Assembly: GCA_028292045.1 (NCBI GenBank)
Contig: JAQGMZ010000159.1
Location: 1-42,985 of the forward strand
DNA: 42,985 nucleotides
Direction of reading: 5' to 3'
Origin: Polaromonas sp.
GTDB lineage: Bacteria; Pseudomonadota; Gammaproteobacteria; Burkholderiales; Burkholderiaceae_C
Each line of letters begins with the position of its first letter. The stretch's first letter is position 1. Positions 1 to 42,985 of the stretch are shown here, piece by piece. The notes under the pieces were generated by a model. The model did not search any database. It was given only the letters and a program-made list of their open reading frames with translations, and was not told where the DNA came from. The translations under genes were made by a program, and so were the position numbers.

Positions 1-1262
1 TCATGCAAAAAAAGGCAGCAGTCCCTGTAGCCCAGCGTCTGCGCAATCCAGGCAAGGTCGTCGTCGCGGGTGGGCAGCACATGCGTCTGCTGGTCGTCCA
101 GGTACTGGATGCGGTGCTCGACGCGGCGCAAAAACCCGTAGGCCCGGGCCATCGCGTCGGCGGTGTCCTGCGGCATCAGGCCGGCATGCGCCAGGCGCTG
201 CAGCGCCTGCAGCGTGGAGCGGGTTCGCAGTACCGGACATTGTCCGCCGCGCACCACCTGCAGCACCTGCACCGTGAACTCAATCTCGCGGATGCCGCCG
301 CGCGACATCTTCACGTCGTTGGCCCGTTCCGGATGGCCGGCGCAGCGCTTGGCCGCATGCTCGCGGATCTGCCGGTGCAGCACCCGCAGCGCGTCGAACA
401 CGCTGTAGTCCAGGTAGCGGCGGAACACGAACGGCAGCACCGGGCCGCGCAAGGCCTGGGCCGAACGGTCTTCAATGCATGCGAGCGGCGCCACGACACG
501 GCTCTTGAGCCAGGCAAACCGCTCCCATTCACGGCCTTGCGCCTGAAAGTACTCTTCCAGTGCATTGAGCGAAACGGCGGCCGGGCCTGAATTGCCGTTC
601 GGCCGCAGCGCCAGGTCGACCCTGAACACGAATCCGTGCTCGGTGGCATCGCCAATCAGGCTGAACACCGCCCGCACCTGGCGGGCGAAATACTCGTGGT
701 TGGAAATCTGCCCCCGGCCGTCAACGCGGCCGGCGGTCTCGCCGTCGTGGTCATAGACATAGATCAGGTCGATGTCGCTGGACACATTGAGCTCGCGCGC
801 GCCCAGCTTGCCCATGCCGACCACCCACATCCGGGCCGGCGCGCCGACCGCGTCACGGGGCGCGCCATGCTGGGCATCGAGCGCTTCGCAGGAATGGCGC
901 AGCGCCACATCCAGCGCCAGTTCGGCCAGTTCGGTCATGGCGCGGGTCACGACCACCAGCGGTGCCTGCCGGGTGCAGGGGCCATCGCAGTCGAGTACGG
1001 CCAGCCGCTCCAGGACCAGCTGGCGCAGCACGCGCAGCGCTGCGCCGGTGTCCAGCCCCCCCGCCTGCAGGGCATCGAGCGTGGCCTGCATGGCCGGCCG
1101 CAACGGCACGCCGGGTGCCAGCAGCGGCAGCTGGTCGGCATAGCGCCGGCGAATGCGCTGGACATAGCGCGAATAAGAGGACGATGGATCGGGCGCGGCG
1201 TCGGGGGCGGGCGGCCCGGCGGAAAAGGGGGTTTTTGAACAGCCAGTTGAGGAATCAGTCAT
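1..1262 (-). CDS. glnE: Glutamine synthetase adenylyltransferase/adenylyl-removing enzyme, N-terminal part
   Basis: GlnE adenylylates and deadenylylates glutamine synthetase in response to PII state, tuning nitrogen assimilation in the cytoplasm. Reading the minus strand from ATG at 1262 gives 420 uninterrupted residues, and the frame is still open at base 1. The family is usually around 900-950 residues, so this is the N-terminal half, which carries the adenylyl-removase nucleotidyltransferase domain. Visible hallmarks are GMGKLGARELN followed by SSDIDL near residues 147-165 (nucleotide-binding and metal-ligand Asp pair), and the conserved SRGGIREIEF block near 320-330. The first ~25 residues are low-complexity and Pro/Ala-rich, so a start slightly inside is possible. 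It diverges from yhdP across about 70 bp, an arrangement I recall from related beta-proteobacteria. No frame damage is seen within the window. Confidence 0.93.
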   Translation of the reverse strand, partial: MTDSSTGCSKTPFSAGPPAPDAAPDPSSSYSRYVQRIRRRYADQLPLLAPGVPLRPAMQATLDALQAGGLDTGAALRVLRQLVLERLAVLDCDGPCTRQAPLVVVTRAMTELAELALDVALRHSCEALDAQHGAPRDAVGAPARMWVVGMGKLGARELNVSSDIDLIYVYDHDGETAGRVDGRGQISNHEYFARQVRAVFSLIGDATEHGFVFRVDLALRPNGNSGPAAVSLNALEEYFQAQGREWERFAWLKSRVVAPLACIEDRSAQALRGPVLPFVFRRYLDYSVFDALRVLHRQIREHAAKRCAGHPERANDVKMSRGGIREIEFTVQVLQVVRGGQCPVLRTRSTLQALQRLAHAGLMPQDTADAMARAYGFLRRVEHRIQYLDDQQTHVLPTRDDDLAWIAQTLGYRDCCLFLH

Positions 1263-1333
1263 CACACTACTTCACAAACTTCGTGGTTCTGCGCCGGCCG
1301 GTCAAACCGTCGGCGGTCATAATTCTCGGCTCC

Positions 1334-4300
1334 ATGGAGCCCAACCCCATCCTGCCCTCCCCACCGTCGCGGCGCCTGCGATGGGTGGCCTCGGCCCTGC
1401 GCGGCCTGCTGTGGCTGGTGGCATCGGCCTGGCTGCTGTTCGGCTTGAGCTGGTGGGCGCTTCACGGCTGGATTGTGCCGCGAATTGCCGAGTTCCGTCC
1501 GCAGCTCGAAGCCCGGGCCAGCCACGCGCTGGGGGTGCCGGTGCGCATCGGCCGGATCACCGGCAGCTCGCGGGGCGCCATTCCGTCTTTCGAGCTGCAT
1601 GACGTCAGCCTGCTCGACGCCCAGGGGCGCGAAGCCGTGCGGCTGCCGCATGTGCAGGGCGCGCTGTCGCCTTCCTCGCTGTGGGGTCTTGGCTTCGAGC
1701 AGCTGGTGATCGACCGGCCGGAAGTGGACATCCGCCGCGCCGCCGACGGGAAAATCTTCATCGGCGGCCTGGATGTCTCGAAAGACGCCGACACCGGCCA
1801 TAGCGCCGTGGCCGACTGGCTGTTCGCCCAGACCGAATTTGTCGTGCGCGGGGGCACCGTGCGCTGGACCGACGAGCTGCGGCCGGCGCCGCCGCTGGCC
1901 CTGGCCCAGGTCGACGCCGTGATGCGCAATGGCCAGCGCCGCCACCAGATGCGGCTGGACGCGACGCCGCCGCCTGAGTGGGGCGACCGTTTCAGCGTCC
2001 GGGCAATCTTCAGGCAGCCGCTGCTGTCGCGGCGCAGCGGCGATTTTCTGAACTGGAGCGGGCAGGTGTATGGCGAGTTTGGCCGGGTCGACGTGTCGCG
2101 CGTGCAGCAGTACGCCGGCCTGGAAAAGCTCGGCATCGCGCTGAACCGGGGGCAGGGCGCGCTGCGCGCCTGGTCCGATGTGCACAAGGGAAAAGTGACC
2201 GGCGCGCTGGTCGATGTGGCGCTGCGGGACGTGGACGCCCGGCTGGGCGCCGAACTCGAGCCGCTGGCCTTCGACACCCTGGCCGGGCGCGTGGCCGCCA
2301 GCCAGCATGCCGGCGGCTTTGATTTCAGCACCGAAGGCCTGCAGTTCGGCACCCGGGACGGCCTGCGGTGGCCGGGCGGCAACCTGGCGCTGGTGCATGC
2401 CCGCGCGTCCGGCAGTGCCGCCGCCTACACCACCCTCAAGGCCGACAAGCTGGACCTGGCCGCCCTGGCCCGGGTGGCCGGTCGCCTGCCGCTGGACCCG
2501 GACGCGCACGCGCTGGTGGCCTCCTTCGCGCCACGGGGGCTGGTGGAAACGCTGGACGCCCGCTGGCAGGGCCCGCTCAACGAACCTTCAACCTTTAGCG
2601 CCAAAGGCCGTGTGTCGGCCCTGGCTGTTGCCGCGCTGCCCGCCGCCGCCAGCACAGCGCAGCCGGTGCCCGGCCGGCCCGGCGTGAGCGGCGCCACGGT
2701 GGACTTCAGCTTCACCCAGAACGGCGGCCAGGCCAGCGTGAAGATCGCCCGGGGCGGCCTTGAGCTGCCCGGTGTTTTCGAAGAATCCAGGCTGCTGCTC
2801 GACCAGTTGTCGGGGCAGGCGCAATGGAAGCAAGCGGGGGGTGAAATCGACCTGCAGCTGCGCGACCTGAAGTTTGAAAACGCCGACGTCCAGGGCCAGG
2901 CCCAGGTCCGCTGGCGCACCGACAACGCCAGCGCCGGCCCGCCCGGGCCGGGCGAACCGGCGGACCGCCGCTTCCCCGGCATCCTGAACCTGCAGGGCAG
3001 CCTGAGCCGGGGCGACGCCAGCCGGGTGCACCGCTACCTGCCGCTGGTGCTGGGAAACGATGCGCGGCACTATGTGCGGCAGGCGGTCACCAAGGGCCAG
3101 GTCAGCGATGTCAGGTTCAAGATCAACGGGCCGGTGCTGCACCTGCCTTTCGCCAACCCGGCGCTGGGGGATTTCGAAGTGTCCGCCAAGGTGCGAAACG
3201 CGCATTTCGCCTATGTGCCGGCTTCGCTGCAGCCGCCCGGCGCCGCACCCTGGCCGGCGCTGACCGACCTCGGCGGGGAGCTGGTTTTCAGCCGCGCTTC
3301 ATTCGAGATCAAGGGCGCCGCCGGCCGGGTCGCCGGCCTGCCGGGCCTGCAGCTGGTCAAGGGCAGCGCGCGCATCGCCAACCTGGAGCATCAGCCCACG
3401 GTGGAGGCGGCGGTGGAGATCAAGGGTGCCTTGTCCGACGCGCTGGGCTTTGTCAACACCTCCCCGGTGGGCCAGATGACCGGCCAGGCCCTGGCCAAAG
3501 TGGCCGCGGGCGGCGTAGCCGACTACCGTTTCCGCCTGCGCCTGCCGATTGACGACATCGACAGCTCGACGGTCGAGGGCACGGTCAGCCTGCCGGGCAA
3601 CGACCTGCGTTTTGCGCCCCAGGCGCCGCTGCTCAGCCAGCTCAAGGGCGTGGTGAACGTGACCGACCTGGGCTTCAGCGTGGCCGGCGCCCAGGCGCGG
3701 CTGCTGGGCGGCGACATCCGCATCGACGGCGGAACGCAGGCGCAGGCCGCAGCGTCCGGCGCAAAGACCAGCGTTGCCCTCAGGGCCCAGGGCACGGTCA
3801 CCGCAGACGGGCTGCGCCAGTCGCCAGAACTGGGGCCGGTGTCGCGCATGGCCCGGCATGCCAGCGGCAGCGCGGCCTACACCGCCGCCCTCCTGTTCCG
3901 CCAGGGCGTTCCGGAAGTGATCGTGTCCAGCAGCCTGCAGGGCCTGGCGCTGGACCTGCCAGCGCCGCTGGCCAAGCCGGCCGAAAGCGCCTTGCCGCTG
4001 CGTTTCGAGACCCAGTTGGTGCCGGGCTCGATGGACGCCGGCCAGGCGCTGCGGGACCAGCTGTCGGTCAGCATCGGGCGGGTGGTCGCGGTCAGCTACC
4101 TGCGCGACCTCAGCGGCGCCGAAGCCCGCGTCATCCGGGGGAGCGTGGGCGTCGGGCTGGATACCGGCGAATCGGCGCCCGCGCCGGACACTGGCGTGGG
4201 CGCCCATGTCAACCTGGCGGCGGTGGACCTGGATGCCTGGGAAAGCGTGCTGGGCGATGCCACCGGCGCCGCCACGCCGCCAGCCGCGGCCAGCCCTCCC

Positions 4301-5488
4301 GCCGGGCAGGCCGCCGCCCTGGCCTACCTGCCCCGCGTCATGGCGATACGCGCCAAAGAACTGAAAGTGCAGGGGCGCACCCTGCACAACGTGGTGGTGG
4401 GCGCCAGCCGCGAAGGGCTGAACTGGCGCGCCAATGTCGAAGCCGCCGAACTCGATGGCTACCTGGAGTTTCGCCAGCCTGCCGCGCAGGGCGCCGGTCT
4501 GGTCTATGCGCGGCTTTCCCGCCTGAACCTGGCCGCCAGCGAAGCCAGCGAGGTCGAGGCGATCCTGGACCAGCAGCCCGCCAGCATTCCGGCGCTCGAC
4601 ATCGTGGTGGACAACCTGGAACTGCGCGGCAAGAAGCTGGGACGGGTCGAGATCGAGGCGGTCAACCGGGTCGGGGCGCTTGCCGAGGGCGGCGTGCGCG
4701 AGTGGCGGCTGAACAAGTTCAACATCATCCTCCCCGAAGCCGTGCTGACCGCCACCGGCAACTGGGCGGCCGTGCCTGCCGGCCCCCGCGCCCCGCGGCC
4801 GCTGAGCGAACGCCGCCGGGCCCTGATGAACTTCAGGCTCGACATTGCCGATTCGGGCGAACTGCTGGCGCGTTTCGGCATGAAGGGCGTGATCCGGCGC
4901 GGCAAGGGCGCGATGGAAGGCCAGATCGCCTGGATGGGTTCGCCGCTGAGCCTGGACTACCCGAGCCTGAACGGCGAATTCCGGGTCGATGTGGCATCGG
5001 GCCAGTTCATGAAGGCCGACCCGGGCATCGCCAAGCTGCTGGGCGTGCTCAGCCTGCAGTCGCTGCCGCGCCGGCTGACGCTGGATTTCCGCGATGTTTT
5101 CTCGCAGGGCTTCGCCTTTGACTTCATTCGCGGCGATGTGTCGGTTCGCCAGGGCGTGGCGCAGACCAACAACCTGCAGATGAGCGGCGTCAATGCCGCC
5201 GTGCTGATGGAAGGCAGCGCCGGCCTGGCCGATGAGACGCAACATCTCAAGGTGGTCGTGGTGCCCGAGATCAACGCCGGAACCGCCTCGTTGATTGCCA
5301 CCGCCATCAACCCGGTGGTCGGCCTGGGCAGCTTTCTGGCGCAGATGTTCCTGCGCCGGCCGCTGATGGAGGCGGCGACCCAGGAATTCCAGATTGACGG
5401 CAGCTGGCACGACCCGATAATCACCCGCATCGACCGCAAGGCGCGGGCAAAAGCCCAGGCGGGCGAAACCTCGCTGCAGACCCGTTAA
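1334..5488 (+). CDS. yhdP: YhdP family AsmA-like envelope protein (TIGR02099 type)
   Basis: This is a very large AsmA-like protein of 1384 residues (E. coli YhdP is about 1270). Family members are anchored in the inner membrane, span the periplasm, and have been linked to phospholipid movement to the outer membrane. One membrane segment lies at about residues 17-45 (Trp/Leu-rich, ending WALHGWIVPRI). A long periplasmic part built of repetitive beta-type blocks follows, and the C-terminal region has the typical block around NLQMSGVNAAVLMEGSAGLADETQ and a final Ala/Ile-rich segment before a basic tail. The reading frame is open from 962, but that upstream part lies antisense to glnE. ATG 1334 immediately precedes the membrane segment and is the plausible start. 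No clear Shine-Dalgarno is seen; a CATAAT element at 1318-1323 lies just upstream. The next gene follows after 13 bp, suggesting cotranscription. Confidence 0.88.
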   Translation: MEPNPILPSPPSRRLRWVASALRGLLWLVASAWLLFGLSWWALHGWIVPRIAEFRPQLEARASHALGVPVRIGRITGSSRGAIPSFELHDVSLLDAQGREAVRLPHVQGALSPSSLWGLGFEQLVIDRPEVDIRRAADGKIFIGGLDVSKDADTGHSAVADWLFAQTEFVVRGGTVRWTDELRPAPPLALAQVDAVMRNGQRRHQMRLDATPPPEWGDRFSVRAIFRQPLLSRRSGDFLNWSGQVYGEFGRVDVSRVQQYAGLEKLGIALNRGQGALRAWSDVHKGKVTGALVDVALRDVDARLGAELEPLAFDTLAGRVAASQHAGGFDFSTEGLQFGTRDGLRWPGGNLALVHARASGSAAAYTTLKADKLDLAALARVAGRLPLDPDAHALVASFAPRGLVETLDARWQGPLNEPSTFSAKGRVSALAVAALPAAASTAQPVPGRPGVSGATVDFSFTQNGGQASVKIARGGLELPGVFEESRLLLDQLSGQAQWKQAGGEIDLQLRDLKFENADVQGQAQVRWRTDNASAGPPGPGEPADRRFPGILNLQGSLSRGDASRVHRYLPLVLGNDARHYVRQAVTKGQVSDVRFKINGPVLHLPFANPALGDFEVSAKVRNAHFAYVPASLQPPGAAPWPALTDLGGELVFSRASFEIKGAAGRVAGLPGLQLVKGSARIANLEHQPTVEAAVEIKGALSDALGFVNTSPVGQMTGQALAKVAAGGVADYRFRLRLPIDDIDSSTVEGTVSLPGNDLRFAPQAPLLSQLKGVVNVTDLGFSVAGAQARLLGGDIRIDGGTQAQAAASGAKTSVALRAQGTVTADGLRQSPELGPVSRMARHASGSAAYTAALLFRQGVPEVIVSSSLQGLALDLPAPLAKPAESALPLRFETQLVPGSMDAGQALRDQLSVSIGRVVAVSYLRDLSGAEARVIRGSVGVGLDTGESAPAPDTGVGAHVNLAAVDLDAWESVLGDATGAATPPAAASPPAGQAAALAYLPRVMAIRAKELKVQGRTLHNVVVGASREGLNWRANVEAAELDGYLEFRQPAAQGAGLVYARLSRLNLAASEASEVEAILDQQPASIPALDIVVDNLELRGKKLGRVEIEAVNRVGALAEGGVREWRLNKFNIILPEAVLTATGNWAAVPAGPRAPRPLSERRRALMNFRLDIADSGELLARFGMKGVIRRGKGAMEGQIAWMGSPLSLDYPSLNGEFRVDVASGQFMKADPGIAKLLGVLSLQSLPRRLTLDFRDVFSQGFAFDFIRGDVSVRQGVAQTNNLQMSGVNAAVLMEGSAGLADETQHLKVVVVPEINAGTASLIATAINPVVGLGSFLAQMFLRRPLMEAATQEFQIDGSWHDPIITRIDRKARAKAQAGETSLQTR

Positions 5489-5501
5489 CCATGGACACAA
5501 C

Positions 5502-6308
5502 ATGAAAATAGCTGCCATCCAGATGGTGTCCGGCGCCGGTGTGCAGGACAACCTGGACGCGGCGCGCCTGCTGCTGGCCCAGGCTGCGGAGCAGGGCGCC
5601 GAACTGGCCGTCCTGCCGGAATATTTCTGCGTGATGGGCCTGAAGGACACCGACAAGCTCAAGGTCCGCGAACCGGCGGGCAGCGGCCTGATCCAGGACT
5701 TCCTGAGCCGTACGGCGCGTGAACTCGACCTCTGGATCGTCGGCGGCACGCTGCCCACGGCCACGGGCAAGTCCGGCCGTGCGTTCAACAGCTCGCTGGC
5801 CTATGCGCCCTCGGGCACCTGCATTGCGCGCTACGACAAGATCCACCTCTTCCGCTTTGCCCAGGGCGATGAAGCCCATGACGAAACCCGCGTGCTGGAC
5901 GCCGGTTCGCAGCCGGTGCGCTTCGAACTGGCTTCGCGCGACGGCCACAGCTACACGGTCGGCCTGAGCGTGTGCTACGACCTGCGTTTCCCCGAGCTGT
6001 ACCGCGCCCTGAAGGCTGACTTGCTGCTGGTGCCCAGCGCCTTCACCTATGTCACCGGCCAGGCGCACTGGGAGCTGCTGCTGCGCGCCCGGGCGGTTGA
6101 AAACCTGGCTTACGTGGCGGCCGCGGCGCAGGGCGGCACGCATGAGAACGGCCGCCGCACCTGGGGCCACAGCATGGTCGTCGGCCCCTGGGGCGAGGTG
6201 ATGGCCGAGCAGGCCGAAGGGCCAGGCGTGGTCATGGGCGAGTTGCAGGCCAGCCGGCTGCAAGAGGTACGCCAGCGCCTGCCGGCGCTGAACCACCGCG
6301 TGCTGTGA
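5502..6308 (+). CDS. Carbon-nitrogen hydrolase (nitrilase superfamily, NIT1-like amidase)
   Basis: A 268-residue cytoplasmic nitrilase-superfamily enzyme. The full catalytic triad is visible: Glu40 in LPEYF, Lys113 in YDKIHLF, and Cys158 in VCYDLRFPELYR. Length and motif wording fit the Nit1/deaminated-glutathione-amidase branch, which cleans up alpha-ketoglutaramate-type derivatives of glutathione; assigning that substrate here is inference. Other branch members (omega-amidase, carbamoylase) cannot be excluded from motifs alone. The ATG at 5502 is 13 bp after yhdP, and the sensor kinase starts 4 bp after the stop, so it is probably the second gene of a yhdP-amidase-kinase-regulator transcript. 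Confidence 0.9.
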   Translation: MKIAAIQMVSGAGVQDNLDAARLLLAQAAEQGAELAVLPEYFCVMGLKDTDKLKVREPAGSGLIQDFLSRTARELDLWIVGGTLPTATGKSGRAFNSSLAYAPSGTCIARYDKIHLFRFAQGDEAHDETRVLDAGSQPVRFELASRDGHSYTVGLSVCYDLRFPELYRALKADLLLVPSAFTYVTGQAHWELLLRARAVENLAYVAAAAQGGTHENGRRTWGHSMVVGPWGEVMAEQAEGPGVVMGELQASRLQEVRQRLPALNHRVL

Positions 6309-6312
6309 GCCG

Positions 6313-8409
6313 ATGCGGCTGAACTTTCCGGGGCCGGCCGGCCCGGCCGGCCGGCGCGGCGCCCTGTGGCTGCTGCTGCTTGCGCTGGTCGTGGCCCTGC
6401 TGGGGCTGCTGGTCTGGCTGGCCGGGCGCTACGAGTCCAGCCTGGTGCAAAGCCGGCTGGAAGACAACGCGACCCTGGCCGTCACCGACATCCGCTCCGG
6501 CCTGAACCGCAACCTCCAGGCGGTGCAGGCGCTGCATGTGCGCGAGCGCAGCGCCCTGGCCTGGCGCGTGCCGGCAGCCCAGCTGCTGCGCGAGCACCGG
6601 GAAATCCTGCGGCTGGAGTGGCGCGATGAAAACCTGAACATGCTCGGCTTGGTCGAAACGCCGTACCGGACGCCGGTCTTTGAACAGCTGGACCGCGCCA
6701 GCCTGCAGGCCGATGTGGTCCTGTCCTGCAACGCCGCCCGCCGCATGAGCAGCGCGACCTACTCAAGCAGCTACTTCCTGCCCCAGACCGACGGGCTGGG
6801 CCTGGAGGTGGCCGACATGTGCCTGCCCCTGACCCAGGCGGGCCGCCTGGCGGGCTACGCGGTGGTCACTTATTCGCTGCAGAGCCTGCTGAGCGACCTG
6901 GTCAGCAAAACCCTGTCGCACGGCATCGGCCTGTCCCTGACCGAGGCGGACGGCACGCGCCTGGCCCTGTACGGCGCGCCGGCACGCGCAAGCCGCACGT
7001 TCGTGGCCCGGCAATTGCTCGACCTGACCGGCACCACCTTTGTGCTGCGGATGGAAAGCCGCCTGGGCACGCCGGCCCTGTTCCCGAATATCCTGACCGC
7101 CCTGGTCACGGCCATGTCGCTGGCCCTGATGGCCGTGCTGTTCCTGCTGGGCCGGGACATGCGCCGGCGCCTGCAGGTCGAGCACGACCTGGGCGAGGCG
7201 CTGGCGTTTCGCAAGGCGATGGAAGACTCGCTGCTGACCGGGCTGCGCGCCCGGGACCTGCAGGGCCGCATCACCTACGTCAACCCGGCGTTTTGCAAAA
7301 TGGTGGGCGTCGAGGCGCAGGAGCTGCTCAACCAGAGCATGCCGTCGGCCTATTGGCCGCCCGAGCTGGCCGGTGTCTACCAGCGCCGCCAGGAAATGCG
7401 CCTGGCCGGCAAACAGCTGCCCAGGGAAGGCCATGAGTCGGTGTTCATGCGCAAGGACGGCACCCGGTTTCCGGTGCTCATCATGGAGGCGCCGCTGATC
7501 AACGCGGTGGGCAAGCACACCGGCTGGATGAGCGCCATCCTCGATGTCAGCGAGCAGCGCCGCACCGAGGAGCTGTCGCGCGCCAGCCAGGACCGGCTGC
7601 AGGCCAGCGCCCGGCTGGCCATGGTCGGGGAAATGGCGTCGCTGCTCAGCCACGAGCTGAACCAGCCGCTGGCGGCCATTTCGAGCTACGCCACCGGGTC
7701 GCTCAACCTCTTGCGGGATGAATCGGCGGGCAGCGGCGCGCCGGATGCGCCGGGCTTGTCCGGTGACCTGCAGCTGGCCATGCGCCGCATCGCGGAGCAG
7801 GCCGAGCGGGCCGGCAAGGTGATCAGGAGCGTGCATGACTTTGTGCGCCGCAGCGACCGGGTGCGCGAGGCGGTCGAGCCGCACGCCCTGCTCGAAGCCA
7901 TCATGCCGCTGGTCATTTTGCAGGCGCGCAAGCTGGGGGTGCGCATCAGCCTGGAAGTCGACGCAGCCTGCCCGCCCGTGCTGTGCGACCGCACCATGGT
8001 CGAGCAGGTGCTGCTGAACCTGGCGCGCAACGGCATGCAGGCGATGCAGGGCGGCGATGACCCCGAGCCGGCGGCCGCCTCCCTGGCGCAGCCTGAAAAA
8101 GTGCTGGCCTTGCGCATCCGGCCGGCGCTGCCGGGCGCGCACGGCGCCTGGGTCGAGTTTGCCGTGATCGACCAGGGCGAAGGCATTTCCGCCGAAGTCG
8201 CCCGGCAGCTGTTCACCCCTTTCTTCACCACCCGCAAAGAAGGCATGGGCCTGGGCCTGAGCCTGTGCCGCACGGTCATCGAGCAGCACGGCGGCTGCCT
8301 GGGCTATGAAAACGGGCAGCCGCAGGGTACTATTTTCAGCTTTACCCTGCCGGTGGCCGTGGCGCCTGCGGCCGGCGAGCCGGTGAACTCGGCGCTTGCA
8401 GAAAGCTGA
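6313..8409 (+). CDS. PAS-domain sensor histidine kinase, DctS-like
   Basis: A 698-residue membrane sensor kinase. Membrane segments lie near residues 15-38 and 257-280, bracketing a ~220-residue periplasmic sensor region. A PAS/PAC module follows (about 295-415, GLRARDLQGRITYVNPAFCKMVG). The HisKA phospho-acceptor is His447 in LLSHELNQP. The HATPase domain has an N-box around Asn569-Asn573, DQGEGIS at 620-626, and a GMGLGLSL glycine box near 645. The wording of the PAS and HisKA blocks resembles DctS-type kinases that sense C4-dicarboxylates; the ligand here is not known. The stop is 1 bp before the response regulator's ATG, so the two proteins are very likely partners. A basic N-terminus rich in Pro and Gly precedes the first membrane helix. 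Confidence 0.9.
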   Translation: MRLNFPGPAGPAGRRGALWLLLLALVVALLGLLVWLAGRYESSLVQSRLEDNATLAVTDIRSGLNRNLQAVQALHVRERSALAWRVPAAQLLREHREILRLEWRDENLNMLGLVETPYRTPVFEQLDRASLQADVVLSCNAARRMSSATYSSSYFLPQTDGLGLEVADMCLPLTQAGRLAGYAVVTYSLQSLLSDLVSKTLSHGIGLSLTEADGTRLALYGAPARASRTFVARQLLDLTGTTFVLRMESRLGTPALFPNILTALVTAMSLALMAVLFLLGRDMRRRLQVEHDLGEALAFRKAMEDSLLTGLRARDLQGRITYVNPAFCKMVGVEAQELLNQSMPSAYWPPELAGVYQRRQEMRLAGKQLPREGHESVFMRKDGTRFPVLIMEAPLINAVGKHTGWMSAILDVSEQRRTEELSRASQDRLQASARLAMVGEMASLLSHELNQPLAAISSYATGSLNLLRDESAGSGAPDAPGLSGDLQLAMRRIAEQAERAGKVIRSVHDFVRRSDRVREAVEPHALLEAIMPLVILQARKLGVRISLEVDAACPPVLCDRTMVEQVLLNLARNGMQAMQGGDDPEPAAASLAQPEKVLALRIRPALPGAHGAWVEFAVIDQGEGISAEVARQLFTPFFTTRKEGMGLGLSLCRTVIEQHGGCLGYENGQPQGTIFSFTLPVAVAPAAGEPVNSALAES

Positions 8410-8410
8410 C

Positions 8411-9037
8411 ATGGAACCGATCCACAATGCCGCCGTCTATATCGTCGATGACGACAAGGGCGTGCGCGACGCCCTGGCCTGGCTGCTGCGCTCCAGGCGC
8501 CTGCCCAGCGAGTCGTTCGACAGCGGCGAAGCCTTCGATGCCCGGGTGTCGCAGGGGTTTGAGGTGCGCACGCCCTCGTGCGTCCTGCTCGATGTGCGCA
8601 TGAATGGGCTGAGCGGGCTGGCCATGTTTGAAAAGCTGATCGCCTATGGCCTGCTGCCGACCCTGCCGGTGATTTTCCTGACCGGCCATGCCGACGTTCC
8701 GACCGCCGTCGATTCGGTCAAGCGCGGCGCCTTCGATTTTTTTGAAAAGCCGTTTTCAGACAACGCCCTGGTGGACCGCATCGAGCAGGCGCTGGCCCGG
8801 TCGGCCGCCGCGCTGGTCCTGCAAAGCCAGGCCACCGGCCTGCGCGCCCAGCTGGACAGCCTGACCGAGCGCGAGCGCGCGGTCATGGAACGCGTGGTGG
8901 AAGGCCTGCCCAACAAGCTGGTCGCCGACCAGCTCGACATCAGCGTGCGGACCGTCGAAGTGCACCGGGCCCGGGTTTTTGAGAAAATGGGCGTCAAGTC
9001 GGCGGTCGAGCTGGCCAACCTGCTGCGCAGCCTGTAG
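8411..9037 (+). CDS. FixJ/DctR-type response regulator with LuxR helix-turn-helix
   Basis: A 208-residue two-domain response regulator. The receiver domain begins VYIVDDDKGVRDAL, with phospho-acceptor Asp61 in LLDVRM and Lys113 in FFEKPF. The C-terminal GerE/LuxR DNA-binding domain spans about residues 147-206 (LTERERAVMERVVEGLPNK, then VRTVEVHRARVFEKM). A TTG at 8396 would add five residues overlapping the kinase gene; ATG 8411, one base after the kinase stop, is preferred. It is cotranscribed with, and presumably phosphorylated by, the upstream kinase. Its targets are unknown; no obvious transporter genes sit next to it in this window. Confidence 0.92.
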   Translation: MEPIHNAAVYIVDDDKGVRDALAWLLRSRRLPSESFDSGEAFDARVSQGFEVRTPSCVLLDVRMNGLSGLAMFEKLIAYGLLPTLPVIFLTGHADVPTAVDSVKRGAFDFFEKPFSDNALVDRIEQALARSAAALVLQSQATGLRAQLDSLTERERAVMERVVEGLPNKLVADQLDISVRTVEVHRARVFEKMGVKSAVELANLLRSL

Positions 9038-9047
9038 CGCGCAATCT

Positions 9048-9212
9048 TCAGCGCATGGGGCCCTTATTTTTTTCTTCATGTTCCTCATCGGTCGCGGTTT
9101 GCGCCGGAGGGTCTTTCAGTTCACCCTTTTGACGGCCCGAAAACATCGTCCACCACACAATGAACACCAGCAGCAGCAGCGCGCCCAGCGCTTCCAGTAA
9201 AAGTAAGGTCAT
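9048..9212 (-). CDS. Small single-span membrane protein (54 residues)
   Basis: A short minus-strand gene encoding 54 residues. A hydrophobic N-terminal helix (MTLLLLEALGALLLLVFIVWW) is followed by TMFSGRQKGELKD and a highly charged, Glu/Lys-rich cytoplasmic-looking tail. A GGAAA Shine-Dalgarno-like element sits about six bases upstream of its ATG on the minus strand, better than the one for the neighbouring plus-strand gene. The stop is 10 bp from the convergent response regulator. I do not recognise a named family and give no function. The start codon overlaps the proposed mltA start on the opposite strand (CATG at 9210-9213). A longer in-frame extension up to 9563 exists, but it would lie antisense through mltA and is not believed. 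Confidence 0.65.
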   Translation of the reverse strand: MTLLLLEALGALLLLVFIVWWTMFSGRQKGELKDPPAQTATDEEHEEKNKGPMR

Positions 9213-10398
9213 GGTCTGTTTCCAAAAAACGCTGGAAAGCCTGACGCGGTCGTTGCCGTCATGGCGCAAAGCCGCGATTATCGCCATCGCGGCGGGCTTG
9301 GCTTCCTGCACCAGCCTTCCCCCGCCGCCCGTTTCCAGCCCCGGGGGCGCGCAGGCGCCGGCGGGCGTGCAGCCCGGCGACCCGGGGCCGCTGCCCGCGC
9401 CACGGCTTCTGGCCAAGAGCCGCTGGGTGCCGGTCCCGTGGTCCGAACTGCCGGGTTTTGAAGAAGATTCGCTGTTTGAAGCCTGGAACGCCTGGATCAA
9501 GAGCTGCGAGCGGCCCGGTCCGGTGTTTGCGCCCCTGTGCGGCGAAGTGCGGCGCCTGAGCATTGCCTCGCCCCGGGAGCAGCGCGACTGGATGGTGGCC
9601 CGGCTGCAGCCCTACCGCGTCGAATCCCTGCAGGGCAGCGCCGACGGGCTGCTGACGAGCTACTACGAGCCGGTGCTGCGGGCCAGCCGGCGGCCGGGCA
9701 ACGGCTTCGAGGTGCCCCTGTACCGCGCGCCGGCCGGCCTGGGCCTGCGCAAGCCCTGGTTCTCGCGCCAGGAAATCGACACCCTGCCCGAAGCCCGCAC
9801 GGCCCTGCGGGGACGCGAAATTGCCTGGGTGGACGATCCGGTCGAGGTGATGTCGCTGCACATCCAGGGCTCGGGCCGGCTCAGCATCACCGAGCCGGAC
9901 GGCTCCCAGCGCATGGTGCGCGTGGCGTTTGCCGGCACCAACGAGCAGCCCTTTCGCAGCGTGCTGCAGTGGTTGGTGGACCAGGGCGAAGGCCGCATGG
10001 CCGCGCCCTGGGTCGACTCGACCAAGGCCTGGGCCGCCCGAAACCCGCAGCGCGTGCAGCAAATGCTCTGGAGCAACCCACGCTATATCTTTTTTCAGGA
10101 GCAGCCCCTGAGCGAGCTTGACGCCGCCTTCGGCCCCAGGGGCGCGCAGGGCGTGCCGCTCACGCCGGGCCGCTCGATCGCGGTCGATCCGGGCAGCATT
10201 CCGTACGGCACGCCGGTCTGGCTGGCGTCGCGCGGCAGCGCGGCCAACCTGCAAAAACTGGTGCTGGCGCAAGACACCGGCAGCGCCATCGTGGGCGCGG
10301 TGCGGGCCGACTACTTCGCCGGCACCGGGGCGGATGCCGGCCAGCTCGCCTCCCGCGTCAGCCAGCCGCTGCGGCTGTGGGCGCTGTGGCCCAAATGA
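9211..10398 (+). CDS. mltA: Membrane-bound lytic murein transglycosylase A (lipoprotein)
   Basis: MltA cleaves peptidoglycan glycan strands to 1,6-anhydro-muropeptides at the outer membrane. The predicted 395-residue protein has a lipoprotein signal ending in GLASC (Cys33 with the chosen start), an MltA domain (LLTSYYEPVLRASR through the IQGSGRL block) and a C-terminal 3D barrel (SIAVDPGSIPYGTPVWL). The catalytic Asp355 lies in QDTGSAI, matching the DTGGAI motif of the family. Start choice is uncertain: ATG 9211 has only a poorly spaced AAGG, ATG 9160 overlaps the divergent small gene, and TTG 9253 would give a compact 19-residue lipoprotein signal. The next gene's first ATG overlaps the mltA stop. 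Confidence 0.9.
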   Translation: MVCFQKTLESLTRSLPSWRKAAIIAIAAGLASCTSLPPPPVSSPGGAQAPAGVQPGDPGPLPAPRLLAKSRWVPVPWSELPGFEEDSLFEAWNAWIKSCERPGPVFAPLCGEVRRLSIASPREQRDWMVARLQPYRVESLQGSADGLLTSYYEPVLRASRRPGNGFEVPLYRAPAGLGLRKPWFSRQEIDTLPEARTALRGREIAWVDDPVEVMSLHIQGSGRLSITEPDGSQRMVRVAFAGTNEQPFRSVLQWLVDQGEGRMAAPWVDSTKAWAARNPQRVQQMLWSNPRYIFFQEQPLSELDAAFGPRGAQGVPLTPGRSIAVDPGSIPYGTPVWLASRGSAANLQKLVLAQDTGSAIVGAVRADYFAGTGADAGQLASRVSQPLRLWALWPK

Positions 10399-10418
10399 AC
10401 ATGGAAGGAAACACCGAG

Positions 10419-10775
10419 ATGCACCAACAACCCCGGGCAAGCATGGCCCTTCTGGTGGCGCTGGCGGGCGCTGCGGCACTGGCGGGCTGCGCCGGCCTGA
10501 CAACCGGCGGCAAGCCGCCGGACGCGTCGTCGGAGCAGGCCTACCGCTGCGCGCAAAACCTGCAATTCACGGTCAGGTTTGCCAACGACACCGCCGTGCT
10601 GAAAGGCGCACGCGGCGACGATGTGCTGCTGCGCGACGCTGGCGGCCAGGGCACGCAGACGGTGTACAGCAACCCGCGGATGCGCGCCGAGTTTGGCCTG
10701 GGCGCCGGCGGCCGCGAAGCGGTGCTGCAGTACCTGCCGCCTGCGCCGCTGGCCGTGCGCTGCCAGCGCGACTGA
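10419..10775 (+). CDS. Small lipoprotein, MliC-like (putative lysozyme inhibitor family)
   Basis: A 118-residue predicted lipoprotein with a short signal peptide ending LAGC (Cys24). The mature part has the layout of the MliC/C-type lysozyme inhibitor fold: AYRC near the start, a VRFAND strand, VLLRDAG, a central RMRAEFGLG, and a closing Cys in AVRCQRD that could pair with the first. Family assignment is by pattern only and is tentative. ATG 10395 overlaps the mltA stop (ATGA), but AAGGAA at 10405-10410 is well spaced for ATG 10419, which also gives a normal signal peptide. Being coupled to mltA, it may act on or protect the cell wall in the periplasm; that role is inference. Confidence 0.72.
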   Translation: MHQQPRASMALLVALAGAAALAGCAGLTTGGKPPDASSEQAYRCAQNLQFTVRFANDTAVLKGARGDDVLLRDAGGQGTQTVYSNPRMRAEFGLGAGGREAVLQYLPPAPLAVRCQRD

Positions 10776-10816
10776 GACGCTGCGTTGCGAACCGGTGGCT
10801 GAAAAGCTTCACGCCG

Positions 10817-10849
10817 TTGTCATTCAACTGCCACGACAGTGTCATAAAA
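10817..10849 (+). promoter_or_regulatory. Pho box (PhoB operator) upstream of phoX
   Basis: Three 7-bp units repeat every 11 bp: TTGTCAT at 10817, CTGCCAC at 10828 and GTGTCAT at 10839, each followed by a 4-bp mostly AT-rich spacer. This matches the PhoB-binding consensus CTGTCAT with 11-bp periodicity. A further CTGTCAC at 10883 lies exactly 44 bp (four repeats) after the third unit, close to the start codon. The box predicts that phoX is activated at phosphate limitation. Confidence 0.78.
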
Positions 10850-10902
10850 ACGCCTTAACGTCACGGGTTGCACAATCTCAACCTGTCACCGAAAGGCCAT
10901 TC

Positions 10903-13158
10903 ATGACCGCTATTTCCCGCCCCGAGCAACTCGCCCTCCAGGCCCATGATGAAGAAAATTGCAACACCAGCGGCAATCCTTCCCTGAACGACATCATCGA
11001 TGCGCGCATGAGCCGCCGCGGCATTTTCAAGGCGGCTTTCGGCACTGCCGGCACGGCCGTGCTGAGCACGGTGAGCCTTGCCGCCTGCGGTGGCGGAGAC
11101 GACACACCGGCGCCCGTCCCGGCCGTTCCCGATCCCCGTGCCACCAGGCTGGGTTTCACCGCCGTTGCCAAAAACAAACTGGACGCCGTGACCGTGGCCG
11201 CCGGCTACACCGCCACCGTCATCTACGCGCTGGGCGACCCGCTGGCCGCCAGCACCCCGGCCTACAAGAACGACGGCACCGACACCGACTTCGACAACCG
11301 CGCCGGCGACCACCATGACGGCATGGAGTACTTCCCGCTGAACGCCGGCGGCACGGCCCGCGACGTCAACGGCAATGAGCGCGGCCTGCTGGTCATGAAC
11401 CATGAAGCGCTGACCGACCAGTTCCTGCATGCCGGCGGCGTGAGCGCCAGGCCCCGGCCTGCCGCCGAGTCGGACAAGGAAGTGCCCGCGCATGGCGTGT
11501 CGGTGGTCGAAGTCCGCAAAAGCGCGGCCGGCAGGTTCGAATACCAGCAGTCTTCAGGCTTCAACCGCCGCATCACGCCGCTCACGCCGATGCAGATCAA
11601 CGGCGCCGCGCGCGGCAACGCCCTGATGAAGACCCGGTACTCGGCCACCGGCACTGACTGCCGCGGCACCATCAACAACTGCGGCACCGGCTACACCCCC
11701 TGGGGCACGTTCCTGACGGGCGAGGAAAACTGGGCCGGTTACTTCACCCGCGCGGCCACCGACGATGCAGCGCGCGGAGGCCCCACGGCCAGCAGCGTGA
11801 TTTCGCTGAACCGCAACGGCCGCGCACAGGGCGCCGCCAGCCGCCACGGCTGGGAAACCTCGGGCACGGACGACAAGTACGCCCGCTGGAACATCAGCCA
11901 GACAGCCCTGGACGCCAGCGGCGACTACCGCAACGAGCTCAACACCTTTGGCTACATGGTTGAAGTCGACCCCTACGACAAGAATGTCGCCATCCGCAAG
12001 CGCACCACGCTCGGCCGCTTCGCCCACGAAAGCGGCGTTTTCGGCAAGGTCAACGCCGGCAAGCCCTTGGCGGTGTACATGGGCGACGACTCGCGCGGCG
12101 AATACATCTACAAGTTCGTCTCCAGCGCCAACTGGTCCGAGGCCGACGCAGCGCCTGCCAACCGCATCACCACGGGCGACAAATACCTGGACAGCGGCAA
12201 GCTGTACGTCGCCAGGTTCAGCGCCGACGGCACGGGCCAGTGGATCGAGCTGAGCATGGCCAACGGCGCGCTGGCCGCCGCCACCAACTACAAGTTTGCC
12301 GACAACGGCGATGTCGCCATGAACAGCCGCCTGGCAGGCGACGCCGTGGGCGCCACGCGCATGGACCGCCCGGAATGGTGCGCCGTCAACCCCGTCAACG
12401 GTGAAATCTATTACACGCTGACCAACAACGCCAACCGCAAGCTCGAGCCAGCCGGCGCCCCATCGGCGCAGCAGGGACTGGACGCGGCCAATCCGCGCTC
12501 CTACCTTGACGCGCCCACCGCGACCACGGCCGCGCAGAACGTCAACGGCCACATCCTGCGGATGCGCGAACTGAACAGCGAGCCGGCCGCCACTGCCTTC
12601 ACCTGGGATGTTTACCTGTTCGGCGCGCAGGCCGATGCCGACCCGTCGCTGGTCAACCTCTCCAGCCTGAGCACCGACCAGGACTTTTCCAGCCCGGACG
12701 GCCTGTGGTTCAGCCCGAAAACCGGCTTATGCTTCATCCAGACCGATGACGGCGCCTACACCGATGTCACCAACTGCATGATGCTGATCGGCCGCCCCGG
12801 CCAGGTCGGCGACGGCACCACGCCGACCTTGAGCTACACCAAGGCCGATGGCTCGAAGGTGGAGGTCAAGACCCGTGTGGGCGCCAAGCCCACGGCAGAC
12901 ACCTTGCGCCGCTTCCTGGTGGGTCCGGTGGACTGCGAGATCACCGGCTGCACCGAGACGCCCGATGGAAAAGCCGTGTTCATCAACATCCAGCACCCGG
13001 GCGAATCCATCAGCAAGGCCAATGTCGCGGACCCCGCCAAGTATTTGAGCCATTGGCCGGCCAATGCCGGTTACGGCGCAGGCGGCGCCAGCACGGCACG
13101 CCCGCGTTCGGCCACCATCGTCGTCACCAAGAACGACGGCGGCCTGATCGGCAGCTAG
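10903..13158 (+). CDS. phoX: PhoX family alkaline phosphatase, Tat-exported
   Basis: A 751-residue PhoX/DUF839 phosphatase, an iron- and calcium-dependent enzyme releasing phosphate from organic phosphoesters outside the cytoplasm. The start ATG 10903 follows a GAAAGG ribosome site at 10891-10896. A twin-arginine signal is present (SRRGIFKAAFG, Arg38-Arg39) after an unusually long 34-residue lead. The hydrophobic stretch ends SLAAC at Cys62, so the protein may also be lipidated. The body contains typical PhoX blocks: DHHDGMEYFPL, RGLLVMNHEA, TGEENWAGYF, RFAHESG, DSRGEYIYKFVS, MDRPEWCAVNP and the final IQHPGE. The frame is open upstream to 10621, but that part overlaps the previous gene and lacks the signal context. 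The Pho box just upstream supports control by PhoB. A strong terminator follows. Confidence 0.92.
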   Translation: MTAISRPEQLALQAHDEENCNTSGNPSLNDIIDARMSRRGIFKAAFGTAGTAVLSTVSLAACGGGDDTPAPVPAVPDPRATRLGFTAVAKNKLDAVTVAAGYTATVIYALGDPLAASTPAYKNDGTDTDFDNRAGDHHDGMEYFPLNAGGTARDVNGNERGLLVMNHEALTDQFLHAGGVSARPRPAAESDKEVPAHGVSVVEVRKSAAGRFEYQQSSGFNRRITPLTPMQINGAARGNALMKTRYSATGTDCRGTINNCGTGYTPWGTFLTGEENWAGYFTRAATDDAARGGPTASSVISLNRNGRAQGAASRHGWETSGTDDKYARWNISQTALDASGDYRNELNTFGYMVEVDPYDKNVAIRKRTTLGRFAHESGVFGKVNAGKPLAVYMGDDSRGEYIYKFVSSANWSEADAAPANRITTGDKYLDSGKLYVARFSADGTGQWIELSMANGALAAATNYKFADNGDVAMNSRLAGDAVGATRMDRPEWCAVNPVNGEIYYTLTNNANRKLEPAGAPSAQQGLDAANPRSYLDAPTATTAAQNVNGHILRMRELNSEPAATAFTWDVYLFGAQADADPSLVNLSSLSTDQDFSSPDGLWFSPKTGLCFIQTDDGAYTDVTNCMMLIGRPGQVGDGTTPTLSYTKADGSKVEVKTRVGAKPTADTLRRFLVGPVDCEITGCTETPDGKAVFINIQHPGESISKANVADPAKYLSHWPANAGYGAGGASTARPRSATIVVTKNDGGLIGS

Positions 13159-13210
13159 GCCATTTGCGCACCCGGCAAAACCAGTAAGTTTTTCCGGGTT
13201 CAGCCACTCG

Positions 13211-13244
13211 CCCGGCCTCCTTGGAGGCCGGGCTTTTTCTTTTT
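13211..13244 (+). terminator. Rho-independent terminator after phoX
   Basis: A perfect 10-bp GC-rich stem (CCCGGCCTCC paired with GGAGGCCGGG, loop TT) at 13211-13232 is followed directly by CTTTTTCTTTTT. It lies 52 bp after the phoX stop and isolates phoX from the downstream secretion locus. Confidence 0.93.
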
Positions 13245-13747
13245 GGGGCGTTATCTCCGCGCCTGCCGGCCCGCTTCGTGATTGCCAGCTCGACCGCAGG
13301 CCATGTTTTTCGGGGAAAGCCTGCTTCAGGCTTATGTACGCGCCATCTGACGCTTGCCGGACAAGTCCTACTTCTTTACAAAACTTTCTGGCGCAGACCA
13401 CTTTTCACATGGCAAAACACATTGTTTTCCTGTCGTCATTTTTCGCTGCGCAACGTCGTCCAAACAAGAAACGTGCTCTGACAGCCGAAGAAAACACGTT
13501 TGCACAATCTCGGGGCCAAACCGTTCAGGCGCCAGAAAACCGCCAGTTTTAGGGTATTCCTGGCGGGGGTTTCCGGCCGCAAACTGACTTCGGGCTTATT
13601 GGCCGACGCTGCAGCATGAAGTCATTTGATTTCAGTCCCTGGCGTCGCTCCGGCGGCCTTGCATCGGGACAGGGGCGGACTTTTTTGATGGGTTCGCTCC
13701 AACCCGACATCCACACGGGGAATCAATGAACAGGGGGGAGAACAGCC
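13245..13747 (+). promoter_or_regulatory. Non-coding leader/promoter region of the type I secretion locus
   Basis: About 500 bp with no convincing gene and visibly lower GC than its surroundings, especially 13360-13520. The short open frames here (60-86 codons) have poor ribosome sites and no recognisable product. A possible sigma-70 promoter is TTGCCG at 13354-13359 with a 17-bp spacer and TACAAA at 13377-13382, which would give a long leader of about 360 nt. Within that leader, CCGCCAG (13540-13546) pairs with CTGGCGG (13560-13566), and a smaller AAAAC/GTTTT stem (13536-13550) overlaps it, so the two hairpins are mutually exclusive. The region ends with GGGGAG at 13735-13740, a good ribosome site for the adhesin ATG at 13748. 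Promoter and structure are inferred from sequence only. Confidence 0.45.
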
Positions 13748-16700
13748 ATGGCACTCATCACACCCAGCTCGAACGTCAAGGTGACGCTTGACGAAACATC
13801 GGGCTTGCAAAACGCATCCGCCACGCCGCTAACTTCGGCGGACGCTGACGACAACGACATCCTCCTCAGCGCGGCGACATTCCCGTCGGTGTTCCAGGTG
13901 CTATCGGCCTTCGGAACCGTCACCAAAACGGCATTGAGCGGCTACACGGGTGCAGCCGGCAACACCGGCAGCAACGCCTTCACGCTCAGCCCCGGCACCG
14001 GCGGCGCCATCACCGATGTGAGCTTTGTCGGCCCGGACGGACAACCGCTCGCCGGGTTGGACAGCGGCCTGCTCACGCTCGACGGCACCAGGATCTTTTT
14101 GTACACCGACACGAACAACAACGTCGTGCTGGGTCGGGTGGGCAATGACGGCGGCACCGCCAGCATCCCCGGCGACGACACCGCCAATGCCTCAGGCGCG
14201 ATCGCGTTTGCCGGGTATATCGAAGAAACCCTGACGGGCACGGCCATCACCGGCGGCAAGATATGGCTCACGCAATACCAGGCGCTCCGGCATCCGGACC
14301 CGGCCGACGCCGACGATTCGGTCAGCCTTCTCAACAAGGTCTTCGTGGGTGTCAGCCAGGACACCGAGTTCAGCCTGGCCGGTGCGCCTTCCGGCCAGAA
14401 CCTGTTCCTCATGTTCAGCAAGGCGAATCCGAATGTCGATGCCAGCGACCGCATCACCGACGTGTCGATCATCGCCACCGGCAAGGATCCGCTGAACCAG
14501 TCCAACGGCGGCAACATCTCCAGCGGCGACACGATCAACACCAGCCAGGCCGGCGGGCCGACGACCTTCGGCACCAACAGCCAGATGATCACCGAGCTGG
14601 AGGGAATCCGCTACACCTTCGTCACGGGCGCCCGGCAGAACGTCACCATTCCCAACCTGGACCAGAACGAAGCGGACGTCGAGGCAAATATCGATTTCAC
14701 GGCCTTTTTTGGCACCCGCACGGCGCAGCTTGACGTGGTGCAGCTGCAAAGCGGCAAAACCGCGCAGGTCCTCCTCACGGCATCGAGTTCGACCTATGCC
14801 AACAGCGCAGGCGATCCCCACCAAAACGAGTCGGGCGCGGGTTTCATCGACGGCTATGCCGACGATGCAACGGTCGCGATCAACAAGGTGAGCGTGACCA
14901 GCACGGCGACCGGTGCGGTGATCGCGTCCGCCACCGGCACCACAACGACACCGAACAACGGCATCGTCTTCACGTTCACGGGTGGAGTTGTCCTGGTCAC
15001 CGGCGTCAAGGCCGGCTACACCATTGAATACACGACGGCCTCGGACCATAACCGCGTGCTTGTCCAGAACGGCGCCGCACTGAACGCCTCAGGCAACACC
15101 CACGCCGACTTCGACATCGGCGGCTTCAAGGTGCTGCAGACCTCGGTGGACAAGATTGAGATCGGCTCGACCATGGTGTTCGAGGATGACGGCCCGAGCG
15201 TCGCGGTCAGCCAAGCGGGCGCCGCCGATGCCGTGGCGGTCGACGAGACCAACCTGGCCCTCAATGCGTCGGCCGACTTTTCAGACAATTACGCCAGCAC
15301 GGCGAGCTACGGGGCCGATGGCGCGGGCACGGTCAGCAGCGTCTATGCGCTGGGCGTCAGCGTCCCGGGCGCCGACTCCGGGCTTGACGACGTCGCCACC
15401 GGCGCCAATGTGCTGCTGTACCTGGACGCGGCTGGCGCGGTCGTCGGCCGTGCCGGCAGTGAAACCGGCGCAATCGTCTTCACCGTCAGCGTCAGCGCCG
15501 CCGGCGTCGTCTCGCTCGATCAGCAGCGGGCGCTGGTCCATCCGAACGCCGGCAACCCGGACGATGCGGTCTCGCCGGTGGGCACCAACCTGATCACGCT
15601 CACGCGCACCGACACCATCACCGACAAGGACGGCGACAGCAACACCGGCGATGCTGCCATTGACATCACCGCCGCGCTGAGCTTCAAGGACGACGGCCCG
15701 GGCGTCAGCGCCAATGCGGCCGTGCAGCTCGACGACGATGCGCTGGCCAACGGCATTGCCGGCGGCACCGACGACGATGCGAACGCAACCAACACCAGCG
15801 GCACGCTCGGCCATGCCTACGGCGCCGACGGCGCGGGTTCGGTGGCCTTGCTCACCACCGCAGCCTTGCCCACGGGTTTCAGCTACGACGCGTTGTCCAC
15901 CTCCACGACCCTGCTGATCAACCAGGGCGTGACCAGGGTGCTGACGGTGACGTTGACCAATGCGGCGACGGGCGCTTATTCGGTGACCCAGAACGCGGCA
16001 ATTCTTCATGCCGCCGGCAGTGACGAAAACAATGCCGTGTTCACCGTCGGCTACCGCGTGACCGACAAGGACGGCGACACCGCGCTCGGCACGCTGGGCA
16101 TCAATGTCGATGACGACACGCCGACGGCCACCGGCACCGCGGCCACCGGCACCGTCGATGAGGACGGCCTGGCCAACGGCATTGCGGGCGGCACGGGCGA
16201 TGCCACAGGCGAAGCGACCACGGTTTCGGGCACGGTCTCCGGCATCTTCCAGTCCGGTGCCGACTCGCCGCTGAGCTACGGCGTGTCGGGCGTGACCACC
16301 GCATTGCCGTCGCTGAGTTCGGGCGGCACGGCGCTGGCGTACAGCGTTCTGGGCAACACGCTCAGCGCCAAGGCCGGCACGGTCCCCGTGTTCACCTTCG
16401 CCATCACCGACACGGCCACCGGCGCCTACACCTTCACGCTGTTCAAGCCGCTGGATCACGCCGCCGGCAACGGCGAGAACGACATCACCATCAACCTGGG
16501 CACCGTGGTGCAGGCCACCGACAAGGACGGCGACACCGTCACCGCCGCAGCCGACAAGGTGGCCATCACGGTGGACGACGATTCGCCGAACCTTGCGTTC
16601 GGCAACCTGGTGGGCACCGGCACCGACCTTGCGCAATATGGCTTCTGGAGCAAGGCTGCGGGCGCCGATGGGCCGAACGCCGACGACCTGCAGGTCACAC

Positions 16701-17941
16701 TGACCGGGTTCCAGCTCGGCGGCGTTGCCCAGGCCGCGGCGAACTTCTCGCTCACCGAGCAGGCGCCTTCACCCGACGCCAATGGAAGCTACAACTTCAG
16801 CGGCTCGCTCAAGGGCGACTTCGACAACAACGCCGCGACAGCCGATACGACCGTCAGCTTCACGCTCGCCGCGCTGGCGAACGGGAAGTACGCGCTCGAC
16901 CTTGCGGCGCCGATTACTTCGTCAACGACCACCGACACGGCCAGCGGCGCGCTGGGGGCCGGGGGGCCTGACCCGGTGCAGACGCTGTTCATTCCTTCCA
17001 CGGCGGCCAGCCCGGCGGAGACCGTTGTCTTCTTTTCGGCGAAAGTGGGCGCCACGGTTGCCGACATCGCGGCGGGCATCATCCAGGGCCAGGCCGATCC
17101 CACGGAAGCGAGCCTGCAGGGGCCGCCGTTGGCGTCATTCATCGACCCCCAGAACATGAACGTCAGCACGTCAGGCATCGGCGTGGCCAACAATGTCCTT
17201 GAGGGCGATGCCAATGCGGCCATTGGCGGCGCTGGCAGCACCGACGAAAGCTTTGTCGTCAATCCGGGCGCCCTGGTCAACACGGTGCGCGTGTTCGTCG
17301 ACAACTCGGTCAGCGGCTACAAGTACACGCCCGGGCCCGGAAGCGGCGGCAATGAGCGGCTGTACTACACAGCCTATTACTCGGACGGAGGCAATTCGGG
17401 CCCTGTTCTTGTCAACTATGACATCAACACGGGCGCCGGGACGCCCAAGTTCTTCGAGGTCGGCGGGGGGACCCGGCTGATCGACGCGGTGCAGCTGACA
17501 ATGGCCAGGGGCGATGTCAAGATCCCGAACATCCAGTTCGTGACCACGACGGAGAGCCTTGCCAAGGACATCGGCCTGGACTTCACCGCATCGCTGACCG
17601 ACTGGGACGGCGACACCGTGTCGAGCGCTTTCTCAGCCGACCTTTTCACGAACAAGGCCGCCACTGCAACCTTCGACTACGAACTGCTCGGGAGCCTGCT
17701 TGCGAAAGACGCCTTTGACATCGATCTGCAGTCCGTGCGCAACGACTACAGGATCACCGGCTTCGACACCACGAGCGGCGCCCGCGACCAGATCGTGCTG
17801 CTCGGAGACGCCAATGCTGTGGTCGGCAGCATCGACAACAGCAGCGCCGACAGCATCGTGACGATCACCGAAAGCTTGCAGGCCACGACCCTCACGGTGA
17901 TCGGGGTCGATCTGCTGGCGGCCGACATTGTTTTTGCCTGA
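13748..17941 (+). CDS. Large type I secreted repeat protein (DUF5801 / T1SS-143-repeat adhesin-like)
   Basis: A 1397-residue acidic, Thr/Ala/Asp-rich protein without a Sec signal. The N-terminus (VTLDETSGLQN, residues ~10-22) and the blocks ending FEDDGPSV (478), FKDDGPGV (646), VDDDTP (787) and VDDDSP (942) mark DUF5801-like / T1SS-143 repeats with a period of about 140-170 residues. TDKDGD recurs at residues 625, 772 and 924, with a divergent TDWDGDT at 1284. The last ~60 residues (DQIVLLGD ... TLTVIGVDLLAADIVFA) resemble C-terminal type I secretion regions. No GGxGxDxxx nonapeptides are present, which is unusual for RTX-type substrates. The adjacent ABC-ABC-HlyD-TolC genes indicate ABC-dependent export directly to the surface. 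It is probably an adhesin or surface-layer/biofilm protein, but the function is not proved. Ribosome site GGGGAG is 7 bp before ATG. Confidence 0.87.
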   Translation: MALITPSSNVKVTLDETSGLQNASATPLTSADADDNDILLSAATFPSVFQVLSAFGTVTKTALSGYTGAAGNTGSNAFTLSPGTGGAITDVSFVGPDGQPLAGLDSGLLTLDGTRIFLYTDTNNNVVLGRVGNDGGTASIPGDDTANASGAIAFAGYIEETLTGTAITGGKIWLTQYQALRHPDPADADDSVSLLNKVFVGVSQDTEFSLAGAPSGQNLFLMFSKANPNVDASDRITDVSIIATGKDPLNQSNGGNISSGDTINTSQAGGPTTFGTNSQMITELEGIRYTFVTGARQNVTIPNLDQNEADVEANIDFTAFFGTRTAQLDVVQLQSGKTAQVLLTASSSTYANSAGDPHQNESGAGFIDGYADDATVAINKVSVTSTATGAVIASATGTTTTPNNGIVFTFTGGVVLVTGVKAGYTIEYTTASDHNRVLVQNGAALNASGNTHADFDIGGFKVLQTSVDKIEIGSTMVFEDDGPSVAVSQAGAADAVAVDETNLALNASADFSDNYASTASYGADGAGTVSSVYALGVSVPGADSGLDDVATGANVLLYLDAAGAVVGRAGSETGAIVFTVSVSAAGVVSLDQQRALVHPNAGNPDDAVSPVGTNLITLTRTDTITDKDGDSNTGDAAIDITAALSFKDDGPGVSANAAVQLDDDALANGIAGGTDDDANATNTSGTLGHAYGADGAGSVALLTTAALPTGFSYDALSTSTTLLINQGVTRVLTVTLTNAATGAYSVTQNAAILHAAGSDENNAVFTVGYRVTDKDGDTALGTLGINVDDDTPTATGTAATGTVDEDGLANGIAGGTGDATGEATTVSGTVSGIFQSGADSPLSYGVSGVTTALPSLSSGGTALAYSVLGNTLSAKAGTVPVFTFAITDTATGAYTFTLFKPLDHAAGNGENDITINLGTVVQATDKDGDTVTAAADKVAITVDDDSPNLAFGNLVGTGTDLAQYGFWSKAAGADGPNADDLQVTLTGFQLGGVAQAAANFSLTEQAPSPDANGSYNFSGSLKGDFDNNAATADTTVSFTLAALANGKYALDLAAPITSSTTTDTASGALGAGGPDPVQTLFIPSTAASPAETVVFFSAKVGATVADIAAGIIQGQADPTEASLQGPPLASFIDPQNMNVSTSGIGVANNVLEGDANAAIGGAGSTDESFVVNPGALVNTVRVFVDNSVSGYKYTPGPGSGGNERLYYTAYYSDGGNSGPVLVNYDINTGAGTPKFFEVGGGTRLIDAVQLTMARGDVKIPNIQFVTTTESLAKDIGLDFTASLTDWDGDTVSSAFSADLFTNKAATATFDYELLGSLLAKDAFDIDLQSVRNDYRITGFDTTSGARDQIVLLGDANAVVGSIDNSSADSIVTITESLQATTLTVIGVDLLAADIVFA
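15620..16536 (+). repeat. Tandem ~150-codon repeats within the secreted protein gene
   Basis: The 19-bp string encoding TDKDGD recurs identically at 15620, 16061 and 16517, giving spacings of 441 and 456 bp (147 and 152 codons). A second shared string encoding LANGIAGG occurs at 15743 and 16169. Identity at DNA level between otherwise diverged units marks possible sites of unit gain or loss by recombination. Confidence 0.75.
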
Positions 17942-17967
17942 ACCGGCCATGCGCCCTGCGGCGAGGC

Positions 17968-17991
17968 AAGGGCGGCTTGAAAACCGCCCTT
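17968..17991 (+). other. Intergenic hairpin between secreted protein and export genes
   Basis: AAGGGCGG at 17968-17975 pairs with CCGCCCTT at 17984-17991 around an 8-nt loop, 27 bp after the adhesin stop. No T-tract follows, so it is not a standard terminator. It might damp read-through or protect the 3' end of the adhesin message, separating high substrate expression from lower exporter expression; this is inference. The remainder of the 207-bp gap shows no gene. Confidence 0.45.
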
Positions 17992-18148
17992 GAGTAACCC
18001 CCGGCGCAGTCAGCCGGCCATCGGCCGCTGCCGCACATCCGAAGCGCCTGTTTGGGGTCCGGCCATGGACGGCACCAGTCTATTCGTCTGGTCAGCTCCC
18101 CACCGCCGGCCGGCCTGGCAAGCGGGCTTTGCCACCTGGAAAAATTGA

Positions 18149-19894
18149 ATGCAGAACAACAAGACAACTTCCGAATTGCGGCAAGCGGTGATGGCGCTTC
18201 GCCCCTATTTCTTGCGCGCGGCCTGGTTCAGCCTGTGCGCCAGCCTGCTGGTGCTGGCGCCGAGCGGCTACATGCTGGAGGTGTACGGGCGGGTTGTCGA
18301 CAGCCGCAGCCACCTGACCCTGGCCATGCTGACCTTGCTGGTGCTGGCGGCTTACTGCCTGATGGAGGTGCTGGAGTGGGCGCGGGCGGAGATCATGTGC
18401 CGGGCGGGGCAGGAACTGGACCGAAAGTTGCGCAACCGCGTGTTTGGCGCCATGTTCGCATCCGGCCTGCGGCGAATGCCCGGCGCCAGCGCACAGCCGC
18501 TCACCGACTTTCGGATAATTCGGGAATTTTTGTATTCGCCGCCCCTGCTGGCCTTGATGGAAGCGCCTGTGTCGCTGGTTTTTCTGGCGCTGATGTTTGC
18601 CATCAGCCCGGTGCTGGGCTGGTCGGCCGTGGCGGGCTCGGTGGCGCAGGTGCTGGTGGGCTGGCTGAACGAGAAAAATACCCAGCCGCCCCTGGTGGCG
18701 GCCAATCGCTGTTCCATGGCCGCGCAGCACTATGTGCAGGGCTGCCTGCGAAATGCCCAGGTGATCGAGTCCATGGGCATGCTGCGCAACGTTCGCCGCC
18801 GCTGGATGGGCAAGCAGCGCGAATTTTTGGAACTGCAGGCGCTGGCGTCCGACCGCGCCGGGGCATACCAGGCCCTGACCAAGTTCTTGCAGCTGGCCAT
18901 GGGTTCGCTGCTGCTGGGCCTGGGCGCCTGGCTGCTGTTGAACAACCGGCTCAACGGCGGCGCCGGCATGATGATCGTGGGCTCCATCCTGGGCGGCCGG
19001 GTGCTGGCGCCGCTGGTCCAGCTTGTGACGCAGTGGCGCCTGGTGATCCATGCGCGCGATGCCTGGGACCGCCTGGAAAGCCTCTTGGGCGCCATTGCGC
19101 CCAAGCCGGACAAGATGGCGCTGCCGCCGCCGAAAGGCCTGGTGCAGGTCGAAAGCCTGGTCGCGGGCCCGCCGGGCGGCGGCCCCGCCATTCTGAAGAA
19201 TGTGGCGTTCAGCCTGGCGCCCGGCGAGGTGCTTGCCGTGGCGGGGCCTTCGGCCTCGGGCAAGACGACGCTGGCGCGCCTGATGGTCGGCCTGTGGCCG
19301 GCGGCCAGCGGCAAGGTGCGGCTGGACGGGGCGGACATGCATACCTGGGACAAAAGCGAGCTGGGCCCGCATATCGGCTACCTTGCGCAGGACGTGGAAT
19401 TGCTGGAGGGCACTGTGGCCGAAAACATTGCGCGCTTCGGCGAGGTCCGGCCCGCCAAGGTCAAGGCGGCCGCGCTGGCCGTCGACCTGCATGCTTTCAT
19501 CATGGGCCTTCCGCTGGGGTATGACAGCCCGGTCGGGCGCGAGGGCGGCATGCTGTCGGGCGGCCAGCGCCAACGCATCGGGCTGGCGCGCGCCCTCTAC
19601 GGGGAACCCGTGCTGGTGGTGCTGGATGAGCCGAATTCAAGCCTTGACGAGGCGGGCGACGCCGCGCTGGCGTCTGCTATCTTGGACCTCAAATCGCGCG
19701 GCACCACTTTTGTCGTGATGACGCACCGCACCAGCGTGCTGGCCGTGGCTGACAAACTGCTGGTGCTGAGCGACGGTGTGATGCAGGCCTTCGGCCCCCG
19801 GGACGAAGTGCTGGCCGCCCTGAACAAAGCCAGCGCGCAGGCGGCTGCCCAGGCGCGCCACACCCAGGGCGCCGCCGTGGCGGAAGCGGCCTGA
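18149..19894 (+). CDS. Type I secretion ABC transporter, PrtD family (first of two)
   Basis: A 581-residue fused membrane/ATPase half-transporter of the PrtD/LipB class, without an N-terminal C39 peptidase or peptidase-like domain. About 5-6 membrane segments occupy residues ~20-290. The ATPase domain has Walker A GPSASGKTT at 366, signature LSGGQ at 469, Walker B VVLDEP with Asp493-Glu494, and switch His526. It would energise export of the upstream repeat protein across the inner membrane together with the HlyD and TolC proteins. ATG 18149 follows GGAAAA, 207 bp after the adhesin. The C-terminus carries an Ala/Gln-rich tail. All catalytic motifs are intact, so it is not a decayed copy of its neighbour. 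Confidence 0.92.
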   Translation: MQNNKTTSELRQAVMALRPYFLRAAWFSLCASLLVLAPSGYMLEVYGRVVDSRSHLTLAMLTLLVLAAYCLMEVLEWARAEIMCRAGQELDRKLRNRVFGAMFASGLRRMPGASAQPLTDFRIIREFLYSPPLLALMEAPVSLVFLALMFAISPVLGWSAVAGSVAQVLVGWLNEKNTQPPLVAANRCSMAAQHYVQGCLRNAQVIESMGMLRNVRRRWMGKQREFLELQALASDRAGAYQALTKFLQLAMGSLLLGLGAWLLLNNRLNGGAGMMIVGSILGGRVLAPLVQLVTQWRLVIHARDAWDRLESLLGAIAPKPDKMALPPPKGLVQVESLVAGPPGGGPAILKNVAFSLAPGEVLAVAGPSASGKTTLARLMVGLWPAASGKVRLDGADMHTWDKSELGPHIGYLAQDVELLEGTVAENIARFGEVRPAKVKAAALAVDLHAFIMGLPLGYDSPVGREGGMLSGGQRQRIGLARALYGEPVLVVLDEPNSSLDEAGDAALASAILDLKSRGTTFVVMTHRTSVLAVADKLLVLSDGVMQAFGPRDEVLAALNKASAQAAAQARHTQGAAVAEAA

Positions 19895-19919
19895 CTGGCC
19901 CATGTCCGGAAAGATGCCC

Positions 19920-21644
19920 ATGGAACAAGCTCATTTTTTCAAGCGCAGCGAACTGGCGGCCAGCCTGTGGGCCTTCCGGCAGGAATTTCTGGTGGTGGGC
20001 TTGCTGAGTTTTCTGACGAACTTGCTCATGCTGGCCCCAACCCTCTACATGCTGCAGCTGTTTGACCGGGTGCTCGCCAGCCAGAGCGGGCTGACGCTTC
20101 TGGCGGTGTCGCTGATCACCTTGTTCCTCTTCGGGGTGCTGGCCTTGTCCGAATGGCTGCGCTCGCGGGTGCTGGTCAGGGCGGGTTTGCGTTTTGACCG
20201 GCAGCTCAGTACGCGGGTGTTCAATGCAAGTTTCCAGGCTTGCCTGGGCACGCCCGGGCCTACCCCCTCGCGGGCCTTCGCCGACCTGATCCTGGTCCGC
20301 CAGTTCCTGACCGGCAGCGGCGTGTTTGCGCTCTTTGACGCGCCGTGGGCGCCCATCTACATCGCCGTGACTTTTTTCCTGCACCCCTGGCTGGGCGTCT
20401 TGTCGCTGGTGTTTGTCGTGGTCCAGGCCGCGCTGGCCTGGTTTGGGCACCGCCGCACCGTCGCACCGTCGGAAGAGGCCACCAAGGCCGGCAGTGAAAT
20501 GACCGGCGACCTGCAGGGCAAGCTGCGGATCGCGGAAGTGCTCGAGGCCATGGGCATGATCGGCCATCTGCAAGAACGCTGGAACCGGCAGCATGCGGAC
20601 TGGATGCGCAAGAGCGCCCTTGCGCAAGGCAGCACGCACCGCATCACGGCCTGGAGCAAATTCATTCGCTACAGCCAGCAGTCGCTGGCGCTGGGCGCGG
20701 GCGCCCTGCTGGTGATCGACGGGCAACTCTCGCCGGGGGCCATGATTGCCGCGAATGTGCTGATGGCGCGCGCGCTTGCGCCTATCGACCAGCTGGCCGG
20801 CACCTGGCGCGGCTTTGTCACCAGCCGCGCCGCCTTTGGACGCCTGGAAAGGCTGCTTGAGGAATTTCCCGCGCACGACCCGGCCCTTTCCCGGGCCGGC
20901 CCCACCGGCGCCGTCAGCCTGCAGGGCGTGGTGGCCAGCGTTGCCCGGCGAGCCGACCCCATCCTGAAAAATATCTCGTTTTCGGTGCCGGCGGGCACCG
21001 TGGTGGCGGTGCTCGGCCCTTCGGGCTCGGGCAAGTCCACCCTGGCCCGGGTCATGCTGGGCATCTGGCCGGAACTGGCGGGCGCGGTGCTGCTGGACGG
21101 GCTGCCGGTCGGGGGCTGGAACCGGCCCGACCTGGGCCCCCATCTGGGCTACCTGCCGCAAGACGTTGAACTGTTTGAAGGCACCATCGCCGAGAACATT
21201 GCGCGGCTCGGCGAGGTGGACCCGTCCAAGGTCATCGAGGCGGCCCGCAGCGCGGGGATGCACGAGATGATCCTGCGCTTTCCCAAAGGCTACGACACGC
21301 CCATCGGCGAGGCCGGCAACCTGCTTTCCGGCGGTCAGCGCCAACGCCTGGGACTGGCCCGCGCGATCTACGGCGACCCCTGCCTGGTGGTGCTGGATGA
21401 GCCCAATGCCAATCTGGACGATGCCGGGGAAGCTGCGCTGCTGGGAGCCATTCGCGAGCTCAAGGCCAAAGGAAAAACCGTGTTTGTGGTGACGCACCGC
21501 CCCGGCGCCATGGCCGTGGCGGACCGGCTCATGGTGCTGCGGGACGGCTGGCTGGTGGCCGACGGGCCCCGGGACGCCGTGCTGGCCACTTTGCTGCGCC
21601 CCCGGCCTGCTGCGCCGGCGAAGGTCTTTACGCAGCCTGCCTGA
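19920..21644 (+). CDS. Type I secretion ABC transporter, PrtD family (second of two)
   Basis: A second PrtD-type half-transporter of 574 residues. With the start at ATG 19920 (GGAAAG six bases upstream), Walker A (GPSGSGKST, 366), LSGGQ (469), Walker B Asp493 and switch His526 fall at exactly the same residue numbers as in the preceding protein, showing paralogy. ATG 19902 is an alternative start adding six residues but lacks a ribosome site. The membrane part has several segments between about 20 and 290. It starts 25 bp after the first ABC gene, so both are probably made together. A heterodimeric exporter is one reading; two homodimers serving different substrates is another. Motifs in both are complete, so no degenerate ATP site is visible. 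Confidence 0.92.
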   Translation: MEQAHFFKRSELAASLWAFRQEFLVVGLLSFLTNLLMLAPTLYMLQLFDRVLASQSGLTLLAVSLITLFLFGVLALSEWLRSRVLVRAGLRFDRQLSTRVFNASFQACLGTPGPTPSRAFADLILVRQFLTGSGVFALFDAPWAPIYIAVTFFLHPWLGVLSLVFVVVQAALAWFGHRRTVAPSEEATKAGSEMTGDLQGKLRIAEVLEAMGMIGHLQERWNRQHADWMRKSALAQGSTHRITAWSKFIRYSQQSLALGAGALLVIDGQLSPGAMIAANVLMARALAPIDQLAGTWRGFVTSRAAFGRLERLLEEFPAHDPALSRAGPTGAVSLQGVVASVARRADPILKNISFSVPAGTVVAVLGPSGSGKSTLARVMLGIWPELAGAVLLDGLPVGGWNRPDLGPHLGYLPQDVELFEGTIAENIARLGEVDPSKVIEAARSAGMHEMILRFPKGYDTPIGEAGNLLSGGQRQRLGLARAIYGDPCLVVLDEPNANLDDAGEAALLGAIRELKAKGKTVFVVTHRPGAMAVADRLMVLRDGWLVADGPRDAVLATLLRPRPAAPAKVFTQPA

Positions 21645-21700
21645 GCCTGGGGCCGCACAACCTCTTCATCCCTCCATTCATCAACCAACCAGAGCGAGAC

Positions 21701-23062
21701 ATGGCCAAATCCGGTTTTCTCAAAGGCGTGACTTCCACCCCTGCGCTGCCGGTGGAGGAAGAACCTGCGGCGGACGAAAGTCCGGGCCTGGGCCGCGCCG
21801 GGCGCATCGGCCTGTGGGCGCTGGCCTTCGGCTTTGGCGGGTTTTTGCTCTGGGCCGCGCTGGCCCCGCTGGACGAGGGCGTGCCCAGCCAGGGCCATGT
21901 CGCGATCGACACCAAGCGCAAGACGGTCCAGCACCTGAGCGGGGGCATTGTCAAAGAAGTGCTGGTGGGCGAGGGCAGCCAGGTCCGGGAAGGCCAGCTG
22001 CTGCTCAGGCTCGACGATGCTGCGGCCAGGGCGAACTTCGAGGCCGTGCGGCAGCGCTACCTGGGGTTTCGCGCCATGCAGGGCCGCTTGCAGGCCGAGC
22101 AGGCCGGCCAGGGCGCCATCGACTTCCATTCGGATCTGCAGGCGGCTGCGGTCGACCCGCTGATCCGGCAGCAAATGGTGAACCAGGAGCAGTTGCTGCA
22201 GTCGCGCCGCTCGGCCTTGCGCGCTGACCTGCAGTCCATGGAGGAAACCATCCGGGGCCAGCAAGGGCTGTCGCAGGCTTACGCGGGCATGCTGGGCAGC
22301 CGGCGAAGCCAGCTTGCGCTGCTCAAGGAGGAGCTGGGCCATACCCGCGGCCTGGTCAGCGAAGGTTATGCCCCGCGCAATCGCCAGCTGGAGCTGGAGC
22401 GCCAGGTGGCTGACTCGAACGCGTCCATTGCCGAACTGGTGGGCAGCACGGTCAGGGCGCAGCGGACGGTCATGGAGCTTCGCCAGCGGGCCATTGCCAG
22501 GCAGCAGGAGTACCGCAAGGAAATTGAAACGCAGCAGGCGGAGGTCAGCCGCGAAGTGCTGGGAGACGCCGAGAAATTTCGCGCCTTGCGGGACGATCTG
22601 GGCCGCACCGAGATCCGGTCGCCTGCTTCGGGCCAGGTGGTGGCGCTGGCGGCGCAGACCGTTGGCGGCGTGATCGGCCCCGGACAAAAACTGATGGATG
22701 TGGTGCCCGCCAACGAGTCGCTGATGCTGGAAACCAGGGTGCAGCCGCACCTGATCGACCGCGTGCATGCGGGCATGCCGGTGGATGTGCGTTTCTCGTC
22801 CTTTGCCCATTCCCCGCAACTGGTGGTGCCGGGCCAGCTGGTGTCGGTGTCCGGCGACCTGTTGACCGACCCGCAGGACAACGCGAGCTACTACCTGGCG
22901 CGGGTGGCCGTGACGCGCGAAGGGCTGAAAAAGCTGGGCAGGCATGCGATGCAGCCTGGCATGCCGGTCGAGGTGGTTTTCAAAACGGGAGAGCGTTCGC
23001 TGCTGACCTATCTTCTGCATCCGCTCACCAAGCGCATTGCAGCCGCGATGAAAGAGGAGTGA
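21701..23062 (+). CDS. HlyD/PrtE family periplasmic adaptor of type I secretion
   Basis: A 453-residue membrane fusion protein. It has a short cytoplasmic N-terminus, one membrane helix at about residues 31-55 (IGLWALAFGFGGFLLWAAL), then APLDEGV and a lipoyl/barrel half-motif (VQHLSGGIVKEVLVGEGSQVREGQ). A long alpha-helical coiled-coil hairpin spans roughly 100-295, with the second barrel half at IRSPASGQVVAL. The C-terminal block VVPANESLMLETRVQPHLIDRVHAGMPVDVRFSSF is typical of the family. It bridges the ABC transporters and the TolC channel. ATG 21701 is 56 bp after the second ABC gene; the TolC gene begins 4 bp after its stop. Confidence 0.94.
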   Translation: MAKSGFLKGVTSTPALPVEEEPAADESPGLGRAGRIGLWALAFGFGGFLLWAALAPLDEGVPSQGHVAIDTKRKTVQHLSGGIVKEVLVGEGSQVREGQLLLRLDDAAARANFEAVRQRYLGFRAMQGRLQAEQAGQGAIDFHSDLQAAAVDPLIRQQMVNQEQLLQSRRSALRADLQSMEETIRGQQGLSQAYAGMLGSRRSQLALLKEELGHTRGLVSEGYAPRNRQLELERQVADSNASIAELVGSTVRAQRTVMELRQRAIARQQEYRKEIETQQAEVSREVLGDAEKFRALRDDLGRTEIRSPASGQVVALAAQTVGGVIGPGQKLMDVVPANESLMLETRVQPHLIDRVHAGMPVDVRFSSFAHSPQLVVPGQLVSVSGDLLTDPQDNASYYLARVAVTREGLKKLGRHAMQPGMPVEVVFKTGERSLLTYLLHPLTKRIAAAMKEE

Positions 23063-23066
23063 GGCG

Positions 23067-24428
23067 ATGCGAAAAAGCGCCGCCCCCACGGTTTCTTTGT
23101 TGCCGCTGGCCAGGGCGGGCGCATTGGCGATGGCGCTGGCCGGCGCGCCGGCCTGGCCGCTTGACCTGTCGCAAGCCTACCAGGCGGCCCTTGAACAGGA
23201 CGCGACGATCCGGGCGGTGCGCGCAGCCACAGACGCCCGGCGCGAGCGCCTGCCGCAGGCCCGCTCGCAACTGCTGCCCAGCCTGTCGGCCAGTGCCTCG
23301 CGCTACCGCAACTCGCTGGAGCGGACCGCACCTGATTTCTTCGGCCGGCCGGTCACGTCCGACGAACGCTACACCAGCAGCAGCGAGACCCTGACCGTGC
23401 GGCAACCCCTTTTTCGCAAGGCCCTGATGGCCGACTACCGGCAGGCGCAGGCGCAGGTTGACGATGCCAACGCCATCCTGGAGCGGGAGCTGCAAAGCGT
23501 CGCGGTCCGGGTCAGCGGCGCTTATTTCGAGGCTCTGCTGGCCCAGGAGCAGCTGGCCCTGATCCTTGCCCAAAAAACGGCTTACACCACCCAGCTCGAT
23601 GCAGCCGAAAAGCGCTTTCGCGCCGGCGCCGGGACGCGCACCGACATCGATGAGGCACGCGCGGCCCTGGACCTCAATGTGGCGAAGGAGCTGGAGGCGC
23701 GCCAGAGCCTGGACCTGGCCCACAGGCAGCTGCAAAGCCTGATCAATCGGCCTGTCGGGCAGCTGGCGCCGCTGGACGCGCTCAAGATGCAGCTGCTCCA
23801 GCCTGCGCCCCCCCGGATGGAGGACTGGCTGGAGCGCGCCGAGATCAGCAGCCCCGAGGTCCGGTCGTACACCGCGCAGGTGGAAGTGGCGCGCCAGGAA
23901 CTGGGCAAGGCGCGGGCGGGCCATTACCCGACCCTGGACGCCATTGCCCAGTGGTCGCGCAGCGACAGCGATACCGTCACCGCCGTCAAAAACCGCTACA
24001 CCAACAAATCCATCGGCCTGCAACTCAATGTTCCCCTGTTTTCAGGCGGCTATGCGGGCTCTGCCGTGCGGCAGGCCGCGGCCGCTCAAGAGCAGGCGCA
24101 AGAGGCGCTCGAAGCGTTGCGCCGCGACCTCGGGGTGCGCTTGCACCGCGAGTTTCGCGGGGTGACGGAGGGCGTGCTGCGGATCAAGGCCCTTGAACAG
24201 GCAGTGCGTTCAGCCGAGCAGGTGGTGCTCTCGAACCGCCGCTCGTTCGAGGCGGGTAGCCGTACCTTGCCTGACCTGCTCAATGCGGAGCAGCTGAAGG
24301 TCGCGGCCCAGCGTGACCTGGCGCAGGCGCGTTTTGTCTACCTGATTTCCCGCGTGCGGCTCCATGCGCTCGCGGGCGGGCCCAAAGCCGAGGTCATCGA
24401 CGAGGTCAACGGCTGGCTGGCGCGCTGA
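23067..24428 (+). CDS. TolC family outer-membrane channel of type I secretion
   Basis: A 453-residue outer-membrane efflux protein. A signal peptide (MRKSAAPTVSLLPLARAGALAMALAGAPAWP) precedes DLSQAYQAALEQDATIRA, the usual start of the first OEP repeat. Two OEP halves follow, with the conserved ISRVRLHALAG near the C-terminus. It forms the outer-membrane duct for the upstream ABC/HlyD exporter, and its position 4 bp after the HlyD gene supports a dedicated, locus-specific TolC. It converges with the Lrp-type gene; the 37-bp gap holds a small CCCGG/CCGGG hairpin (24447-24461) without a T-tract, so a terminator is not certain. Confidence 0.93.
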   Translation: MRKSAAPTVSLLPLARAGALAMALAGAPAWPLDLSQAYQAALEQDATIRAVRAATDARRERLPQARSQLLPSLSASASRYRNSLERTAPDFFGRPVTSDERYTSSSETLTVRQPLFRKALMADYRQAQAQVDDANAILERELQSVAVRVSGAYFEALLAQEQLALILAQKTAYTTQLDAAEKRFRAGAGTRTDIDEARAALDLNVAKELEARQSLDLAHRQLQSLINRPVGQLAPLDALKMQLLQPAPPRMEDWLERAEISSPEVRSYTAQVEVARQELGKARAGHYPTLDAIAQWSRSDSDTVTAVKNRYTNKSIGLQLNVPLFSGGYAGSAVRQAAAAQEQAQEALEALRRDLGVRLHREFRGVTEGVLRIKALEQAVRSAEQVVLSNRRSFEAGSRTLPDLLNAEQLKVAAQRDLAQARFVYLISRVRLHALAGGPKAEVIDEVNGWLAR

Positions 24429-24465
24429 AGCAAGCAAGCGGAACCGCCCGGAGCCGCCGGGAGCC

Positions 24466-24960
24466 TCAGGCGGCAGGCTGCGCCAGGTGCCCCAGCGGCA
24501 GCGCCCCGCTGGCCTTCACCTCGCCCAGCGAAAAGCTGGTGTGCAGGTCCTTCACGTTCGGCAGGTTGATCAGCACGTCGCGGGCGAACTGGCTGAAGCT
24601 GTTCAGGTCGCGGCTGACCACCTGCAACTCGAAAGTGCCGGTGCCGCTGATGTAGTGGCAGCTCACCACCTCGGGAATGGTGCGGATGGCTTCTTCAAGC
24701 GCGTGCAGCACGTCCCCGCTGTTGCGCGCCGCGTCCAGCCGCACGAAAGCCAGCACGCCCAGGCCGATCTTGTGGCGGTTGATCTCGGCGCGGTAGCCGG
24801 TGATGAAGCCGCTTTCCTCCAGCGCCCGCACGCGCCGCCAGCAGGGCGCGGCCGACAGGCCCACGCGCGAGGCCAGTTCGGTGTTGGTCAGCCGCGCGTC
24901 CACCTGCAACTCGTTCAGGATGGCGAGGTCGAATTTGTCCAATGTTTCCATTTTTGGCAT
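24466..24960 (-). CDS. Lrp/AsnC family transcriptional regulator
   Basis: A 164-residue regulator. The N-terminal winged helix (LDKFDLAILNELQVDARLTNTELASRVGLSAAPCWRRVRALEESG) is followed by a RAM/AsnC effector-binding domain (IGLGVLAFVRLD ... TGTFELQVVSRDLNSFSQFARDVL). ATG 24960 is taken as start; ATG 24951 (METLDKF) is equally plausible and matches the usual family beginning. No strong ribosome site is visible. It diverges from the indolepyruvate oxidoreductase gene, the classic position for a local regulator of amino-acid catabolism, and a palindrome lies directly upstream of its start. The effector is probably an aromatic or branched-chain amino acid, by inference from the neighbour. Confidence 0.93.
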   Translation of the reverse strand: MPKMETLDKFDLAILNELQVDARLTNTELASRVGLSAAPCWRRVRALEESGFITGYRAEINRHKIGLGVLAFVRLDAARNSGDVLHALEEAIRTIPEVVSCHYISGTGTFELQVVSRDLNSFSQFARDVLINLPNVKDLHTSFSLGEVKASGALPLGHLAQPAA

Positions 24961-24961
24961 T

Positions 24962-24984
24962 TTGCAGCAAGAATCTTGCGCCAA
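24962..24984. promoter_or_regulatory. Palindromic operator candidate for the Lrp-type regulator
   Basis: GCAAGA and TCTTGC form a perfect 13-bp palindrome around one central base (24967-24979), extended by TTG and CAA at symmetric positions (24962-24964 and 24982-24984). It sits immediately before the regulator's start, next to an AT-rich CTATAG element, so it could serve autoregulation and control of the divergent gene. A weak promoter for the divergent gene may be AAGACA (25011) with a 17-bp spacer and TACACT (25034). Confidence 0.6.
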
Positions 24985-25137
24985 CTATAGTAAATGGGGC
25001 AAAAAAAGCAAAGACATATCCCGGTGCGCGGCATACACTTTTGGCTGAAGTCAAAGCGCGGGCCCGATCGGTCCTGACGCTGGCGAAACCGCCTGCCCAC
25101 AAGGCGGGTCATGACCATCCTGCTGGAGACAAACACC

Positions 25138-28100
25138 ATGAACGCACCGCTGCCCGAGCACATCCGCAAAGCGCTGGAAACCGTCACGCTCGACGACAAA
25201 TACGCCATTGGCCACGGCCGGGCCTTCATGAGCGGGGTGCAGGCGCTGGTGCGGCTGCCCATGCTGCAGCGCACCCGCGATGCGCTCGCGGGCCTGAACA
25301 CCGCCGGTTTCATCAGCGGCTACCGGGGCTCGCCGCTGGGCGGCTACGACCAGGCGCTGTGGGCCGCCAAGAAGCACCTGGCGGCCAACCACATCGTGTT
25401 TCAGCCGGGCGTGAACGAGGAACTCGGCGCCACCGCCGTCTGGGGCACGCAGCAGCTCGATTTGTACCCGCAGACCAACAAGTACGACGGTGTGTTCGGC
25501 ATCTGGTACGGCAAGGGGCCGGGCGTGGACCGCTGTTCGGACGTGTTCAAGCATGCCAACATGGCCGGCACCGCCAGGCACGGCGGCGTGGTGGCCATTG
25601 CCGGCGACGACCATGTGTCAAAAAGCTCGACCGCGCCGCACCAGAGCGACCATATTTTCAAGGCCTGCGGCCTGCCGGTGTTTTTCCCGTCGAGCGTGCA
25701 GGAAATCCTCGACATGGGACTGCACGCGATTGCCATGAGCCGCTTTTCGGGCGTCTGGTCGGGCATGAAGACGATCCAGGAAGTGGTCGAGTCCTCAAGC
25801 TCGGTGTCGGTCGATCCGGACCGGGTCAAGATCATCATTCCCGATGATTTCCAGATGCCGCCCGGCGGCCTGCACATCCGCTGGCCCGACGCGCCGCTCG
25901 AGCAGGAAGCGCGGCTGATGGACTACAAATGGTATGCCGCGCTGGCCTATGTGCGGGCCAACAAGCTCAACTACAACGTGATTGCCGGGCCGCACGACCG
26001 ATTCGGCCTGATCGCCAGCGGCAAGGCCTTCAACGACACCCGCCAGGCCCTGGCCGACCTGGGCCTGGACGAGGACACCTGCCACCAGCTGGGCATCCGG
26101 CTGCACAAGGTCAATGTGGTCTGGCCGCTGGAAGCGACCATCACCCGCGACTTCGCCCAGGGGCTGCAGGAAATCCTGGTGGTCGAGGAAAAGCGACAGG
26201 TCATCGAATACCAGATCAAGGAAGAGCTCTACAACTGGCGCGCCGATGTGCGGCCCAACGTGCTGGGCAAGTTCGACGAGCCGGAAGGCGACGAATCGGG
26301 CGGCGAATGGAGCCGGCCGAATCCAGGCGAGAACTGGCTGCTGCGCGCCAAGGCCGACTTGAGCCCGGCGATCATCGCCAAGGCGATTGCCAAGCGCCTC
26401 AAGAAGCTGGGCGTGCCCGCTGACATCGCGGCCCACATGGATTCCAGGCTGGCGGTCATCGAAGGCCGCGAACGCGCCCTGGTCGAGACCAAGCTGGACA
26501 CCGGTGAGCGCGCCCCCTGGTTCTGCAGCGGCTGCCCGCACAACACCAGCACCCGCGTGCCCGAGGGCTCGCGGGCCGTGGCCGGCATCGGCTGCCACTA
26601 CATGGCGACCTGGATGGACCGCAGCACCTCCACCTTCACCCAGATGGGCGGCGAGGGCGTGACCTGGGTCGGCCAGGCGGCCTTCACCCACGACGCGCAT
26701 GTCTTCGCCAACCTGGGCGACGGCACCTATTTTCACAGCGGCCTGCTGGCGATTCGCCAGAGCATTGCCAGCGTCGTGAACATCACCTACAAGATCCTGT
26801 ACAACGACGCTGTGGCCATGACCGGCGGCCAGCAGGTCGGCGAGCGGCCCGAAGGCCATTCGGTGCTGCAGATCATGAAGAGCCTGGAGTCGGAGGGCGT
26901 GGCGAAATTGGTCATCGTGACCGACGAGCCCGAGAAATACGACGGCGCCAAGCTGGCGGGCGGCGTGACGGTGCACCACCGCGACGAGCTGGACCAGCTG
27001 CAGCGCGAATTCCGCGAGATCAAGGGCTGCACCGCCATCATCTACGACCAGACCTGCGCGACCGAAAAGCGCCGCCGCCGCAAGCGCGGCACATTGGTCG
27101 ACCCGGCCAAGCGGGTGGTGATCAACGAGCTGGTCTGCGAAGGCTGCGGCGACTGCTCGGTGCAGTCCAACTGCCTGTCGGTCGAGCCGCTCGAAACCGA
27201 ATTCGGCCGCAAGCGCCGCATCAACCAGAACACCTGCAACAAGGACTATTCCTGCGTCAAGGGCTTTTGCCCGAGCTTCGTGACGGTCGAGGGCGGGCAG
27301 CTCAAGAAGCCGAAGAAAGAAAAAAAGGGCGACCTGGCCAGCCTGCCGGCGATTCCCCAGCCGGTGCTGCCGGTGGCCGATGCCGCCTGGGGCATCGTGG
27401 TCGGCGGCGTGGGCGGCACCGGCGTCATCACCATTGGCCAGCTGCTGGGCATGGCCGCGCACCTGGAAGGCAAGGGCGTGGTGACCCAGGATGCGGGCGG
27501 GCTGGCGCAAAAAGGCGGCGCGACCTGGAGCCACATCCAGATCGCCAACCGGCCCGAGGCGATTTTTACCACCAAGGTCGATACCGCCAAGGCCGACCTG
27601 GTCATCGGCTGCGACCCGATCGTCACCGCCAGCCCCTACACGCTGGCAACGATGCAGCCGGGCCGCACCTTCGTGGCGATGAATTCGCACGGCGCGCCGA
27701 CGGCCGCGTTCGTCACCAATCCCGGCTGGCAGTTCCCCGGCGGCAACTGCGAAAGCGCGGTGCAATCTGCAGTAGGCCCGGGCCTGCTGGCGAGCTTTGA
27801 CGCCGAGCAGGTCGCGGTGCAGCTGATCGGGGACTCGATCTACACCAATCCGCTGATCCTGGGCTTTGCCTGGCAAAAAGGCCGGGTGCCGCTGTCGCAT
27901 GCGGCCTTGATGCGGGCGATTGAGCTCAACGCGGTGCAGGTTGACAACAACAAAGCGGCGTTTGAGTGGGGCCGGCGCTGCGCCCATGACCTGGCTTCGG
28001 TCCAGGCGCTGTTCAAGGCCGCGCAGGTGATCGAGTTCGTCAAAAAGCCGTCGCTGGGTGAAATGCTGAACAAGCGCATTGACTTCCTGACCGGCTACCA

Positions 28101-28704
28101 GAACGCGGCCTATGCCCAGGCCTACCAGGCTTTCGTCGAAAAGGTCCGCACGGCCGAGGCGCCGCTGGGCAAGACCGTGCTGACCGAGGCCGTGGCCCGT
28201 TACCTGTTCAAGCTCATGGCGTACAAGGACGAGTACGAGGTGGCACGGCTTCACACGGATACGGGTTTCCTGACTAAGGTCAATGCCATGTTCGAGGGCG
28301 ATTTCAAACTCAACTACCACCTGGCGCCGCCGCTGCTGGCCAGGAAGAACGACAAGGGCGAGCTGCAAAAGCAGCAGTTCGGTCCGTGGATGCTGACCGG
28401 CTTCAGGCTGCTGGCCAGGATGAAGGGCTTGCGCGGCACGCCGTTCGATGTGTTCGGCCGCACCGAAGAGCGCAGGGAAGAGCGGGCGCTGATTGCCGAG
28501 TACCGGGCCAGCATCGACGAAGTGCTGGCCGGCTTGACGCCTGCCAACCATGCCGCCGCCGTGGAAATCGCCCGCATTCCCGAGCTCATCAAGGGCTACG
28601 GCCATGTCAAGGCGCGGCACCTGGCCACGGCCCGGCCGCAGTGGGCTGCGCTGATGCAGGCTTACCGCCAGCCTGCGGCTGCCTCGGAACGGCAAGCCGC
28701 CTAG
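25138..28704 (+). CDS. Indolepyruvate ferredoxin oxidoreductase, fused subunits
   Basis: A 1188-residue single-chain 2-oxoacid:ferredoxin oxidoreductase oxidatively decarboxylating arylpyruvates (and possibly branched 2-oxoacids) to acyl-CoA. In order: an N-terminal pyrimidine-type domain (GFISGYRGSPLGGYDQALW); a CSGCPHNTST stretch near 465; a thiamine diphosphate-binding core (GEGVTWVGQAAFTHDAHVFANLGDGTYFHSG, about 505-535); a Cys cluster (CEGCGDC...C...C, then CNKDYSCVKGFCP, about 664-715) for iron-sulfur centres; and a C-terminal gamma-type domain (VVGGVGGTGVITIGQLLG from about 753) with a DUF6537-like tail. ATG 25138 has GGAGAC eight bases upstream; ATG 25111 lacks one. The divergent Lrp-family gene is its likely regulator. 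The exact preferred substrate cannot be read from sequence. Confidence 0.93.
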   Translation: MNAPLPEHIRKALETVTLDDKYAIGHGRAFMSGVQALVRLPMLQRTRDALAGLNTAGFISGYRGSPLGGYDQALWAAKKHLAANHIVFQPGVNEELGATAVWGTQQLDLYPQTNKYDGVFGIWYGKGPGVDRCSDVFKHANMAGTARHGGVVAIAGDDHVSKSSTAPHQSDHIFKACGLPVFFPSSVQEILDMGLHAIAMSRFSGVWSGMKTIQEVVESSSSVSVDPDRVKIIIPDDFQMPPGGLHIRWPDAPLEQEARLMDYKWYAALAYVRANKLNYNVIAGPHDRFGLIASGKAFNDTRQALADLGLDEDTCHQLGIRLHKVNVVWPLEATITRDFAQGLQEILVVEEKRQVIEYQIKEELYNWRADVRPNVLGKFDEPEGDESGGEWSRPNPGENWLLRAKADLSPAIIAKAIAKRLKKLGVPADIAAHMDSRLAVIEGRERALVETKLDTGERAPWFCSGCPHNTSTRVPEGSRAVAGIGCHYMATWMDRSTSTFTQMGGEGVTWVGQAAFTHDAHVFANLGDGTYFHSGLLAIRQSIASVVNITYKILYNDAVAMTGGQQVGERPEGHSVLQIMKSLESEGVAKLVIVTDEPEKYDGAKLAGGVTVHHRDELDQLQREFREIKGCTAIIYDQTCATEKRRRRKRGTLVDPAKRVVINELVCEGCGDCSVQSNCLSVEPLETEFGRKRRINQNTCNKDYSCVKGFCPSFVTVEGGQLKKPKKEKKGDLASLPAIPQPVLPVADAAWGIVVGGVGGTGVITIGQLLGMAAHLEGKGVVTQDAGGLAQKGGATWSHIQIANRPEAIFTTKVDTAKADLVIGCDPIVTASPYTLATMQPGRTFVAMNSHGAPTAAFVTNPGWQFPGGNCESAVQSAVGPGLLASFDAEQVAVQLIGDSIYTNPLILGFAWQKGRVPLSHAALMRAIELNAVQVDNNKAAFEWGRRCAHDLASVQALFKAAQVIEFVKKPSLGEMLNKRIDFLTGYQNAAYAQAYQAFVEKVRTAEAPLGKTVLTEAVARYLFKLMAYKDEYEVARLHTDTGFLTKVNAMFEGDFKLNYHLAPPLLARKNDKGELQKQQFGPWMLTGFRLLARMKGLRGTPFDVFGRTEERREERALIAEYRASIDEVLAGLTPANHAAAVEIARIPELIKGYGHVKARHLATARPQWAALMQAYRQPAAASERQAA

Positions 28705-28705
28705 C

Positions 28706-28749
28706 GGTTTCAGCTGCAAACACAGGCCCGTTCGCGGCCTGTTGAAACC
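28706..28749 (+). terminator. Two-part hairpin after the oxidoreductase gene
   Basis: An inner stem ACAGGCC/GGCCTGT (28722-28728 with 28736-28742) is enclosed by an outer stem GGTTTCA/TGAAACC (28706-28712 with 28743-28749), with a 9-nt bulge on the left side only. It begins two bases after the stop codon. No T-tract follows, so termination is possible but not assured. Confidence 0.4.
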
Positions 28750-28819
28750 AGGGCAGCGGCGTATTTAAAGCGCCGGGCCCGGCGGGCTGCCGTAAATAGC
28801 CGTACGCCTGCCGGTTGTA

Positions 28820-28847
28820 TTGGGCTCCCCTGCCCGACGCATACAAT
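28820..28847 (+). promoter_or_regulatory. Putative promoter of yajC-secD-secF
   Basis: TTGGGC at 28820-28825 and TACAAT at 28842-28847 are separated by 16 bp, about 70 bp before the yajC start. The element closely resembles the one before pgk (TTGGG...CCGACGC.TACAAT), which supports it being functional. Confidence 0.55.
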
Positions 28848-28919
28848 CATCCGTCCATGCCCGGGGCCAGCTGTCCTGGGTATTTGTCCGTATTTTCATT
28901 AAAAATTGTGGAGTCAACC

Positions 28920-29264
28920 GTGTTTATTTCTTCAGCTTTTGCCCAAACCGCCCCTGCCGCTGCCGCAGGCGGCAGCGACATGATGTCCACCCTGACCGGC
29001 ATGCTGCCCTTGGTGCTGATGTTCGTGGTGCTGTATTTCGTCATGATCCGTCCCCAGATGCGCAAGCAAAAAGAACACCGCGCCATGATCGAGGCGCTGG
29101 CCAAGGGCGACGAAGTGGCCACCGCCGGCGGCCTGCTGGGCAAGGTCACCCGCATGAGCGAAGGCTACCTGACGCTGGAAATCGCGCCCGGCGTGGAAGT
29201 GCAGCTGCAGCGCAGCGCCATTGTCCAGGTGCTGCCCAGGGGCGCCATCGGCAGCGCCAAATAA
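28920..29264 (+). CDS. yajC: Sec translocon accessory protein YajC
   Basis: A 114-residue inner-membrane protein of the SecDF-YajC complex. After FISSAFAQTAPAAAAGGSD, one membrane helix (TLTGMLPLVLMFVVLYFVMI, about 25-43) leads into the family signature RPQMRKQKEHRAMIEAL. The GDEVATAGGLLGKV and VQLQRSAIVQVLPRG blocks follow. The start is GTG 28920 with GTGGAG six bases upstream; earlier in-frame ATGs lie in or before the promoter. secD follows after 93 bp. Confidence 0.94.
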   Translation: MFISSAFAQTAPAAAAGGSDMMSTLTGMLPLVLMFVVLYFVMIRPQMRKQKEHRAMIEALAKGDEVATAGGLLGKVTRMSEGYLTLEIAPGVEVQLQRSAIVQVLPRGAIGSAK

Positions 29265-29357
29265 GGCAATCCGTTTGCATCAAGACGGTTTGCCCGGGCG
29301 TGCCTGGGCAAACCGGGCTGGCTTTTTGTTTATCCGTTCATCAGGAACACATCTCTC

Positions 29358-31232
29358 ATGAATCGTTATCCGGCCTGGAAGTACGTTCTTATCGTCGTCG
29401 TGCTGTTGATCGCAGCCTTGTACACGCTGCCCAATTTTTTCGGCGAAGCCCCTGCGGTGCAGATTTCCAGCAGCAAGTCCGCCGTCAAGGTAGACACGAC
29501 GACGCTGGCCCGGGTCGAGCAGGCGCTCAAGGACGTTGGCCTGAGGGCCAATGCCATCACGCTGGAGGCGGGCTCCATCAAGGTCCGTTTTGACAGCACT
29601 GACACCCAGCTCAAGGCCAAGGACGCAATCCAGAAAGCCCTGACCCCCGACCCTGCTGACCCGGCCTATGTGGTGGCGCTCAATCTGCTTTCGCGTTCGC
29701 CAGCCTGGCTGACGTCGCTCAACGCCAATCCGATGTACCTGGGGCTGGACTTGCGCGGCGGCGTGCACTTCATGCTGCAGGTCGACATGCAGGCCGCCCT
29801 GTCCAAGCGGGCCGAATCGCTGGCGGGGGACATTCGCCTGTCGCTGCGCGAAAAGAACATCCGGCACGGCGGCATCGCCCGCAATGACCAGGTCATCGAC
29901 ATCCGCTTTCGCGATACCGCCACCCTGGAACAGGCCAAGAACCTGATTCAGGAACAGATTCCGGACCTTCAGCTGGCCGAAGCGCCCGACGGCGCCGAAT
30001 TCAAGCTGACGGCCCGCATCAAGCCCGAGGCAACCCGGCGCATCCAGGACCAGGCGCTCAAGCAGAACATGGTCACGCTGCACAACCGCATCAACGAGCT
30101 GGGCGTGGCCGAGCCGGTCATCCAGCAGCAGGGCATCGACCGCATCGTGGTGCAGCTGCCCGGCGTGCAGGACACGGCCAAGGCCAAGGATATTCTGGGG
30201 CGCACCGCCACGATGGAAATGAGATTGGTTGAAGACAGCGCCGAGGCCCGCGCCGCCGAAAACGGCAGCGGACCGGTTCCTTTTGGGGCCGAGCGCTTTT
30301 TCGAGCGCAACGGGCAGGCGGTGATCGTCAAGAAGCAGGTCATCCTGACCGGCGAAAACCTGACCGACGCCCAGCCGGGCTTCGATTCGCAAAGCCAGCA
30401 GCCCAAGGTGGACCTGACGGTCGATGCCAAGGGCGGCCGCATCATGCGTGACACCAGCCGCGAAAACCTGAAGAAGCGCATGGCGATCCTGCTGTTTGAA
30501 AAAGGCAAGGGCGAAGTGCTGACCGCGCCGGTGATCCAGGGCGAACTCGGCAACCGTTTCCAGATTTCCGGCTCCATGAGCGTTGCCGAGGCCAGCGACC
30601 TGGCCCTGCTGCTGCGCGCCGGCTCCCTGGCCGCGCCCATGGAAATCATCGAGGAGCGCACCATCGGCCCGACGCTGGGCGCTGAAAACATCAGCAAGGG
30701 CTTCAACAGCGTGTCCTGGGGCTTTGCGGTGATCGTGGCCTTCATGGCCGTGTACTACATGCTGTTCGGCCTGATCTCCGGCATTGCGCTGGCGGTCAAC
30801 CTGCTGCTGCTGGTGGCGGTGCTGTCCATGCTGCAAGCCACCCTGACGCTGCCGGGCATGGCCGCCATGGCGCTGGCGCTGGGCATGGCGATCGACTCCA
30901 ATGTCCTGATCAATGAACGCATCCGCGAGGAATTGCGCGGCGGCGCTTCGCCGCAGGCGGCGATTCACACCGGCTACGAGCGCGCCTGGGCCACCATTCT
31001 GGACTCCAATATTTCCACCCTGATTGCCGGGCTGGCCCTGCTGGCCTTTGGTTCGGGACCGGTTCGCGGTTTTGCAGTGGTGCATTGCATCGGTATTTTG
31101 ACCAGCATGTTCTCTGCGGTGTTTTTCTCTCGGGGGCTGGTCAACCTCTGGTACGGACGCCAGAAAAAACTCAAGACGGTGTCCATTGGCACCGTGTGGC
31201 GCGGGCCTGCGGAAGGCGCGCTCGCCAAGTGA
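29358..31232 (+). CDS. secD: Protein translocase subunit SecD
   Basis: A 624-residue SecD, which with SecF uses the proton gradient to help complete Sec-dependent export from the periplasmic side. The first membrane helix is at residues 4-25. LGLDLRGGVHFMLQVD lies near 130, and a large periplasmic P1 region follows. A C-terminal five-helix bundle starts near 455, with the conserved LTLPGMAAMALALGMAIDSNVLINERIREEL block carrying the family Asp. Length matches beta-proteobacterial SecD and the gene shows no damage. It is separated from secF by 40 bp. Confidence 0.96.
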   Translation: MNRYPAWKYVLIVVVLLIAALYTLPNFFGEAPAVQISSSKSAVKVDTTTLARVEQALKDVGLRANAITLEAGSIKVRFDSTDTQLKAKDAIQKALTPDPADPAYVVALNLLSRSPAWLTSLNANPMYLGLDLRGGVHFMLQVDMQAALSKRAESLAGDIRLSLREKNIRHGGIARNDQVIDIRFRDTATLEQAKNLIQEQIPDLQLAEAPDGAEFKLTARIKPEATRRIQDQALKQNMVTLHNRINELGVAEPVIQQQGIDRIVVQLPGVQDTAKAKDILGRTATMEMRLVEDSAEARAAENGSGPVPFGAERFFERNGQAVIVKKQVILTGENLTDAQPGFDSQSQQPKVDLTVDAKGGRIMRDTSRENLKKRMAILLFEKGKGEVLTAPVIQGELGNRFQISGSMSVAEASDLALLLRAGSLAAPMEIIEERTIGPTLGAENISKGFNSVSWGFAVIVAFMAVYYMLFGLISGIALAVNLLLLVAVLSMLQATLTLPGMAAMALALGMAIDSNVLINERIREELRGGASPQAAIHTGYERAWATILDSNISTLIAGLALLAFGSGPVRGFAVVHCIGILTSMFSAVFFSRGLVNLWYGRQKKLKTVSIGTVWRGPAEGALAK

Positions 31233-31272
31233 CCAACGTTTATTTTCCTGAGCTGCTTTCCTAGGACCCCAG

Positions 31273-32232
31273 ATGGAATTTTTCAAAATCCGGCGTGACA
31301 TTCCGTTCATGCGGCATGCGCTGATCTTCAACATCATCAGCTTCGTCACCTTCGCGCTTGCGGTGCTCTTCCTGTTCACGCGCGGCCTGCACCTGTCCGT
31401 CGAGTTCACGGGCGGCACGCTGATGGAGGTGAATTACGCCCAGGCGGCCGACGTCGGGAAAATTCGCGACACCGTGGCCAGGCTGGGGCTGAACGATGTG
31501 TAGGTGCAGAACTTTGGCACGTCACGCGATGTGATGATCCGGCTTCCAGCGCAAAAAGGCGTCAGCACCGCCCAGCAAAGCGATACGGTGATGGCGGCCT
31601 TGAAAACCGCCAGCCCCGATGTCACACTGCGCCGCACCGAATTCGTCGGCCCGCAGGTGGGCGAAGAGCTGGCGCAGGACGGCCTGAAGGCCCTGGCCAT
31701 GGTCGTGTTCGGCATCATGGTGTACCTGGCGTTCCGGTTCGAGTGGAAATATGCGGTCGCGGCCATCATTGCCAACCTGCATGACGTGATCATCATTCTT
31801 GGATTTTTTGCTTTTTTCCAGTGGGAGTTTTCACTGGCCGTGCTGGCGGCCGTGCTGGCGGTGCTGGGGTATTCGGTCAACGAGTCGGTGGTGATTTTTG
31901 ACCGGATCCGCGAGAACTTCCGGCGCTACCGAAAGATGAGCACCGAGGAAATCATCAACAATGCGATCACCTCCACCATCAGCCGCACCATCATCACCCA
32001 CGGCTCGACCGAGATCATGGTGTTGTCGATGCTGTTGTTCGGCGGCCCGACGCTGTTCTATTTTGCGCTGGCCCTGACCATCGGCATCCTGTTCGGCATT
32101 TATTCTTCGGTTTTCGTGGCCGCATCGATTGCCATGTGGCTGGGCATCAAGCGTGAAGACCTCATCAAGGGGCCCGGCCCGTCGAAGAAAGACGAAGACC
32201 CGAACGACCCCAACGCAGGTGCGATGGTCTAG
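31273..32232 (+). pseudogene. secF: SecF translocase subunit interrupted by in-frame TAG
   Basis: The frame from ATG 31273 to the TAG ending at 32232 encodes a normal-length SecF (319 residues if the break is read through), with an internal TAG at 31501-31503 as codon 77. Both sides align naturally with the family: MEFFKIRRDIPFMRHALIFNIISFVTFALAVLFLF and VEFTGGTLMEV before it; VQNFGTSRDVMIRLP and the five-helix part (HDVIIILGFFAFFQWEFSLAVLAAVLAVLGYSVNESVVIFDRIREN) after it. A Gln (CAG) would be expected, so a single C-to-T change explains it. GTG 31504 directly follows the stop and could restart a 242-residue product. Other genes here end in TAG (six in this window, including secF itself), arguing against amber reassignment. 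It may be a sequencing error, a real nonsense mutation, or a split protein. Confidence 0.85.
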
Positions 32233-32259
32233 CGGCTTTCATGCCTGTCACAGCCAGTC

Positions 32260-34632
32260 GTGCCTTCCCAACCTCCCCCACGCAGCATCCTGGCCGGGCA
32301 GGCCCGCGCTCTTTTCATGGAGCGCGTCACCGCCGTCGTTCCCCAGCTGGCGGGACTGATCGGCAGCACACTGTCCGAACAGGCTGAAAAGCCGGGCAAT
32401 GCCCGGGAAATGCAGGATCTGCAAGACGCGCTGCGGCTCTACCGTGAAAACAGCCCCGCCTGGGTCCGGAGCGTCCTGGCTGCCTTGCGCGACACGCTGT
32501 CCCCGTCTGCCAAAGCAGGCACGGCCGGGCTTGCAGACCTCGCAAAGCTCGAACTCGTCGGCAACGACACGGTCGAGCACCGGATTCTTGCTTCCCGCCT
32601 GGCTTTGCGGCTGCTGGATTTTGCAAGCTGGGAGCTCAACGACCTGCGCCTGCGCGTCCAGAGCCTGGAAGGCCTGCCCGAACTGGGCCGCCAGGACATT
32701 TTTCGCCCGGAAGTGATTGCGCAGCACCTGGTCGAGCAATGGACGCGGGCCGGGTTGCCCCAGTCGGTATGGATGCTGGCGCAAGACCCGATCCATAAAA
32801 ACATGTCGGCCTGGATGCTCGATATTTACCATGCGACCAACGCGTTTCTGATCGAGCGCGGCGTCATGGCGGAAATCGACCTGCGGCCCCTGGTCCGGCG
32901 AACGCCTTCTGCGGTGGGCACCGGCAAAACCGCCACTTTGACCGGGCAGGCCAAAAAGCCGGCCCCTTCCCAGACACCAAACCCCAACAATTCAGCGCAT
33001 GCCGCGCCGTCGGGCCAGGCAGCGGGCGCCCAGTCAACCGACGGAGAGGGGCCAGATAGCAGCCAGTTGCTGACCAGGCACCAGGCGCCGGACAATGCCT
33101 TGCGCAATGAAACGCGCATGCAGACTGCGGCCACACCCATGGGCCGCATGCGAACGCGGGCCCAGGGCGTGCTTGCGCATTTGAAGGAACTGCTGAGCAG
33201 CCGTGTCGAAGGTTTTGACCCGGCCCGCCTGTTGCAGCAGGCCTCCCCGCGGCTTGAACAGACCATGAAGCAGCTCTGGCAGCAGGCCGGGAAACCCTCG
33301 GCCAGCGACGCCAGGCACACCACGGGCTTTGCGCAAACGCAGGTGGACCAGGCGCTGCAGGCGCTGCGCCAGCGCACCAGCCTGCTCAAGAAGGCCGCTT
33401 CCAGTTCTGCTGAAAAAGCCACGATCGAGATTGTGGCGCTGATGTTTCAGAGCATCTTGTCTGAAGACCGCATCGCACCCCAGGTGCGCGTATGGTTTGC
33501 GCGGCTGCAGATGCCGGTTCTCCGGGTGGCCCTGGCCGAACCTGAATTTTTCAGTTCCTTGGAGCATCCTGCGCGCCAGCTGATCGACCGCATGGGCTCC
33601 TGCGCGCTGGGGTTTGATGTCACGGTCGATGGCAATGTGCTGGAAGCGGAGATCAGACGCGTCGTGCAGGTGATCGAACAGTACCCGGAAACGGGCCGCC
33701 GCGTCTTTCAGCTGGTGTACGAAGAATTCGACAAGTTTCTGTCCGGGTTTTATGCCGGGCAGGGCAGCGTTGCACGGGCGGTCAGCCTGGCCCAGCAGCT
33801 GGAGCAAAAAGAAACCATGACCGTCCAGTACACCATCGAGATGCGGACCATGCTCGACGACATGCCGGTTCGCGACGCGATACGTGAGTTCCTGTTCAAG
33901 ATATGGGCCGAGGTGCTGGCCATAGCCGCCATAAAAAACGGGCCTCAGCATCCGCAGACCCTGCTGTACAAGCAGGGTGCGGCCGAGCTGGTCTGGGCGG
34001 CCAGCGCCAAGCCCAACCGCATCGACCGTACCCGGGTCATTGCGGCCCTGCCGCGGCAACTGCAGCTGCTGCGCCAGGGCATGGCGCTACTCGGCCTGGG
34101 CAAGGCTGAGCAGGACGCGCAACTGAAAATCATCAATGCCACCATGGCGGATGCGTTCCTGTCCAAAACCGATGCCATTCCCTTCGAAAAGATCGAGGCG
34201 ATGGCCAATCGGCTGACGAATCTCGAAGACTACCTGTCAGACCAGGATGTGGGCGATTTCCCGCTGGATGCGGACAGCCTGGTCACCATGATCGGGATTG
34301 ATTCGGCGGACATCGAGGTGATTGCCGATGGCGACAGCCACCCCGCCGGCACCATGCTGGCCTGGGCCGGGGAACTGCAGCCAGGAAGCTGGTACAACCT
34401 CGACCACAACGGAAAAACGAGCCGGGTGCAACTTGCCTGGTGCAGCGAACGCAAGCAGCTGCACCTGTTTGCCGCCGCCGATGGCCGCAGCTTTTTGATC
34501 CAGAGGCGCCGGCTGGCCGCCTACCTGCAGGCAGGGCTGCTGGTGCCCTTGGAAGAAGAAGCGCTGACGGTTCGCGCTACGCGGGATGCCCTGGCCAAAC
34601 TGGAAGCCAATCCCGAGCGTTTGTTGAGCTAG
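32260..34632 (+). CDS. DUF1631 family protein
   Basis: A 790-residue protein matching the DUF1631 family seen mainly in beta- and gamma-proteobacteria: an N-terminal ILAGQARALFMERVTAVVPQL, a central Pro/Ser/Thr-rich low-complexity linker (about 225-285), and a large helical C-terminal part ending in a PilZ-like beta region (WAGELQPGSWYNLDHNGKTSRVQLAWCSERKQLHLFAAADGRSF). The PilZ-like comparison is tentative. No signal peptide or membrane helix is seen, so it is probably cytoplasmic. The start is GTG 32260 without a strong ribosome site; ATG 32317 is inside the conserved region and less likely. It begins 27 bp after secF. The 81-bp gap to convergent smg contains a GGTGCG/CGCACC hairpin (34688-34702) without a T-tract. 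Confidence 0.85.
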   Translation: MPSQPPPRSILAGQARALFMERVTAVVPQLAGLIGSTLSEQAEKPGNAREMQDLQDALRLYRENSPAWVRSVLAALRDTLSPSAKAGTAGLADLAKLELVGNDTVEHRILASRLALRLLDFASWELNDLRLRVQSLEGLPELGRQDIFRPEVIAQHLVEQWTRAGLPQSVWMLAQDPIHKNMSAWMLDIYHATNAFLIERGVMAEIDLRPLVRRTPSAVGTGKTATLTGQAKKPAPSQTPNPNNSAHAAPSGQAAGAQSTDGEGPDSSQLLTRHQAPDNALRNETRMQTAATPMGRMRTRAQGVLAHLKELLSSRVEGFDPARLLQQASPRLEQTMKQLWQQAGKPSASDARHTTGFAQTQVDQALQALRQRTSLLKKAASSSAEKATIEIVALMFQSILSEDRIAPQVRVWFARLQMPVLRVALAEPEFFSSLEHPARQLIDRMGSCALGFDVTVDGNVLEAEIRRVVQVIEQYPETGRRVFQLVYEEFDKFLSGFYAGQGSVARAVSLAQQLEQKETMTVQYTIEMRTMLDDMPVRDAIREFLFKIWAEVLAIAAIKNGPQHPQTLLYKQGAAELVWAASAKPNRIDRTRVIAALPRQLQLLRQGMALLGLGKAEQDAQLKIINATMADAFLSKTDAIPFEKIEAMANRLTNLEDYLSDQDVGDFPLDADSLVTMIGIDSADIEVIADGDSHPAGTMLAWAGELQPGSWYNLDHNGKTSRVQLAWCSERKQLHLFAAADGRSFLIQRRRLAAYLQAGLLVPLEEEALTVRATRDALAKLEANPERLLS

Positions 34633-34713
34633 GGCCGGGCAACGGAGGCGATGCGGCTGGGCGAGCCGGCCCTGCAGGCGAAGACACGGTGCGTTCCGCA
34701 CCCGCCCCGTTGT

Positions 34714-35238
34714 TCAGTGGGCAAGCCGGCCTTCGGTTTCGTCGCACAGTTCATCGAGCACCAGCGCATCAGGCTCCTCGCCAAAGCTCCAATACACCAT
34801 GAGGACGATGATTTTCAGGTCGTCGAGCGAGACCGGGTCGCCGGGGGCTGCCATGGCGCGGTCCAGCACGATTTCCCGCATGTGCGGAGGCAGCACGCCC
34901 GAGGTTTCCAGAAAACACACAAACCCCAGGCTTTGCGCGCCCAGGTGCTCTTGTTCCGCGACAGAATAAATGCGCAGGCTGGTGCTGGCTTGCGCCTGCA
35001 TGCAGACAAACGGATTGCCCGGCCCGGCAGCGTCCACTGGCACTGGGCCCGATGCCTTGGCCAGGTGGGTCTGGGTTTCCTTGGCGGCGATGTTCAGGCC
35101 GTCGAGCCAGACCAGCGCTTCCTGGATTTCCTCGGGCTCGAAGCCTGCCGCCATGAGTTTTCGCCCCAGCCGGTCAATTTCAGGACAGGCGGCGCCTTGC
35201 CAGTAATTTTCGTAGACATAGACCAGGACTTCAAACAT
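34714..35238 (-). CDS. smg: Smg/DUF494 family protein
   Basis: A 174-residue Smg (DUF494) protein: begins MFEVLVYVYENYW, has the conserved LGRKLMAAGFEPEEIQEALVWLDGL helix pair and LGFVCFLETSGVLPPHMREIVLDRAMA, and ends DLKIIVLMVYWSFGEEPDALVLDEL. It is a cytoplasmic protein of uncertain role, regularly found next to dprA. It lies 24 bp downstream of dprA on the same strand, so the two are likely cotranscribed. Confidence 0.94.
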   Translation of the reverse strand: MFEVLVYVYENYWQGAACPEIDRLGRKLMAAGFEPEEIQEALVWLDGLNIAAKETQTHLAKASGPVPVDAAGPGNPFVCMQAQASTSLRIYSVAEQEHLGAQSLGFVCFLETSGVLPPHMREIVLDRAMAAPGDPVSLDDLKIIVLMVYWSFGEEPDALVLDELCDETEGRLAH

Positions 35239-35262
35239 GCATTCAATATAACGCAGATAAGG

Positions 35263-36405
35263 TCAACCCACCGCCATGCGCTGAAACAGTCCGCCGGGCA
35301 GTCGAACGAGCTGTCCGTCAAGCTCCAGCTCAAGCAGCCGCGCCTGCAAATGGGGGGTGTCCAGCCCCGTGCGGGCCAGCAGGGCATCCAGGCCCACCGG
35401 GTCGAACCCCAGCGCCGCCAGCAGCGGGTCTTCGCCGGCGTACACGCCCTGGCTGCCTTCGGCGCCTTCGAGGGGCAAAGCCTCGCCGCCGGGGGGCGTG
35501 CCGTAGCCAAGCCGCAGCTCTTCCAGCACATCGAGCGCCACTTCCACCAGCTTGGCTCCCTGCTTGATCAGCGCATGGCAGCCGCGCGACTGCGGCGAAT
35601 GGATCGAGCCGGGAATGGCAAAAACGTCCTTGCCCTGTTCGGCCGCCAGCCGGGCAGTGATCAGCGAGCCCGACTGCAGCGCCGCCTCGACCACCAGCGT
35701 TCCCCGGCTCAGGCCGGAAATGATGCGGTTGCGCTTGGGGAAATTGGCGGTCAGCGGCGGCGTTCCCAGCGGAAACTCGCTGACGATCATGCCCTGCCGG
35801 GCAATCCGGTGCGCCAATTCAAGGTGCCGCTTGGGATACACCCGGTCCAGCCCGGTGCCGACCACGGCAATGGTGTCGCCGCCGCCCAGCATCGCGCCGT
35901 CATGGGCCGCGCCGTCAATGCCCAGCGCCAGCCCGGACACCACGCAGAGGCCTGCGCCGCCGAACGTTTTTGCAAACTGCCGCGCATTGCTTTCGCCCTG
36001 GGGCGTGGGGTTGCGGCTGCCGACGATGGCCAGGCTGGTTGCTATTTTTTCATTTGCATTTGATGCACTGCTGCAAAGCGTGCCAAGCATGTAAAGCATC
36101 AAGGGCGGGTCTTCGATGTCGAGCAGCACCGCCGGATACGCCGCATCGCCCAGCACCGCAAGGCGCCGGTCTTCCCCGGCCTGCAGCCAGTCCAGCGTGG
36201 TCTGCAGTTGGGCCGCCAATCCGGGCGGCTCGCTGCGCAGGGCGCTGGCGAGTCTTTCCGAGCCGAGCTGTCGCAAGCTGGCGCTGCTTTGCGCAAAGAT
36301 CGCCTGGACCGACCCGAAAGCCGTGAGCAGCTTGCGCGCCGTGATGTTGCCCACGCCCGGCGTCAGCGCCAGCCGCAGCCAGGCCTGCAGTTCCTGTGAA
36401 TCCAT
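35263..36405 (-). CDS. dprA: DNA-processing protein DprA
   Basis: DprA binds incoming single-stranded DNA and loads RecA during natural transformation. The 380-residue protein has an N-terminal SAM-like part (LQAWLRLALTPGVGNITARKLLTAFGS), a Rossmann core (AIVGSRNPTPQGESNARQFAKTF, VVSGLALGIDGAAHDGAM, FPKRNRIISGLSRGTLVVEA, FAIPGSIHSPQSRGCHALIKQGAKLV) and a C-terminal winged-helix DML1-like region (GFDPVGLDALLARTGLDTPHLQARLLELELDG). ATG 36405 is chosen; the frame extends to a TTG at 36423 that would add six residues. Upstream on the same strand lies the LysM gene (94-bp gap). Confidence 0.95.
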   Translation of the reverse strand: MDSQELQAWLRLALTPGVGNITARKLLTAFGSVQAIFAQSSASLRQLGSERLASALRSEPPGLAAQLQTTLDWLQAGEDRRLAVLGDAAYPAVLLDIEDPPLMLYMLGTLCSSASNANEKIATSLAIVGSRNPTPQGESNARQFAKTFGGAGLCVVSGLALGIDGAAHDGAMLGGGDTIAVVGTGLDRVYPKRHLELAHRIARQGMIVSEFPLGTPPLTANFPKRNRIISGLSRGTLVVEAALQSGSLITARLAAEQGKDVFAIPGSIHSPQSRGCHALIKQGAKLVEVALDVLEELRLGYGTPPGGEALPLEGAEGSQGVYAGEDPLLAALGFDPVGLDALLARTGLDTPHLQARLLELELDGQLVRLPGGLFQRMAVG

Positions 36406-36499
36406 GGGCAACTCTAACGCCAAAGGAACCGCTCAGGCGTTATGCCGGGCCACGCCCGGGTCCCGGCCGTTGCAACTCTGGAAAAGGGCACTGGCCGGC

Positions 36500-37720
36500 T
36501 TAATTCGGGTTGGTGAAGCGGTCGCCGATCTTGACGCCATCGGTCACCTGCAGGACCAGTGCATACGACAGCCGGTCAAAGGTGCTGAACACCATCAGCA
36601 GGCCGTTGCGTTCGTTCGGCAGCTTGATGCCGGGCCGGCTGCTGTCCGTTTTGTCCACGAGGCGCTCGCCGTCCTTCAGGATGGCCATGACATGGCCGCG
36701 CTCCAGACCATCGCGGCTGCCGCGGTTGATGACCACGATCTGATTTTCCGAAGCCCAGGCCACGGCATTGCCATAGACCGACACGATCTGCCCGGCGATG
36801 GCCGCCGAAGGCGCGCGCGGCACATAGCTGCGCAGTTCGCGCGGCGGCTCGGGCAGCAGGCGGTCGCCGACGCGCATTTCTTCCTTGGCCGCCACGATGT
36901 CGATGGTGGCGGGCACCTTTTCGACCTGCAATTTGCCGTCTTTGCCGGTGTTCTGGGCGGTGGATTCGCCGCGGACCAGTGCGGCCTTGCCGACGTAGTG
37001 CGCTTCATAGCCCAGAATTTCCTGGGTGGTCGGGTCTTTCAGCGGCGTGGCATTGCGAAACACGCGGTAATCCAGGGCATCGCCCTTGCGATCGGTCAGC
37101 GGCCGGCCCGGGGCGTCTCCACCCGCATACCCGCCCAGGGCATAGGCCCGGTCGCCGCGGCTCAGCAGCACCCGGCCTTCTTGCGCGGCCACGATGCGCG
37201 GCGCCTGCGAAAAAGTCAGCTCATCGACAATCAGCGGCTCGGCCAGGAAAGGCTCGATGGCCTGGGGCGCCAGCGTGGGAATCGACGTGTCTGCCAAGGA
37301 ATCGGAGCGGGTGCGGGGCGAAATCCGGACTGTGCTGGAAGGCATGCCGTCGCTGCCCGCGCGGCGGGTCCGCAGGGTTGCGCGGCCATTGGCCTTGTCC
37401 AGAAACAGCTGCTGGCCGGGATAGATGCGGTGCGGATTGCGGATGTCCTCCAGGTTCATTCCCCACAGTTCCGGCCAGCGCCAGGGACTTTTCAGGAACA
37501 TGCCCGAGATCGCCCACAGGGTGTCGCCTGACCGGACGGTGTACTGGTCAGGCGCATTGGGCATCAGGTCGGCCAGCGGTACGCCGGTGCTGGCCACCTG
37601 CGCGGCCTTGGCCTGCTGGGCCGGGGTGATAGGGAAGTTCTGGGCCTGCACGGCGGCTGAAAAGCACAGCAAAGCGGCGGCCATTGAAACAGGGCGGAAT
37701 CGACCAGAAATAGTGTGCAT
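36500..37720 (-). CDS. LysM domain periplasmic protein
   Basis: A 406-residue exported protein. The signal peptide is MHTISGRFRPVSMAAALLCFSAAVQAQ. A LysM peptidoglycan-binding domain lies at about residues 58-107 (YTVRSGDTLWAISGMFLKSPWRWPELWGMN ... IYPGQQLFL). A Ser/Arg-rich linker and a large C-terminal domain follow, with repeated strand-like blocks (GQIVSVYGNAVAWASENQIVVINRGSRDGLERGHVMAILKDG). It sits between dprA and def, an order I recall as common in related beta-proteobacteria. No catalytic domain is recognised; it probably binds the cell wall. The 197-bp gap to def on the other strand must hold both promoters; I see no clear consensus pair there. Confidence 0.9.
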   Translation of the reverse strand: MHTISGRFRPVSMAAALLCFSAAVQAQNFPITPAQQAKAAQVASTGVPLADLMPNAPDQYTVRSGDTLWAISGMFLKSPWRWPELWGMNLEDIRNPHRIYPGQQLFLDKANGRATLRTRRAGSDGMPSSTVRISPRTRSDSLADTSIPTLAPQAIEPFLAEPLIVDELTFSQAPRIVAAQEGRVLLSRGDRAYALGGYAGGDAPGRPLTDRKGDALDYRVFRNATPLKDPTTQEILGYEAHYVGKAALVRGESTAQNTGKDGKLQVEKVPATIDIVAAKEEMRVGDRLLPEPPRELRSYVPRAPSAAIAGQIVSVYGNAVAWASENQIVVINRGSRDGLERGHVMAILKDGERLVDKTDSSRPGIKLPNERNGLLMVFSTFDRLSYALVLQVTDGVKIGDRFTNPN

Positions 37721-37917
37721 CTTGGAGCTTGTTGGAACGGGCGGTGTTTACTTTGCGCTACAGGAAGATGCATTTTGCAATGCTTGTATCTGCGCAAATT
37801 TCCAGCGATTCTGTACCCAAGCCCCTGATTAAGCAATGATTAGCCGATTCTGAGAGGATTGCTGCCTTTAAAGACGGGGGAAAGTGGCGAAAATAGCGAC
37901 TTCTCCTTATTGTTGCC

Positions 37918-38439
37918 ATGACCCAACTCACCATCCTCCGCTACCCCGATCCGCGCCTGCACACCGTCGCCAGGCCTGTCGTCCAGTTCAATGCGCCCCT
38001 GCGCGAACTGGCCGGCGCCATGTTCCAGACCATGTATGAGGCCGAAGGCATCGGCCTGGCGGCCACCCAGGTCGATGTGCATGAGCAGTTGCTGGTCATC
38101 GACGTGAGCGAAGCCCATGACCAGCCGATGGTGCTGATCAATCCGGAAATCGTCTGGTCCAGTCCCGAGACGCGCACCGGTGACGAAGGCTGCCTGTCGG
38201 TGCCCGGCATCTACGACGGCGTGGAACGCTCGCTGGCGGTGAAGGTCGAGGCGTTTGATCTGGACGGCAAGCGCCGGGTGATTGAAGCCGAAGGCATGCT
38301 GGCGGTGTGCATCCAGCATGAAATGGACCATTTGAAGGGCAAGGTATTCGTTGAATACCTGTCGCCGCTCAAGCGCAACCGCATCAAGACCAAGCTGATC
38401 AAGCAACTCAAGGAAGAAGCGCGCGACGCCGTGGCCTGA
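37918..38439 (+). CDS. def: Peptide deformylase
   Basis: Removes the formyl group from N-terminal formyl-Met of new proteins. The 173-residue enzyme shows all three motifs: GIGLAATQV (the Ala-Thr-Gln form also found in E. coli Def), EGCLSVPG with metal ligand Cys92, and QHEMDHLKG with His134, catalytic Glu135 and His138. Length is normal. ATG 37918 begins [18 protein letters not shown]. fmt follows 42 bp later, the classic pair. Confidence 0.97.
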
Positions 38440-38481
38440 GCCGCAGTGCCGGGGCGCAGTCATTCTTTAGAATCAGGCCCC

Positions 38482-39444
38482 ATGCGCGTTATTTTTGCCG
38501 GTACCCCTGAATTTGCCCGTGTGGCGCTTGCCGAGCTGCACGGCGCCGGTTTCGAAATCCCGCTGGTTCTCAGCCAGCCCGACCGCCCCGCCGGCCGGGG
38601 CCTGAAGCTGCAGGCCTCTGCCGTCAAGCAGTGGGCCGAGCAGCATGGCATGGCCGTCGCGCAGCCGCGGAGCCTGCGCCTGGACGGCAAGTACCCTGAA
38701 GACGCCGCAGCCGCGCGCCAGGCCATCGGAGCGGCGCAGGCCGACGCCATGGTGGTTGCCGCCTACGGGCTGATCCTGCCGCAGTGGGTGCTCGACCTGC
38801 CGCCCCTGGGTTGCTTCAACATACACGCCTCGCTGCTGCCGCGCTGGCGGGGCGCCGCGCCGATTCACCGTGCGATCCAGGCCGGCGACCGGGAAACCGG
38901 CATCACCGTCATGCAGATGGATGCGGGACTGGACACCGGCGACATGCTGCTGGCAGAAAAACTGGTCATCGAAGACGCCGACACCACGGCCACGCTGCAC
39001 GACCGGCTGGCCGCGCTGGGCGGAAAAATGATCGTGCAGGCGCTGGAAATGGCCGGCAACAGCCAGCTGAACCCGGTGCGCCAGCCTGCAGAAGGTATCA
39101 GCTATGCCCGCAAGATTGAAAAAACCGAGGCGGCGGTGGACTGGACGCAGCCAGCCGCCGCCATCGACAGGCACATCCGCGCCATGACGCCCTTTCCGGG
39201 GGCCACGGCGCAGCTTGGGCCGGAGACGCTGAAATTATGGAGCGCTGCAATGGACGGCTGCCCACGGCCGCCCGGCATGCCCGACGGCGGTATTTTGTCT
39301 GCCAATGCCGAAGGCGTGCGGGTCGTTTGCGGCGATGGCGTGCTGGTGCTGACCGAACTCCAGCGCGCCGGCGGCAAGCGCCTGCGCGCCGCCGACTTCC
39401 TGCGCGGCTTTGCGCTGGCGCCCGGCATGGCGTTTGCAAAGTAA
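38482..39444 (+). CDS. fmt: Methionyl-tRNA formyltransferase
   Basis: Formylates initiator Met-tRNA using 10-formyltetrahydrofolate. The 320-residue protein starts [19 protein letters not shown] at ATG 38482. The catalytic region includes Asn113 and His115 in [17 protein letters not shown] and Asp151 in [10 protein letters not shown]. The C-terminal OB-like domain follows from about residue 210 ([15 protein letters not shown] ... [13 protein letters not shown]). The in-frame TTG/GTG region before 38482 is not needed. No Shine-Dalgarno is seen, and a TAGAAT element lies only 8 bp before the start. Confidence 0.97.
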
Positions 39445-39450
39445 GCCCCG

Positions 39451-40191
39451 GTGTTCCTGCGCGCCGCCTATTTCCGCCATGCCGAATTCCGCCAGGGCGT
39501 GCGCGACATGCTGTCGGTGGCGCCGGGTTTTGCCGCGTGGGGGCTGATGACCGGCGTGGCCATGGTCAAGTCGGGCATGAGCGTGGTCGAGGCGGGCTTG
39601 ATGACCGTGCTGGTCTTTGCCGGCAGCGCGCAGCTGGCCGCCATGCCGTTGCTGGTGGCGGGCGCGCCGGCCTGGGTAATACTGGCCACCGCCTTTTGCG
39701 TCAACCTGCGCTTTGTCGTGTTCAGCGCCCACCTGCGTGACTACCTGGTGCATTTGCCCTACGCGCAGCGCCTGCTGACCGGTTTTTTGACGACCGACCT
39801 GAGCTACATGCTGCTGGTCCGGCGTTTTCCGGTGCCCGCCCATACCCCGGAGCAACGCCTGGCCGAGCAGGCCTACCTGGCGGGCAACTGTGGGCTGTGC
39901 TGGGCCAACTGGGTCGGCAGCAGCCTGGTGGGCGTGGCGCTGGCCAATTACATCCCGGCCGACTGGGGGCTGGGCTTTGCCGGCATTCTCGCGCTGCTGG
40001 GCATTTCTTTTTCACTGGCCAGCTCGCGCCTGCGCATCGCCGCCGCCGCGGTGGCCGGGGCGGCGGCCGTCGCCTCGTTCGCGCTGCCGCTCAAGCTCAA
40101 CATCCTGGTGGCCATTGCGGCAGCGGTTGCGGTGTGCCTGGTGCTTGAAACTGCGGGCCGGCGCGGCGCCAGCCCGCCGGAGCAGCCATGA
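39451..40191 (+). CDS. AzlC family branched-chain amino acid exporter, large subunit
   Basis: A 246-residue inner-membrane protein with about 6-7 hydrophobic segments. The AzlC signature region is [56 protein letters not shown], and [13 protein letters not shown] is the usual second block. With the small AzlD partner it exports branched-chain amino acids in known cases; the substrate here is inferred. The start is GTG 39451, 6 bp after fmt; an ATG 60 bp further in is within the conserved part. It overlaps azlD by ATGA. Confidence 0.92.
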
Positions 40192-40523
40192 ACGAGACCG
40201 ATTTCTGGACGGTGGCCACCATAGCCGGCATGGGCGTGTTGACAGTGGTGGCCCGCTGCTTTTTCTTTCTGTCCGACAAGCCCTGGCGCCTGCCCGAACT
40301 GGCCCGGCGCGGCCTGGACTATGCGCCGATTGCCGCGCTGGCCGCAGTGATCGTTCCCGAAATCGTCATGACGCAAGGCCAGCTGATTGCCACCTGGCAA
40401 GACGCCCGGCTGTTTGGCGCCGCAGCCGGTGTGGCCTGGTATGTCTGGCGCCAGGGCGTGCTTGGCACCATTGTGTGCGGCATGGCGGTGTACCTGTCAT
40501 TGCACCTGGGGCTGGGTTGGTAG
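40188..40523 (+). CDS. AzlD domain protein, small subunit of amino acid exporter
   Basis: A 111-residue membrane protein with three to four hydrophobic segments ([70 protein letters not shown]), the typical AzlD layout including the [10 protein letters not shown] block. Its start overlaps the azlC stop by four bases (ATGA at 40188), so translation of the pair is probably coupled. Confidence 0.9.
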
Positions 40524-40539
40524 CGTGTGCCAGAGGCTG

Positions 40540-40566
40540 TTGGGTACCCTGGCCGACGCCTACAAT
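40540..40566 (+). promoter_or_regulatory. Putative promoter of pgk
   Basis: TTGGGT at 40540-40545 and TACAAT at 40561-40566 with a 15-bp spacer (or CTGTTG at 40537 with 18 bp), 55 bp before the pgk ATG. The spacer wording CCGACGC just before TACAAT is shared with the yajC promoter candidate. Confidence 0.5.
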
Positions 40567-40621
40567 TTCAGCCCACCGTCAATCGGCGGTTCATTCAATT
40601 GCCCTGTTTTGGAACTTGTCC

Positions 40622-41863
40622 ATGAATTTCATCCGTTTTTCCGATTTGTGCGCCAGCGGCCAGGTGGCCGGCAAGCGCGTGTTCATCCGCGCCGACCTGA
40701 ATGTGCCGCAGGATGCCAGCGGCGCCATCACCGAAGACACGCGCATCCGCGCATCAGGGCCCTGTTTGCAGATGGCGCTGGATGCCGGCGCGGCAGTCAT
40801 GGTCACCTCGCACCTGGGCCGTCCCACGGAAGGCGAATTCAGGCCGGCCGATTCGCTGGCGCCGGTTGCCAAACGCCTTGGTGAATTAATGCAGCGCGAG
40901 ATTCCTGTTGTGGCTAACTGGACCGATGGCGTGCAAGTCGAGCCCGGCCAGCTGGTGATGCTGGAAAACTGCCGCCTGAACAAAGGCGAGAAAAAAAACA
41001 ACGAAGCGCTGGCGCGCAAGATGGCCGCCCTGTGCGATATTTTTGTGCATGACGCCTTTGGCACGGCGCACCGGGCCGAAGCTTCAACCTACGGCATTGC
41101 GCAATATGCGCCGGTGGCCTGCGCCGGGCCGCTGCTGGCCGCCGAGATGGATGCCATCAGCGCCGCCTTTGCGCAACCGAAGCGGCCGCTGGTCGCCATC
41201 GTGGCCGGCAGCAAAGTCTCGACCAAGCTGACCATCCTGAAGGCGCTGGCCGAAAACGTCGACCAGCTCATCGTCGGCGGCGGCATTGCCAACACCTTCA
41301 TGCTGGCCGCCGGCCTGAACATCGGCAAAAGCCTGGCCGAACCCGATTTGCTGGCCGACGCCACCGCCGTGATCGCGGCCATGAAGGCGCGCGGCGCCGA
41401 GGTGCCGATTCCCACCGACGTGGTGTGCGCCAAGTCGTTTGCCGCGAATGCGCCCGCCACCGTCAAGTCTGCCGGCGAGGTGGAAGACGACGACCTGATC
41501 CTCGACATCGGGCCCGACACCACCGCCCGTCTGGCCGCGCAGCTCAAAAGCGCCGGCACCATCGTCTGGAACGGCCCGGTCGGCGTGTTTGAATTCGACG
41601 CGTTTGCCAAAGGCACCGAAGGCATCGCCCGCGCCATTGCCGAAAGCAGCGCCTTCAGCATCGCCGGCGGCGGCGACACGCTGGCGGCGATTGCCAAGTA
41701 CGGCATTGAACAAGACGTGGGCTACATCTCTACCGGCGGCGGCGCTTTTCTGGAAGTGCTGGAAGGCAAGACGCTGCCGGCCTTCGAGATCTTGCAGAAG
41801 CGGGCTGACAGCCGGCCTGCCTCGCCCGCCAGTCCGGCGCATGGTGCGGTACCTGTTTTGTAA
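40622..41863 (+). CDS. pgk: Phosphoglycerate kinase
   Basis: Glycolytic/gluconeogenic enzyme converting 1,3-bisphosphoglycerate and ADP to 3-phosphoglycerate and ATP. The 413-residue protein starts [31 protein letters not shown]. Substrate-binding [21 protein letters not shown], the hinge [37 protein letters not shown] and [12 protein letters not shown] are all present. The C-terminus has a ~15-residue Pro/Ala/Ser-rich extension after the final conserved block. ATG 40622 is selected because the conserved N-terminus begins there; the frame continues open upstream into azlD. pyk follows after 47 bp. Confidence 0.97.
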
Positions 41864-41910
41864 CCGGATTCGTGTATAAACCGGAAACTAAATTACCAGG
41901 AGACACCCTT

Positions 41911-42985
41911 ATGACGCTTCGCGCCACCAAGATCGTTGCCACCCTCGGGCCGGCTTCCAGCAACCCGGTGCTGCTGGAAAAAATCATCCGCGCCGGCGTC
42001 AACGTGGTGCGGCTGAACTTCAGCCACGGATTGGCGCAGGACCACATCAACCTGGCGGCCGTGGTGCGCGAAGTGGCCCAGCGCGTCGGGCGGGAAGTCG
42101 CCATCATGGCCGACCTGCAGGGCCCCAAAATCCGGGTCGGCAAGTTTGCCGAAGGCCGGGTCATGCTGGTGCCGGGCGAAAAATTCATCCTGGACGCGTC
42201 CCGCACCGAGCCGGGCGACATCCGGGGCGTGGGCCTGGACTACAAGGAACTGCCGCGCGACGTGAAGGCCGGCGATGTGCTGCTGCTGAACGACGGCCTG
42301 ATCGTGCTGGTCATCGACGCGGTGCGCGGCGAAGAGGTGCACACCACCGTCAAGCTCGGCGGCGAGCTGTCGAACAACAAGGGCATCAACAAGCAGGGCG
42401 GCGGCCTGACCGCGCCGGCGCTGACCGCCAAGGACATGGAGGACATCAAGACCGCGATGAGCTTCCAGGCCGACTATGTGGCGGTGAGCTTTCCGAAAAA
42501 CGCCACCGACATGGAAATGGCGCGCCAGCTGTGCAACGTGGCGGCCGCGCCCTACCGGCACAAGCCCGGCCTGATCGCCAAGATCGAACGCGCCGAGGCG
42601 ATTCCGAAGCTCGAAGAAATCTTGAAGGTCAGCGACGGCATCATGGTGGCGCGTGGCGACCTGGCGGTCGAAGTCGGCAATGCCGCCGTGCCGGCGCTGC
42701 AAAAACGCATGATCAAGATGGCCCGGGCGGCTGACAAGGTCGTCATCACCGCCACCCAGATGATGGAAAGCATGATTCTGAACCCGGTGCCGACGCGCGC
42801 CGAGGTCAGCGACGTGGCCAATGCGGTGCTCGACGGCACCGATGCAGTGATGCTCAGCGCCGAGACCGCCGCTGGCCGCTTCCCGCTGGAAACCGTCGAG
42901 GAAATGGCCAAGATCTGCGAGGAAGCCGAGAAAGCCGAATACAAGGAACTGAGCGCCGATTTTTCCGGCAAGACCTTTACCCGCA
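41911..42985 (+). CDS. pyk: Pyruvate kinase, N-terminal part
   Basis: Converts phosphoenolpyruvate and ADP to pyruvate and ATP. 358 residues are visible and the frame is open at the right edge; the family is about 470-480 residues, so the C-terminal regulatory domain is mostly missing. Seen in order: [40 protein letters not shown], the B domain, [26 protein letters not shown], the [15 protein letters not shown] metal/substrate loop, and [50 protein letters not shown] 41911 has AGGAG at 41898-41902. The gap to pgk contains a GTATAAA stretch that may be an extra promoter -10, but no matching -35 is evident. Confidence 0.97.

What the first reader, a model, noticed from the sequence alone, without database searches (positions are those of the whole stretch)
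13748..24428. Type I secretion cassette with two consecutive complete PrtD-type ABC genes
One substrate gene is followed by two ABC half-transporters, an adaptor and a TolC. In both ABC proteins Walker A, LSGGQ, Walker B and the switch His fall at the same residue numbers (366, 469, 493, 526 with start 19920), so they are paralogues that have both kept ATPase motifs. Known type I systems normally use one homodimeric ABC protein. A heterodimeric exporter, or two homodimers for different substrates, would be a departure from the textbook arrangement.
Basis: partly seen in the sequence, partly recalled or inferred. Interest (0 to 1): 0.72.

Follow-up and report, generated by a model that had tools for sequence, protein, structure and literature searches.

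The report
Two-pump version of type I secretion
This bacterial protein-export cassette carries two different, consistently paired motor proteins where such exporters normally have one, and in many relatives the same gene cluster also carries half of a transposon's RNA-guided enzyme, so it is probably a distinct two-motor branch of a known secretion machine.

Summary
Window 13748-24428 holds a DUF5801/T1SS-143 repeat protein, two complete PrtD-type ABC genes (ABC1 18149-19894, ABC2 19902-21644; 43% identical), an HlyD and a TolC. ABC1 and ABC2 are two old clades, met as an adjacent pair in many betaproteobacteria and in Chlorobiaceae. In 399 order-level genomes all 14 ABC1-type genes (the window's included) adjoin an ABC2-type gene; the one unpaired ABC2 of 15 is at a contig end. 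Seven of nine tested ATPase positions are kept in 56 of 56 ABC1 and 55 of 55 ABC2, the other two in all but one. Their distances co-vary at r = 0.96, against 0.70-0.84 with HlyD or TolC. I favour an ABC1-ABC2 heterodimer with two active ATP sites; contact is inferred, not shown. There is a precedent: RtxB/RtxE of MARTX systems. Unexpectedly, 32 of 51 judged pair loci encode, just upstream of ABC1, a ~200-residue TnpB N-terminal half without RuvC. The window and its two judged subclade mates lack it and have the repeat-protein gene there instead.

The parts
13748..17941 (+). Probable secreted substrate, 1397 aa: DUF5801 (4 stretches) / T1SS-143 (2 stretches) repeat domains, no RTX (HemolysinCabind) match; N-terminal ~480 aa shared with the gene in the same place in L086 and L095
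   Evidence: export itself not shown
18149..19894 (+). ABC1, PrtD-type permease/ATPase, 581 aa, no C39/CLD-type N-terminal domain
   Evidence: TIGR01842 633 bits; clade ABC1; ATPase residues present
19902..21644 (+). ABC2, PrtD-type permease/ATPase, 580 aa, starts 7 bases after the ABC1 stop codon (alternative ATG at 19920)
   Evidence: TIGR01842 665 bits; clade ABC2; ATPase residues present
21701..23062 (+). HlyD-family periplasmic adaptor, 453 aa
   Evidence: TIGR01843 362 bits, cut-off 209
23067..24428 (+). TolC-family outer-membrane channel, 453 aa
   Evidence: TIGR01844 296 bits, cut-off 225
17942..18148 (+). Spacer where 32 of 51 judged pair loci carry the TnpB-N gene; none in this window
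   Evidence: tblastn of 14 TnpB-N proteins against the whole window at E 1e-5: none; own genome at E 0.01: none (genome 81% complete)

Best explanation
A type I secretion system of the PrtD kind in which the inner-membrane pump is made of two specialised half-transporters, ABC1 and ABC2, most likely as an obligate heterodimer with two working ATP sites, docked to one HlyD-type adaptor and one TolC-type channel. In this genome its cargo is most likely the DUF5801/T1SS-143 repeat protein encoded just upstream, exported in one step from cytoplasm to outside by an uncleaved C-terminal signal. Shown: gene identities, orthology, co-inheritance, ATPase motifs kept in both clades, equal constraint, co-divergence. 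Inferred: physical ABC1-ABC2 contact, need for both, the identity of the cargo and its export.
For: Separate clades, 100% SH-aLRT each, with largely matching inner branching. In 399 order-level genomes 14 of 14 ABC1-type genes adjoin an ABC2-type gene and 14 of 15 ABC2-type adjoin ABC1, the 15th lying at a contig end. In the scan of named genomes (capped at the best 80 loci) 27 of 28 ABC1-type loci have ABC2 next, the 28th ending there, while the other 52 show one such ABC gene in the stretch fetched. In 54 of 54 pairs the order is ABC1 then ABC2, in 19 of them with a 4-base overlap. ABC1-ABC2 distance correlation 0.961 on the 26 loci common to all genes, against 0.70-0.84 for ABC with HlyD or TolC; median distance ratio 0.98, and dN/dS 0.176 and 0.177 against the nearest relative. 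Walker A Lys and Ser/Thr, Q-loop Gln, Walker B Asp and Glu, D-loop Asp and switch His kept in 56 of 56 ABC1 and 55 of 55 ABC2. A clade difference in TM1, Glu44 in ABC1 (94%) against Gln52 in ABC2 (100%) and Gln in 67 of 70 single PrtDs, aligns beside residues M43 and Y47 of A. aeolicus PrtD, named as part of a gasket ring in a PMC8277102 passage.
Against: No interface was modelled or measured. Co-inheritance and co-divergence would also follow if the two formed separate homodimers inside one adaptor ring. Neither ATP site is degenerate, the usual mark of heterodimeric ABC exporters (recalled). Cargo-like neighbours differ between relatives and the gene next door need not be the cargo; single-ABC loci of Pseudomonas also lie near similar repeat proteins. 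The correlation comparison is affected by protein length and by exchange of HlyD/TolC genes: HlyD and TolC also correlate with each other at 0.84.
Confidence: 0.6

Rival explanations
1. Mixed ring: ABC1 and ABC2 each form homodimers, but both kinds sit in the same HlyD ring as one machine.
For: PDB entries 8dck and 7sgr list six HlyB chains each, so one assembly can hold more than one dimer (that these are three dimers in one adaptor ring is recalled). Both proteins keep seven of nine tested ATPase positions in every member and the other two in all but one. Explains co-inheritance with one adaptor equally well.
Against: Does not explain why the two ABC proteins co-vary more with each other than with HlyD.
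Confidence: 0.2
2. Two independent homodimeric exporters for two different substrates that share one adaptor and channel.
For: Both ATPases look active; genes beside the cassette vary: RTX proteins, a metalloprotease-like protein, an alkaline-phosphatase fusion, DUF5801 proteins.
Against: Independent exporters should sometimes be lost separately; no unpaired ABC1- or ABC2-type gene was found away from a contig end.
Confidence: 0.12
3. Plain redundancy: two PrtD genes side by side, of no special meaning.
For: Both are recognisable, intact PrtD proteins.
Against: The pairing is older than the spread through several family groups and Chlorobiaceae; both copies are under equal purifying selection.
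Confidence: 0.05

Closest known systems
PrtDEF / AprDEF / LipBCD-type type I secretion (TIGR01842 subfamily; A. aeolicus PrtD 5L22, S. marcescens LipB NBD 5X7K)
   Same: Each ABC protein is a full PrtD homologue without C39/CLD domain; HlyD and TolC partners of the matching subfamilies.
   Different: Two co-inherited ABC clades per cassette instead of one ABC gene.
MARTX atypical type I secretion, RtxB-RtxD-RtxE plus TolC
   Same: Two ABC genes, separate clades, suspected heterodimer, one adaptor (PMC3034196 and PMC4316617, passages).
   Different: RtxB is described as an HlyB analogue, in transporter Group 2, with ABC genes flanking the adaptor; here both are PrtD type and adjacent, so an independent origin is likely. 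RtxB/RtxE sequences were not compared here.
PrtD of Candidatus Liberibacter asiaticus
   Same: A published suggestion that a PrtD may partner another ABC half (PMC3688454, passages).
   Different: There the reason was a deteriorated Walker C motif in a lone PrtD; here both proteins keep theirs and are encoded together.
Heterodimeric ABC exporters with one degenerate ATP site (TM287/288, BmrCD, TmrAB)
   Same: Two paralogous half-transporters working as a pair (named in a PMC8277102 passage).
   Different: No degenerate site in either clade; protein-exporter family.

Membership tests
Type I secretion system (T1SS) | ABC protein + HlyD-type adaptor + TolC-type channel in one cassette | tested here: met
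   NCBIfam TIGR01842, TIGR01843, TIGR01844 all over curated cut-off
Type I secretion system (T1SS) | Exports a substrate by a C-terminal uncleaved signal | not testable with these tools
   Substrate class fits (DUF5801, T1SS-143); export needs an assay
PrtD protein subfamily TIGR01842 (each ABC protein) | Score over cut-off, no N-terminal C39/CLD domain | tested here: met
   633 and 665 bits against 510; alignment starts at residues 15 and 24 and covers the model; HlyB and LssB models stay below their cut-offs
Canonical one-ABC PrtDEF system | One ABC gene per cassette | tested here: not met
   Adjacent pair, conserved
Canonical one-ABC PrtDEF system | ABC protein works as a homodimer | not tested
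   Oligomer state was neither modelled nor measured
MARTX-type atypical T1SS | Two co-inherited ABC clades | tested here: met
MARTX-type atypical T1SS | HlyB-type (Group 2) ABC proteins and a MARTX toxin | tested here: not met
   PrtD-type (HlyB model 218 and 272 bits against cut-off 726); neighbour is a DUF5801 protein
Heterodimeric exporter with degenerate site | One nucleotide-binding site lacks catalytic residues | tested here: not met
   Seven of nine tested positions invariant in both clades; signature Ser in 55 of 56 ABC1, signature Gly in 54 of 55 ABC2. ABC1's Walker A Ala is shared with 34 of 70 single PrtDs and LipB
TnpB (small gene of relatives, not in the window) | N-terminal WED/REC half | tested here: met
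   Profile A1 finds transposon-type TnpB genes; predicted fold matches TnpB/Cas12f at moderate TM-score, 0.41-0.62; the domain names are recalled
TnpB (small gene of relatives, not in the window) | RuvC nuclease domain and zinc ribbon | tested here: not met
   About 200 aa in most members; ABC1 begins at or near its stop codon

The most novel reading that the evidence does not exclude
A PrtD-type branch of type I secretion evolved, independently of MARTX, an obligate heterodimeric protein pump with two active ATP sites, and its operon recruited a nuclease-less half of the transposon enzyme TnpB as a dedicated nucleic-acid-binding part, for instance one that controls or couples synthesis of cargo encoded elsewhere. 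The window's own subclade then dropped the TnpB half when a repeat-protein gene took its place in the operon.
Probability: 0.35. Interest if true: 0.85.

Novelty: new variant of a known kind. Interest (0 to 1): 0.62.

Why it matters
If right, pairing of two ABC halves in type I secretion arose at least twice, in the HlyB and the PrtD lines, which would say that asymmetry is useful for pushing unfolded protein and would give a small, CLD-free system in which to study it. The linked TnpB half would be an exaptation of the N-terminal part of an RNA-guided nuclease without its nuclease, beside the TldR regulators (that those are near full length is recalled). Eight literature searches listed, by title and start of abstract, no report of a PrtD-type pair or of a TnpB half in a secretion operon; passages were seen of four papers only, and the library lacks most subscription journals.

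Tried and rejected
Recent tandem duplication: rejected by two deep clades. Whether the pair arose by duplication at all is open: in that tree the ABC2 clade groups with ten single PrtDs and ABC1 with two others, each at 88%, so two different PrtDs may have been brought together. Degenerate ATP site in ABC1 (Ala in Walker A): rejected, Ala is common in single PrtDs and present in LipB. MARTX kinship: disfavoured by family models. Plasmid carriage of the pair: a protein search of 72,556 plasmid records (E 1e-80) gave 271 records, all under 60% identity, best listed 45.9%. An RTX cargo in the window: no RTX match. Structure between substrate gene and ABC1: the spacer folds no better than shuffles, z -0.29. 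Sigma-70 promoters: none found in 13150-25200, 0.8 expected by chance. A linked ABC1-ABC2 fusion was considered for folding and not made, since it would not tell hetero- from homodimer.

Results against my reading and limits: HlyD and TolC correlate with ABC2 up to 0.84, so part of the signal is shared history. Most of loci L038-L054 and L058-L069 were fetched because they were tandem, so only searches count as tests of pairing. In some searches the tool scored three candidates per genome, so a fourth PrtD gene would be missed, and nine of the 14 pairs (the window's and eight others) supplied rows of the two profiles. Genome G393 shows a further adjacent, more divergent pair (C7:82444-85889) that I did not count. 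TnpB-N presence needs 7 changes on the pair tree, so it is no fixed partner; the PDB fold matches have moderate TM-scores and 8-15% identity. Rows left out: L061 has no ABC1 in reach; L098 and L072 have no complete ABC2 (contig ends); L043, L050, L101, L105, L161 could not be judged for TnpB-N. In L086 the HlyD lies in two ORFs. Trees are quick searches with SH-aLRT support only.

Full report
What is there. The finding's coordinates hold five plus-strand genes: a 1397-residue repeat protein (13748-17941), ABC1 (18149-19894), ABC2 (19902-21644), an HlyD adaptor (21701-23062) and a TolC channel (23067-24428). The repeat protein has DUF5801 domains (4 stretches) and T1SS-143 repeats (2 stretches) but no RTX match. 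Both ABC proteins pass the PrtD-type family cut-off, and HlyD and TolC pass theirs. ABC1 and ABC2 are 43% identical. The best PDB sequence match for both is full-length A. aeolicus PrtD, 5l22. The window lies in a 3.3-Mb draft genome, 81% complete. Its genus is taken to be Polaromonas: a same-genus genome (G084) has a contig of the same length as the named Polaromonas record L084, and another (G042) one of the same length as the Polaromonas sp. JS666 plasmid.

Is the pair real and old. Among 149 related genomes 17, the window's included, carry an adjacent PrtD pair by the coordinates. I fetched pairs and single PrtD genes. In the fetched pairs with both genes in reach, the first gene is an ABC1 orthologue and the second an ABC2 orthologue. 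A tree of 79 proteins puts all 30 ABC2 in one clade and all 29 ABC1, plus one divergent pair member (L072), in another, both at 100% support, with largely matching inner branching. As a test of pairing I searched 399 genomes of the order with profiles of each clade. Fourteen genes, the window's included, are ABC1-type (at least 218 bits better with the ABC1 profile where both scores are listed) and all 14 adjoin an ABC2-type gene. Fifteen are ABC2-type; the one without a neighbour (G263) lies at a contig end. Single PrtD genes score within about 50 bits with both. Nine of the 14 pairs had supplied rows to the profiles. A pattern scan of named genomes, capped, gave 80 loci: 28 ABC1-type, of which 27 have ABC2 next and one (L098) ends there; the other 52 show one such ABC gene in the stretch fetched. 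Record titles among the 28 include Polaromonas, Acidovorax, Variovorax, Rhodoferax, Malikia, Herminiimonas, Thauera, Accumulibacter and five Chlorobiaceae.

Do both work. Walker A Lys and Ser/Thr, Q-loop Gln, Walker B Asp and Glu, D-loop Asp and switch His are kept in 56 of 56 ABC1 and 55 of 55 ABC2; the signature Ser in 55 of 56 and 55 of 55, and the signature Gly in 56 of 56 and 54 of 55. Against the nearest relative dN/dS is 0.176 for ABC1 and 0.177 for ABC2. So neither is a decaying copy and neither clade is a degenerate half-site. Three positions are at least 90% fixed to different residues in the two clades; the one of interest is Glu44 in ABC1 (94%) against Gln52 in ABC2 (100%) and Gln in 67 of 70 single PrtDs. 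By the alignments it corresponds to residue 45 of A. aeolicus PrtD, between M43 and Y47, which a review names as part of a gasket ring (PMC8277102, passages only). This is a hint of asymmetry in the path, no more.

Do they act together. On the 26 loci where all genes could be compared, pairwise distances correlate at 0.961 for ABC1-ABC2, 0.90 for ABC-TnpB-N, and 0.70-0.84 for ABC with HlyD or TolC. With the co-inheritance, and one HlyD gene beside most pairs, the simplest reading is one machine needing both, most likely as a heterodimer. A ring holding both kinds of homodimer is the main rival.

What it exports. The window's repeat protein has relatives in the same place in Herminiimonas (L086, 41% over 830 columns) and Variovorax Root411 (L095, 45% over 869), the N-terminal ~480 residues included. 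In a tree of ABC1 and ABC2 placed end to end these two, the window and its nearest relative L050 (upstream not visible) form one 100%-supported clade. Elsewhere neighbours of the cassette are RTX proteins (L054, L058, L066), a metalloprotease-like protein with weak serralysin similarity (L091), and an alkaline-phosphatase fusion with RTX in Chlorobaculum (L100). Four single-ABC loci of Pseudomonas also lie near proteins similar to the window's (L123, L127, L134, L152), so the cargo class alone does not need two ABC genes.

The unexpected partner. In 32 of 51 judged pair loci a gene just upstream of ABC1, same strand, encodes a protein of about 200 residues that the window lacks (5 more loci could not be judged). 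Six of these proteins tested against Pfam gave no match over a cut-off, four against NCBIfam gave none, and a profile of eight found no PDB sequence. That profile finds seven near-identical TnpB-type genes in genome G108; one was checked and has OrfB_IS605 and Cas12f1-like TNB domains; only the N-terminal half aligns. The predicted fold (mean pLDDT 89) has its 29 best PDB matches all in TnpB or Cas12f/k/n, at moderate TM-score. dN/dS in seven pairs is 0.05-0.33. In 148 relatives one search found 13 such genes in 12 genomes, all directly before ABC1 (coordinates), besides weaker matches in longer TnpB-like frames. It was not found in the window's genome (81% complete). So a RuvC-less TnpB half is a frequent but not universal member of this secretion operon, missing in the window and its two judged subclade mates, where a substrate-type gene stands in its place. 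Its role is unknown; a regulator or RNA-binding part is my guess.

Against the known. Two-ABC type I secretion is not new: MARTX systems need RtxB and RtxE, which form separate clades and were suggested to be a heterodimer (PMC3034196 and PMC4316617, passages). PMC4316617 contrasts these Group 2 transporters with an Apr-like Rickettsiales system that has one ABC. A partnership of a PrtD with another ABC half was also floated for Liberibacter (PMC3688454, passages). The window's pair is PrtD type, so it looks like a parallel case in the other line. Hence: new variant of a known kind, with an unusual linked gene in many relatives.

Noticed in passing
L042:7156-7761, L048:8894-9499 (-), L087:5899-6501 and 29 further pair loci: RuvC-less TnpB N-terminal half encoded directly upstream of ABC1, often overlapping it by 4 bases; under purifying selection; no family model tested covers it.
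   Followed up: yes
L072:1-3694 (G044): Divergent member of the ABC1 clade in the order HlyD-ABC1-(partial ABC2-like) at a contig end.
   Followed up: partly
G393:C7:82444-85889: Another adjacent, more divergent PrtD pair seen; not fetched.
   Followed up: no
L100:1414-6246: Chlorobaculum two-ABC locus with a 1611-residue choice-of-anchor I / alkaline phosphatase / RTX protein directly upstream.
   Followed up: partly
L042:5199-7067: CHASE2-adenylate/guanylate cyclase gene next to the TnpB-N/ABC cassette; a similar-looking gene, not scanned, lies beside it in L044.
   Followed up: no
window 13210-13233: Terminator-like hairpin (10 pairs, T-rich tail) between the upstream ORF 10621-13158 and the substrate gene; the scan as a whole found 9 such sites against 10.7 expected.
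   Followed up: no
L046 and L047 (G073): One genome carries two pair loci, each with TnpB-N.
   Followed up: no
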